DNA of 64,000 bases from Branchiostoma floridae (lineage: Eukaryota > Chordata > Leptocardii > Amphioxiformes > Branchiostomatidae): the NCBI RefSeq assembly GCF_000003815.2, contig NC_049986.1, positions 21,374,191 through 21,438,190 of the forward strand, read 5' to 3'. A program made the translations under genes and the position numbers. Of the stretch, positions 1-64,000 are shown one piece after another. Every line of letters begins with the position of its first letter. The first letter of the stretch is position 1. The notes beneath the pieces were generated by a model that saw nothing but the letters and a program-made list of their open reading frames with translations, made no database searches and was not told where the DNA came from.

Positions 1-1050
1 TCAAAAGGGTGACATTTCACGACGCGCACGTACACCGACTTTTCTACAAAACACGCCCCCTTTTTAAGTCAGGTACGTATCAAGAACGTCATAATATTGC
101 GTCCAGCACTCATTTCAGGCGCACTCCTGGACTACAAGGCGGTCGGGAGAGATCGAGTAAAGGCATCACTCTGAAGCCCGTCGTCCAAGCTCTCATGTCA
201 GGCGCACTGACGAACTTTTAGGCGGGAGAAAGTACTGGCACCACTCTTCCAAAACTATTGGGGACGTGTACAGTACTTGGCTCCACCTTCAATATGAAGT
301 AGGTTAACTCTTGTTTCTATTTTCACATTTTTTTTTCTAAAATCCGGATAATGCAGAAGGTTGCGGCCTTAAAAGGCAGCGTTTGCCTTTGAACTCCAAA
401 TCGTTTTCCCGTGGACCTGTGTGCCCAAAATATAAAGTTGTGGTTGCTTTTCTGTAGTTTTCAGAGTCTCCTAAGTGCGCAGGTGGTGGTGGGGTGGTTC
501 TTGAAAACATGACACTTTCGTAGCATATCTTCAACGGGATACACTAGACCCCATGCAGTAACTACAAAATAAGTACTGAGAACTTTGGAGAGCTTAAAGC
601 TGTCAATGCCGCCATGCGATAGTCCTCATGATAGTAGAAGTCGAGATCTGTTCCATCCGTCTACACTCTCAACATGTCGCCGTTGTGGGTCTATATCGCC
701 GGGTCTTTTGTATCCTCTCCCGACAAAATTAAATGTTGAAATTTAAAGGTCGGCTTTTTCACGTATTCCACAACATTGTTGTATGCCGTGTGTTGTATCA
801 TCATGATGGAGAAGGCAAAATGTACTCTGCCTAACTTCGAAAAAAATCAGCTACTTCTATGATCTCCCACACCACATACACATGTTGTTATCATGTCACT
901 TGTCAAGTTGGGTTTGTAAACAAGTGATCTTTACCGAGCTTTTTCGTGCTGTTAGCTTAGCTTTGTGCAGACCTAGAGTGTCTCCTTTAGATTTGCTTTA
1001 TAGCATGACATGTCTTCCTTGTTCGACATGATAAAATCGTACATTGACGG
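1..1050. repeat. Dispersed ~1 kb repeat, copy 1 (left end outside window)
   Basis: Words such as tgacatttcacgacgc, then ggcaccactcttcc, tacttggctccacc, and near the right end gtcaagttgggtttgtaaac, recur in the same order at 26,130-27,240 and 28,080-28,320. Shorter pieces recur at 1,923 and 3,130. No open frame of note and no clear terminal repeats, so the class is unknown. Boundaries are approximate. Confidence 0.5.
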
Positions 1051-1922
1051 TGCCGTCAGGGACCAAGGCATATACTTTGAGCGACCCTCGCTCCTAGTAC
1101 TATTTATTTTCTTCCGCTCGTACTAATACAGTACATGCAACATGCAAGTTTGTACCCGAGCCGAAATATGGACTCTTTTGTATCAGATGGAAAGTATGTC
1201 TTTTTAAAACATACAGCGTTCATTGAAGAATATATTTCATTTGTCAAGTTTGGAATAAAGTAATGTTGTCGACAATAATGGGACGGAACTATATAGACGT
1301 ACCTTGATATGTCACCTACCCCAGTAACTAATTTTTACTTGACTTAGGTTTTCTCAAGTTTCTTATGAAAACCTTAGCCTACTTTTACTTAGAAGATAGT
1401 AACCAGATCGTAAAATTTACTCCAGAAAGGTTTGACACAGCCTAACATTTGAATTCCTCTTGGAAATGGTTCATTTTAGCAAAAATTTTGCATGCCTTTC
1501 GCTGACGGCCAAGATGGTACATTTGTATATGTGTGAATACGTGCGATGACTCACGGATCGGTCACCTGTACAGTCAAGAGGGAGGGTGGCGCTTACTTAT
1601 GTTGATGAGATAAGCCAGAATTAAGTATTTCTACATCTCTGTAACAGCAGGTTTGTCTGATGTGGCGCTTAAGCTTAGCTGGTGAGAAACCTTGAGACCA
1701 TTTCAGGGCATTTACGTCCGACTAGACTGATCGTCTAGCCAATAAGCACGCCTTCCATACTATAGCTATAAAGGCCAGCCAAGAACTTTCCAGACTTTAC
1801 CGAATTCATCTGCATTCAATAGTATTGGATTATAAGATAGATTCATCATAAGCTGCCCATCTTCCAAAACAACAAAGAAGAGAGCAATGCCTGTTCAAAA
1901 CAAATTAATCACAATTTTACTC
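1051..1922. other. Non-coding spacer, nothing recognised
   Basis: AT-rich sequence without a convincing reading frame or repeat structure on either strand. Confidence 0.4.
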
Positions 1923-2330
1923 TACCTGTCTGAACTTCAAAAGAGTGACATTTCACTCTGCATAGCCTACGCCGGCTTTTCGACAAAACACGCCCCTTTT
2001 TGAAATCAGTCGATTATGGGAAATGTCATAACATTGAATCCAGTGCTCATTAATTTTTCAGGCGCACTCCTGAGCTATCTAAGTTCAAATGTCGACTTTT
2101 TAATATATTCCCGAACATTGTACAACATGCGCTTTTGCCCTTTTCCATGATCTACACATGGAAAAGTAAAAAAAAAACTTACTATTCTGAAGGCCAGGCT
2201 AAACTTTGCCTGCAACATTGTTATCTAGCGATTGTCTTCCACATGACAGAGTTCCGAGTACGAAACGCATACCCTGGCATTTCATGTCAAACCAAGCATG
2301 CAAACATGGTCAGTCAGATCCCCTAATTTC
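1923..2330. repeat. Dispersed ~1 kb repeat, partial copy 2
   Basis: Starts with the same gaacttcaaaagagtgacat block found at 3,144 and 26,138. It then jumps, probably by internal deletion, to the part matching 730-830 (cgactttttaatatattccc, ttttccatgatctacac). Confidence 0.5.
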
Positions 2331-2372
2331 TACAAGAAAAGTTTGGATTCCTCATCGAAATGGTTCGGTTAG

Positions 2373-2613
2373 GCCCCATTTCCACTAGAACGGTGATCGT
2401 GCTGCGCTCTCACTGCGACCTACGTAGGATATGTGTAGTCTTCACTTTCATACTAGGTATATCATACAAAACGTAAAAGTGCGATTGAGGAGACAACAAA
2501 ACGCACAATGGGTAACAAGATTCGTTTCCTTTCGATAAAATCCGTTGAGCGATTTGTCAAATTTTAGGTCGCAGAGAGAGCGTGGTGAGATCGCCGTCCT
2601 ATTTGAAAAAGGG
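2373..2613. mobile_element. Small inverted-repeat element of the 'gcgctctcactgcgacct' family
   Basis: The left end reads ccccatttccactagaacgg followed by tgcgctctcactgcgacct. The right end is the inverted form, aggtcgcagagagagcg then gatcgccgtcctatttg. There is no coding capacity. Related copies lie at about 27,509-27,745 and 27,745-28,060, with a fragment near 29,695. It looks like a non-autonomous DNA transposon (MITE). Confidence 0.55.
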
Positions 2614-3129
2614 TATTACTATTAATTAGCAAGGTTTTTGACTGCTGGCCAAAGTGATATACAGTAGAGTCCTCTATGTGTGACTGTGAATAGATCATAG
2701 ACTCAGATTGTTCCCCTGCACTTCAAAGGGAGAGGGGACTTGATTTTGGTGAGGCAAGGTTAAATCTTTCTGGCAACTGACAAGAATGATGTGACGCTCG
2801 AGATGTGAACTTCATACTTTGCATCAGGTCTAATATACTTCTGAAGTAAAATAAAACAGGATTTGTTTTAAATTTATTCCTCACATTTATAGGTGAAATC
2901 CTCATATTTATAGGTGAAAAGTGTCACACTGCTTAAAGTTTGAATATTTTTAGGAAACGGTTCATGTAAACAAAGCTTCTTCTTGTCTTTGGCTGATGGC
3001 CAATCCATTTCCACACCTGTGCTGTGCAGCAGTAGATAAGGATGGTGTGACGCCGAAGGGAACATTTCATCATAATTTACTTGTCTTCCAAGACAATGAC
3101 ACAAGCAATGCCTACCGCAGAGGTAATTA

Positions 3130-3560
3130 TGGTTATGCTCTGCCTGTCTGAACTTCAAAAGAGTGACATTTCACGACGCACACGCACACCGACTTATTTT
3201 CAAAGCACGCCCCTTTTAGAAACGGTCAATTATCGAAAACATAGCACTTCTAGCTCTCATTTGTATTGCACTCTTGAACTACCAGGGGGCGCGTACCTCA
3301 GTGGCTAGCTTTCAAAGTCTTCCAAACACATAGGTGGCGCTGGTTTACGATTACACTCTTGTGGCGTATGACGGTATGTTGGGTATGATGCACCAGTTGT
3401 AGCCTAGGCTTGAGCAAAGTAACATGATTCCATATGCATGTATAACTCCAAAATAAGTGCTGAGAACTTCAGAAAGGCTTCAAGTTGCCGTGATTGCCAC
3501 CATTAGATGTTAAAACGCTGGGTTCTTAGACTTTGTAACATGGTACGTTCTACACTTTGA
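3130..3560. repeat. Dispersed ~1 kb repeat, partial copy 3
   Basis: Shares gaacttcaaaagagtgacat, then cacgcacaccgactt and the following several hundred bases, imperfectly, with copies at 1, 1,923 and 26,138. Confidence 0.5.
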
Positions 3561-3779
3561 ACCCGCGGCCATGTTACGGATTTCCGTGGCCTTGACACTT
3601 GTCTGACAAAAATCGCGCTCCTAGCGGCCGGCCTTACAGTTGCCGGGGGTCATTAACCCCAGCCAGCGAGAGATTGTGTTAACACAGGCTGCTTGTCACT
3701 TCTGCTCATAGTTTTTTCTAACTATCTTTTTGGTCTAAGGACCGGACCAAGACGGCACTGTTGATGAGCAAAATATTAG

Positions 3780-5098
3780 TAACTAGAGTTCCACGAACAC
3801 ATACCTTTGCCAAATAAACCAGGTTTGTTATGTAGAATGATGTCTGTAGACAAATGCGTTACTCATTTCATGTTCTTCATAATTATATGCTTGGAGTTGG
3901 TTTATAAAATTTCGGCATTGATTATGCAAATTAGATCCCAAGTTACAATTAATTGATATCAAATTGTGTCAAGCATAACTTAAGCTATCAGCATACCAAA
4001 AATCATGATGATCCTTTGATCCATTCTTGACTTATTCTCTTTCAAAGTCTTTAAATACACCTCTTACTCTCTTCCCTCTTTCTCAGTTACATATGTGACA
4101 ACTTTGATGAAAGTACTATAATGGAATGCAGTGGATTTATAAACTTTTCCTCATCAATTATGCAAATTAGCTGTTAATTTGCATGATAAGTATCACATTA
4201 TATAAGTCTTCACTTAGGCTATCTACATGCCAAAAATCATGACGATCCGTCAACACGTTCATATTTTCTCATTAATTATGCAAATGAGATCATCATTTGC
4301 ATGATAAATATGTATTGACATTTCTCTCTTTCTCAGCTACATATGTGACAAGTTTTAAAGTCCTATCATGGAACGTAGTGAATTTATAAAATATCCTCAT
4401 TAATTATGCAAATTAGCTGTTGATTTGCATAATTGGTATCTCATTATGTTTGTCTTCACTTACGCTACCTACATACCAAAAAACATGATGATCCGTCAAC
4501 ATCTTCATATTTTCTCATTAATTATGCAAATGAGGCCATCATTTGCATAATTGATATCTATCGACATTTCTCTCCTTCCCAGTTACATATGTGACAAGTT
4601 TGAAAGTCCTATCATGGAATGCAGTGGATTTATAAATTTTCCTCATTAATTATGCAAATTAGCTGTTGATTTGCATAATTAGTATACCATTATGTAAGTC
4701 ATCACTCATTCTATCTACATACCAAAAATCATGACGATCCGTCAACACGTTGTAGAGTTATTCTCGTCCAAAGTTTGAAAGGAAACCGGCGCCTGCAGTT
4801 CAAAAAAAGCCGCTAGGGGGCCCAAACTCACAGCACTTACTCTCTGCCTCGAGGGCTATCTACCACTCAAAAATCATGATCACAGCATGTCCAGAACAGG
4901 AGATATCAAAAATTGAGGTTCTGCTGCAGTACCTTAGCAAGCCGCTAGGGGGCCCATTATCGAACTTGACCTTCGTTTTCCCGACCCCTACCCACCTACC
5001 AAATATCATCGGGATCCATCCAAGGCTTCTCGAGTTATGCTGTTAACAGACACACACACAGACACACAGACACACAGACTCACAAGCCCAAAACATTA
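3780..5098 (-). repeat. Retrotransposon tail (copy A) with ~247-bp tandem units
   Basis: Begins on the plus strand with aactagagttccacgaacac and ends in a (cacacaga)-type tract. Inside, cattaattatgcaaattag recurs at about 4,152, 4,398 and 4,645, giving a unit of about 247 bp. A half-unit variant (aaatgag) lies between each pair. The same architecture at 5,308-6,598 runs directly into a minus-strand reverse-transcriptase fragment. I therefore read this as the 3' non-coding tail of a 5'-truncated LINE, oriented on the minus strand. Confidence 0.55.
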
Positions 5099-5102
5099 CA
5101 AT

Positions 5103-5160
5103 ACATAATAATAATAATAATAATAATAGCCTTTAATAATAATAATAATAGCCTTTAATG
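5103..5160. repeat. Simple (ATA/ATT)n repeat
   Basis: Two runs of ataataataat separated by agcctttaat, directly after the LINE tail copy A. Confidence 0.85.
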
Positions 5161-5307
5161 CACATTCATGCCCTATCGGGCTTAGTACAGGCATGTAGAT
5201 ATAAATGGTAGTAATACAGTACACATGGTTTCTAATACTAATCTAAAACATGAATTCTAAAACTAGTCTAATACATTTGTTCGGCTTCTTCTCGTTTCTT
5301 AGTAATG

Positions 5308-7559
5308 TTAACTAGAGTTCCACGAACACATACCGTTGCCAAATAAACCAGGTTTGTAGAATGTGTTACTCATTACATTTTATTTTATATGCCTGGAGTT
5401 GGTTCCCATTGCTCATACAAATTAGATCCCTATTTACATAATAATATTAAATTGTATCAAGCATCACTTAAGTTATTAGCATACCAAAAATCATGATGAT
5501 ACTTTCATCCTTCTTGAAACCGGCTCCTGCAGTTCAAGGAAAGACGTTAGCGGACCCAAACATACACCTCTTACTCTCTGCCATCTTTTTCAGTTACATA
5601 TGTGACAAATTTGAAAGTCCTATCACTGAATGCAGTGGATTTATCAACTTCCGTCATTAATTATGCAAATTAGCTGTTAATTTGCATAACTAGTATCTCA
5701 TTGTGTAAGTTTTTACTTAGGCTATCTACATACCAAAAATCATGACGATCCGTCAACACGTTCATATTTTCCCATTAATTATGCAAATGAGATCATCATC
5801 TGCATAATTAATAATGTATTGATATTTCTTTCTTTCTCAGCTACAAATGTGACAAGTTTAAAAGTCCTATAAAGGAATGCAGTGGATTTACAAACTTTCC
5901 TCATTAATTATGCAAATTAGCTGTCGATTTGCACAATTAGAATTCCATCATGTAAGTCTTCCCTTCGGCTATCTACATACCAAAAATCATGACGATCCGT
6001 CAACACGTTCATATTTTCTCATTAATTATGCAAATGAGGCCATCATTTGCATAATTAATATGCATTGATATTTCTCTCTTTCTCATCTATATATGTGACA
6101 AGTTTGAAAGTCCTATCGTGAAATGCAGTGGATTTATAAACTTTCCTCATTAATCATGCAAATTAGTTGCTGATTTGCATAATCAGTATTCCATTATGTA
6201 CATTGTTACCTGGGCTATCTACATACCAAAAATCATGACGATCCATCAACACGTTCTCCAGTTATTCTCGTCCAAAGTTTGAAAGGAAATCGGTGACTGC
6301 AGTTCCAAACAAGCCGCTAGGGGGTCCAAACTTACGGCACTTACTCTCTGCCCCAAGGGCTATCTACCACTAAAAAATCATAACCACAGCATGTCCAGAA
6401 CACGAGATATCAAAAATTGAGGTTCTGCTGCAGTACCTTAGCAAGCCGCTAGGGGGCCCATTATCGAACTTGACCATCGTTTTCCCGACCCCTACCCACC
6501 TACCAAATATAATCGGGATACATCAAAGGCTTCTCGAGTTATGCTGTTAACAGACACACACACAGACACACAGACACACAGACTCACAAGCCTAAAACAT
6601 AACCTTAGCCATTCTGGCAAAGGTAATCTGGCAAAGGTAAATATGTAGCTAGAGATGTGTTTGTATAATGTCGTCTGATCAAAACTCATAAGAAATATGA
6701 ATTTTTCAACGCTAGACAAAGATTCGAAGCGAGGGAACTTTCCTATAATATAGCTGAAAAGAATACTTCTATCGTTACTATATAAACTACAATCTAATAA
6801 AAAATGAGATTCATCTTCGACCTTGTTCAGGTTACAGAACTGACAGATTCTTTGCTCCAGAGTTGTGCGGTTGTGCCTCCCTGATTCAACACCGAGTTTG
6901 TGGCAGCTGATTCGTAGTTTGGTGATAATAGATCTTTGTCGTTCGTTCGTAATCTTAAGGTACTCTTCTTCGTTATAGGTGGATTTGAACAGTCTGTATG
7001 AGCGTAATTTGTTCTTTGCGTTTTTGCCTTTGTTGTCATTATGGATTTCGCGTAGGAATGTCTGAAAGTAGATGTCCTTTAAACGCTGTTGAATAGCAGA
7101 GATGACTGAAGGCATTTTTGAAACAATTGAGTGTGGAGAATTCCAAACGAAGGCATAACCGCATTCTTCTAAAGTTTTCCGCACACCGGATGCCCAGCAT
7201 TTACTACCTAAAGAGTCTAGTTCTAATTGACATAAAAGTGCGTCTGCCTGGAGACTATCAGCCGGCACATTCAAGCAGACTCTAGTGAAAAACTTAACGG
7301 CGTTTAGGGAGGCCTCCAAGTGTAAGGGGTACCTCCCCAATTCAGCCCGTGCAGCAAGATTGCTAGCTGTTTTGGGGACATTGAGGGATTGTTTGCAGAA
7401 TTTTAGATGTACGGACTCGATTGGGCAAGATTTTGAACTTTTGAAGGAACCCCAAATCTCCGACCCATAAAGTAATATTGGTTTGACACAGGAGTCAAAT
7501 AATTTGTTTTTAACAGACAACGGGGCATCAGCTTTGATGTTTGGAGACCCTAAAGTTAT
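5308..7559 (-). mobile_element. 5'-truncated non-LTR retrotransposon (LINE), copy B
   Basis: A single minus-strand insertion appears to hold the C-terminal part of a reverse transcriptase (7,559 down to about 6,600) followed by a long non-coding tail. The tail ends, on the plus strand, at aactagagttccacgaacac. It again has ~247-bp tandem units built on cattaattatgcaaat and a (cacacaga) tract. Truncation at the 5' side is typical of LINE copies. The clade cannot be fixed from this fragment. Confidence 0.6.
6492..7559 (-). pseudogene. LINE reverse transcriptase, C-terminal fragment
   Basis: The uninterrupted minus-strand frame carries the familiar post-catalytic segment of non-LTR retrotransposon reverse transcriptases. 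It has VKPILLYGSEIWG, then a leucine-rich helical part with ELGRYPL, and a C-terminal zinc-knuckle-like CQFCNLNKVEDESHFLLDC. The palm motifs (YADD) are absent because the copy is truncated at about 7,559, where a stop codon precedes the homologous part. From about 6,600 the frame merely reads through the tail (valine/cysteine-rich translation of the CA repeat). No start codon belongs to it; it is a dead fragment despite the long frame. Confidence 0.7.
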
Positions 7560-7859
7560 TTATTCTGCATGAACTGACACTGTATGTTACACATTTTTGC
7601 TATGCCATCTCAAGTCGTAGATAACGAGTTGTTGACTTAGTTTCTAAAATATAAGAGAAAACAGGATTTATTCCGTTCGTCATGTATCGAAATATGTTTT
7701 ATTTGCCAAGTTTGATGTTGTGATAATGTGGGTGATTTTCAGTACTGACGTGCTGTTTGGTGAAGAGGCGTGGTCTTATGTCATGTTCTACCTGGATGTC
7801 CATCGACGTACTCAGACTACTTCAACTTGATATTTATTTCCACCCATTTTTACATTCAG

Positions 7860-7930
7860 GTTTCTGTACTGTGCGTTTGTATTCCTTGTGATCTCTGTCA
7901 TTCTTCTGGACACGGGTGCAGCTCAGAAAA
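7860..7930 (+). CDS. Gene 1 leader exon (signal peptide-like)
   Basis: After a pyrimidine-rich tract ending tacattcag the exon encodes FLYCAFVFLVISVILLDTG followed by AAQK and ends at a gtaagg donor in phase 1. The hydrophobic core followed by small residues is a good signal peptide. The exon enters with one base completing a split codon, so translation must start in an upstream exon or at a split ATG. The gene 2 leader (30,037) has the same phases. Confidence 0.6.
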
Positions 7931-10900
7931 GTAAGGATAACAATTTTTATTGAAATGAGCTTATACCTGTCTCAACGATGGTCATATTCTTGAAAAAGTA
8001 TTGTGTTATCAGTATCATATATCATTCCTTAGCAGACTGTATGGTCGGGCGTTGGGGCTAACAATCTCTCAGCCGTCTCTGGATCCCGACACGTATAGCC
8101 TATGTTATCATATGTTACATACTATCATGCGCAATATGTTATTCGATCCTGGTACATTAAATATTTTTGTGCAAAGTTTCTTCCTTTAGGAAATCTGAAG
8201 CTTTCCGGTTAAATCTGGTGTCGATCTAAGCTCAGGAAATTGAACATATGACTGATGGCAACAAACTCATGTTTTTTTGTCAAGAATGAAAGTGAAAATT
8301 TTGTCTTTCGAATGTTGTTACTTCCAGGGGGGTGTAGTACTGCACCAATGCCAAATGGCGCCAAAAAACCAAAAGGCTGTAAGCCACCATACGAACACAA
8401 GGAGACATGTCTCTATCAATGCGGGAAACGATACATTGAAAACGGTGGTGACAACGTAAGGACCTGCCGAAAAGGAAGCTGGACTGGGGACGACCTGGTC
8501 TGTGAATGTAAGTACTGTGTGTCTAACCTGGGTGTCAGCCTCCGTCGTGACTGGCTCAGCCCTTTCGCTTATCGTGGTTGGCAAGCGAACGGCTACTGTG
8601 TGTCACGGTGCTTACCATTTGCCGATGGTCCTCATGCCTAGCCTCCAATTTGGAGGCTAGGCATGAGGGCTCCAATGTTAACTGTTTTTTTTACACATAA
8701 ACGAAACATATCATCTAATGATAAATAAAACAACACGTCCCCTTTACGCCAAGACTTGCTTTTGTAATACGAAAATATAAAATGTTATCAAATTTACTTT
8801 CATGTTAGATGCATTGTTCAATCCTAAGCTAAGTCTTTGAAATACTTTTGGGTAGGACGTCTATCTTGCGGAAATCTGAAGCTTTCTAGGTCAACATAGT
8901 GTCGAATTAATAAGAGCATGTGCTGTGATTTTTCCGTCTTCAATGAGCCTGATATTTGTCTTTTCAATGTTGTTTTCTATCAGTGGGACAACAATGCCCT
9001 TCACCACCAAGTCCACCCTCAACTATCCGAAGAAAATGCAGCCCCTCATTCACCCACGGGGAGTCATGTGGCTACGTATGCCGACCCGGGTTTATTCAAG
9101 TCAGTGGCAGCAACGAGAGGACCTGCGATAATGGAACATGGACTGGGACCGACCTGGTCTGTTCTCCAATGGGTACGTCTATCTTACATTCACTGATGCA
9201 GTGATGCTAAGTAAATTCCAAGGGTGTTCATACTGACATTGGATGCTGCTTACATGAGCATGAATTACGATTGTATAGTTGTCTATGGTGGTTTCATGTA
9301 ACTGACGAAACACAACGGGTGTTATTTGAAACGTACTGACCGTTTCCAAAATCATATCCAGTTGCTTGAGTAACTGCGTTTTGGTGTGTCTCTTCTCTTT
9401 CTTTGCAGAATGACGCACAAACATTGAGTATTTCGATTGTTGTTATCAGCTGTTACAGGATCAGGAAATTGCCCTAGACCACCAAGCGTAAGATGCACCC
9501 AGCGGCTTGGCTGTGGGAGACCCTACGTAGTTGGGGCCGCCTGTTTGTACATATGCAGCAAACGTAGACCCAAGTGCGTTCCACAAAACCGCCTCTGGTT
9601 GTTGGTGTGCGTCAACGGGGGGGTCTGGCGGTGGATTGGTGGTAATAGCCCGACATGCAGACGTATGTATGCCATTGTGCCTAGTACTTTTTCACGCTTA
9701 CATTGTTTATCATATATTTGCACATATAACGGGGGCCGCCCTAAGATGGTTCCCGTCGTAAGACGGTACGGATTTTTTGCTGATCTTATTATCCATAAGT
9801 ACACCGTGTTTGTTGCCACTGACTATGCTGATTACAAAGGTAAATAACCAAGTCCATGCACACATAAGTACACCGTGTTTGTTGCCACTGACTATGCTGA
9901 TTACAAAGGTAAATAAACCAAGTCCATGCACACAGCTTTAATTTGCATTCCAAGTATACTTTAACATATTTACTTCATGTTTTTTTAAAAACAGAATTCT
10001 AACAGTAATGTTGACAGTGCTGAATCACTGCGGTCACCGGCCTCTGCGTATTGGCGGCTCGTGTCGCTAACTATACCAACTCTTCCAAGCAGTCAAACAA
10101 CTGCCATGATACACATAAATAAAGCTCCATTAGACACTATGGATATGGGTCTTCAAATGTTTGTTGAGTAGAGAAGCAACCAAAAGGAAGCGACGTAAAC
10201 ATTGCCACCATTGTACTCCCAAGGGAGTGTGGCCGTGAAGGTGGCAGACTAGAGAACGCTCCAAAGATTTATTTGACTGTAACAAAGGATTCGTGCTGTC
10301 TATGAAAATAAGACTTGATAGAGATATGTAGATAATATTTTCATATATAATCAGACAGAGTTTTGTTGATGTTGGCGGTGTCGTTTTTTCGTAATGCTTT
10401 TTATAGTCGGGCATTCACAATCAGTGCATTCAGCCCATTGCCCGTAAAAACATCAGCTGGATTGTTCTAGGTACAGCCTTCCTCATGTGAGACAAGAAGT
10501 ACATACAGTCACGATTTTACTGTCAAAAGAAAGCTAAAATATCATACTATTAATTTTTTCTGTGTACTTGTGTAATTTACCACTTACTTCTGAAGAGAGC
10601 AAAATGTAAAAAAGCGTACCAAGTTAGGCACACTGTCCAGCGTAGCACAAAATTGGAAGGTTACATACACGAAATTGTCTCACAGTGTTTGCCGCTTGTA
10701 ACACGCAGCGCGAAAGGTTCATGAACCACATGAATGCATTTCTTATTCAAGTATGTTGTTCAAATCTATGTGTAAAAAATTCAGTCATCAAAATTTGACC
10801 ACTCTCAGGCAACTAGCGATGGAGCGCCATGAGTTTGAGCGCAAGAAAAAGCGTACCGTGTTGGGGCGCCGGGCACCTCCCGTTAAGAAACAAATTAACT

Positions 10901-13900
10901 AATAGTACGAAATATAGTAGCTCATAGAGTGATAGATAGATGTTGTGTAACTGCTAGGCCAGATGATATTGCAATATGTACATTAGGGATGTGTCAAGCT
11001 TTAAGCCATCCTTTAAGCTATGACGTGTTTAGACGGTGTAAGAAATATTGTGTTATTGCCTGCTAGATGTAACATTCGCAGTGCCATATCCAACCCCTGG
11101 TCCGTTAACTACGTTTGTGTAAGATATGCACCTTGAGGAAATCTTTCCGGTCAAATCTGATACAGAATTAAGAAAATGAACACAAATCGATTAAAAACAT
11201 AGTCTGACAAATCTGTCTTCTCAATGTTGTTTTCAGGGGGAAATCAGTGTCATCCACCGCCACGTCCACCTTGCGCCCGCCATTTTGGCTGTCTCGCACC
11301 TTTCTTCCATTGCGAAGAATGCAGGTACCAGTGTTTGAAAAAGTGCACTGAAGAAGGCGGCGACAGGAAGTTGACATGTGATGACGGAAACTGGAACGGG
11401 ATCCCTCTGGACTGTAAAAGTACGTATCACAGTGCCTAACATTTCCGAACTGCTTTCACGCCTCCATCTCCTCTCCAAGCAGAGGTTGATGGGGAAAATC
11501 GTGACTTTTTTTTCTTGTATGCCGTCTTTTCTGTCGGTGAAGTTAACTGAAAGAAAAGAGTAGCCTCCACCCATGCTTGTAAATGATTTCTTTTGGAAGA
11601 CGCTCAATCCTACGACGCAACTGCAAAGAATCCTTAGATTGCTAGAATCGGCATCCAAAACTGTCCCATATTTTCGATGATGTTTAAAAGCCAGGACTAG
11701 CTAATGCAGGGTTAAAATATTTTGCAATTACCTTTTAAATGTTTCGTGCGCACTGAATTATTATTTCACTGGCAAATGAACTACTATTATTCTGAACCTT
11801 TCCAGTCAAGCCCAATATCGAATTTTAAAAGGTTAAGACGACTATGACTCGTCCGTTGATAATGTAAAACAAGAGCAAAATCGTCTTTATTTGTTTTTGT
11901 CTAGAATGCGTTATAAAATCTTTGAAATGTAATTCTTTATCACTAACAGTGAAATGTCCTGCACCACCAAGGCCACCTAACACCAAACCACCAACCGGCT
12001 GTGACTTCGAGTACACGCATGGTGAGAAATGTACGTATGCGTGCAAAAAGGGGTCCAGTAAAGTTGGCGGCGACAACATGCTGACCTGCGATGATGGAGC
12101 CTGGGCAGGACAACGCCTGATATGCAAAAGTACGTATGTCACGGTGTCTAATATTTCCTAACCGTTTGTATGCCTCCATGTATATTAAATATCCTCCTTG
12201 TTTATAAACCGTCGAGACTCCTTAGATTGCTAGTTTATAATCTGCTCAAATTTCCCCTTAAGCCACGACTTTTTTACGCATTGATATTAAAGATATAACG
12301 TTAGTGTTCTTATCTGTCAGATGTCATATTCAATCACTGATCTGAGTCTTTCCGGCCACACCTCATATCAAAAAACATGAGTATGACTCATTGGTTGACA
12401 ATGTAGACAAAGACCAAATTCGTGTTTTCTTTCTAGAATGTATAACACTTCGAAAATTGTGCCTTTGGAATGTTCCATTTCGCCATTGCCAGACTATTGT
12501 GAAACTGAAGCTTTCCGGTCAAACCTGGTATCACCTCACCTCACCTATCACTTGACCCTTGACTTATGTTGGTGCACCATGACTCCATCCACTATTCTCC
12601 CCCACCGCTCTGTCCTCTGCTGCTCTCATGGCTTCGGCTAAACTCAAACCAGTCCACTCTCTGATGTTCTCTTCCCATCTTTTCCCCTGTCTTCCTTTCT
12701 TCCGGCGTCCTGGGACTGTCCCTTGTAGTATGTTTTTTACTAGCACATACAACCTTGTCACATGAACGAACCATAGATCTCAGCATTCGTTTCATTACAG
12801 TTGTTATCAAGTTGCCATGTGGTCATATGGCTTGTGCTACTTTGTCACGGACATCCTCGTTTGTGAAGCAGTCTAAGCATGTAATGCCCAGGATTTTCCC
12901 GTATCATCTTGTTTCCATTGAAATGATTTTTGTAACTCGGTTGTCGATGTCCATGTTTCGCAGCCATGTAAATGAATTGACAGAGTTCAACAAGAAACAA
13001 GAAATAGCCATGACTTCAAGTACCAGAGTTGATGTTTTCGAAAATTCGTATTTTCCCAGAACTATCGTCGAGTAGAATTTGTTATCATCAAGCACAGTAG
13101 GGGCATCTTCTCTGGATAGTTTTAAAGAACAATTGCAGATAGATGTGCAAAAGTTAGGTGTGACGGGATGTTCAGTGTAATATAACCAGCTGCTGCCGCG
13201 CCGCGTGCCTGCGAAGCTGGTGTGTTATGCCGAACGGCGGTTATACCGGCTATATAGATACAGATACAGAGTTAGGGCACGCATGAGGTTGATTTTGGAT
13301 CTTAGACATATGTCCTTATCCTTCCGTATATATGGTGTTGAGCCTAGCTGGTGCGGCTACTGTCTGTGCAATCCTCGCTGAAGTCCTTCGTCATATATGA
13401 CTGAACCAAGATACTTGAATTTTGGCCCTTCTTCTAGCCATGTTGTACCTAGTTTTATTGTGGCATTAAAGCCGTGAGCATTGTTATCACCTCCGTGAAA
13501 TGTCATGGAGGTTATATTTTACCCTGCGTTTGTCTGCGTCTTAATTCTCTCTAAGAAGATATTAAACAAGTGTGGGGGACAGAAGGTATCTCTGACGCAC
13601 TCCGACTGTCGTTAGGAGCCATCTTCCAATACTGCCATTTCCTCTTTCAGTTGATGTTAGGTTACAAGACTGGTCACATGTACCTTCCAGCTAGCCTGAG
13701 CATCCTGGCCTATCTTTGTATTACAATCTTCTTGAATTATTTCAACATCCTTTTTAGCTACTTTGTTTATTGTCTCTTGGAGATGGGAGTAAAAGTCTTC
13801 TATTACGCTATCTATCATCATAGTCATTTGTAGGTGACATGTAAACTAAGACTTCTTGTTTTGTTCTTTTCTAGAATGGGTTAGAATGCAAATTATGTGC

Positions 13901-16900
13901 GTGTTTTAATGTTCTTTTCTATCACTACCAGAGGACTGTGTTGATGCACCAGACCCAGACCATACGAATAGAGCTGGCTGTGCCGCCCCCTACATACATG
14001 GCGAGGTTTGTAACTACCAATGCAAAGTCGGGTACACTGAAGACGGCGGCGACAAAATGCGGACATGCGATGATGGAGCCTGGACTGGGAACGATCTGGA
14101 CTGTAAAGGTACGTATGTCACGTGTCTATAAAGCTACCAGTTCCTCAAAGTTTTCCTGCGTTCATTAACCTGGATTCGATCATCAGTAGTAACAAGCGAA
14201 AAGTTTGAGCCAGTGGTTACTATGGAGGACCGCACCCAGGCTATCCAATGATGCCATACATGTGCATTTTCTTAACCATCGCGAACCTTAGATTGTCAGA
14301 ATAGGAATCATAATCTGTCCCCAATTTTCCCACGCAGTGTTAGAATGTTGGATTAGTACTTGTTGTAATTTGCGCAACGCCTTATCCCGTCAACTTGTCT
14401 TTGATCTACTAAATCTGAAGCTTTTCAGTCAAACCTGATATGGAATTCTCAAAAATTACCATCAGCATGACTCGTCAATTTAACTAACTTATTGCTTTGT
14501 TCGTATCTAGAATGCGCTCTACTTTTGAAAATTATGTGTTGGAATGTTCTTTTCTATCACTGGCAGAGAACTGTGATGATGCACCAGACCCAGACCATAC
14601 GGTTCGAGCTGGCTGTGACGACCCCTACATACATGACGAGGTTTGTAACTACCAATGCAAAGTCGGGTACACTGAAGACGGCGGCGACAAAATGCGGAAA
14701 TGCGATGATGGATCCTGGACTGGGAACGATCTGAACTGTAAAGGTACGTATGTCACCCTGCCTACCATTTCCTAACTGTTTTACGCCTCCAATCATGCCA
14801 TGTATGGCTCGTTCTCATTTAAATGTCGAAATGCTGTCGCCTGACCTTACGCCTTGATATGGACTCCAGGAGCAAAGTATAGACAACATCACTGGTTCCT
14901 TCGTTTTTCCACAACGCCGGTAATGTTTTACAAAAGATGCACAACAACATTCGTATTGGTTGATGGCTTTGAAGGCTATTATAGCCTCGGGTGGGATTTC
15001 AACCCCTAAAAAATGGCTGTCTCCTGAGAAGAAACGAAGAATTCAATTAGTAGCCAAAAATGTAACAATTCTGTTCCCAGAATGATTGTTCGGTAGGTGA
15101 AACCAGCTACCCAGGCCCTCTGCCCGATCACGTCAGATCCCTCCTGTCACTGATCTTGAAGGCTGTGTGAGGTGGTTTATGCCTGTCGCCAAATTCGGTA
15201 ACAAACGTTACCACCATGAGTACGATGGTTGACACGGTTGTATTATCCACGTATAAGACTAGAAATGACCATTTTTGTGACGCTATACAGTTTTTCTGGC
15301 TTTCTAAAGAAACAAGAAAGGGTTCTTGACTGTCATTTGTTTCCCACCTTGCTTAACAAAATGTTGTACAGAAATGACTGCAACAAACGTTACCATTGTT
15401 CGATGCTGTCTAAGCTTTCTATTTGACCTGGTGTAAAAAGCTGCCCACTTTTTAAATGTTCCTAGGGACGTCCACTTATACCTAAATGATGTAGTCAATA
15501 AGGTGAGTCCTTTCGAAGAAAACAGGGTAAAGTCTACTGTTGTAACAAACGTTACTGGTAACGTTTGTTACCTGCCCTGTAATGCATTACCAATGGGACC
15601 GAAAATAATAAGTTGCCATTTTTTGGCTATGGTTAAAAGAGGAATTTTCCTAAACAACCAGGTAGTTTTCACTGAAAATAAAGCCGATTTATTTTTTGAC
15701 CCAAAATATGCCATTTTCGACATTTCAATGAGAGCGAGTGGTATGTGAAATAATGATGATGATGAGTGGTTCATTCGATTAAAATACATCGCAGCATTTG
15801 AAGTTAAATTTCGCAAAGGTTAGGAAATCTTAGATCGATTCAAATCGGAATTCGAATCTGTTCCAAGTTCTGCCTTAACCCAAGACTTGTTGCAAATATA
15901 GAATACAACACGGTGTATTCCGTATCACCCGAGGTGCCAGCCCGACGGCGGGAAGGATCGCCCGAAGGCCGGAGGGTGATCCGACCCGCGGGAGGGCTGA
16001 GACCGAGGGTGATGCGGAATACACCGTGTTGTATTTTATTTATGTCATACCCACCTGAGAAAACACATATTTCGATGCGAAATGCACCAGAAGTTGAGAA
16101 AATATTGTGTCCTCGAACAAAAGATTGTAACAACAGCAATTCTAACGTCTGAATCCGGTATTCGAATTGTCAACCGTGCCGTATTCGGCCCGTTCGAAAT
16201 AGCTCAATTTACTCGAAGGAAGCCTGTGTGATGCAACTTAGAACCGGAACACCCGTATCGAACGTTTTCGCGTCACAGGTATGACATAATGTTAAATATG
16301 ACCTGTTAAAACTTGAATGTTGCATAATCAATCCTTTTGTCCATGAACTACTACTCTTTCCTGTCAAAAGTACCATCAGATATGGCTCTTCAGGTTGAGA
16401 AAGTAAACCACGAATGCCTTCTGTTCTTTGTTTAACATACAACAAACCTTTCGGGTGTGTTATTTCTTTGGAATGTTCTTTTCTATCACTACCAGAGTGT
16501 GATCCGCCACCAATGCCACAGAACACGATTATAGTCGGCATCTGTAATCCTCCCTACCTGCAAGATCACATTTGTAACTACGCTTGCGATTCCGGATACA
16601 GTTATGACAGCGGTGACGAATACCTCACCTGCATTGATGGAGACTGGGTCGGGGACGAACTGGTCTGTAAAAGTAGGTGTATGTCTATATGTAGCTACTA
16701 GTTCCTGACTGTTTGCCTCCATTCATTCTCCATGTACCATCATCACTACGTAGTATTAACCGCTTAACAAGCGAACAGATTGAGCCAGTGGTTACTATGG
16801 AGGACCACACCCAGGCTATCCAATGATGCCATACATGTGACTTTTCTTAACCATCGGGACACCTTAGATTATCAAAGTAGGAATCAGAATCTGTCCCCAA

Positions 16901-19900
16901 TTCTCCCACGCCATAACGCAGTGTTAGAATTTTGGATGTTAGTAATTGTTGCAACCTGCGCAACGCCTCATCCGGGCAACTAGTCTTTGATTTACTAAAT
17001 CTGAAGCTTTCCAGTCAAACCTGGAATGAAAAATAACAACCAACATGACTCGTCGACTGACGTGCAGACAACTAAGACTAAATTCTTGTTTTGTTCTTAT
17101 CTAGAATGCGTTAGACTTTTAATTATGTGTTGTAAATTTCTTTTCTATAACTGCCAGAGGACTGTGATGATGCACCAGATCCAGACCATGCGGATATAGA
17201 TGACTGTGAAGACCCCTACACACATGGGGAGGTTTGTACTTACCAGTGCTGGTCCATGTACACTGAAGACGGCGGCGACAACACGCGGGAATGCAATGAT
17301 GGAGCCTGGACAGGAACCGATCTGGAATGTAAAGGTATGTATGTCACGTGCCTATAAAGCTACCAGGTTTATCCGGGCAACTAGTCTTTGATTTACTAAA
17401 TCTGAAGCTTTCCAGTCAAACCTGGAATGAAAAATAACAACCAGCATGACTCGTCGACGGACATGCAGACAGCTAAGACTAAATTCTTGTTTTGTTCTTA
17501 TCTAGAATGCGTTAGAATACAAATTATGCGTTTGAATGTTCTTTTCTATCACTACCAGCTCGGACTCATTACTCGTCGATTTACAACTAAATTCTTGCTT
17601 TATTCTTATCTAGAATGCGTTATTTATTAGACTTTTAATTATGTGCTGTAATATTCTTTTCTATCACTACCAGAGGACTGTGTTGATGCACCAGACCCAG
17701 ACCATACGAATAGAGCTGGCTGTGCCGCCCCCTACACACATGGGGAGGTTTGTAACTACCAATGCAAAGTCGGGTACACTGAAGACGGCGGCGACAAAAT
17801 GCGGACATGCGATGATGGAGCCTGGACTGGGAACGATCTGGACTGTAAAGGTACGTATGTCACCCTGCCTACCATTTCCTAACTGTTTTACGACTCCAAT
17901 CATGCCATGTATGTGAAATAATGATGATGATGAGTGGTTCATTCGATTAAAATACATCGCAGCATTTGAAGTTAAATTTCGCAAAGGTTGGGAAATCTTA
18001 GATCGATTCAAATCGGAATTCGAATCTGTTCCAAGTTCTGCCTTAACCCGAGACTTGATACAAATATAGAATACAACACGGTGTATTCCGTATCACCCGA
18101 GGTGCCAGCCCGACGGCGGGAAGGATCGCCCGAAGGCCGGAGGGTGATCCGACCCGCGGGAGGGCTGAGACCGAGGGTGATGCGGAATACACCGTGTTGT
18201 ATTTTATTTATGTCATACCCACCTGAGAAAACACATATTTCGATGCGAAATGCACCAGAAGTTGAGAAAATATTGTGTCCTCGAACAAAAGATTGTAACA
18301 ACAGCAATTCTAACGTCTGAATCCGGTATTCGAATTGTCAACCGTGCCGTATTCGGCCCGTTCGAAATAGCTCAATTTACTCGAAGGAAGCCTGTGTGAT
18401 GCAAGTTAGAACCGGAACACCCGTATCGAACGTTTTCGCGTCACAGGTATGACATAATGTTAAATATGACCTGTTAAAACTTGAATGTTGCATAATCAAT
18501 CCTTTTGTCCATGAACTACTACTCTTTCCTGTCAAAAGTACCATCAGATATGGCTCTTCAGGTTGACAATGTAAACCACGAATGCCTTCTGTTCTTTGTT
18601 TAACATACAACAAACCTTTCGAGTGTGTTCTTTCTTTGGAATGTTCTTTTCTATCACTACCAGAGTGTGATCCGCCACCAATGCCACAGAACACGATTAT
18701 AGTCGGCATCTGTAATCCTCCCTACCTGCAAGATCACATTTGTAACTAGAGTTCGGCGACCTCATACCTCCATGAAAATTTAGAGCTTTCCTAAATTTAA
18801 TGAAATTGACTAACACATAGACATAATTTATGCATGGTGTTGTTCATCATTGACTAACGTACACATGTCACAATTATAAAATTCCCATTATTAATCATAA
18901 AGCGGTTTTGCAATTTTTACATAAATTATGCAAATAAGCTCCTCATTACCATATTTGGTATCTGCTTATACTCCACCTATCATAATTAACATGTGTTACA
19001 TTTATTGAAGTCCAGTTATTGAAAATAATGGAATTATACAATTTCCTCATTAATTATGCAAATTAAGTCCTCGTTTGCATAACATGTATACCATTATGAA
19101 CATCTTTGTCTAAGGTACCCGCATGCCTAATATGATGCCAATCTGTCAATCCTTTCTGCAGTTATCCGCTTTGGAGTGTCTTGAAAAAAACGCCCCTGCA
19201 GTTCCACAACTAAATGTTAGAGGGCTGAAACTTGCTCCACTTGGTCATGGCACTAAAAGCTATCTACCACCTAAATGTCAAGACCATAGCATGTCTGGAA
19301 CAAGAGATACATTGAAAAAAACTGCTATGATATAATATTCTCATTAATTATGCAAATGTACTCCAATTTTGCATAATTAGTATCTTATCTTGTACAACAT
19401 TGTCTAAGGTACCTACATACCAAAAATCATGAAAATTCGTTGTTCCCTTCTTGAGTTATCGTCTTCAGAAGTTTTTGACAAAAATGCCCCTGCTATCCCA
19501 AAATTAGACGCTAGGGGGCCCAAACTTACGTCATTTCTTCCTGAGCACAAGAGCTATCTAATACTCAAAAATCGTGGCCATAGCTTGTTCAGAACACCGA
19601 AATAGCAAAACCGGAAGTTGCGCTGCAGTACCAAGGGGAGCCGCTAGGGGGCCCAAAATCTAATCATTTCCAGCTTTCATCACACACTACCAACACACCA
19701 AGTATGAAACCAATCCACCCAGCCGTTCTTGAGTTATTTTGTTTACACACACACACACACACAAACACACAAACGCGGGGTAAAATATAACCTCCATGAC
19801 ATTTCATGGAGGTAACTACGCTTGCGATTCCGGATACAGTTATGACAGCGGTGACGAATACCTCACCTGCATTGATGGAGACTGGGTCGGGGACGAACTG

Positions 19901-22493
19901 GTCTGTAAAAGTAGGTGTATGTCTATATGTAGCTACTAGTTCCTGACTGTTTGCCTCCATTCATTCTCCATGTACCATCATCACTACGTAGTATTAACCG
20001 CTTAACAAGCGAACAGATTGAGCCAGTGGTTACTATGGAGGACCACACCCAGGCTATCCAATGATGCCATACATGTGACTTTTCTTAACCATCGGGACAC
20101 CTTAGATTATCAAAGTAGGAATCAGGATCTGTCCCAAATTTTCCCACGCAGAGTTAGAGTATTTGATTTTAGTATTTGTTGTAACCTGCGCAACGCCTTA
20201 TCCGGGCAACTAGTATTTGTCTACTAAATCTGAAGCTGTCCGGTCAAACCTGGAATGGAATAATGAAAAAGGACAACCAGCATGACTGGTCGATTGACAT
20301 TCTTGTTTTGTTCCTTTCTAGAATGCGTTAGACTTTTAATTATGTGTTGTAATGTTCTTTCTATCACTGCCAGAGGACTGCGATGATGCACCAGAACCAG
20401 ACCATGCGGATATAGATGGCTGTGAAGACCCCTACACACATGACGAGGTTTGTACCTACCAGTGCTGGTCCATGTACACTGAAGACGGCGGCGACAACAC
20501 GCGGAGATGCGATGATGGAACCTGGACTGGGAGCGATCTGGACTGTAAAGGTATGTATGTCACGTGCCTATAAAGCTACCAGGTCCTGACAGTTTGCCCT
20601 TGTTCATTAGCCTGGGTTCTATCCTCAAAAGTAGCTTAACAAGCGAAAAGACACGAGAAGATTGGGCCACTGGCTACTATGGAGGACCGCACCCGTACGC
20701 AGGGTATCCAATGATGCCATACATGTGAATTTTCTTAACCATCTGGAAACATTAGAGTAGGAATTATAATCTGTCCCAAATTCTCTGACGCAGCGTTAGG
20801 ATGAGTAGCAGTTGCAACAAGTACAACGTCTTATCCGGCCAACAAGTCTTTTAACTACTAAATCTGAAGCTTTCCCGTCAAACCTGGAATGGAATTCTGA
20901 AAAATTACAACCGGCATGACTCGTAGATTGACATGCAAACTAAGACTAAATTCTTGTTTTGTTATTTTATAGAACACGTTGAAAATTATGTTTTGGAATG
21001 TTCTTTTCTATCACTACCAGAGGACTGTTATGATCCACCAGACCCAGCCAATGCGGATAGAGCTGACTGTGCCTATCCCTACACACATGGGATGGTATGT
21101 AACTACCAATGCCAAACCGATTACAATAAAGTCGGCGGCGACGACACGCTGAAATGCGAAGATGGAACCTGGACCGGAAGCCCACTGGAGTGTGAAAGTA
21201 AGTATGTCACGGTACCTTTCAGTTCCTAACTGTTTACACCTCCATTCATGCCATGTATGTGTATTTTTGGGAGTGAAGGGCCTTAGCTCCTATTTTGCTC
21301 CAATCCTTAGATTGCTAGAGAAATTTCTCACTGCGTTAAAATATTGCATTGTTGTCTGTAAGATGTATCACCTAATGCTTTATCCATTCCATTACTAAAT
21401 CTGAAGCTTTCCAGTCAAAACCACGAGTTCAATTAAAGACTAATGAACATGAGTATGGAACCGTTATTCGGTTGATATGTAAGATAGGGCCAAATTCTTG
21501 TTTGTTTTCTGTCTAGAAAGCCTTAAACTTGACAATTGTTTATGTATATGAAACTGTTGCTTTCTATCATTGCCAGTGGAGCCGACCGAGGAAATGCCGA
21601 AAAGTACGTATCTTTTTTAATTGACTTTCTGTAATAGTGACTGGGACTAACCTGATATGCTCAGATAAAGGCATTATCACTATTAATCATTTCGCAACCG
21701 ACAGGAACCTTTAAAGCACTAATCTAAACTCATAAGCCAGTCATCTACCTCGCCCGTCAGGCCATGTAGATTTGATTATATGGATGAAATCCTCTGGGAA
21801 TAAAAGATTGATGCGAGCGTGCGAATAAAAAAAAAGAATATAGTATTCCGAACAATAGATTCCTCATTTTTGTTCTTTGTTCTATTGATGAGAACTATAA
21901 TTTTACCCATCGTATTTTTTAGTGTTCGAGACTGACTAGAGGTCCCGTGCGAAGTTTTGTGGCAGGACCGAGAACTGTTGCTCCAAGGATTGTGGACGCA
22001 CCTGTTTAAAAATCTTCTATAAGGGCAAGTCAATAAAGATCTGACTTGAACCACTTCCGGTTATTGCAAACGGCTGAATTTGCACGTGTGTCATAATACA
22101 TACATACTAGTATTTTCATGGGTCAAATACTTATTTTCATTTCTGAGCGTAACTCTTAGCTGCCATGGCCGAGTGAGGTGTGGCAGTGAAGACAGTTGAA
22201 TCTGAGCGGTCATCAGGTCAGCAGTGTGTTCGTGTAATGCTTACTTAAACTTATTTTCCTTGGACTAAGCGAGACGAAACATGGCCAACGTATTGGTGTT
22301 TTACAACCACACAAGTCTACGTAAGCATTTGGACCCTAGTGACCGCTATGAATTATAGCTTTACTATTACAGATCACTCCATAAAAGCAGCTGGAAAACT
22401 GTAAAAGTCAAGATACGAAAACAAACGTGTTACTTATAGAGATCTGTAGTCTTTTTCAACATGTGCAATTTCAGTCCCCAACAATGATTGGAA
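7860..22493 (+). CDS. Secreted multi-sushi (CCP) protein, gene 1 (spliced, 5' end not found)
   Basis: Proposed exons: 7860-7930 (leader), 8328-8507, 8984-9172, 9459-9662, 11237-11419, 11950-12129, 13932-14108, 14567-14743, 16496-16672, 17158-17334, 17674-17850, 18664-19910 (interrupted), 20374-20550, 21021-21197, 21577-21603, 22475-22493. Each CCP is one exon with AG before and GT after, entering and leaving in phase 1, so modules can be gained, lost or skipped without frameshift. Most modules have six cysteines, as in selectin repeats, rather than the usual four. The leader suggests secretion or surface display. CCP modules generally bind proteins or glycans; I cannot name a ligand or family member. 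The initiating ATG exon and the exact 3' terminus are not established. A shorter paralogue lies at 30,037-35,225. Segments between modules contain shared intron blocks, showing repeated tandem duplication. Confidence 0.7.
8328..8507 (+). CDS. Gene 1 CCP module 1
   Basis: Acceptor ttacttccag, donor gtaagt, phase 1-1. Six cysteines in the selectin-type spacing: the first in CSTAPMPNG, then GCKPPY, a close pair TCLYQC, and TCRKGSWTG before the final VC. The W followed by a terminal cysteine is the sushi hallmark. Confidence 0.8.
8630..8668. repeat. Perfect 39-bp palindrome in intron
   Basis: Two 19-bp arms, cctcatgcctagcctccaa and its exact reverse complement, are separated by one base. It lies about 120 bp after CCP module 1. 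Confidence 0.9.
8984..9172 (+). CDS. Gene 1 CCP module 2
   Basis: Acceptor ttttctatcag, donor gtacgt, phase 1-1. Six cysteines: CPSPPSPP, KCSPSF, the pair SCGYVC, TCDNGTWTG, and a final VC followed by SPM. It has four more codons than the later modules. Confidence 0.78.
9459..9662 (+). CDS. Gene 1 CCP module 3 (divergent, eight cysteines)
   Basis: Acceptor gctgttacag, donor gtatgt, phase 1-1, 204 bp. It begins NCPRPP and ends WRWIGGNSPTC. The body has the pair ACLYIC but the normal CxxGxW centre is replaced by VCVNGGVW, and two extra cysteines occur. Its closest relative in the window is the first CCP of gene 2 (30,446-30,649), also 204 bp and with a WWIGG motif near the end. This suggests the two genes shared this module before separating. 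Confidence 0.7.
9793..9931. repeat. Two-copy ~70-bp tandem duplication
   Basis: The stretch beginning cataagtacaccgtgtttg and ending ccaagtccatgcacaca occurs twice back to back, nearly identically. It is intronic, after CCP module 3. Confidence 0.9.
9932..11236. other. Gene 1 intron, nothing recognised
   Basis: Long intron between CCP modules 3 and 4. No reading frame with domain character. The intronic word aaatctttccggtcaaatctg near 11,140 is the conserved pre-exon block also seen ahead of later modules. Confidence 0.5.
11237..11419 (+). CDS. Gene 1 CCP module 4 (nine cysteines)
   Basis: Acceptor tgttttcag, donor gtacgt, phase 1-1. It starts GGNQCHPPPRPPC and ends TCDDGNWNGIPLDC. The usual pair is HCEECRYQC, with another cysteine in KKCTEEGGD, making nine in all. 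The odd number implies a free or intermolecular cysteine if the prediction is right. Confidence 0.75.
11950..12129 (+). CDS. Gene 1 CCP module 5
   Basis: Acceptor tcactaacag, donor gtacgt, phase 1-1. Six cysteines: CPAPPRPPN, GCDFEYTHG, KCTYAC, TCDDGAWAG, and the terminal IC. A clean selectin-like sushi pattern. Confidence 0.82.
12440..12510 (+). pseudogene. Truncated CCP exon edge
   Basis: The usual pre-exon block (ttggaatgttcc ... cattgccag) is followed by only about 15 bases resembling a CCP start (tattgtgaaact). The sequence then switches into the intronic block gaagctttccggtcaaacct. A module was apparently lost here by recombination between intron repeats. Confidence 0.5.
12564..13835 (-). 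pseudogene. Decayed LINE (endonuclease/RT polyprotein) in gene 1 intron
   Basis: Reading the minus strand from 13,835 downward gives recognisable ORF2 pieces in shifting frames. They are an endonuclease-like piece with KKDVEIIQEDCNTKIGQDA, then LFNIFLERI of the RT, FKYLGSVIYDEG, a piece with NEDVRDKVAQAI, and the C-terminal ILQGTVPGRRKKGRQGKRW and REWTGLSLAEAMRAAEDR. Stops and frame changes interrupt it, and a short foreign hairpin (13,488-13,540) lies inside. It is oriented against gene 1. This is a different lineage from the RT fragment at 6,492-7,559. Confidence 0.65.
13488..13540. mobile_element. Hairpin terminus shared with the exon-inserted element
   Basis: cctccgtgaaatgtcatgga followed by ggttatattttaccc is the reverse complement of the right end of the element at 18,749-19,811 (ggggtaaaatataacctcca). 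It sits inside the decayed LINE. Confidence 0.5.
13932..14108 (+). CDS. Gene 1 CCP module 6
   Basis: Acceptor tatcactaccag, donor gtacgt, phase 1-1, 177 bp. Six cysteines: EDCVDAPDPDH, AGCAAPY, VCNYQC, TCDDGAWTG, and the terminal DC. Almost identical to module 10 (17,674), differing at only a few bases, so the copies are recent. Confidence 0.85.
14567..14743 (+). CDS. Gene 1 CCP module 7
   Basis: Acceptor tatcactggcag, donor gtacgt, phase 1-1. Six cysteines: ENCDDAPDPDH, AGCDDPY, VCNYQC, KCDDGSWTG, and the terminal NC. Close sister of modules 6 and 10. It is acidic at its start. Confidence 0.85.
14790..15740. other. Gene 1 intron with palindromic 'aacaaacgtta' motifs
   Basis: No coding signal. 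The word gtaacaaacgttac occurs at about 15,189 and 15,541. At 15,541-15,573 it is followed by its exact reverse complement, giving a near-perfect snap-back hairpin. A weaker copy lies at about 15,380. Confidence 0.6.
15902..16035. mobile_element. GC-rich hairpin element (copy 1)
   Basis: The ends aatacaacacggtgtattcc and its exact reverse complement form 20-bp terminal inverted repeats. Complementarity extends further inward with few mismatches. The GC-rich core (cgacggcgggaagg) contrasts with AT-rich flanks. An identical copy lies at 18,070-18,203 because both belong to the duplicated block. Probably a MITE-like element. Confidence 0.7.
16496..16672 (+). CDS. Gene 1 CCP module 8
   Basis: Acceptor tatcactaccag, donor gtaggt, phase 1-1. 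Six cysteines: ECDPPPMPQN, GICNPPY, ICNYAC, TCIDGDWVG, and the terminal VC. Its duplicate at 18,664 carries a transposon insertion. This copy shows the uninterrupted target site (tttgtaactacgc). Confidence 0.85.
17158..17334 (+). CDS. Gene 1 CCP module 9
   Basis: Acceptor ataactgccag, donor gtatgt, phase 1-1. Six cysteines: EDCDDAPDPDHAD, DDCEDPY, VCTYQC, ECNDGAWTG, and the terminal EC. Duplicate partner of module 12. The exon start is very acidic, suggesting calcium or basic-ligand affinity (inference only). Confidence 0.85.
17490..17562 (+). pseudogene. Orphan splice-acceptor block without a CCP exon
   Basis: Repeats the conserved pre-exon intron block (gttcttatctagaatgcgtt ... tatcactaccag), but the exon body is missing after a few bases. 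The block repeats again shortly afterwards in front of module 10. Confidence 0.55.
17674..17850 (+). CDS. Gene 1 CCP module 10
   Basis: Acceptor tatcactaccag, donor gtacgt, phase 1-1. Same protein as module 6 apart from PYTHG instead of PYIHG. Six cysteines, TCDDGAWTG centre. Confidence 0.85.
18070..18203. mobile_element. GC-rich hairpin element (copy 2)
   Basis: Same as 15,902-16,035, offset by exactly 2,168 bp; copied with the surrounding block, not by independent transposition. Confidence 0.7.
18664..19910 (+). pseudogene. Gene 1 CCP module 11, interrupted by a transposon
   Basis: The exon starts after tatcactaccag at 18,664 and matches module 8 through tttgtaact. At 18,749 foreign DNA begins and the exon resumes after 19,811 with gtaactacgcttgcg, ending at gtaggt. 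Reading on in frame gives AAC then a TAG stop at the junction. Without the insertion it would be 177 bp, phase 1-1, identical in character to module 8. The exon could be skipped in frame; if retained, the protein stops about 28 residues into this module. Confidence 0.8.
18749..19811 (-). mobile_element. ~1.06 kb retroelement inserted in CCP exon, with target-site duplication
   Basis: Flanked on both sides by gtaacta (6-7 bp, ambiguous by one base). The intact site exists at 16,577. The left end gagttcggcgacctcatacc resembles the LINE tail ends at 3,780 and 5,308 (actagagttccacgaacac). The interior has cattaattatgcaaat blocks and a CA tract, and the right end is a hairpin, cctccatga/tcatggagg. 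There is no coding capacity, so it is a tail-only or non-autonomous copy of the LINE family, minus-strand orientation. Confidence 0.75.
20374..20550 (+). CDS. Gene 1 CCP module 12
   Basis: Acceptor tatcactgccag, donor gtatgt, phase 1-1. Six cysteines: EDCDDAPEPDHAD, DGCEDPY, VCTYQC, RCDDGTWTG, and the terminal DC. Duplicate partner of module 9. Confidence 0.85.
21021..21197 (+). CDS. Gene 1 CCP module 13
   Basis: Acceptor tatcactaccag, donor gtaagt, phase 1-1. Six cysteines: EDCYDPPDPAN, ADCAYPY, VCNYQC, KCEDGTWTG, and the terminal EC. Last CCP of the gene. Confidence 0.83.
21577..21603 (+). CDS. Gene 1 27-bp linker exon
   Basis: The same pre-exon block as the CCP exons (tttctatcattgccag) leads to a 27-bp stretch encoding EPTEEMPK before gtacgt, phase 1-1. 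It adds an acidic spacer without disturbing frame. The conserved upstream block suggests it is the remnant of a CCP exon. Confidence 0.5.
21940..22044 (+). pseudogene. Possible WAP (four-disulfide core) half-domain
   Basis: An open stretch between stops reads KFCGRTENCCSKDCGRTC, matching the WAP C-terminal spacing C-x5-CC-x3-CGxxC exactly. The N-terminal half of a WAP domain is absent, and the frame is wrong for splicing from the preceding phase 1 exon, so it is either a relic or chance. Confidence 0.3.
22475..22493 (+). CDS. Gene 1 19-bp micro-exon (conserved in gene 2)
   Basis: Between gtgcaatttcag and gtgagtcagg lies a 19-bp exon encoding PNNDW with two spare bases at each end (phase 1 in, phase 2 out). 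The paralogous exon of gene 2 (35,201-35,225) is 25 bp, encodes PNINNDW, and differs by exactly two codons. Flanking intron sequence is conserved for several hundred bases. The next exon is uncertain. Confidence 0.5.
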
Positions 22494-22499
22494 GTGAGT

Positions 22500-23230
22500 C
22501 AGGACAAGTAATGATTGAGCAACCCGAGTATGGTTAGAATAGACAGCAATAATAATCCTCTGTATAGCTTCCTTTTGTGATTGCCACAGAACGCTAATTT
22601 TCAGAAATGTGCTTTGTATGTTGTTAAACTAGAATGTTTTTTCTTAGATTAGTTATAAGCTCCTGTTGATCGACTGGAAACTATAACGCAAATTGTACTG
22701 ATATTTGTCATTATACCCACCGTGTAGAGAATTTATAGCATAGCGTGTTGAAGACAAATTTATCTTTCTTTAGGCTGGTGTCAATTATGTACTGAAACGC
22801 AATACTATTTCATAGTGATATTACCTGCGAATTGAATATTTAAGAATCATTTAATCTATATTTAGTCAGTACTGCTACTTACTGTTTGTGTGATGTGGTA
22901 AAGACAATTGTTTTACTTCCTTATAACACTGTACATTTGAACGTTTTTGCGGGACTTATTTTTGCGGCTAGTCGTCGAAATAGATCTTCACGGTGTTTTA
23001 CGTTTGCAGTTTAAAGTAATAAGTGGCAAGATAGTCGAATTATGTAATTGTTAATTCGCGACAACATACTTATTCATACATATATAGTGCAGAGGTCACT
23101 GCAAGAACAATACCATCGAGAACATGTCAAGATTTTCAGTATGTAGCAATAGACATGGTCACCGGAGTAACTAAAAATTTACATATGGTTTGGTCGATGA
23201 AGGTTACACATCCAAGTAATAAGAAACTGC
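22500..23230. other. Gene 1 3' region, shared with gene 2
   Basis: Similar to 35,226-35,560 (for example gattgccacagaacg, aaatgtgctttgtatgttgt). A short terminal exon after gattgccacag is conceivable: it would continue the micro-exon frame as KTLIF, with a stop within 15 codons, against KTLIS-stop in gene 2. The low conservation makes this doubtful. Confidence 0.35.
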
Positions 23231-23236
23231 AAATTT

Positions 23237-23665
23237 TTGGAAAATCATATCCAGTTGTTTCAGTAACTATTTTTTGGCGTTCCAAAATCATATCCAGTTG
23301 TTTCAGTAACTACTTTTGGGCGTTCCAAAATTATATCCAGTTGTTTCAGTAACTACTTTTTGGCGTTCCAAAATCATATCCAGTTGTTTCAGTAACTACT
23401 TTTTGGCGTTCCAAAATCATATCCAGTTGTTTCAGTAACTACTTTTTGGCGTTCCAAAATCATATCCAGTTGTTTCAGTAACTACTTTTTGGCGTTCCAA
23501 AATCATATCCAGTTGTTTCAGTAACTACTTTTTGGCGTTCCAAAATCATATCCAGTTGTTTCAGTAACTAATTTTTGGCGTTCCAAAATCATATCCAGTT
23601 GTTTCAGTAACTACTTTTTGGCGTTCCAAAATCATATCCAGTTGCTTGAGTAACTGCTTTTTGGC
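23237..23665. repeat. 43-bp minisatellite, ten copies
   Basis: Unit gcgttccaaaatcatatcca followed by gttgtttcagtaactactttttg, 43 bp, highly uniform. The last copy changes to gttgcttgagtaactgc, the form found singly or in pairs elsewhere (9,346; 32,135; 35,571). Confidence 0.95.
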
Positions 23666-23771
23666 TTACATATAGTTTGTTATCTCAATTTCCACCACCA
23701 AGGTCTAAAATACTTCACGAGTTTATTTGACGATTGTACGAAAATGTACGGACTTACTTGTTTTACTCGGT

Positions 23772-23777
23772 AATAAA
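23772..23777 (+). terminator. Putative polyadenylation signal of gene 1
   Basis: aataaa within the context aataaagtgggctgcgggac, which is conserved at 35,752 (aataaagcgggctgcgggac) downstream of gene 2. Confidence 0.45.
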
Positions 23778-24139
23778 GTGGGCTGCGGGACAACTGTGTT
23801 TGTCTGAATGCGTTGTTGGTATGTAATAACGAGGAAGTAGGAAATTCTTGTGATCAATTTTATTATGCTATAAGACTAGATTTTACCTAGCCCGACATCC
23901 TATTTCTAATCTGAGACTTTTAAGACAAGGGTAAGCAAACATTCTGTCTTCAGAATCGAGTACTGTGACCAAAAACGCACGAGTCATGAGCCTTGTTTTG
24001 TGAAGAACTTATAGTAAATAAAAAAATGTATACTTGTCAAGTCTCTTTCGTCCTCATCCCAGATGTTTATGGGGAGGACAGAAGATGCTTGGCATGCTAC
24101 AATAGATAACAAAGAAGTATACATCAACCACTGGTCAAC

Positions 24140-24370
24140 AAAGCTACCTAACGTTAGGTCACCTTTATCCGCGGGGTAACCTATTTCCGTAGTATTTAAA
24201 AGCTGGGTTTGTAGAGATATGACGTCGACGGACAGTGTTTTCAAGCTGCAGTATCTTTTTACAAATTGTAATTTGAAACCGCCGTTCGTCGACTTCATAT
24301 CACTTAATACCCTATTCTTAAATACAACGAATATAAGTCACCCTGTGGATAAAGGTGAACTAGAGTTACT
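24140..24370. repeat. Imperfect long inverted repeat (fold-back)
   Basis: The left arm (cacctttatccgcggggtaac ... tatttaaaag ... atgacgtcgac ... ttttcaagctgcag) is mirrored by the right arm (gtcgacttcatatcac ... ttaaatac ... gtggataaaggtgaac). Translating either arm outward gives related peptides (LNTT...P.DKG). There is little spacer, so the sequence could form a large cruciform. Confidence 0.65.
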
Positions 24371-24819
24371 TCCCTACAAACTCATTGATGAGTTTGAATT
24401 CTACTTAAGAAAACTTGTGTATCGTCGAGGAAAAAGTACTTTCACGACAACATGATTTTCAAACCCACTCAGTCGACGGACTTTATAAATTAATCAGATG
24501 CAACCTATGCTTAAGTATTAATTAGGCCAAAGAGGTTAAAGTTTCCTCTCAACCTCGTTGCAGGGGCTGAGTTCAGTATACACAGTGCTACTGGGTCATG
24601 CAATTAACAGGATTCTATTGTATCTCTTCATCTGTTGGCTCAGTGCCTGCCAAGGACGATGTAACAAAGATCAAGCTACCCGTCTCCTTGTACTACCTGT
24701 ACAGGTGAAAACGTGAGGTCGTCGTCATAACGACAGCATAATTATGGATCGACTGACTTCATGAAGTAGAAAAACCACCGAGACCAGACCGTACCATTGA
24801 CTATATCTGTCAATAACAG

Positions 24820-25105
24820 GTGAACTTACAAAAGCGCTTCTGAATCCCAGGAGGCGGCTTCTTAATGTTTGTAATTTCTACTTGGTTGTTGGACATTCCC
24901 CTAAAATATCGGCAAGTAGTAAAGGGAAATTGGGGCTAGGAGGAAAATTTGAATCTGACCATAACAGGTACCGGTGAACTTACAAAAACGTTTCTGAATC
25001 CCTGAGGCCACGAAAATTAATTTTCTTGGTTGTTGGACATTTCCCTAAAAGATCGGCAAGTAGTAAAGAGAAATTGGGGCTGGGAGGAAAATTTGAATCT
25101 GACTA
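24820..25105. repeat. Two-copy ~147-bp tandem duplication
   Basis: aacaggtgaacttacaaaag ... tcggcaagtagtaaagggaa ... ggaggaaaatttgaatctga repeats once with about 10% change. Intergenic. Confidence 0.85.
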
Positions 25106-25109
25106 CACT

Positions 25110-25590
25110 CACTCCCCGATGCTATGTATATCAACTTGGCTTTTCCCTCAAACTCCAACCACATGTTGAGTTTGCAGTTCTTCTCTTAAACCCGAGAATC
25201 AACAAATTGTCGTGGCAATTTACAAGGCGAAAATATTAGATACTGTCAATTACTGTCAAAGGACATGGTTTTGATCTCTTACTAGTAACCACATATCTGC
25301 ATGTTTTTGTGTAGTATTATAATTATAGATAAAGTTGTTCAAATTGTCATAATAAAGTACAAAACAGAGGGTTAGAAATACTATCTTTTTCGCAACATAA
25401 AACTATAGATATTATGTAACAATCCGCCCATCTAGACGTATTTGCAGTAGGTCTCATCTGCAGAGACACTTTTCAAGCTGTTCTTATAGTCTTCATGAAA
25501 ACAAATTTTCCATGCTGTTAGGGAAGCTGTCCACCGTCATCTGGCTTTCCTTTATATTCCATTCTTCCAGTCTAAAATGGTGACAGCTCG
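25110..25590. other. Intergenic, nothing recognised
   Basis: AT-rich, no domain-bearing frame, no repeat structure seen. Confidence 0.4.
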
Positions 25591-25593
25591 ATA

Positions 25594-25830
25594 AAGCTAA
25601 GGGCACAACCCGCCGTACGTGCAATTTGTCCGTACATTTTTTGTGGAGGCCACGTCCGCCACGTATTTCTTAGGTTGGACACAGCGAAAAAAATTACAAA
25701 ATAGAAAGCCCGATAAAAACGACTAAAAAAACGTTGAAAAAACAGCCAAAGCCTAACCTCTGCTTGGAGAGTACGTTTTGGCACGTAGACAACACGTATT
25801 TGCACGTGCGGCGGGTTGTGCCCTTAGCTT
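25594..25830. mobile_element. 237-bp MITE with 31-bp terminal inverted repeats
   Basis: The left end aagctaagggcacaacccgc continues to gtgcaa and is mirrored by the right end gcgggttgtgcccttagctt, with one mismatch over 31 bp. There is no coding content. The target duplication is not clear. Confidence 0.8.
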
Positions 25831-26129
25831 AACTGGTACTGCCAGTGTCAATGACCGAATCTTCTTATCAATAGTCTTCTGTGTGACCTTCACATTGCAC
25901 AAGTTTGCTTTTGGACTGTTCCATTTCGAGCCGTATTGTTTTTGTTTTATTCCATGAACACATTTCTTCCCTGTCCGACATGTTAGTCTAAAATATCCGT
26001 TTTTGGTATTCCTAAAGTGCACCCTACTATATTTTCCCGCGTCGAAGCCAGTCACCGGGCACCTTGAGGCCCTTCACTATAGAAATCCCCATAGGCCGTT
26101 CAGGCCAGATACCTTAATCCAAATTACGC

Positions 26130-27248
26130 CCTACCTGTCTGAACTTCAAAAGAGTGACATTTCACATGACGCACACGTACACCGATGTTTCTACAGAACA
26201 AACCCTCTTTTCAAATTGGTCAATCTTCCAGATCTAGAGTGTCAAAAGATTGAACCCCGGCCCTGCTCTCATTTCTGGCGAACTGAGGAACATTTAGGCA
26301 GGCGAAAGCCCTGGCACCACTCTCCCAACACCATTGAGCACGTACTTGGCTCCACCTTCAACAACATGAAGTAGGTTATATCTTGTTCTTATTCTCGCTC
26401 AGTCTTTGGACTACGTGGGAAAATTCCGAATGTGTTTCTAAAAATCGGCATGACGCAGCAGGCTTCGACCTTAAAAGGCGGCGCTTGCTTTTGAACCCCC
26501 AGGATTTCACCGTTTTCTGGTGGACCTGTTTGTTTTCAGTATGTTTCGTGTTGCAGAAGACATAAGGTTACAGTTGTTTTTTCTGCAGTGTTCAGAGTCT
26601 CCTAGTGAATACGTGTTTGTTTGTTTGTTTGTTTGTTTGGTTGGTTGGTTGGTTGTTTGAACCTTTGTTTATTCATGAAAGCTCTAATCGGCCTGCAGAC
26701 CGCTTTTCATTGAGGTCATGAGGGAAGAGGTGGCGGTGATTTGTGAAAACAAGACACTTTTGTAGCATATATTCGATGAGATACACTGGTCATAGACCTT
26801 ATGCATTACCTACTGAATAAGTATTGAGGACGTTGGAAAGGCTAAAAGCTGTCCAATGCCGTTATGTAATATTAAAACCTTTGGATTCTTTAGCATTGTG
26901 ACACGGTTCGTTCACGGTTCGTTTTACCCCGGAGAGGGGACTAAAATGCCTATTGATACAGCATGACATGTTGTGCTGCCCCTACGGCTGATTAAAAGGC
27001 TATGGGACGAATGAATGACGAATGAACGGTTCGTTCGCTCTACACTCTAAACCCTTCGCCGTGTCTGCGTGGCTTGGGCGTCAGTAGAGCGATAGAACTA
27101 TCTTCGGATCCTGTAGGGACAGAAGTTAAGGTTGAAATCTATAGGTCGACTTTGCTCATACTTTGCAACATTGTTCTGTTCCATGTGTAGACCACGTTCT
27201 GTTCTATGTGTAGATCAAGATCGTACCGTATCAGGAACAGACAGGATA
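26130..27248. repeat. Dispersed ~1 kb repeat, copy 4
   Basis: Matches copy 1 (1-800) over most of its length. It includes a (tttg)n/(ttgg)n stretch at 26,605-26,655 absent from copy 1. It is broken at 27,249 by a TA-flanked element and resumes after it (cagcataagcgatt). Confidence 0.6.
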
Positions 27249-27250
27249 TA

Positions 27251-27441
27251 CTGTAAATGCATTTAAGTTCGCGGAGATTTAATTTCGCGGTAGTGGGAAA
27301 ATGGACTTTTCGCGGTAGTTTTAATTTCGCGGTAGCAGCATGCATTGTAGTCTCTTACTGCCTTGGAAAAATGTTCGCGGTGAAGTGGTCACCGCGAAAA
27401 CCGCGAACATTAATCCACCGCGAACATTTCTGCATTTACAG
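27251..27441. mobile_element. TA-flanked MITE (copy 1)
   Basis: Begins ctgtaaatgcat, ends tgcatttacag, flanked by TA on each side, as for Tc1/mariner-like insertions. The interior is rich in the words ttcgcggt and accgcgaa. It interrupts the dispersed repeat, whose unbroken form near 28,170 marks the empty site. A relative in the opposite orientation lies at 56,134-56,331. Confidence 0.75.
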
Positions 27442-27508
27442 TACTTGACCTGTAGAAAACAGCATAAGCGATTATTCACCACCCAGTTCAGTTCACCTGT
27501 CAAGTTGC

Positions 27509-28060
27509 CCTTTCCACCTGACGGCGCTCTCACTGCGCTCTCTCTGCGACCTAAAATTTGACGTACCCCTCAACGAATTGTATAGAAAAGAAACAAATCT
27601 TTTTACACTTTCTGTGTTTCGTTGTCTTCTCATTCACACGTTTACGTTTTGTAGGGTATACCCTGCGTGAAAGCAAAGGTTACATATATCCTATTTAGGT
27701 CGCAGTGAGAGCGCAGCGCGATCGCCGTCTAGTGGAAAGGAGTTGGTATCATAAAACACTGTTGAGACCTATTGCGCTCGCTGTGCGCTCTGTTGGCGCT
27801 CACGGCGCTCGCTGCGCGCTCTATTGGCGCTCTCTCTCTGCGCTCATCGTTGGATCGCCGTCCACGACGCTCTCACGGCGACTGTTTTGAGCAGGTTCAA
27901 AACAGTCACGGAGGTAATGGCCACCATGGCGACCATTGCGCTCCCATCGCGCATTCCCTCGGCGACCTTGGCGATCCCACCGCGCGCTCACGCGCTCTTC
28001 CAAATTTGAGGTCGCAGAGAGAGCGGCGTGAGAGCACCGAACCAGTGGAAAAGGGGTATA
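27509..28060. mobile_element. Two adjacent inverted-repeat elements of the 'gcgctctcactgcgacct' family
   Basis: The first element runs from ccacctgacggcgctctc to gcgatcgccgtctagtgg (about 27,509-27,745). The second, with amplified cgctctattggcgctc-type motifs and several ggcgac words, runs to ggtcgcagagagagcggc. Long GC-rich frames here are artefacts of repeated gcgctc words. Confidence 0.5.
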
Positions 28061-28079
28061 ACACAAGAGGTTTTCACCA

Positions 28080-28320
28080 AGACACGTTTCCGCGCTGTCA
28101 GCGTAGCTCGATTTTTTTTATAATTCCGTGTGTAGATCATGGAAAAGGGCAAAACGTACGCTATCAGTACCAGACAGTACTTTGCCTGCAGAAAATAGCA
28201 TAAGCGATTACTTTCCAGTTTTCCAGTTCAGTTCAGCTGTCAAGTTGGGTTTGTAAACAAGAGGTCTTTACCGAGACACCTTTCCATGCTGTCAGTGTAG
28301 CTCTGTCTACCTAGTCTTCC
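28080..28320. repeat. Dispersed ~1 kb repeat, right-end fragment
   Basis: gtgtagatcatggaaaaggg, gtcaagttgggtttgtaaac and tctttaccgag match 790-960. It is the continuation of copy 4 after nested insertions. Confidence 0.55.
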
Positions 28321-28444
28321 TTCAAATTTATTGAGTGGGTATATTTTCCCTGTCCGATAATAAAGTAATAAAAACAGTTCCTTGACCGCGCCGTTAGGTC
28401 TAAGACAATCTTCATCGTCGGTCGACGTTATCGTAGGGTTATAC

Positions 28445-29022
28445 CGCCCCTTACGGGGTGACATACCCTTTCGCTGGTTGATTACAAGGCGGGGATGCGC
28501 CAAGACATTTGCACGCGATGTTATCTCCTGACCAATTTGAGTTTTTTTTGGGGGGGGGGGGGAATGTTTTTTGTGGATTTTGGTCGCATATCTTGGAAAC
28601 ATCAGTCCTGTGCAAAGTTAGATGTAGTAACTACAAAATGCGAACTGAGAACGTTGGAAATGTTTAGAGCTGCCCATTGCCGTCATGAGATGTTGGAACA
28701 CGGTGATTCCTTTCGCACAGTTGTTGTTGAATGGGTCGAATACTTTTTGGGTGTTGTGGCTTTGATCCCAGTAGGTCGCGATCGCTACAGTGAATACAGC
28801 TTAAATCTTCCTATTCATTTTCTTATGCATGAGCTGGCACGGTAACGAGTTTGTTTTTTTGGACTGTACCATCTCTTGCCGAACTCGGTCTGTATTTTGG
28901 CCTACGGAGAACAGAATTTGCGATTACCTTTTCCACTACAGAATACAGGTCACAGGACGGAAGACCTGGCGCATCCCCGTCTTGTAATTAGCTGTCGAAA
29001 GGGTAACACCGCGTAATAGGGC
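28445..29022. mobile_element. ~580-bp element with ~55-bp inverted ends
   Basis: The left ccttacggggtgacataccc ... gattacaaggcggggatgcg is mirrored on the right by ggcgcatccccgtcttgtaa ... cgaaagggtaacaccgcg. It contains a poly-T/poly-G run at 28,540-28,561. No transposase frame. Confidence 0.65.
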
Positions 29023-29128
29023 CTTCACACGGAAACCGACTTAGCAGGAATCAAGCAGAAGCAGCCGGAATGAAGTATTTGCAAAATTCGCGCCACATTC
29101 GGGGCCATTCCGATTGGGAATTCCAAAT

Positions 29129-29605
29129 GAACCTTATATCCCCTTCACACGAGAAGGAATGAGCCAAAATGCCGTCAGAATGAAAATTCTTTTCTATTCC
29201 TGGGAATTCGTAGTGCATTCTAGATATTCTCACTGCATTCCAGATATTCTTTTGGCCACATTCGGGTAGGATCCGAAATGACTTGCCGTTTCGGTTCTCC
29301 ATCGAATGAGATAAGAATGTTTTAGATAATGTTGGAATGCCGTAGAATGCAGTTAGAATATTTAGAATCCACTTAGAGTCCACTTCGAATGCCAGTGGAT
29401 ATTTGTCCACTTCGAATGCACCTCGACAGTTTTTAACATGTCAAAAACTTGTCGGGCTAGCCAAAAGAACGGGCACAAATAGCTGGAATGCAGTGAGAAT
29501 TTCTGGAACACACTACGAATTGTCAGGAATTGGCAGAAATAGAAAAGAATTTTCATTCTGACGGCATTCCGGCTGATTCTTGCTCTCGCATGAAGAGGGC
29601 TTAAG
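29129..29605. mobile_element. ~480-bp element with ~110-bp inverted ends
   Basis: The left atgccgtcagaatgaaaatt ... tctattcctgggaattcg ... ctcactgcattccagat mirrors the right atctggaatgcagtgagaa-type and ttttcattctgacggcat. It is a long-TIR non-autonomous element. Confidence 0.65.
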
Positions 29606-29639
29606 GGGCGGTATAACCCCGTCGTGTGCGAACACGTCG

Positions 29640-29661
29640 ACCGATGATGATGATGATGATG
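29640..29661. repeat. Simple (GAT)n repeat
   Basis: Run of gatgatgatgatgatgatg. Confidence 0.9.
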
Positions 29662-30036
29662 ACAGGTCACATGCCAAATGAGTTATATCCCCATTCCGGC
29701 GCTCTCACGGCGCTCTTGCTGCGTTGGCAAATTTGCCTCATCAACGTGAAACCTGCTTAAGTGGAATATCAAAAACTCAAATGTTAGCATCTTTTTATGC
29801 GCTACCAAAGACTAGAAAGATTACTCAACGAATTTTAATGATAAAGAAAGAATCTTGCAACGTTTTGTGTGTTTTGCTGTTTTAGAAATCATGTATACGT
29901 TTACGTCTTACATAACTTTCAAAGTACAGTCGAACTTGTCTAAGAAGACCAACTCGGCGACCTAGTTCAAAAATACGATTTTGATAGCTATAGGTTGGGT
30001 TTTCAATCTAAATGGCGATAGTTCTTTCTGTTTCAG

Positions 30037-30110
30037 GATCATCATTTGCCTCCTGTTCTATGTCACCCTTGTGCTGTATGTGGTAACCGTCGGCGGAAGG
30101 AAAGTTACCA
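30037..30110 (+). CDS. Gene 2 leader exon (signal peptide-like)
   Basis: Acceptor ttctgtttcag, donor gtaagt. It encodes IIICLLFYVTLVLYVVTV followed by GGRKVT: a hydrophobic core and a small/polar end. It enters with one base of a split codon and leaves in phase 1, exactly as the gene 1 leader. Confidence 0.58.
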
Positions 30111-33100
30111 GTAAGTCTTGGAAATTGTTGTATTTGAACAGGAGAATATGACACCTACTAGTACTTGTGCAAGTTAACTAGTTTGGTGTGATGTGTATGT
30201 GGGTATGAAGTATATACTGTCCGGCTACTAAAAATGATACAGATACAGAATGTGGCAACATTGTGAAAGATTGCTCCATGCCCTCTTGGAGTGTTGTGTT
30301 CCACAATTTTTGATTTTCTGTCTGCTCATGTCTGTCCGTCCGTTCATCCAGCCGAAAAGCCACGTCGAGAGTTCTATGCGTCTCTCTTTTTCTTCCGCGA
30401 GAGAAAGTAGTCCGAGAGTACTAACGAAAGGCATATACCTTGCAGAAAAGTGCAAGCCTTTGGCGTTTCCAAACACGACAAGGGAGTGCGACCAGTCCCC
30501 AAATGCCGAAGGCCGCTACCCCAAAGGGACCGTCTGCACATTTGACTGCGTGGAGGGGTGTGTGAAGGATAAGGGAAGCAGAAGGAGGGAATGCAAGGTC
30601 AAGGGAAGGACAAAATGGTGGATCGGAGGCCAAGGACTTAAGTGTCTTTGTGAGTCATGATAACATTAGAATAGTATAAGGTAGGACACAAGTCATTTTT
30701 CAGTGGCTCTGGAGATCTTTATTGAGTCTTTGACGTACAAATACAAGATGAAAGACAGACAAAAGTGCGCAAGGTAAGACATATTAAAAAAAGAACAATC
30801 GTGTGCGTCGGACTGCTGAAATACAAACTTTTAAAATTCGTTACACGTATTGCACAAGAAGATGGTAAAACTAATGCATTGCACTAATTGAATATTGCAC
30901 TATTTCATGTAACGTTACAACTATAATTACCAGTTGCTTGAGAAGAGTCCAAGGGGTTTTTCCCACCCAAATAGATTTCTTGCACAATATATAACATATG
31001 AAGTGCATCTAAGTAGTACCATACCTACCGATTCTAATTTATTTCAGGACATCATAACATTTTTTCTAGGCCTTATCAACCATGGCATTGTCCATTTACT
31101 CACAGGTAACCCATGTGACAGTGCACCCAGCCATCCCGAAGGTGCCACCATTGACTGTGCTTCAGACCAGGCCTCCTACCCAGCCGGGCATGTTTGTAAC
31201 ATCACCTGCCCTGTCGGTTCGTCAGGGGATACGAGGAAAGTCTGTACGAACGGCCACTGGACTGGAGAGGATCTAGTGTGTGAAGGTACCTATTTTGTGT
31301 TTTTGTTCTTTACGCCAGGTAGAAGTTACTCAAGCAACTGGACATGATTTTCGAAACGGTCAGACCTTTCAGGTAGAATCCTTTATCTTTCGTCAGTGTC
31401 ACTGATGAAAGATAGTGTGTGTGTTTTACACCTCAGAGGTTTAACGCAAAAGTTCTCTAATACCCTTGTCACATTATCCACGATCTTCGGGCGTATCAAT
31501 GGAAGATGGGCCATATCTACAATCGACAAAGGGTTGCGCGTACGTATTTTTCACCTGAAAACCGTCTCTGTTACATATCACGTACATCATTGTACCTTGT
31601 ACAATTGTTGTGCAATAAAGTCATTATTATAAGCGAGGCTCGGGCGATTGTCGCAGAACCGTCGTCCGATCGATTTTCGTCAAATGTAACAGGGGTATAA
31701 CGGCGTCCAGGTTCAACTGCATCTTAATATACAGAACAGTAGTGCAAGGTCTAGCAGACGTTGCTTAACAACCGTGAGTTTTTCCGCACACTCAGACAAC
31801 CCATGTGACAGTCCACCGAGCCACCCCGAAGGTGCCACCAGTGACTGTGGTCATGACCAGCCCCCCTACCCAGCCGGGCATGTGTGTAACCTCACCTGCC
31901 CTGTCGGTACATCAGGGGATGCGAGGAAGGTCTGTGAGAGAGGCCAATGGAATGGAGAGGACCTAGTGTGTGAAGGTACCTATTTTTGTGTTTTTGTTTC
32001 TTGTTTACGCCAAGAAGCAGTTACTCAAGGCTCAATCAACTGGATATGATTTACTCAAGCAATTACTCAAGCACTGTGTCACTGACGAAAAATAGTAACC
32101 TACGTGAAACGTACGTACCTGAAACGTCTACCCCTTTCCGAAATCATATGAAGTTGCTTGAGTAATTGAGATTTGGCGTATCTTATTACCTGGATGTCTA
32201 ATCTTCATCTATTTTTTTGTTGTTGTTTTATTTGCGATGCAAAGAAAGGTTTTACGCTTTGCGATTTTTGCATTGTAAGCACCAAAAGACAAACACAGAG
32301 CGGAATACAGCCATTTAATTCACGTACCTTAAAATAAACATTAGTAGGAATTAGAGTCGATTCCGAGTCACCGAGAGGGTTTTGAAATAATATTTGTAAT
32401 AAGTTTGAACTATTTCCTGATAAAAGCTCCTTGACTATTCTAAGCAAAAGAATATTTCAGTCACTGAAGTTCTAAATTGTTCAAACAATTGAAAATGAAA
32501 GTTTGAACATGTTTGAACCTGTCTATATATGTTGGAAACATTGGAAAATTAATGGTACAAATATCTCTTTATTTAGAACAATTTAGAAGCATCTATGTGT
32601 TTTTGTTATTGTTGGAACATGTGATCATATGTTCCAACAATTTGCGTCATTTTTTTCCTCCATAAAAACTTTTATTACCCCAATAAACAAAGCTGCTAAG
32701 ATGGTCCTTTTGTTTGGGTATTGTATTTTTAGATTTTCTCTAGTAGACACTAGTGGCTCTTTTGTGAAAAGCTGTCAGACAGACACAATTTCCTGCACTT
32801 GGCAGGGATGTGTGAATTGCCCTCTTCCCAGCCCACTGACCCAGTTTCATCATTTTGTTTCACTGTTCGAACATATGATCACATGTGATCACAAATGATG
32901 AATCTATGTTGGAACAGTTTAGAAACTAACAGAAATAATGGATTTGATGTTAGAAATGTTTCTAACATGTATGAACACTATAGAAAATATCTAGAACATC
33001 ACACAGATATTATAAATAGTTCTAAACAGTTACTTATCACATTTAGAATGTTATAAAGATTTTCAAAATGTTCGAACAAAAGGCAAGAAAGACCCTCTTG

Positions 33101-35225
33101 GTAATGTGGAATCGACTCTAACACCCATTGGATCATCAACGGGTGCCCTGCCAGGATTTCTGTGTAAACACATTTCATGCCCAGGACTAATTTTTTTTAA
33201 CGTTTAATATGTATGTTTAGTTGTTGCCCTTTATACGATACTTTCATACGATTCGAATACCGTATTCGGACGTTGAAACTGCTTGTTGCTACTTGTTACA
33301 TTTGTTCGAGGACATCAACTTTTCTCAGCTTGCGGCGTATTTCGCTTTAAATTGTCTGTTTTACACCTGAAAAGTTTAACGCAAAAGTTCTCTAACGTCA
33401 TCTAGGGGCAACTAGATCTTAATATACAGAACTTTTCTTTAGTATAATGCCGAATTGCAAGCAGACGTTGCCTAACAACTAGAGACACTTCCATTTACTC
33501 AGAGAACCCATGTGACAGTCCACCGAGCCATCCCGAAGGTTCCACCGGTGACTGTGGTCCAGACCAGCCCCCCTACCCAGCCGGGCACGTGTGTAACATC
33601 ACCTGCCCTGTCAATACATCAGGGGATGCAAGGAAAGTCTGTGAGAACGGCCAATGGAGTGGAGAGGACCTAGAGTGCGAAGGTACCTCATTAAATGTGT
33701 GTTTTATCACCTACGTTTTGATAATGTCTTACAGTAATGAATTGGGACGAGGACACGTTTGGGATTGTGTTCTCGCCGCAAAAGCGCCACCTAAATTAGC
33801 TACATCTAGCGGCGAGAAGCAGAACTCCAGTCAGAAACTCTGAGGAAGGTGTCTGATAGACACCGAAACGTAAGCAAGTAAGTTTAATTTTGGTTGTGTA
33901 CAAGAATTCTCCTATATCCAGTAATGATTCTAAAAAGGCCATCAGAAAGTAACGACTGACTAGAACATTAGTCTACTACTGTGTAATGCCATTTTCTAGC
34001 ATTGCCAGCTGCAGAGGATTATGATGATCCGCCAGCCCCACCCGTTGACGCCCCCTTGGAACATGAGGAAGTATGTGAAGACCAATGCGAAGACGGGTCC
34101 ACCGAAAATGGCGGCGACGATATGCTGGAGTGCAATCATGGAGTCTGGGACGGGTGCGACCTGATCTGTACAAGTGCGTACCTTACGCTTGTTTTCATGC
34201 CTCCGTTTAAAATACTTTTATCACCTCTTAAATGCAACGTATGCGGTGCCTGATTCGATCGGAATCTTATTTGCATAATTAATGAGGACATTTTCTAAAC
34301 CCGGTCTGTTTCATTATAGGACTATTTCAACATGTGACATTTGTAAGGAAGAAACAAATGAACATTACACAAATAATGACCTTATTTGCATAGTTAATTA
34401 GAAAATGCTATAATCCCATTATGATGGAAAATGCTATTATAACCTTCTTAAGATTGGCCTAACATTTGAGTAGAGGATATGATCAACTAATAAGATGCAT
34501 GCGAATGAGGGCTGGCATTATTTGCATAACAAATGACAAGCACACATTATACACCAGCTGTAAATGTTAAAATCATTGGCAAAGGTATGAGGCCGTGGAC
34601 CTCTAGCTCTAGACTGAATGTCTTAAACTTTTAACTATGATTTAGGCCTGCCTTTTTATATCATTGCCAGAGGACAGTAATGATCCACAAGCCATAGACT
34701 GTGAGGTTCTAGACGGATGTGACGCCCCCATTGAACAAGTGGAAGTATGTAACTACCAATGCGAAGAAGGGTCCACCGAAAATGGCGGCGACGACATGCA
34801 GAACTGCAACGATGGAGCCTGGGACGGGTGCGAACTCATCTGTAAAAGTGCGAACCTTACCGTACCTTATATTCCTTCCAGTCGTGACTCCATACCCATT
34901 TATGTACACATATACATGTGAAATTACCTCGGGAAGCTTGTCCAGCGTCAACCGGAATCATCCTTTTTAGTATAATAGTGAAGGCAAATCTGCCCAAACT
35001 GTCCTTTACAACCACGTAAGCATTGAGATGAATATACGGCAAATATTCAGGATCCTAGTAACCTCTATGACTTCTGCTAGCTTCACTATTACAGATCACT
35101 ACATTAAAGCAGCTGTAAAGGGAAACTTTAAAGTCCAGAAACAAAAATAAACGTGTTACCTATGGAGATCTGTACTCTTATTCAACATGTGCTATTTCAG
35201 CACCCAACATTAACAATGATTGGAA
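30037..35225 (+). CDS. Secreted multi-sushi (CCP) protein, gene 2 (spliced, 5' end not found)
   Basis: Proposed exons: 30037-30110 (leader), 30446-30649, 31106-31285, 31796-31975, 33503-33682, 34015-34173, 34671-34847, 35201-35225. It has six CCP modules, each in its own phase 1-1 exon. It is arranged head to tail with gene 1 and shares with it the leader phases, a 204-bp WxWIGG-type CCP, the micro-exon and the 3' flank, so the two are tandem paralogues. Modules 2-4 form a closely related trio starting NPCD. Modules 5-6 resemble the acidic EDCDD type of gene 1 but have lost or shifted cysteines. A leader plus CCP only, without a visible transmembrane exon, suggests a secreted protein. Product name and ligand unknown. 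Confidence 0.7.
30446..30649 (+). CDS. Gene 2 CCP module 1 (divergent)
   Basis: Acceptor ataccttgcag, donor gtgagt, phase 1-1, 204 bp. KCKPLAFPN, ECDQSP, VCTFDC, ECKVKGRTKWW and LKC give seven cysteines. It is strongly basic in the middle. Counterpart of gene 1 module 3. Confidence 0.72.
31106..31285 (+). CDS. Gene 2 CCP module 2
   Basis: Acceptor ttactcacag, donor gtacct, phase 1-1. Six cysteines: NPCDSAPSHPEGA, IDCASDQ, VCNITC, VCTNGHWTG, and the terminal VC. The closest in style to vertebrate selectin repeats. NIT is a potential N-glycosylation site. Confidence 0.85.
31796..31975 (+). CDS. Gene 2 CCP module 3
   Basis: Acceptor cgcacactcag, donor gtacct, phase 1-1. Six cysteines: NPCDSPPSHPEGA, SDCGHDQ, VCNLTC, VCERGQWNG, and the terminal VC. 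Tandem sister of modules 2 and 4. Confidence 0.85.
32351..33121. mobile_element. ~770-bp fold-back element in gene 2 intron
   Basis: The ends ttagagtcgattcc and ggaatcgactctaa are inverted, with complementarity continuing through gagagggtttt. Inside are further self-complementary words (ggaacatgtgatcatatgtt). No coding content. Confidence 0.65.
33240..33360. repeat. Dispersed repeat fragment shared with gene 1 introns
   Basis: Reverse-complement similarity to 16,071-16,180 and 18,239-18,350 (tgtcctcgaacaaa, ggtattcgaat). Confidence 0.55.
33503..33682 (+). CDS. Gene 2 CCP module 4
   Basis: Acceptor catttactcag, donor gtacct, phase 1-1. Six cysteines: NPCDSPPSHPEGS, GDCGPDQ, VCNITC, VCENGQWSG, and the terminal EC. 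Confidence 0.85.
33755..33900 (+). mobile_element. Penelope-like element remnant (candidate)
   Basis: Contains an inverted pair ctcgccgc/gcggcgag enclosing a short loop, followed directly by a hammerhead-like motif. No protein frame remains. Assignment to Penelope-like elements rests only on the ribozyme motif, which is a known feature of that class. Confidence 0.4.
33835..33885 (+). ncRNA. Candidate hammerhead-type self-cleaving ribozyme
   Basis: Order of elements: aaact (stem I), ctgagga (core CUGANGA), then one extra a. Next come ggtgtct-gat-agacacc (perfect 7-bp stem II with a 3-base loop) and gaa plus ac (core GAA and start of stem III). The motif ends with gt-a (H17 cleavage position after 33,880) and agttt (stem I partner of aaact). 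Stem III would be only two base pairs with an 8-base loop. The extra A next to stem II departs from the textbook core. Stem III this short often needs dimerisation for activity. Confidence 0.45.
34015..34173 (+). CDS. Gene 2 CCP module 5 (cysteine-poor start)
   Basis: Acceptor cagctgcag (or six bases earlier at ttgccag, also in frame), donor gtgcgt, phase 1-1. It reads EDYDDPPAPPVDAP, VCEDQC, ECNHGVWDGC and IC. The first two cysteines are missing and a new one follows the tryptophan, leaving five. It is 18 bp shorter than the typical exon. It may be decaying or may fold differently. Confidence 0.65.
34253..34612 (+). repeat. LINE tail fragment in gene 2 intron
   Basis: Carries tttgcataattaatgagga and related words. 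It ends ggtatgaggccgtggacctc then tagctctag, the reverse complement of the ends at 18,749 and 3,780. Opposite orientation to those copies. Confidence 0.5.
34671..34847 (+). CDS. Gene 2 CCP module 6
   Basis: Acceptor atcattgccag, donor gtgcga, phase 1-1. EDSNDPQAIDC, DGCDAP, VCNYQC, NCNDGAWDGC and IC give seven cysteines. The first cysteine of the EDC motif is replaced by serine, with a new cysteine seven residues later. It shares WDGC with module 5. Confidence 0.7.
35201..35225 (+). CDS. Gene 2 25-bp micro-exon
   Basis: Between gtgctatttcag and gtgagtcagg. Phase 1 in, phase 2 out. It encodes PNINNDW. Conserved counterpart at 22,475-22,493. Confidence 0.5.
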
Positions 35226-35570
35226 GTGAGTCAGGACAAGTAACGATTGACCAACCCGAGTATGATTAGAATAGACAGCAATCATAATCCTCTGTATAGC
35301 TTCATTTTGTGATTGCCACAGAACGTTAATTTCTTAAGATCTTTATAAATGTGCTTTGTATGTTGTTTAACTAGAATGCCTTTTCTTAGTTTAACATACA
35401 AAGCTCATTTTTAAGGCTGATGTCAATTATGTACTGAAGGCCAAGACTACATGTTATCTGCAAATTCAGTATTTAAGAATCATTTGATCTATATCTAAAT
35501 TTAGTACTGTTACTTACTGCTTGTGTGATGTGGCAAAGGCAATTATTTTACTTTCTTGGATTTTGGAAAA

Positions 35571-35650
35571 TCATATCCAGCTGCTTGAGGAACTGCTTTT
35601 TGGCGTTCCAAAATCATATTCAGTTGCTTGAATATTTGCTTTTTGGCGTA
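35571..35650. repeat. Two copies of the minisatellite unit
   Basis: ggaaaatcatatccagctgc and ttccaaaatcatattcagtt: the unexpanded version of the ten-copy array at 23,237. Confidence 0.8.
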
Positions 35651-35751
35651 TATATATAGTTTGTTAGCATAATTTCCACCACCAAGGTCTAAAATACTGT
35701 ACTAGTTTATTTGACGATTGTCCGAAAATGTATGGACGGGCTGATTTTACA

Positions 35752-35757
35752 AATAAA
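35752..35757 (+). terminator. Putative polyadenylation signal of gene 2
   Basis: aataaagcgggctgcgggac, the same context as at 23,772. Confidence 0.45.
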
Positions 35758-36037
35758 GCGGGCTGCGGGACATCGTTTTGTGTCTGGATGTTCTTTGGGT
35801 ATGTATTTACAAGTAATAACTGACAAACATGATACACTGACTAGCTCTCTCAGTTAACATATCACCAGACACAAACTATTTTATTCAGTTACTGTTACTC
35901 ACTCATTCAGCCCTGAAAGGTATTGAAAGAGTCTACATAATCTGCCCCAAATCTGCTTAGAAATAATTCATTCTAACCATTCACTACTTTATCAGACAAG
36001 AGAAACAACAAGACGGTATTATGAATAGTGACCTTTT

Positions 36038-36043
36038 TTTATT
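36038..36043 (-). terminator. Possible Notch polyadenylation signal
   Basis: tttatt on the plus strand (aataaa on minus), about 1.16 kb after the Notch stop. The stretch 36,044-37,198 has no coding signal and is presumed 3' UTR. Confidence 0.35.
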
Positions 36044-37198
36044 TATATCTGTCGACTGGTAGAAATTAGTATACAGTTGGTCGATTGTTCCTGTTCCGCT
36101 AAACTACTGAAATCACAGAAACTGGAATAAGTTGTTAAGTACAAAAGGTCACGTAGAACTAAAATATTCTCTATAAAAAATACTGAAGGGTACAGTAAAT
36201 ATATGATGAGTACATGTACAGATGCTGGCTAAGGTAAGCGATCGTTTTGCTGTTCGAATCCAAGCAAACCGAAAAGAGAACTAATAACAATAATACACAT
36301 ATACAGCCTTTTTTTGTCAAACCATAAAAATTAGATATCAAAGCTTGTGGCCTTGAAAGTTCCACAAAAGCTTTCTCCCATAAAAGAAGAGCTAAAATGC
36401 AATCGGCAGTGTGGTAAACTGATGAAGTTCCCCATCTTTGGTTGTAGATATCCAAGAAATAAAATGTAGGCCCCGATAAAAATTAGGAAGCGCTGGATTG
36501 GAGGCACGCATTCTTTAAATTTCAACTCTAGGAGAACAGCACTTAGCACCTATGAAAATCACCCAAAAGTTTCATTAGCTCTTTCTTGCTTTGTCGTAAA
36601 ATTTCCTCACACATACTCTCACATGATTCTGTCATGATTCTTACACCTCTTTACAAAAGTCGACTCTAGAACATCATGATTCGAACCTACGCTAGAAACT
36701 TCAGCACTTAAAACCATTTAAAATTTACTGTGGTTTCTCTTCGTACGACCCTCATGATAATGATAATGATCCCACCACATGGCAAGACTTAAGAACTCAA
36801 AATAAAAGATCCTTATATATACACATCAAAATAACTTTCAAACTCCGTGACAGGCGCTCCCTAACCTGTAACCACCAGTGCTGTACAATCTACTACTGGA
36901 AACTTTTCAGTCTTACATGTGTCAACGTAGAGATGAGCATGGAAGGCAACACAAAATGTACATATAATAAATAAGAGTTTCATGTTTCTATGGTTAATAT
37001 GTCCTCGTCGTCGTCGAATGTGAACGAAAGACCATAAGAACTAAGGCAGCCCTTGGACATGTTTTACATTTGTTACTTTTCCTAACCAAAGTGTTGTTTT
37101 TTTAGGTTTCTAGGTAAATACCTCTGGCACAATATCAGTACAAAAATATTTTACACATTTCTCTCTGCGTTGTACAATCTTCATAAGTAACCAGTATA

Positions 37199-38632
37199 CT
37201 AGATGAAGACGGGCAGCGCGCTGTGCCCGCCTTGTCTCGTGTTTTGTGTCTCCGGAATGTAAGGTTGGCGGTGGCTCTGCGCTGCCGGCGGACTGGAGAT
37301 ACCATCGGACCAGTCCGACGTGGCGGAGTGGGGGGACGAGCTCGACCACTGGTCGGGGGAATCTGGGGACGGGGTTAGGTAATTCTCGGGCACGATAGTC
37401 TCTGCGTGGCTCAGGTAGTGCGTGGGGGTGCACTCGTGGCTCTGCGGGTTGCCGTGGCTGTGCTGCGAGGGCGGGGTGGGCAGCTGCTCCGCCGGGTTGC
37501 CGTGGGAACCGAACTGCTGCGCGCACGAGCCCTGAGGTAGGACAGTCTGGTGGGGGTGCGCCGCCAGCTCGCCCGGCGGGATGACGTTGAGTGGAATGCC
37601 CGGGTCGTGCAGGTGCCCCCCTCCCATGGGGCTGCCCCCGTGCACGCCGTGTCCATCGTGGTACAGCCTGTGGTTGTTGTGGTGGTTGGTCTGGTGGGCC
37701 AGCTGCTGCTGCTTCGCGTTGGAAGACGACGAGAGCGCCTGGAAGGCGGCCATCTGCGCCGGGGAGCCGCCCGTGATGCTGCCGTGGCTGTGCGGAGGCG
37801 AGAGGAGACCCGACGGCGGGCTCTGACTCTGCTGCGGCATGTGGTTCATGCCCGCGTGCGACATGTGCATGCGGGGGGAGAACTGCGTGTAGTGGTGGTT
37901 ACGGGAGTCCAGCGATGCGAGCCAGTCGCTCGGCACCCTGACCGGAGGGTCGAGGTGCAAGCCCAGCCCCGTCTCCCCCCCTCGCAGAGTGGACTGGTCC
38001 TGGTGGGAGTTGGAATCGGCGGTGTGGTGCGAGAGGCGCGGCATGGGCTGCCCGTTCGCGAGGGAGAACGTGTTAACGACCTGTGGCGTGCCGCTGGTGA
38101 GGGCGACTGACTCCACGCCGTGCAGGTTGGGGTGAGACAAAGCCAGGTGCTGGCTCGACACTCCGTACATGGAGTTCGGCGGTGGCGTTTCCCCGTGGTT
38201 GTATCCGTGCGGCGACCCTCCAAGAGAACCATCTGGGGAGAGCGCGGTGGAATCCATGTGCCGCGGCATCGTGCCCGTGCCTTCCATCTTCTTCTTCCGG
38301 CGCATCTTGGACGCGTCCGCGCGCGCGATGGTGTGGTGCTGCATGCCCTTGTTCGGTCTCTTCGGCTTGGCTCTCTTCTGCTGGGTGGCCGGGCCGTTCA
38401 TGAAGTGGTGGCCGCCGAAGTTGCTCTGGCAGTTGGCTGCCTGCGAGGGGCTGCGGACAAGGTTGTACTCGTCCAGAAGCTTGACGATGTCAGAGTGCAT
38501 GCGCTCCTGCGCGATGTCCCGCGGGAGTCGGTCCATGTGGTCGGTGATGTCACGGTTAGCGTAGTGGTCCAGGAGAATCTTGGCGGCCTGGAAGCTGCCT
38601 TCTCTGGCGGCAAGGAACAACGGGGTTTCCTC
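37199..38632 (-). CDS. Notch: Notch exon: last ankyrin repeat, NLS, C-terminal tail and PEST degron
   Basis: Acceptor tctcacag, stop TAG. It starts [18 protein letters not shown], the near-invariant final ankyrin repeat, through [17 protein letters not shown]. Basic clusters KRAKPKRP and MRRKKK are likely nuclear localisation signals. The tail is rich in His, Gly, Pro, Gln and Ser. Near the end [10 protein letters not shown] is a Fbw7-type phosphodegron, followed by the WSSSSPHS motif known in vertebrate Notch PEST regions. The protein ends ALPVFI. Confidence 0.95.
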   Translation of the reverse strand, partial: EETPLFLAAREGSFQAAKILLDHYANRDITDHMDRLPRDIAQERMHSDIVKLLDEYNLVRSPSQAANCQSNFGGHHFMNGPATQQKRAKPKRPNKGMQHHTIARADASKMRRKKKMEGTGTMPRHMDSTALSPDGSLGGSPHGYNHGETPPPNSMYGVSSQHLALSHPNLHGVESVALTSGTPQVVNTFSLANGQPMPRLSHHTADSNSHQDQSTLRGGETGLGLHLDPPVRVPSDWLASLDSRNHHYTQFSPRMHMSHAGMNHMPQQSQSPPSGLLSPPHSHGSITGGSPAQMAAFQALSSSSNAKQQQLAHQTNHHNNHRLYHDGHGVHGGSPMGGGHLHDPGIPLNVIPPGELAAHPHQTVLPQGSCAQQFGSHGNPAEQLPTPPSQHSHGNPQSHECTPTHYLSHAETIVPENYLTPSPDSPDQWSSSSPHSATSDWSDGISSPPAAQSHRQPYIPETQNTRQGGHSALPVFI

Positions 38633-41600
38633 CTGTGAGAACAAACAATTCATGTAATTCATTGTTTCAATCTGGTCATATATTATATGATTTCTACTCA
38701 AGTTTCGTTCTATACATATACCAATATGCTTCCTTCTATGTTACTATTGATCATTTTGGCTTTAAAACTAAGCTCAAGATTTCTGGAGTCTTTCAATACA
38801 ATGTGTCCAGTGCTACTTTGTAGTTGTCTTTACTTTGAAATGGCTCAACAATATACCAAATGTTTGACTCGCATCTTTGATTTTTAAAAGAATTTGGGAG
38901 TAACCTTTAACATTCAGTTTCTGATTACTTGTCGGACCCCGGAAACAGCAACTTAGGGTATTTGGACCTAAAAGCCAATACGACTCGAACAATGAGGTAA
39001 CAGTATCCCTCACCTTGTTGTCCTGTACGTCCTTGTTGACCCCATGACTAAGCAGGCTGATGACAGCCTCCTCATTGTTAGTTGCAGCAGCCCAGTGTAG
39101 AGCTGATTTGCCTGGAAATGAGAGAAACACGATGTTTCAACATCTAGCCTGGTACAAGTAAAGCACACCATCTGCAGAAGTACATATGATAACAAATGGT
39201 ACTACATGAAAGAGGTAACAGGATTCCAAACAACTTTCTACCCTTGTTAACAAGTAATAGCAAACATGATGCAATTTCTAATGTACTAAAATGTTAAAAC
39301 TGTGTGTCTTCGAACAAAATACACTACTCCTATACTCAGAGAATCTTGGGTTTTATTTTCAGCTCAACAAGTTAACTAGGTAGTTGAGCAAGTGAGGTAT
39401 GATATGATATTATGCAGTTGTGGCTTACCGTTGTCATCACAGGCGTTTGCATCAGCGTGCGAGTTGAGCAGCTCTTCCACCACACCCTCCACAGCCAGAC
39501 GTGCTGCCAGTATCAGTGGTGTGGTGCCATCGTTGGTCCTTGCATCCAAGTCAGTTGCTCTATTGCGCAGCAGAATCTATAAGATAACAAGATAACATCT
39601 TAGAAAGAGTTGACAGAAACAACAACAACAGCAAAACAACTTCCTAATAGTAATAAAAGCTTTCACAATATTGTGGTATTTCTCAGTCTTAACTGTCAAA
39701 GACACAAAGTCAGAAACCCAAGAACTAAATTTGATTGATAGATCAATAAAATAAAAAAGTCTTCAAATCTGAAGAAATGTGATGATGGTAAAAAAAAGTG
39801 GATTTCTTAACATTTGATGCTTCACTCTTACACTATACACTATACTCAGTGCTAAAATAGGGAAAATTTTCCAACCATAATAAAGCAAAGTAACAAACCT
39901 GGAATACTCCTTGAGCATCAGAAGCGATTGCAGCATGTAGGGGAGTCCTGCCGGTGTTGTCTCGAGCGTTCGCGTCGGCTCCCGCGTCGAGCAGTCTTTT
40001 GGCACGGTCTGCACGGGCATAGCGGGCTGCCAGGTGGAGGGATGTCTCTCCTGTAAAACATCGAACAAGAGGTTTCAGTTATGAACTTCACAAGGCAAAC
40101 ATACTACAGAACATTCTGCATACAACCTGCTTTTTGACAACTTAAGCTGAAAACATTTTTTATTTACCATTAAAACACAGTTCTTTTAAGTAAACAGAAA
40201 TGTATTTTGCAACCAAATTTTATTCTACTGATCAGCTTTTCTCCCTCTGAATGTATATTGAAGAACTTGGGAGACTTTCAAGTTTCATGTCGAGCCAGCT
40301 ACAGTTTAATGTAAATATTCTGTAGGCTTATGCCAGGTCTTCTGTGGTGCCCCAATGGTCGAATAGTTAGACTGAGGGATGGATGAGATGAGACTATGAC
40401 GATGATGATTTGAATTCTCCCTACCTGTCCTGTCTGTCTGTGCGTTGATGTTTGCCCCCTGCATCAGCAAGTCGGTGATCACGTTAGCAGACTCGTCCTC
40501 CCCATCCTCCTGGTCTTCCACATACTCCAGGCCACCCCCTCGGAATGATGCCAACATCAGCGGGGTCAGGCCATCTGGGAACAGGATAAAATTAGGGTTT
40601 AACTCTCTGGCAACAATATAACAGCAGAGGCTAAGTAAAGCCTAATGATGTTTATTTTCTTGAGAAAGACAATTAAGTCGAAACCGGTCTAATACTGTCT
40701 CTGAGCTGGCATTATCCCAAAGCTACGAATAATGTTTAATTTCTAACTACAACTTTCTAAACTTTTTAAGCATCAAGACATACAGTAACTGTAAGCTTGC
40801 TTTGTCAAAACAGGAAAACTTACAACACTGGCACTAAAGTGACTATGAGTAAGACGTCACAAGTGGTATATGATACACAGAAGCATTTACTTTGTTTGTA
40901 TTGCTGCAAATGTTTGATAATCCTCAATGTATGCTATAACAATTTGTGTCAAAACTAGTATAATAAAGAAATACAGAAGAATTTCACTCCTTACTTCAGA
41001 ACTATATTCAAGAAAAGTGTTTTGACATCATTCAATTGACAGGTTTTTATGTTAAAGGTCTAAGCAAGTAATGCTCACCAGAACCTCCAACATTATGTTA
41101 TTGAGAGTTCTCATGTTTAATATCTGAGGAAGAAATGCTCACCAGGGCCTCTAACATTCACATCCACAGAGCAGGGGTCTGCCTCTCCCTCCGTTTGTGG
41201 GGGGGTGAGCGCGACCTGTGCCAGGCACGCGGGGTTACGGATATCCGCGGCGTGCAGGTGCTGCTGGGTCCACTGGCGATGATCCGTGTCGTCGTAATCC
41301 GACAGGGTCTGGTCGGCGGTCGCATCTCCGCCTGGCGTGGGCTGCTGCGTCTGTCCAGACAAAAAACAACAACGTTCCCCTTTAGTTTTGTGTTTAGCAG
41401 GAGTCTCTATTAGTAAAAGAACATGGGAATACTTCCTGGAGTCTTTCACATTCTAGACAAAAATACAAAACACTTCATCATCATGTTATAACATCTTGAA
41501 TTACAATATCTTCACAATAACAAAAACAACAATGTTCTACTTTAGTTTGTCATCTTAATTAAACATACAACAAGGCAGAGGAAACAACAGGCAAAAGGTT

Positions 41601-44600
41601 ACAGTGTAACAACTTCCTGTTCTTGTTCTTAACACATTAGGGACATGTAGAATTGAAGAGTTATCTCCTAAACACTGTGATTGTGAAAGTACACAACATT
41701 TTTGTCCTCTTGACCCTTGACTAAACATGTCCCAAGGGAAAAATAACACGGGAACAGCATATGTATAAGATTTAGCAGCTTTCTGTTCAGGTATGTTATT
41801 AGCATCACAAACACCTGATTACATAAAAAAGGGACATAATAATATAATTTTGGTAACTGTCTTTTACTTTGTTTTCTATGCAGTTCATGTAAGGTCTTCC
41901 CACCTTCATTCGCTTGGCTTCAGGAGGTACCATGTCATCTTCCCAGGCAGATGAGTCACGAACAGTTTCGTTATCGTTGTCGTCAACGTTAGCAGTTGCT
42001 CCTTGTGGAGGAGTGAAGCTCCTAAAAACAAAAGCAACACGTTAGTTTCTTCTAGTCCCAAAACACGAATCTAGGTATAACATCAGCTTTTATGCTTTAT
42101 CATAACTCATCACTACTTACCGAGTTGTCATCAGGGTCTCTCACTGTATACAGTTCAAACAACCAGACTTGTGCACATGTTACAAATGTGATGACGACTG
42201 GTCTGTATAAACTACTTGTGACTAACAGTCGCGCCCCACTTCCTAACACAACAGACACGCGATACATCGGATACAGTGTAGCAACCATAGACCACCCATC
42301 CTAACAACAACAGTTTATTTTAACGGTTGTCCAATTTTAGAAAATAAAACCAGACAATCATGACAACAGAAACTAGGAAGAACAAAGTCATGGGTAGTGA
42401 AGATCTTAGTTGGTCTTTCTAGCACCTGTTGTAGTTGTTTTCTTTACCTTGCTTCTTCATTAAAATGTTTGAGACTCTAGGAACGGATTAGGACTAGCTT
42501 CAGCTCTTTCTGTTCAACTCATTGTTCAGGAGCCCAGCTCTTAATTTTCATTGTTGAATCAGCTATTTGAAGATAATGATAATACCTTTTTCATTGATTT
42601 CATGGCTTCTTTATACAGATATGGATATCTGCCCCAAAAAGCAAGTTTCCGTCCCAGAGACTGCCCTGATATGGATACTCTCTTACATCCACACACACAC
42701 ACAGAAAACAGGGATTCATCTTGTACAAACTTACTTCATTCCAACCTCCTGACCGACCGGGTCGCGGCGGCGGGTGGACCTGCGAGCGTCCTTCCTACTC
42801 TCCTTGGTCAGCTTGAATCCCTCGGGGTACCACAGCTGACCGCTCTCTCGCCTCCGCTTGGTGGTCATCAGCACCCCAAGGCCCACCATGACCAGGAGTA
42901 TCCCCACCGCGGCCACCACCACGTACAGGGGGTTGAAAGGTTGCGTCGTCGGAGGCGCAGGGTCCTCACCGCCTGTAATGCGACACCAGGGTTAGTCAGC
43001 TGTTTGGAAAACCGGTCTAGTCCAGTCCTGGCCAACAGGAACACATACCTGCTTCTTCCAACACACTGAGAACTCCGACAGTATTACCGTGGAACACAGT
43101 TGTGTGATCAGGGTAAGTCAGCGGTCTAGTCTAGTCCTAGCCAACAGGTAAACATACCTGCCTTTTCCAACACACTGATAAGCCCTTCAGTATTACCATG
43201 GAACACAGTTGTGTGATCAAACAGTGGTGGTCATGCTAAGGGTTGACTGTAAGATTTTCTAACTTTTACGTCACATGCAGACAGTAATCAAAACATGTGG
43301 ACACTTCCCTACAAGCCATACAGTGTAGTACCTGTTCTAGTTCTATCCTGGTACAGTGTTACTAAATCCACTAGCATTAAGTCTACCATATCTTTAAAAT
43401 AACAACATGGTATCATACACCGAAATGACACTAATAACATAATCCTCATCTCGTGAGTATACTCAGTAACAAAATACCTGGTTAAAATTTGCTTGACTTT
43501 TTTGACATCAGAAGCCACTTTTTGGTGGTCCCTTAGATCTTTTTTTTTCTCATTGATGCAAGCATTAAAAATACTGTCTATAGTCTACCTAACCATATTT
43601 TATCAGTCCCCTGAGTGGACACTTTTGACTGTAGTAGATGAAGGCGAAACTTACTGTAGAGAGACTTGACTGGATAGCTCAACTGTGACAGTCCATCATG
43701 CAGAAACAGGGCAGCCAGGAAGTCTGCTGCCTCCTTCGCTGTCTCGAAACAGTCGTCATGTGCTCGGTAACACTTACTGTTGTCCATCTCCAGATACACT
43801 ATGGAGCTGTAGAACAAGAAAACAAAATCATTTAGTAAACTTGCTAGTCTCAAAAGTATACAGTTACATTTGATGTCTAAGTCATAGTCCTATATTTAGA
43901 ACTGCTTTGGGCTATACTAAGAAATACAGTCAAGTCTGTACATGTGGGCACCTCTACATAAGGACCACCTGGCCATTGTGATCACTATTTTGGTGATCCC
44001 TTCGAATCATTTGCCCTATATACACTAGCATTAAGAATCCTGTCTACAGTGGTCTTCTTGAGAAATTTCAACTGCATATGTGATACTCAATCATTATTGA
44101 CCTAGTTTCTTCTCTCTCTATAGAGAAAATAGAACATCCAACCTACCCTTGGACTTCAGACTCTGTGGCTCGCCTGTAGCGGCCAGTAAGCGCCCTGAAG
44201 ACAGAGCGGATTGCTCGGTTGCTGATGGTCTCATCGACCTCTTCACCGTACCAGGGGTAAACCATGGGGTTTCCTTCGTCATCGATCTTAAAGGACATCG
44301 AGCTCCTCAAGATGATGCCTGAGAACAAGTCACAAGGAAAATTGTAAGGAGCTGTTCTCAAGAAGCTAAAAATACATGTAAGGAATTGTAAGTGGCCAAG
44401 CTTAGACTGTGGACAAAGCATGATGCTTCTTTTTCATTACCAAGCAGGCAAAAAAATAGTTATGCATAATCACTGCAGCAGGGAGCTAGTCCACTGGTAG
44501 TGGTATGTTTTTTAACTCTTATCCTCTTTACAAAATGCTAAGTGCTGAGAAGAGAAAGCAGTATGTACCATTTTTCATGTCTTTGAAAAACTGGGTCAAA

Positions 44601-47600
44601 CTCATGACCTACCCAAGTCTTTGGCTCTTCTGGATCAATATCATGACCTATGAAAGAAAAACACTCTACCAACTGCACCAGTTTCACAGGAACAATATCA
44701 CTGAGCTGAAAAGTTATAAAAGACACTCACTCAACATCCTGAGGAAGGAGACAGAGTTGTTGAGCAGGACAGAGGGCGGTGCCGCCACGATCATGACCAG
44801 GTAACCCTTAGCTGTGACGGGCGGATACTCCTCGTCACAATCCCCGCCATCGTAACCGCACTCCATGTTGTTACAGCCGCTGTCGCAGTTCCCGTCCCCG
44901 AAGAAGTTTCCGCAGTAGGTGTCGTACACAGGGCTGGGGAAGGATAACAGAGGTGGTTTAGTTAGCATCAGTGAATGGTCGATTGTGCAAGCATGTCTTA
45001 CCTTTCTGTGATGGAGAACAACAGACATTTAACTGTGTAATTAATGATGGTGATTCAGGGCTTGAAATACTGGTGCACGTGCACTTTACCTTGTAGCCAA
45101 TTTGTGCAAATCAATTTTGACTGTGTGCACTAAGTAAGGTGTTTGTGTTGGGCTACATACAATGTAGTTTTGTAATGTGTGTAGACAGCATATTCTTGGG
45201 GTGCATATTCTTGACAGCATATTCGTAACATTACTGTACATGTGTGAGATTTTGGAGTTAGATGGAATTTCATATTAAACGTCTCTTTTAAAATCATTTA
45301 GACATGAAAACATATCTACACATACCTTAACTACGATCCTTTTTTATTTTGTACACTTACTTGCAGGTTGGATGCGGATTCTCCTCACAGTCTCGCCCAT
45401 CGTAGAAGCACTCCTCCGTGTTGCACTGCTGGTCACAGTTTCCGTCGGCAAAGTAGTTCCAGCACTGGAGCGAAGAGGTACAGTTGGCCCAGGGGTGGTT
45501 CCCCAGGGCGCAGTCCGTGCCATCCCAGTCACACTCGTGGATGTTACACTCCTCCTGCAGGAAAAAACAAGACAACAACATTGTAAACATCACTTCTCTT
45601 CAACTTCTATATTCTTACCTTTGCTAAAAGAGTTATGCTTTCTATGCCGTTGGGTGCAATATTGAACTGAACAGGTTATCGTTGAGTTTTTTTACCACAG
45701 TTTGTGCGTATACAGGTAGAAACATTCAATTTGCCAAAATGTTGCAAAATGTTGAAGTTGACATTTTATAGCCACTAAACTGTATGTATCATGAGGTGAC
45801 CGTAAGGAGCATAATTACTACTATAGAGGTGACAAAACTATGAATGAAAAGTCAAGACTTACATCACAGTGCCCATCCCTCGCCTTGCTAGCACAACTGT
45901 CCAAGGGACAACTTGGCTCTGGAAACAACAACATAACAAATGTCAACTTCTTACATATAAAAGAACAATGGTAAATCTACTAATGACATACTGTACTCCA
46001 ACTTAACTAATTCTACAAGAAACCTACACTGATTTACACAAAGATTGCTTGTAGAAATAGTTTGAAGCCCCATTCCATACTTCAGTTCTGTGCTAAACAA
46101 AGTTCTTGGTTCCCACCTTTCAATGAATAGAGCAGCTGTACAATGACTAAGAGAAATTGAGAGGAAGAAAACTAACCTATATGTGGAGGAATCATGGTCA
46201 CACCAGGCCCGGAGGCGATATCAGGAATGTAGATTTCACACACGAGTCCGTTGTAGTCCTCGGGACACATGCAGCGGTAGGAGTCTATGCCCGTCTGCTG
46301 ACAGTCTCCGTTGTTGTAGCAGGGCAGGCTAAAGCAGGGGTTACTCTCGTGGAACTGGCAGCGATCCCCGGCGTAGTCTCTGGTGCAGGAACACTGGAAG
46401 CCTCCGTCTTCGTACAGGCACTGGCCTCCGTTCTTACACTCCAGGTCGCATTCTAGCTCGCAGTTGTCTCCACCAAAACCCTGGAAAGGATCAAGAAAAA
46501 TGTCAGAAGGGTAGGAAAGATAGAATCTTCTCAAGGAGGGGCAGAATGCGATTTCTATAGCCCTCTGGCCACAAGGGCCATTACAATTGATGACTATTGG
46601 AGTGCGTTTGTCTCCCAAATACTATCTCTACTAAGTATAAAGTATTGACGGCTAAGCAGAGAAATGGTTTAAAAAAACAAACTTTTGAATGCAAGTCGGC
46701 AAAAGGGGTAACAAGTGCCCATAGATATAATCATGTCTAGAACTAGAGACTAGACTGCGGCACTTTTACTGTTTACAGCCTTGCAACTTGTCTCTGGGCA
46801 TGAATCTCAGTAAATCAAATAACAGCAGCCCACTCACCGGTCCACAGTCACAGACGTAGTTGTTCCCACTCTGCGAGCAGGCCCCTCCGTTTAGACACGG
46901 GTCGGACTCGCACGAGTCCACAGTCCTCTCGCAGCGCCCTCCGGTGTACCCAGGCTTACAGTCACAGCTGTAGTCGTTCTCCAGCTGTACACAGTCCAGC
47001 GTACCCTCGGCATCGCACGGGTTGGACAGGCACTCGTTTACGTCGCCCTCGCACCGCTGACCCACGTAACCAGGGCGACAGCGGCAGGTAAACTCGCCGA
47101 TTCCGTCCACGCAGGTGCCATCGTGGTAGCAGGCACCGGCGAAGCAGTTGTCGTTGTTGATCTCACAAAGAAGTCCTACAGAAGGTAGTGAAAGAAAACT
47201 GTGTTTAGATGTGTGTTTAGTTTGTGCTAAGTGTATTTGTGTGTGGCTCACTAGTATAAAAGGAGTGTGTGTGATGTTCTGTTTTGGTTAAAGATGAAGT
47301 GTAACTATTGGTAATGCTCATTCTCTAAATCAGTCTCCTGGCTTAGGAGTGTATGTCTCCGATCTCTTGTGAGGAGACCTAAACAGCCTGACAATAAGAG
47401 ATTGTGAAATGCAGGCTAGAGATTCTTGTGGAAGAAACGTAAACTCTCTTCTCTCTGAATGATCTCTGAAATGTCTGACACATGGAGAGCACATGTGGTA
47501 CTTACTTTGCATCACACAGTGTCCAACTTTCATTAAAGAATCACTGATAAAGATTCCAGAGAAAGTAACCCGAACTCGCAAACTCACCTTGAGTCCCTGG

Positions 47601-50600
47601 AGGACAGGAGCACCTGTACTCGTTTACCATGTCGATGCAGGTGCCTCCGTTCTGGCACGGGTTAGAGATGCACTCGTTAATCTCCTGCTCGCAGTTCACC
47701 CCCTGGTAACCGGGACGACAGGCGCAGGTGTAGGTGCCCAGCCCGTCCCGACACTCGGCGCCGTTCTGGCACGGCGAGGAAGCGCATTCGTCTATCTCCT
47801 CGGAGCAGTAGCTGCCCCTGTACCCGGCGGCACAGTTGCAGTTGTGGCTGTTGCCGGTGTCGACACATGTGCCGCCATTCTGGCACAAGTCAGCCAGGAG
47901 AACGCCTGGAAAATTAGAAATAAGGTTTTTAGTAAGTGTCAACTTTCTTGTAAACATGCAATGCAAGTTCTTAGAATCCAAAAGAATTCTTCACTTTTCA
48001 ACATACTAAACTCTCTTGTCTTGCATGTGACTTCACAAAAGTCATATGACCATGCGTGCTGTTATCTAATATTTGTTGTTCTGTATGTAACCTTGTTGTA
48101 CAATTATTTAGCTAGTACTTGTTATTGTTTGCCATACATTGTAACTTGTGCGATTGTTGAGCAATAAAAATCCATTCATTCATATAGTGATTTTCAACAA
48201 CTCTTTCCACTGTATATGTGAGCAAATAAGTTAGAAAATACAGTTTTACTCACTTCTCTCAGAGGCAGCAGCAGCACAGGACACCTTAGTCATGTCACAG
48301 ATCAGTCCTGTCCACTCGTCCTCACACAGGCACTCGTAGCGATCACCGGACTGCGTGCACGTCCCTCCGTTACGACAAGGATCATCAGCACACAGGTCCT
48401 TCTGGCTCTGTAACCACATCGAGTTCAAACCGTTAGGAAAAAAGGTTTCCAAATTTTAACAAAGATACAGATGTGAGACCATCTGACATACCACACTAGT
48501 TCTACGAGAGAAGCTATTCTTCGTAACAGCTAGCTGAGTACAGTAGTGAACTGATAGTTTTGATCATTACAATACCACATTTTCAATACAGCTTCTACAT
48601 GGTGCTTGAAGTGTGGCTTTCTATGAACAAAACCATTATATTGTCAAATTATTTTCCTGTGTTCGTGTATTATACACTACAATATACTGTTCAGGTCAGC
48701 ACCAGAAGCATACAGCATGGTAGCAACAGAGCAGCAGCAACAACCAGAACATCATAAACTACAAGACAAGAAAGACTGTGTATATCCCAGTTATGTTGTT
48801 CAAGTTCTGTTTGTGTCCAGGGACACCTGAAAACCAGGCCATAGCCTTAGTGTGTTTTTTACCCTGGTGAAAGATGAAGAAAATGAAAAGAAGAAAAGGT
48901 ACCTGACAAGTCACTCCCTCGTACCCATAGGTACAGATACAGGAGAAGTAGCCAGTCTGGTCCACACATGTCGCACCGTTCTGGCACGGGTTGGAGTCAC
49001 ACTCATTAATCTCGTGTTGGCAGTTAGAACCGGTGAAGCCAGAGGGACAATGGCAGGTAAAGGTGTTGATGCCGTCGATACAGGTGCCTCCACTGAAGCA
49101 GGAGCTGTCATGGAGAAGAACAAGGGAATAGTTGATGTTTTGCTTTATGTTTCTTCTGATAAGAAAATAACTATCTCTACTCACCCATTAAAAAGGTGAG
49201 TAGGGAACACATGTTTGAAAAAATAGAGGAAATTTGAACATTCAAAAAAAAATTCCTCAAATCAAGTACCTCTAGTAACATAGACTACGCAAATCTACTG
49301 TATGACAAATGCTCTCTTAGACTGCTTTGTAAAACTCAATATTAGTAATCAAATGTAGTGGGGTTTTGCTTGAAAGTTAAGAGGCTTTTATAGTCTAAGT
49401 GGACAGTGTTTGTGCATGATTCACCACCTGTTACCAGTGTTATAGTCATCATCTTTATCAGCATCACGTTGGCAAGTACTTCTTACTATTATTTATTTGC
49501 TTTAGAACTATACAAGCTGCTGCTGAATATGTTTTAAGTACATAGAAGTTCCCAACCGCTTTCTCATGGTGTTAATTGTTTAACCATCTGCGGATGCAAT
49601 CCACATCTCTTGCATATAGGAAAATGCCGTGAATTCCGCCAGCGCCATACCTAGAGGTGCAGTCATCCTTGTTTGTCTGGCAGTTCGTTCCAATGAATCC
49701 CACCACGCAGTCGCAGGCATAGCCGTTCACCGCGTCGATACACTGCCCTCCGTTCTGGCAAGGGTTAGAGTAACATTCGTCGATGTCCTCCTCGCAGTTT
49801 GTGCCACCGAAGCCAGGCATACAGGAACAAGTGTAGCTGTTGATGCCGTCATTACATGTTCCACCATTATGGCAAGGGTCTGGGGAAAGGGAAGAATAAA
49901 ACATGAATGCTTTAAATGTGTAAAACGCTATTAACAAGGGTGAAAAATGTTTTAGTTCCGGCTTCTCTTCTTAATTAAAATTTGCACAGAGCCATCTGCA
50001 GGTCGAAGGCCTTTCAGGCATGTTTGGCATTGCTGCCATACTTTTCCACTAACATCAAAGGCCAACAAATTTGTACCTGTCAAGTCATATCAGGCCTGCG
50101 CCAACTTTTCCAGCAGGCCTTTGTAAACAAGATGCATATTCATACCACCAACTGCTAACATTTTTCTAATACTTCTGTCTGTACTGTTAAAGGTTACAAC
50201 TTTTACAAAAGTTTTAGTGAAAGGGGCAGGCAGCATCTATCTTACAACAGTACTGGATGTAAAAAGTGGCTCCACAAAGGCCTGTCTCAACTTTTGCAGC
50301 AGCCTTTGTAAACAACTTAACAAGATGCATATTCACACCATGGACATTTTTCTAATACTTCCGTCTGTGTTGTTAAAGGTTAAAAGTTTTACAATAGTTT
50401 TAGTGAAAAGGGCAGGTAACATCTATCTTATAACAGTACTGGATATAAGAAGTGATTTCACACAGGCCTGTCTCAACTTTTGCAGCAAGTCTTTGTAAAC
50501 AACATTTTTCTAATACTTCTGTCTGTACTGTTAAAGGTTAACAGGTAAAGTTTTACAATAGTTTTAGTGAAAAGGGCAGGTAACATCAATCTAACAACAG

Positions 50601-53600
50601 GTAGGCATTGTATGAAACACTATGTGCTGGATATGAGAAGTGGTTCCACACTAGCAGCTTCACTGACAAAGAATGTGGCGTTCTCACACCATTGTGCTTT
50701 AGTGAAGCGTAACTTTTCAGCCATGAGAAGTTGTGAAATGCCGGCGGTTTGGAAGTTATTTAGGAGAAATGGGGCGTACGCCCGCCCGGCACGGCGCAAG
50801 CAGCGCCTTTAGTGCGGGTCGGAATGGGAAACATTTCCCGCTTATAGCGACAAACGCGCCACGAAAATCCTCCTCGTGCCAATTCCATAGGAAGTGCGAC
50901 AGTGAGCGATAGATCTAACCAATCTTCAGGGTCGTTAATTCCTGAAATATCCGAGGCCGGCCAGAAAAGGGCCATTCCGGGGTCGTAGGCAGGACATATC
51001 CCCCCCATTTGGGACATCTGTACTGTGATACATGCCATTTCCTTTCTTAACAACCCATCCCAACTTTGGGCACATTAGAAGTCGGGGGGTAAAGTGCTTT
51101 TGTGGTAGGCATTTAATCCAGGCAATCCTTTTAGCAAGGCACGGCACAAGGTCCAAACTGTTATGAAATGTGTGCGTTGACACAGCAGAAAATAGCACAA
51201 CTTGTCCAGAATTATTCAGAATTCTACAGCAATACTTCCAACTTCTGTATCTTAGTCTTACACAGGCTGGATTGGTTAATTTTTTTGTCCTATACACTTA
51301 ACATCTTTTCGGTTGCAGTATTTAGATGAAGTGAAGTTGCTTGTTTCTTTGCATGCTTTTGTGAGGATGAAACGCAAGTCTAACATATTTTTACTAAATC
51401 CCTGTTACCAAACAAATACTAATCTGCTGCAAAAAGGCTACTTCAGCTGGGAGAAGGATAAGTAAGAAGTGTAGACGAATGTATTTACCAGGATCACAGT
51501 CATCAATGTTGACTGAGCAGAGCTCGCCTGCGAAGCCCGTGAGACAGTCGCAGCGGAAGTCTCCCTCCAGGTTGACGCAGGGTGCGCCGTTCTTACAGGG
51601 GTTGGACTGGCACTCGTTAATGTCATCAGCACACGTCTCACCTGTGGTGATGATATGGGAAAGGAAACATTGTAAGTTGTACTTTGGATAGGTTTTGGAG
51701 ACACCGCGAGTTGTGGACATATACAGAAAAAGAAATTACTTTTTGTACTGGTTGGTTTCAAAAGTAATGTCATAAGCACACGTTTCACCTGCAATAATAT
51801 GGGAAAGGAAACATTGTAAGTTGTACTTTGGACAGGTTTTGGAGAGAGCAAGTGGTGGAAACATACAGAAAAGGAAATTACTGTTTATGAATCAATTTCA
51901 GATGACTATGTACTGGTTGGTTTAAAAAGCAATACAACTTGAGTTGACATCAATCAAGACTAAACTGACAAAGTATAAATCTTCTGAAGACCAGCTTAGG
52001 AAAATGCATTCTTTCTTGACTCCAACTTTTTGCAACAATAGGCCACTTTTAAGAGAAAATTTGTCAATAAGAGGTAATAATCTAACCCTGAAGGTCCATG
52101 TATGTAGAGAAAACACAACCAGGTAGTTTACCTTCAAACCCATCCGCACAGTTGCAGGTAAAAGTCTGGTAGTCGGCTGAGGGGATACAGGCGCCCGAGT
52201 TTTCGCAGGGGTTGGGGCGGCAGGGCGCTAGCTCCGTCTGGCAGTTGGTTCCCACGAAGGGAAGGTCGCAGTCACACACGTAGTTGTTGACACCGTCCAG
52301 ACACCGGCCACCATTCTGGCAGGGGTTGCTGGCACACTCGTCCGTGTTGATATCGCAGTTAACACCTGTGGAAACACACGTACGGGTATTTATTTACTTG
52401 TTGGGATTTACTACATTTGTGGAGGGATTGACATATCAGGTGTTATTTCTGTATACCATCTAGGAGACCAGACTGTAGGAATTGATCCACTCACACTAGG
52501 AAGGACTCTTTCAACGGTTGTGTTTGAGAGAAACAACAAGAGCATGTTGGAAGAACCCTCCACCCATACAAAAAGATTAAGGGTCCTTCCAGGTGTGAGT
52601 GGATCAAACCGTACAGTCCTATCTTCTACTTACTCATTCATTATACAAAACCTATCAGTTATGCCTAAAGATTACCAACACACCTATAGTGTACTGGTTA
52701 TGCAAAACAAATAAACATACATTTTTACAATGTCTTACTCTTCAAGAGTACACACAGAAAGGTACACAATATCAGCAGTCGACAGGAAGCACACATTACC
52801 TTCGTATCCTGGGAGACACTGGCACTCGTATCTCCCAATGCCATCGTCACACTGCCCCTCGTGCTGACAGGGGTTAGAGGCACACTCGTCAATGTTCACG
52901 TCACAGTTCTTCCCTTCGTAACCGGTTTCACATGTACAGGTGTAATCATTGATTCCATCCTAAAATAGGGAGAAAAACAAGATTTTAACATTTTATCTAA
53001 CTTGTGTATGTACTTTCTTCATCTTCATGTGTATAGTAAAACAATGCTACCATCACTGCTTTTTTGTATTGTGGATCTACTTTCTTGGTGAAAAGATGAT
53101 GTCTAAGAAAACAAGATTCCCTCAGTAGTTGTCCTACCTGAAAATCTACCACTACCCCACTAGTACACTAAATCTAATTCAAATTGCATTTGTTGCAGGG
53201 TAAGCAACAGGGAGAAATTAATCATCTGAGTTTTATACATTTCATTTATATGTTTTTTGACATTTAAAAAAAATCTAGACACTAAAATACAACAAAAAGT
53301 ACCATTTATTTGGTTAAGAGAATACAGAAGAGCCACGTCTCACCTGGCATGTGCCGTGAGCACAGGGACTGCTCTCACACTCGTTAACGTTGGAGTAACA
53401 CAGCTGGTCGTGGTAACCGGGCGGACACTCGCAGCTGAAGGCGTTCACCAGGTCGTGACAGATCCCGCCATTGTGGCAGGGAGAGGAGGCACACTCATCA
53501 ATCTCCCGCTCGCAATTATTACCTGAAAAAGATAGTTCAGATGTCAATATCTTCCTTAAAAACACTTTTAAGACCTTTCCGTGTACAGTGGCAGTGCCCA

Positions 53601-56600
53601 TCTACATTTCAGTCCTAGAGCTGCACAGGACAAAGGTACAAGAAGAGGTTACTAAACTGGTAGTGAGTGGAGAGTATTCTTAGAAGTGCTGACGGCTAAG
53701 CATCTATCACAAATAAAACAAGCTTGGTTGATCAAACTCCTGCATCAAGACAGCATGGCTTGGAAGTATCTCGAATGGGCTGGTTCTTACCTTCGTAGCC
53801 CCCGTCGCACTGACAGGTGTAGTCGTTCAGGCCATCCTGACAGACCCCATGGACACACAGGTTCCCAGTGCAGTCGTCTTGGTTCACCTCACAGTTAGAC
53901 CCTGCGCATAAGGTGGAGGAAAAATCAGTAAGATGCTCTCTACATGCTCTTTACAATGTCACATAATGTCAGGAATAGACTTAGAAGAGATGTGAGTACC
54001 AAAGAAACTAGTAAGAGTGACTTGAAATTACCAACAAATTTTTCAACTCTCCAGATTTTTTAAAGTTAGTAAAATGATAATAGAAATGGATGTCTATGCA
54101 CAAGGAAGTCATGTTCTTACAGTGATATTGCAAACAGAATAACAGTATAACTAGTTCATTGTCAGGCTTTTCATGTGGTAATATTTACAGTTTACAAAAA
54201 TATGAACACAAATTTAGCTTTTAATTGTATGAACTGAGAGAAGCTGAACCTTACCAGATGTTCCAGCCAGGCAGTTGCAGCGATATCCATTCACAAGATC
54301 CTCGCACGTGCCGCCATTCTGACAGGGATCGCTGTCACACTCATCTACCGGGGACTCACACAGGGGGCCGTTGTACCCCGGCTCACACGAACACGTAAAC
54401 GAAGCCACGCCATCAACGCAGGTGCCGTGCTGACACTGATTAGACTGGCAGTCGTCAATGTTTAGCTCGCAGTCGGTGCCGGTAAAACCTTCCAAGCAGG
54501 TGCACGCGTACGTGGTCACCAAGTCAGAGCAGTGCGCCCCGTTGCGGCACGGCCCGCTCGCACACTCATTGATGTTGTTTTCGCAAGTCGTGCCCTCGAA
54601 GCCCGGGTCACACTCGCACTCGTACTTGTTGATGCCGTCCCTACAGAGACCGTTGAGGCAAGGGGAGCTTGCGCACTCGTCGACGTCAGTCTCGCAAAGG
54701 TCCCCGGCGAATCCCGGCATGCAGGCGCAGCGAAACTCGCCGATGTCGTCGATACACGTGCCCTGGTTCTGGCACGGGTTGGAAGCGCACTCGTTGATGT
54801 TCACCTCGCAACGGTCGCCGGTGAACCCGTCGGTACACGTACAGGTGAAGGAACCTGGGACGTTGTTGCACTCTCCGTCGTGCTCACAAGGGTTCTCCCC
54901 CAGCGCGCACTCGTCTATGTCCTGCATGCACAGCTGACCCTCGTAGCCGTCAGGACAGGTGCAGATGGGCTGACCGTTGACAGGATTGGTGTCACAGATC
55001 GCACCCTCGTTGCAGGGGCTACTCTCACAGGCATCGTCCAGATGGCACAGAAGACCTGCACAAAAATAAAAACGTCATCCATTTGAGTTAGCTTCCATCA
55101 AATAGGTGTAGAATAACTCTTTGCTCCGAAGCAACTATCCCTTTAATAATACCTGCAATATTGAGACCAGAGCAACACTATCGTATTTGACAGTAAATAG
55201 TATCCTTAGGTTGGTGAATCACTGTTTGAAAAAGCTTTTGGTGCATAACCAGTATATTATCATCAGCCATGAAGAAGAACAAGTCAGTGCTGCACTGAGG
55301 AAATTACAGACAGTCACTGAAACATCTGTTAGTGATTATACATATATACATATGTATATATCTCTTTATATATTGTTTGGGTGTTAAGAACTTTGTTGAA
55401 CAGATATGGCTAAAACCTCACCTGTCTTTCCAGGTGCACATTCGCACATGAAGAACCCCACACGGTCGTGACAGGTGGCCCCGTTGAAGCATGCAGCCGA
55501 GGCGCAGTCATCGAAGTTCTCGCTGCAATCGTCGCCGATCCACCCGTTCACGCACACGCAGCTGTAACCCCCCACGGTGTTGTGGCACGTTCCGCTGTTC
55601 AAGCAGATGTTTGGGGACTGCATGCATTCATCCACATCCTCATTGCAGTATCGACCTGGACAATAAAAACAAAATTTATTAATTGCACAAAATTAATAAA
55701 AACATGTGCCGCATAATAACTGATGCTCAGAGAACTGCTGATCTACATGTAGCAAGGTGATTTGTTTCAGGCTCAAATAATAGAGAAAAAAGACACATAG
55801 TATTACTAGTGTGTGTTCAATATCTTCGACTTAAAAGTTGAGAAATCTCATCCTGTGAAGTCCCTGGTACACCACTCCTTTGCGATTCATCTAGGCTTCA
55901 CTAAGAAGAAAGTTTGAACTGCAGAAACTTTAGTCTTTCAGGGTGCTGCTGACCACAGCCTACTTCCTATTTCCTTCCTATTAGCTCACATTTTAATACA
56001 GGGCAAGGCTGTCAACAGCAAAGGTCAGGGGTTAGGTGATACAGACATGCTGATCCTGGCACAGCCTCATGCCAGGGGAACTCTACCTCCCCACTGGGGA
56101 CATGGGCCGACCCAGTGCTGTCACAACCCACTACTGTAAGTGTAAATGCAGAAATGTTCACTGTGGTTTTATGTTCACGGTTTTCGTAGTGGCCACTTCA
56201 CCGCGAATTTTTTGGAACTTATTCCAAGGCAGTAAGAGACTACAGTGCGTGGTCCAACCTCGAACTTAAAACCACCGTGGACAGTCCTTTCTCCCACTAC
56301 CGAGAAATTAAATCCCCATGAACTTTTACAGTATCAGCAGATCCTGGGGACTTGTGCCAACCCAGCGCTGTCACAATCCACCATCACCAGATACTGGGAC
56401 ACGCTCCAATGACTCTTAACTTACTTTGATTGTCCCTTACCTTATGACTAAGGCCCAATCTAGACACAGTTTTTCCTGACATGTCCGCAGATGTCACAAC
56501 TACCTCCCCACTGGGGACTTGGGCGGACCCAGCGCCGTCACAATCCACTATCAGTAGATACTGAGACACACTCCGATGACTCTTAACTTACTTTGATTGT

Positions 56601-59600
56601 CCCTTGCCTTATGACTACCACTTGACCAGGGCCAATACACAGAGGAGTCCATATGACAGGAGAGAAAATTGGCCAATAACTTGGCACTGACCCTGGGACA
56701 ATGAGGTCAACTTTTGGAACTGGATGGCCCTTGCTGCCCATAACAATGTGATATAGGGTGCATTTTCACAAATAACTGTCAAAAGTTGGAGAAGCAATTT
56801 TTGACTTGAGGTCCCAAATGACCAGCCTAGCAGTTCAACTATAAAGATGAGAGTTACAAAATTGAATATGTTTTGTTTTCATACTTTTCATGTACAAGTT
56901 GGAATCAAAAGTTAGCAGGAATGAAAATTTTTTGTAACAAAACAACAGTTTTAGTGATGGACTTACATTTCCTTGAAAATCTAGAGGATCTAGATATGGG
57001 ACTATTTTTTTCTCTCTGAAAGGTCGCTTGCCTAGTCCACAATCAATTTCATGTAGATAGAATTTTTCTTCTGCATCACCCAAAAAAAGGCAACTATTCC
57101 CCTGAAAACCTGCTTAAAACTTTGTTGTTCAGCATTTTTCTTTCTGAGAAAAAAATATTAACAAATGCCCCCTCCCTGCCCCTAAGGTGACTCTGTAGCC
57201 AGGTCCTGCTACAATATGATGAATGCCTCGCACCTGTTCAACAGCCCTAGCCATGAACCTCACTGTGAAGGGTTAAGTCCCCTGGTAACCTCCAGTCACC
57301 CTCTCAGGCCATTATTTTCCCTGGCCTGTCACAGCCAGGGGTGCTCAAATTGAATCTGATGCCTCTCCTACAGAGCAATTTGGACCAGGAGAGACTCCAA
57401 CTGCCACTAGAGGCACTTGCCGTGAAGGGAGGTCGGGCCCAATTTCAACTGGGGGCAGCCAGACACTTTCAACAATGCCCTAACTCCAGAAACTGCCTGC
57501 TCCCTAACTTCTGCTAATCGCTCCCAAGGCGAAGGTCTGCATAATTGGAGTCGTTTCAAAGTTCCAGGGTCTGAGTTGACGGCTGGTCACCTGAATAGTA
57601 CCTGATGGAATGCCTCTGTGTCACGTTGGCCATGCATACGTTGCCCAGCGACATTTTTGGTGTTTCAGGCAATGCTTATTAGCCATAGCTGTACAAAATA
57701 CAGCTGTTGTCTCGACAGAAGGAATTTCTAAACAATCCACAACAGCCTATATTGTTGCTGTTACAACTTGTAAATCTTCTTTTAGAGTAACTTGTTGAAT
57801 CTTAGAGACACTGTTTCAAAGATTGTATAAGATTTACATGCTTGTGATGTAAGACCTGCAGTTAAAAAGGAAGCAGCAAGGGGGAGCTTTAGAGGACCAT
57901 CTTTTTTGGGTAGAAAACCAGAAATCCTCCAAATTGTACATGCCTTTTTGTAAATTTGTGTTATCAAATCTAACTCACAGTCCTACAAAAAAATTAGTTG
58001 CATCACATAACCTTTCTACTAAAACTTGGCTGAGGCATGATAAAGGTAGAGAAATACATACAACAGCTATTGTGGGTGTAAAAGGGAAGAAAGAAAAGAC
58101 AGCTCCCTTACCTGCCCACTGACTGGGACATGTGCATGTGTACTCGTTCACTCCATCTACACAGGCAGCTCCGTTCTCACAAAGATGGTCCACGCAGTCA
58201 TCCACGTTCACCTCACAGTCGTCTCCAGTAAAACCTGAACAGAACAGAAAACACAAGTTTGTAAGTACACAAGATCAACAAGACTAGATCTATTGACTTT
58301 GTAGTCTGTGTAACACAAACTCTGCTGTCCAGGGCTGTAATTGGCCCCTTCTAGGAGGCTGGCAGATGTTGGGCGGGCTGCTATAAATGAGATTTAATCA
58401 GGCTATTGACCATGGATTAACAGAAAAAGGCCACTTAAAACTTGTCTATGGACCAATTTTTCTTTATTTCCCAAGAACAAACATGCACATGTGCTTGTTC
58501 TTACTGGCAAAATTTCCTATACTTGCTACTGTAAAAACAACAATAGACTACAATATTAAGACGAATGCAATGGCTGAATTTTTCTTCAGTTCGTCCCAAA
58601 TATAAAGCATTAAGGCTTCCCAGGACAAAATCAATACCCAGGCATGGCTCTCCAGTGCAGTAATTGGTATAACAGACAAGTATCTCTGTCCCTGACAATT
58701 GAGAAGTCGTTCTTCAATTTGTAGGGTCTAATGGACCCAGAGTGGGTGTAATTGGGGGTCACTTCAACAATGTGACCTCAGGGATGACCCTGCGATAAGA
58801 ATTTATTGGATGACAAAACAGATAGCTACATATTCTAGTTACAATGTTACATATCCTAGTTTTGCAGAAATGAAGAGGTAAAGAATGCGGTTGATATACA
58901 GTATTCCTTTTTTGTTGTGTAATTTCAAGAATAGTGTATTTGTTATCTAGACTGACTTTATATCAATCATTAATTAGCTAACAGAACGATATAAAGATTG
59001 ACAAGGAGTTGATTTTTCAAACATGCAAACCAAGTGGACTTGCAATTTTGAAGGATCATAGAAAGGTTTAGAAAGTTAAAGAGCAAAATTACTTAGTAAG
59101 CATAGAAAATTACAGAGAAATTCTATGGAGCGTTTTTTTCAAAAAGTTGGCCGAAAAGTATAATTTCCAATTAAAGTTCTCTCCAAAGCAAAGCAATGTA
59201 GCCATAATGCTTCGTCCCTAGTGCCAAAAGAAATGCTTTGCAAAGTGAAAGTGGCTGTTTTCACTTTCTATCACATCAGTGTTCCTCAGCTTTAGGGTCT
59301 TGGGTACTTTCTGAGCCAAGGAAGTCCACCCAGGAATGTCGGGGTGTCGAAGTTGGACATTCTGGAATGTTGGCGGCATGCGAGGATTGCCAACAGACTT
59401 GGCAAAACGGCAAAATGGTGCTACTTTTCGCTGGTGGAACGTGGTTATGTTTTCAGGCTTTTATTTGTGAGCATCGTTGTCACTTTCTGTCAGTATGTTC
59501 TTAGACTTGTTATCTGGTCAGATTGGGGAACCTAACAATAGCAGTTCAGTAGAAGCCAGTTAATTGCACAACGGACTAATGCACACTTCTGTTAACTTTG

Positions 59601-60714
59601 GATAACTTTTCTTGCATGAAATAGGCAGGCAAATAGGCTGTGCAATTGAACAGCTTCTATTGTATCAGGAATCACAGAAACACACTCACACATACACAAT
59701 TTCTTGAAGCTCACCTGACATGCAGTGGCACACGTACTCATACGTGTCCACAGATTCGCACGTCCCTCCGTGTTGGCACGGCGACGGGGAGCACGGTATG
59801 TACTCCTCCTCGCATAGCGTGCCCGTGTGCTCCTTCGGACAACTACAGGTGAACGACCCCATCGTGTTCGAGCACTGCCCGCCGTTCTGGCAGGGATTGG
59901 TCCCCGCGCACTCGTCGATGTCGCTCTGGCAGGTGCTCCCCTCGAAGCCGCCCAGACAGGTGCAGGTGTAGCCGCTCTCCGAGGACGTGCACGTGCCGCC
60001 ATTCTTACAGGGCTGGCTGTAGCAGTGCTCAACTACGTCACACGTATCACCTGGCAAGAAAGGATATTAAGTATTGTTATTTTCAGGTGTACAACACTGA
60101 GCAGCCTAATAACAAACCAACAACCAACAATGTCCATACACAGTATTTTAGCAGTGAGCGTGAAATAAAAACTTACAAACACATAAAAACGCATACATGC
60201 ACATAAATGTGCACACAGTGATACACACACACACCAAGACACACACACACACAGACAAACACACATACACACACAGAGAATTTCTTTCGCACAATCTAAA
60301 CAAGAAAAAAAGTAAGTTGATAACACTGCATTGCGTACCTGTATATCCTGGTTGACAGTTACACTGGTAGTCATCTATGGTAATGAGCTCACACAAACAC
60401 ACACACAAAAACGCGCTCACAGAATTTTTGGACAATCTTTTAGTCTATAGCACAGCATACCTGTATATCCTGGCTGGCAGTTACACTGGTAGTCGTCTAT
60501 GGTAATGAGTTCGCAGGTTCCTCCGTTATTGCACGGGTTGGTCACACAGGGGTTGTCCACCACGGTGAGGCAGATCACGTCGGTGTAGCCCAGGGGACAG
60601 TCGCAGGACCACGTGGCGTTGTCGTGCACCACGCAGGTCCCTCCGTGGCGGCAAGGGTTGCTGGCGCAGGGGTCAACCTCCTGGCAGTACTCGCCCACCC
60701 AGCCATCTCTACAT
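37199..60714 (-). CDS. Notch: Notch receptor (29 exons, 5' end missing)
   Basis: Single-pass receptor for Delta/Serrate-type ligands; cleavage releases an intracellular domain that acts with CSL and Mastermind in the nucleus. Exons (minus strand, 5' to 3'): 60714-60461, 60050-59715, 58234-58112, 55655-55422, 55055-54255, 53901-53791, 53522-53344, 52959-52800, 52365-52132, 51641-51489, 49879-49651, 49104-48903, 48407-48254, 47905-47588, 47175-46838, 46480-46177, 45918-45863, 45554-45361, 44933-44731, 44318-44147, 43806-43655, 42972-42735, 42021-41904, 41350-41143, 40574-40425, 40050-39899, 39576-39429, 39111-39014, 38632-37199. They sum to 7,453 bp, i.e. one base plus 2,483 codons plus stop, with no internal stop. 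Order: end of EGF1, EGF2-36, three LNRs, heterodimerisation domain, transmembrane segment, RAM, ankyrin repeats, PEST. The EGF count equals that of vertebrate Notch1. The signal peptide and the first part of EGF1 are not in the exons found. Confidence 0.95.
39014..39111 (-). CDS. Notch: Notch exon: ankyrin repeat
   Basis: 98 bp. [20 protein letters not shown], then [13 protein letters not shown]. Donor after AAG, joining EETPLFLA in frame. Confidence 0.94.
39429..39576 (-). CDS. Notch: Notch exon: ankyrin repeat
   Basis: [19 protein letters not shown] ... [16 protein letters not shown] ... [12 protein letters not shown]; highly conserved with vertebrate Notch ankyrin repeats. Confidence 0.95.
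39899..40050 (-). CDS. Notch: Notch exon: ankyrin repeats
   Basis: [20 protein letters not shown], then [20 protein letters not shown] and [10 protein letters not shown]; the ankyrin consensus is clear. Confidence 0.95.
40425..40574 (-). CDS. Notch: Notch exon: first ankyrin repeat
   Basis: [17 protein letters not shown], an acidic insert (DQEDGEDES), then [20 protein letters not shown]. Confidence 0.95.
41143..41350 (-). CDS. Notch: Notch exon: RAM-ankyrin linker and start of ankyrin domain
   Basis: Ends with [14 protein letters not shown] leading into DGLTPLM; includes [16 protein letters not shown], a signature conserved with vertebrate Notch. Confidence 0.94.
41904..42021 (-). CDS. Notch: Notch exon: post-RAM linker
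   Basis: [19 protein letters not shown] ... [17 protein letters not shown]. Acidic, ending in a basic KRMK. Acceptor gtttttag. Confidence 0.9.
42735..42972 (-). CDS. Notch: Notch exon: transmembrane segment and RAM domain
   Basis: [14 protein letters not shown], then a hydrophobic helix [20 protein letters not shown] and stop-transfer TTKRRR. By analogy gamma-secretase would cut at the G-V bond of [14 protein letters not shown] is the CSL-binding RAM motif (LWFPEGF in vertebrates). A second basic run [11 protein letters not shown] follows. Confidence 0.95.
43002..43219. repeat. Two-copy ~109-bp tandem duplication in Notch intron
   Basis: ggtctagtccagtcctggcc ... gtggaacacagttgtgtgat occurs twice in the intron between the heterodimerisation and transmembrane exons. 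Confidence 0.9.
43655..43806 (-). CDS. Notch: Notch exon: heterodimerisation domain, C-terminal half
   Basis: [20 protein letters not shown] ... [15 protein letters not shown] ... YPVKSLYS. Conserved cysteine pair; the S2 metalloprotease site lies near its end by homology. Confidence 0.94.
44147..44318 (-). CDS. Notch: Notch exon: heterodimerisation domain with furin-like S1 site
   Basis: [31 protein letters not shown], then [18 protein letters not shown] fits a furin (S1) cleavage site. The S1 loop is much shorter than in human Notch1. Confidence 0.93.
44731..44933 (-). CDS. Notch: Notch exon: LNR-C and start of heterodimerisation domain
   Basis: [34 protein letters not shown] (calcium-binding LNR pattern), then [26 protein letters not shown]. 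Confidence 0.94.
45361..45554 (-). CDS. Notch: Notch exon: end of LNR-A, LNR-B
   Basis: [18 protein letters not shown], then [20 protein letters not shown] and ECFYDGRDC: two DG.DC signatures. Confidence 0.94.
45863..45918 (-). CDS. Notch: Notch exon: start of LNR-A (56 bp)
   Basis: [19 protein letters not shown]. It was found by frame demands: it joins IPPHIG upstream and EECNIHEC downstream in frame and supplies the missing first half of LNR-A. Confidence 0.9.
46177..46480 (-). CDS. Notch: Notch exon: EGF34 end, EGF35, EGF36 and linker to LNR
   Basis: [20 protein letters not shown] ... [14 protein letters not shown] ... [10 protein letters not shown], then a linker [13 protein letters not shown] before the LNRs. 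Confidence 0.94.
46838..47175 (-). CDS. Notch: Notch exon: EGF31 end, EGF32-34
   Basis: [41 protein letters not shown]. Three EGF frameworks, the second calcium-binding type (DVNEC). Confidence 0.95.
47588..47905 (-). CDS. Notch: Notch exon: EGF29 end, EGF30, EGF31
   Basis: [51 protein letters not shown]. The [11 protein letters not shown] start parallels the unusual long first loop of vertebrate EGF29. Confidence 0.95.
48254..48407 (-). CDS. Notch: Notch exon: EGF28 and start of EGF29
   Basis: [17 protein letters not shown] ... [17 protein letters not shown]. Of two possible acceptors, the one at ggttacag is preferred because it keeps normal inter-EGF spacing. Confidence 0.9.
48903..49104 (-). 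CDS. Notch: Notch exon: EGF26 (most), EGF27
   Basis: [45 protein letters not shown]. The upstream acceptor (ccatgacag) is chosen because it supplies the second cysteine of EGF26. Confidence 0.92.
49651..49879 (-). CDS. Notch: Notch exon: EGF24, EGF25, start of EGF26
   Basis: [42 protein letters not shown]. Confidence 0.94.
50085..50660. repeat. ~185-bp tandem repeat, about three copies, in Notch intron
   Basis: Words cttttgcagcagcctttgta, ttaaaggttaaaagttttac and gaaaagggcaggtaacatct recur with a spacing of roughly 185 bp. Confidence 0.85.
51489..51641 (-). CDS. Notch: Notch exon: EGF22 end, EGF23, start of EGF24
   Basis: [20 protein letters not shown] ... [16 protein letters not shown]. 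Confidence 0.95.
51767..51870 (-). pseudogene. Duplicated edge of the EGF23 exon
   Basis: 147 bp upstream (in gene sense) of the real exon start, the block gggaaaggaaacattgtaag and its neighbours repeat. Included is a degenerate copy of the acceptor and first ~22 bases of the exon (gtgaaacgtgtgcttatgac against gtgagacgtgtgctgatgac). Confidence 0.75.
52132..52365 (-). CDS. Notch: Notch exon: EGF20 end, EGF21, EGF22
   Basis: [37 protein letters not shown]. The APC form of EGF22 is the same deviation seen in vertebrate Notch EGF22. Confidence 0.95.
52800..52959 (-). CDS. Notch: Notch exon: second half of EGF19, EGF20
   Basis: [36 protein letters not shown]. Acceptor ccctattttag, phase 0. Confidence 0.94.
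53344..53522 (-). CDS. Notch: Notch exon: EGF17 end, EGF18, first half of EGF19
   Basis: [20 protein letters not shown] ... [15 protein letters not shown], ending in phase 0. Confidence 0.94.
53791..53901 (-). CDS. Notch: Notch exon: EGF16 end, EGF17
   Basis: 111 bp. [18 protein letters not shown] ... [12 protein letters not shown]. Too short to stand out as a frame but bounded by clean splice sites and in frame both sides. Confidence 0.92.
54255..55055 (-). CDS. Notch: Notch exon: EGF9 end, EGF10-16 including the ligand-binding EGF11-12
   Basis: 801 bp, the largest EGF exon. It starts [17 protein letters not shown] (as vertebrate EGF10). EGF11 is [18 protein letters not shown] and EGF12 is [19 protein letters not shown]12 keeps the O-fucose consensus CQNQGTC and a calcium-binding start, both known to matter for ligand binding. 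Confidence 0.96.
55422..55655 (-). CDS. Notch: Notch exon: EGF7 end, EGF8, EGF9
   Basis: [57 protein letters not shown]8 retains CLNSGTC, an O-fucose consensus. Confidence 0.96.
56085..56620. repeat. Tandemly repeated intron block interrupted by a MITE
   Basis: The ccactggggacatgggcc ... gctgtcacaacccac block and the following ctcttaacttactttgattg recur two to three times. One copy is split by the element at 56,134. Confidence 0.7.
56134..56331. mobile_element. TA-flanked MITE (copy 2)
   Basis: Begins ctgtaagtgtaaatgcag, ends cttttacag, flanked by TA. Reverse-complement relative of 27,251-27,441 (shared gcagtaagagactac, gtggccacttcaccgcgaa). More diverged at its ends. Confidence 0.7.
56640..58111. 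other. Notch intron, nothing recognised
   Basis: Part of the ~2.5 kb intron between the EGF7 and EGF8 exons. No exon-like or structured repeat signal seen. Confidence 0.5.
58112..58234 (-). CDS. Notch: Notch exon: EGF6 end, EGF7
   Basis: [18 protein letters not shown] ... [13 protein letters not shown]. Clean splice sites at both ends; frame joins CMSG before and RYCNED after. Confidence 0.95.
58235..59714. other. Notch intron, nothing recognised
   Basis: AT-rich intron of about 1.5 kb without exon-like segments. Confidence 0.5.
59715..60050 (-). CDS. Notch: Notch exon: EGF3 end, EGF4-6
   Basis: [55 protein letters not shown]. The [10 protein letters not shown] form of EGF6 matches vertebrate Notch (YVPCSPSPC). 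Confidence 0.96.
60180..60285. repeat. CA-rich microsatellite in Notch intron
   Basis: Irregular (ac)n and acacac-rich tract. Confidence 0.85.
60338..60390 (-). pseudogene. Duplicated 3' end of the EGF2-3 exon
   Basis: 53 bases with four differences from 60,461-60,513, including the gtacg donor. It would encode the [18 protein letters not shown] piece of EGF3. It lacks a good 5' boundary of its own because the upstream side is a GT microsatellite. Confidence 0.8.
60461..60714 (-). CDS. Notch: Notch exon: EGF1 end, EGF2, EGF3
   Basis: [16 protein letters not shown] ... [20 protein letters not shown] ... [17 protein letters not shown]. It enters after cctccacag in phase 2, with one base completing a split codon, and needs an upstream exon carrying the first cysteines of EGF1. 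Confidence 0.94.
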
Positions 60715-61110
60715 CTGTGGAGGAAAAACAACATAAGATATGGTTAATACAGGATCCTGAAGGTTTGTGCTAGAACTGGAAAGGTAGCGATCTCTGATAC
60801 TAGTGATACCCAGCCATTACTGCTACCTGTACATCTGTAGAGAGCACAGATCATGGTTAATGCCAGATCACTGAACAAGACCGGGTTTGTGCTAGAACCA
60901 GAAAAGTAGCAGTCTTTCTCACTGATAGAGTCTATGACAGTGGCCCACCTATCTAGAACCACATAGTCCATGGTTTGTGCAAGATCACTGAACATGACCG
61001 AGTTTGCGCTAGAACCGGAAAGGTAGCATTTTCTGATAGCATCTTAAATGAGTTATGACAGTTGCCCACTCAGCTATCTAGACATCAGACCACCCAGCTA
61101 TCTATGGAGA
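60700..61110. repeat. ~120-bp tandem array containing degenerate copies of an exon edge
   Basis: ggtttgtgctagaaccagaa, tggttaatgccagatcactg and ccagcca(t)ctctacatctgt-like words recur about every 120 bp, beginning at the acceptor of the first Notch exon seen. Confidence 0.7.
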
Positions 61111-61215
61111 CATCTGTGGGGATCATCTAGTTAATTCAAGATCATTGAGCAAGGCCCACAAGCAACAACCCCTACTGCCTATCTGATAGTGTGTCTATCC
61201 AAGGAGGTCTATCTA

Positions 61216-62095
61216 CAGGCCTCGAAATACTTTTTTTAGCCAGGTTGCGCAGGTGGCAACCTGAATCAAAAACCAACTTGCGCCATCAGCATTTCAGGTT
61301 GCGCCACTTCCAAGTTGTTACTTTCTCCAAATTAGCTACTTATCAATTATCTGTAAAAACAGTTCATTTCAGTTGAAGAAATATAGCAAAAAAAAAAGAT
61401 GCAGGGCAAATTAGCGCACTTTTCTCAATAAACAAAATGCATTAATCGATCTTTTGAAAATAAAGACTGCAACAAAAATAATATCTCAAAGAACCGTGAA
61501 AAAATCGCGACCTCCGTTGAACAGTGCCGACCATGCACTAGCTGTTTTTCCCGCATTCCATCGACAGTATTGTCCCAAACAAGCAACAACAAAAAAACTT
61601 CAAAATAAGCCTATACATGTACTTATCGGCAAGGACGTTAGGCAGTCGATGAGTTTTCGTATTTATATTGTCAAAGTTTCATGCCTTGCTGCGTAATTTT
61701 TCCCGCGAACACAGCGTTGGGTCATCATATATTCCACCAATAGCAGAGCCCAGGCGCGCTACGTCACGCCGAAATGGCTAATGGGGTATGACTCTCGCGA
61801 TTCGCGAGATGTGAGTTAGTGCAAGATTTTGCGCGAGACTTGAAGGTAGATTTAAAATGGCAGCTGTATAGCGGCTGAAATCCGCAAATTTTTAACTTTG
61901 AGCGAAGTTTCCGGCGGAAAATTAGGGCTTACCAAAGGCGTTCATCCCCAGAACAGGGTGTACATTTTCTGATATCTTTTTTGTTTACCCCAAAAATCAA
62001 GTTGCGCCGTGTGCAACCTGACTTTCTGAACAACTTGCGCACAGAGAAAACTACTTGCGCGGCAGGGGTGGGCAAGTGGTTAATTCGAGCCCTGA
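61216..62095. mobile_element. Possible hAT-like non-autonomous element in Notch intron
   Basis: The left end caggcctcgaaatac and right end attcgagccctg are short inverted ends. Just inside each end are ttgcgc-rich inverted segments (ccaggttgcgcaggtggcaa / ttgcgcgg). The middle has a GC-rich stretch with cgcgattcgcgag and ttaaaatggcagct. The target duplication is not clean. Confidence 0.4.
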
Positions 62096-64000
62096 TCTAT
62101 GTGTACGACATCATCTTTACTTTTGCTTTAGCTTTAGCACCGTAGAGATTAGCTCAGTCACAAGAACAAGCACATAAAGCTGAATTATCCACATTTTGGC
62201 AAAAGACCAATCAATTCCAGGCCATCAAAAAGGACTCAGCTTCTTCACTTGAAAATGTTGTATAGACTTTAGATTAGAAGTCAGTGAAACCAGGCAGTTA
62301 GCATTTTTCACATTTTAAATTCTAAAGGGAGGAACCCATGGTCATAACCAAGGGAAGAGGCCTAATGCTCTGTCACTGTAACACTCTCCAGACCATGCTA
62401 TTAACACCTTGTAACTTTCTACTTCATTGCACTAAAGGCTGATGTGTTAAACTTAATGGAAGTTCTTGAGATCTAAATGTAGTTGCTATGGTAGTTTCTA
62501 TTTTTACAGGTTTATTTGCTGACCAGTGCTTTCTCAGACAAAAGGAAATGTGTCACTGCTTCACAAAAGGCCTTCAAGTAAAACCGGAAACGTTACACAG
62601 TATTCCCAGCTCTATACACAAACCTATCACGACAATCACGTCCGACTGCTGCCAACGCTACTACCATTGGGGACTGTGCGACAGTGTTGACACTTCACAG
62701 TGTCGGGATAAGCTGTTATCCAACTTTGCAAGTCTGACACTCGCGGCTTAGAGAGTTTCTGTTGGCCAGCCGCATGAAAAGATACATGCTGAGAAAATAA
62801 CTCCTTAGACTTTTCCCCGTGCAAGAGGCACTTGTCTGGGGGTTAAGAAGTGTGCAAACGTACGACTGGAACCGCTGAATGGACCCGTATTTACACATCT
62901 GTCGTACTAGGTACACAGCGCTGGGAATACCCAAACAAAGGAAGGAGAAGAACAAATCGAACTCTTGCGCATATCTGCGGGACCAGCGCGTGTACAGAAT
63001 TATGGCAGGATGGATTTGAAATAGACCCAAATCTAATATATCGGGAGTTGCACGCTTTTCTGTGTTTGGCTGCAACAGGTGGAAAACCTACCCTGATTAC
63101 ATTATTGGCATAATAGGGGCCATTTAAACAGACCTTATAGACGTGTACTATCACCCACAGAAAGCTATGTTCAACAGTCTCCTAGCAACTTATTGAATCG
63201 TTTTTACACATCTGCATTTGTGACTGTAACAACATATGCTTGAAACAAAACATCTGGAGAGAGATACCCCCACCAGAGACGCTTGTTTTCCCCACTTGAT
63301 GTTCAAGTTTGGTATAAGCTACTGAATAATTCATGACTTGTAATTGGCCAATGATGGCACAATAGGTCACAAGACCCAACAGGTGTGCATACTGATCGCT
63401 TGCCCCTCAGAGCCTGGGAAAAAAACGGGCACCATTCATACCAACAATGGCCCCAGGCCCTTTAGGAAGGCAGGCACGCACACAAAGGACGCTCCACTAT
63501 GCCGCACGGAGAGACGGACAACACTGGGGAGGTGACACTCTCCCACAACTGCAACACCCAACACAAACAAACACTGTTACAGATTCTCTCTAACTAAAAA
63601 CATCACACATGTATATGTAGATAAGAAGCGGATTTAGAAGGCGCTCTTGGGGATCAACATACCAAAGAACAAACATGAAAACAGCTCAACCACCAGTCGG
63701 GTAACAGTATCATACACCCTGTTTCACTGGGCTGGACTTTAATTGTCTGAAATACCATAGAGCTCAGGGCACCAGGTACTGACTAACATACATAAACAGA
63801 CAAAAAACTTGTTTATGTTTTTCTCTTTACCACCAAAACTCATTGAAGTTCTCCTACATAGTTTTCTTGCATCTGTCTTTCCTTTAAGTTTTATCTAAGA
63901 TTTGCTTTTGAAATTAAAGACTTTCAGGGTTTGTAACTTCTTCAGGAATGACTGTTTCTAGCTTTCAAACCGAAATATTCCAGACAAATAGCTGAGGAAG
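62096..64000. other. Upstream Notch intron or flank, nothing recognised
   Basis: No EGF-like or signal-peptide exon could be found on the minus strand, and no domain-bearing frame on the plus strand. Confidence 0.45.

Follow-up and report, generated by a model that had tools for sequence, protein, structure and literature searches.

The closest described systems to the locus analyzed here are proteins with strings of sushi (CCP) modules. In factor H and factor XIII B, a signal peptide is followed by a run of sushi modules, and these modules mostly have four Cys residues. Selectin modules have an additional Cys pair and their disulfides link the first and fifth, second and third, and fourth and sixth Cys residues. 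In the nematode Heligmosomoides polygyrus, TGM proteins are reported to be secreted strings of CCP domains that have four or six Cys residues each and can gain new binding through exon modularity (PMC10516467). The part considered of a report on complement genes with CCP domains is of no help in placing the modules described below (PMC11312191). For lancelets, the consulted part of one study reports that exon turnover occurs genome-wide, that phase 1-1 exons are favored, and that coding exons are rearranged more often than in the other animals examined (PMC4284660).

The window is the entire 64,000-nucleotide stretch of the Branchiostoma floridae genome analyzed here, and positions are counted from its first nucleotide. 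Sushi-like exons occupy 13 positions at 8.3–21.2 kb and six positions at 30446-34847, all on the + strand (table 1). Exon content, splice signals, and flanking sequences suggest that these are probably two tandem genes, A and B, with 13 and six module positions, respectively, predicted exon joins, and putative secreted products. The first-pass annotation described thirteen six-Cys modules and a family that ends at 22.5 kb. Its 13 positions stand, but A3 is degenerate, A4 has nine Cys residues, and A11 is split by a repeat, leaving 10 that follow the strict pattern, and the six exons of gene B are beyond the proposed end. Modules of the window are like those of plain Sushi/CCP (PF00084) in fold, the four canonical Cys residues, the Trp, and a single symmetric exon, and unlike them in that most have an extra Cys pair and part of the array is strongly acidic. 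As in factor H and factor XIII B, a run of sushi modules comes after a putative signal peptide, and the predicted products are apparently secreted. The resemblance to TGM, also secreted, multi-CCP, and diversified through modular exons, is offered as an analogy only. Each TGM domain spans two exons and, in the part of the report considered, the family is a mimic of cytokines in a parasite, and the likeness is presumably convergent (PMC10516467).

Table 1. Features of the two predicted sushi genes, with positions in the window. A slash marks an exon boundary.
Feature	Position	Strand	Description
Gene A signal-peptide-like exon	7860..7930	+	FLYCAFVFLVISVILLDTGAAQK; acceptor TTCAG/G, donor A/GTAAGG (phase 1)
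Sushi exon A1	8328..8507	+	Six Cys, phase 1-1, non-acidic; Pfam Sushi 19.3 bits, under cut-off
Sushi exon A2	8984..9172	+	Six Cys, phase 1-1, non-acidic; closest relatives in the C14 cluster
Degenerate sushi-like exon A3	9459..9662	+	Eight Cys, zero acidic residues; no match to Pfam Sushi
Sushi-like exon A4	11237..11419	+	Nine Cys; no Pfam match
Sushi exon A5	11950..12129	+	Six Cys, non-acidic
Sushi exon A6	13932..14108	+	Six Cys, acidic
Sushi exon A7	14567..14743	+	Six Cys, acidic
Sushi exon A8	16496..16672	+	Six Cys, acidic; unbroken copy of split exon A11
Sushi exon A9	17158..17334	+	Six Cys, net charge -16
Sushi exon A10	17674..17850	+	Six Cys; identical to A6 at 175/177 bases
Exon A11	18664..19910	+	Copy of A8, interrupted by repeat insertion
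Inserted dispersed repeat in A11	18749..19811	+	1,063 bases, flanked on either side by the 7-bp target GTAACTA
Sushi exon A12	20374..20550	+	Six Cys, net charge -15
Sushi exon A13	21021..21197	+	Six Cys, acidic
Candidate terminal exon, gene A	22373..22404	+	Acceptor CTATTACAG/; phase 1, predicted to read ..HSIKAAGKL, stop
3' block of gene A	22331..23836	+	Counterpart in gene B, 83, 78, and 81% across three pieces
Gene B signal-peptide-like exon	30037..30110	+	IIICLLFYVTLVLYVVTVGGRKVT; acceptor TTTCAG/G, donor A/GTAAGT (phase 1)
Sushi-like exon B1	30446..30649	+	Seven Cys before donor (donor read by eye), phase 1-1; no Pfam match
Sushi exon B2	31106..31285	+	Second subtype, six Cys, N-glycosylation sequon; no Pfam match
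Sushi exon B3	31796..31975	+	Second subtype, six Cys, N-glycosylation sequon; no Pfam match
Sushi exon B4	33503..33682	+	Second subtype, six Cys, two N-glycosylation sequons; Pfam 14.7 bits, under cut-off
Sushi-like exon B5	34009..34173	+	Five Cys, first Cys substituted, net charge -17; no Pfam match
Sushi-like exon B6	34671..34847	+	Seven Cys, first Cys substituted, net charge -15; no Pfam match
Candidate terminal exon, gene B	35095..35150	+	Acceptor CTATTACAG/; phase 1, predicted to read ..HYIKAAVKGNFKVQKQK, stop
3' block of gene B	35050..35816	+	Homologous to 22331-23836; AATAAA at 35752

Several lines of evidence identify the repeated units as sushi modules. The strict six-Cys pattern (C..C..C-x3-C..C..W..C) matches 13 times across the window, at 10 of 13 positions of gene A (8.3–21.2 kb) and three of six of gene B (31.1–33.7 kb), and has no match in any of 100 windows simulated with a first-order Markov model. 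Profile-HMM searches, one of the checks proposed in the first-pass annotation, recognize only part of the set. Among 20 ORFs scanned with Pfam Sushi (PF00084), which include both halves of the split A11, 10 are over the cut-off, two are below, and eight have no match. Those over the cut-off are nine whole modules and one half of A11; A1, A3, A4, and B1–B6 are not among them and are linked to the array by a module HMM or by the six-Cys pattern. The module HMM recovers six pieces outside its training set at E values of 2e-4 or better, and the AlphaFold model of one module has a sushi fold (pLDDT 94.9).

The extra Cys pair had been called selectin-type, which is right by position because the third Cys is three residues ahead of the fourth, the same arrangement as in SCR1-2 of E-selectin. 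Spacing between Cys residues is 13 or 14-9-3-14-11 in the 10 strict modules of gene A, 13-12-3-11-11 in B2–B4, and 12-12-3-13-12 in E-selectin SCR1 (PDB chain 4c16). The shared position, together with E-selectin 4c16 at rank 27 in the fold list (TMq 0.78), could reflect descent, with six-Cys modules derived from a selectin-like adhesion gene. We consider such kinship very improbable, as modules of factor H and CD55 match equally or better in sequence and fold, no exon of lectin or EGF type is evident next to the array among the selected ORFs scanned, and an extra Cys pair could have an independent origin. Also unlike selectins, the window has no membrane-like terminal frame near the array ends. 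E-selectin is absent from the best 50 of 88 matches of the B3 model and, in the sequence search with the profile, from the best 60 of 92.

By sequence, the top matches in PDB are to factor H, followed by CR2, factor XIII B, and CD55. Combined with a signal-like exon followed by sushi modules only, in the style of factor H, these matches raise the possibility that the products are fluid-phase complement regulators whose sushi modules bind C3b and host surface glycans. This is quite unlikely, in our view. The matches reflect the many sushi modules per chain rather than a specific site, and modules of the array have an extra Cys pair that, to our knowledge, is absent from those of factor H.

Phase-1 donors are present after the last Cys at all 18 module ends scanned, and all 11 exons measured have AG and GT ends and a length divisible by three; acceptors of exons beyond those 11 were read by eye. 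Modules are thus single phase 1-1 exons, as had been described. We ruled out phase 1-1 exons as a hallmark of the array since they are ordinary in this genome. In 20 control sushi exons, hand-picked from 150 scored Pfam hits and therefore a set that favors the four-Cys model, 19 are phase 1-1 in a loose test (which accepts any correctly phased AG and GT within 20 bases) and none is six-Cys.

Sequences at the edges of the arrays bear on the number of genes. The signal-peptide-like exons of genes A and B have the same frame shape, an AG/G acceptor, and a phase-1 donor. Their first G could perhaps finish a split start codon (AT/G), and a scan for signal exons that required an ATG within the same exon yielded no candidates. 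A scan for hydrophobicity across 1–8.3, 21.2–31.1, and 34.8–37 kb identified both signal-like exons and one other candidate, at 22616; because it requires a phase-1 donor, the scan is blind to a terminal membrane exon. Downstream of each array, the homologous 3' blocks have an AATAAA in common and a 14-base acceptor stretch that is identical in both and occurs nowhere else in the window. The candidate terminal exons are two short frames inside this duplicated block, which could be a mere segmental duplication. A 43-bp minisatellite in the 3' block of gene A (23241-23665) has ∼10 copies, and the homologous sequence at 35567-35649 has ∼2. None of the 45 acceptors at 21.2–24.0 kb or the 27 at 34.8–37.1 kb opens a membrane-like phase-1 terminal frame. 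The same scan found such frames behind 6 of 93 acceptors at 24.0–29.9 kb; opposite-strand acceptors, used as a yardstick, gave 3 of 32 and 1 of 34. That no membrane-like terminal frame is near the array ends speaks, weakly, for secretion.

On the basis of the second signal-like exon, the six additional modules, and the duplicated 3' block, we infer two tandem genes. The same features counter a single gene of 13 modules as a full account of the locus. Alternatively, the sushi exons at 8.3–34.9 kb could be joined in one long gene that encodes one protein of up to 19 modules. All module exons are on the same strand and in the same phase, with the frame surviving any join, and module types are shared between the halves, e.g., the DNA of B6 is 71–73% identical to that of A6 and A7. 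We nonetheless regard one long gene as doubtful, since between or behind the halves are a second signal-like exon, at 30037-30110, and the duplicated, AATAAA-containing 3' block. The 30 kb upstream and 10 kb downstream of the window have no module of this kind, with weak matches only (E of 0.41 or worse).

Within gene A, the history of modules can be read from duplicated sequences. Positions 15741-16580 and 17909-18748 are 98.9% identical over 840 bases, the product of a tandem duplication that recently copied the beginning of exon A8 together with its upstream side. The likeness between A8 and A11 resumes beyond the insertion (90.4% over 803 columns), and the 171-base module in A11 is identical to A8 over its first 83 bases and over its last 95. 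The inserted repeat has at least 32 other full-length copies that are up to 98% identical (54 matches listed and 40 of 4,611 candidates scored, with 33 that span its full length including the one in the window). Parts of a tandemly repeated stretch at 3780-6603 of the window are 67–77% identical to this repeat. Exons A6 and A10 are nearly the same, as table 1 shows, whereas the introns upstream of them have 10 differences in 61 aligned bases, the contrast that conversion limited to the exon is expected to produce. The proposal that the array is built for rapid gain and loss of modules gains from these findings, the near-identical duplicate being a recent gain and the repeat insertion in A11 being damage. 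Since exons are symmetric (phase 1-1), a damaged exon is predicted to be skippable without breaking the frame.

Acidic modules differ in sequence around a constant core. Across six of them, 33 of 58 columns vary and the six Cys residues and the Trp are invariant (hypergeometric p = 0.0016), consistent with a fixed scaffold and a surface that is free to vary, and perhaps is pushed to. Some pairs have a pairwise dN/dS greater than 1, e.g., 2.37 for A6 and A7. Under M0, omega is 1.32 and does not differ from 1 (p = 0.40), and M1a versus M2a gives p = 0.09, all from a custom script with a single starting point; a claim of significant positive selection was dropped on account of these values. An omega of ∼1.3 also fits relaxed constraint. 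In the seven acidic pairs with >300 aligned intron bases, divergence is significantly greater in exons than in introns in four (one-sided Fisher p = 0.003–0.026; p = 0.29–0.58 in the remaining three). Of the eight acidic pairs whose introns are shorter, five have greater divergence in exons and three have less, and the two pairs of gene B with comparable introns are one in each direction. Pairs in these comparisons are non-independent and conversion is a confounder. A comparison of flanks by local alignment was discarded because it is biased toward conserved stretches.

The off-pattern exons A3, A4, A11, B1, B5, and B6 raise the possibility that decay is under way in part of the locus. Taken further, the locus could be mostly a cluster of pseudogenes in which fast change reflects lost constraint. 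One exon is split by a repeat, one is degenerate, and A4, B1, B5, and B6 have lost or extra Cys residues, and an omega indistinguishable from 1 is in line with such decay. However, 10 of 13 positions of gene A retain the six Cys residues, Trp, an open frame, and both splice sites, the Cys and Trp columns are invariant amid the many that vary, and a phase 1-1 exon can be skipped with the frame kept. We therefore consider a locus made up mostly of pseudogenes to be unlikely.

The locus is also not alone in the genome. We searched the 513.4-Mb assembly of 431 contigs with module A6 as the query. A first look gave 433 candidates, and the 150 that were scored all match at E values of 4.2e-5 or better. 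The 79 with E <1e-8 fall into 23 clusters, window included (40-kb gap), and A6 thus has close matches in at least 22 clusters outside the window. We opened 20 stretches that touch 11 of these 22 clusters and two weaker places. They include 74 profile hits, of which 52 have the six-Cys pattern, in a form slightly looser than that used for the window (F or Y allowed for W, and wider gaps), and 64 have phase 1-1 sites by the loose test. Six-Cys modules are present in 17 of the 20 stretches and in all 11 clusters opened, indicating a large family of which the array is one branch. The module type is therefore not unique. In a quick tree that took in 66 of the 74 related modules (those of 50 residues or longer), 11 of 16 window modules are in one clade (support of 0.71) and four are in another (0.83); A2 has its closest neighbors in the C14 cluster. 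We found no literature on a six-Cys sushi family in lancelets, which is weak evidence of absence as subscription journals were mostly outside the search.

Signal-like exons provide a second point of comparison with relatives. Twelve are found in 10 of the 20 stretches, and in 10 of 12 the tail is rich in Arg or Lys (four or more); the other two have two, and the tails of genes A and B have one and two, respectively. These 12 exons were chosen and their tails cut by eye, and the remaining hydrophobic hits with phase 1, many of which were artefacts of GT repeats, were excluded. The arginine tail is often a run, e.g., AWRRRRRRRRR, and in several loci consists of a tryptophan and up to nine arginines. 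Arginine-tailed signal-like exons precede six-Cys sushi exons in L041, L045, L042, L047, L043, L044, L035, and L052. As read by eye, the hydrophobic stretch directly follows AG/G in 7 of 11 relatives; L038 deviates, and L043 (twice) and L044 are ambiguous. By eye, the signal exons of the window are like those of relatives, with weaker kinship for gene B. No terminal exon common to the window genes and relatives is among the matches listed. In summary, the six-Cys sushi clusters of this genome are like the window genes in module type, phase, and, by eye, signal exon. Several of them are arginine-tailed, unlike the window genes, which have no arginine run, and A6–A13 are far more acidic.

Some relatives are associated with other domains. 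In L048, they adjoin CUB exons, and in L033 and L039, they are beside weak matches to WSC and F5/8 type C that are under the Pfam cut-off. Recurring ORFs, one of them weakly like F5/8 type C, are near sushi exons in L039, L040, L049, and L050, which are perhaps shuffled discoidin-sushi genes. An open frame of 2,423 aa with many Pfam sushi matches (G000 C15:11345529-11351813) appears to be an intronless sushi array.

Charge distinguishes part of the window from its relatives. Net charge ranges from -7 to -16 in the seven intact module cores of A6–A13 and from -5 to -17 in B2–B6. In relatives, it ranges from -5 to +7 (mean of +1.9) in the 52 six-Cys modules and from -6 to +10 in all 74; the p value of 1e-5 for the difference overstates certainty because modules are related. 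Acidity does not extend to every module, as A1, A2, A4, and A5 are close to neutral, at -1 to +4. Likewise, the earlier statement that all modules are very acidic at their starts does not hold for the frames at 8333, 8995, 11248, and 11955, which have 0–1 D/E in their first 20 residues. On these values, acidity looks like a local, derived shift rather than a trait of the whole array or family.

The neighboring gene is Notch, as had been noted. It is on the minus strand at 37202-60713, with ankyrin repeats, LNR, and NOD recognized at 37.2–45.6 kb and, by eye, strings of EGF-like repeats at 55.5 and 60.6 kb. The ankyrin end of the gene matches a chain named Notch 1, which we take to be mammalian, at 118.5 bits and 1ot8 (Neurogenic locus Notch protein), presumably from fly, at 111.4 bits. 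With the sushi genes on the + strand and Notch beyond them on the minus strand, the genes are convergent (tail to tail). On the other side of the arrays, a 355-aa open frame at 6495-7559 on the minus strand has a motif on which we take it to be the end of a non-LTR retrotransposon; Pfam searches with this ORF and three others returned no matches. Upstream of the window, a 632-aa open frame on the minus strand (L001:3814-5709) is internally repeated and, by eye, like leucine-rich repeats. No immune gene context was seen around the array.

We think it fairly likely that genes A and B are tandem paralogs for secreted sushi rods that are a local branch of a large family, with roles in adhesion or innate recognition. 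Predicted transcripts would begin with the signal-peptide exon, continue through single-exon sushi modules, and end in a short tail. In most modules, a third Cys pair at the selectin position would form an additional disulfide, and modules together would make a rod that is stiff and multivalent. Modules may be added, removed, and homogenized with the frame intact, through unequal crossing-over and gene conversion at exon level, both acting on symmetric exons, and residues between the fixed Cys residues would change fast, here toward strong negative charge. A recognition role is plausible, and the rods would most likely function in extracellular adhesion or innate recognition at secreted surfaces, where they would engage putative ligands via charged, repeated, low-affinity contacts. 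More speculatively, and at a rather low probability, the relatives as a whole could be a large, unrecognized family of secreted six-Cys sushi rods that has an arginine-rich leader and has diversified through exon turnover in the manner of a recognition repertoire, and in which the branch beside Notch was reversed in charge, possibly for binding between acidic and basic members or to different cationic targets.

New here are a probable second gene, the repeat-interrupted exon, the family with an arginine-tailed signal exon, and the local reversal of charge, the last being a concrete and testable feature. Gain of modules, conversion, and damage by a transposon are all visible within one 27-kb stretch. 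Even as a functionless local array, the locus would cleanly document exon turnover, which is already reported genome-wide for lancelets (PMC4284660). A family that is real and expressed would be a test case for how a recognition-like repertoire arises in a basal chordate from symmetric exons, and not from somatic recombination.
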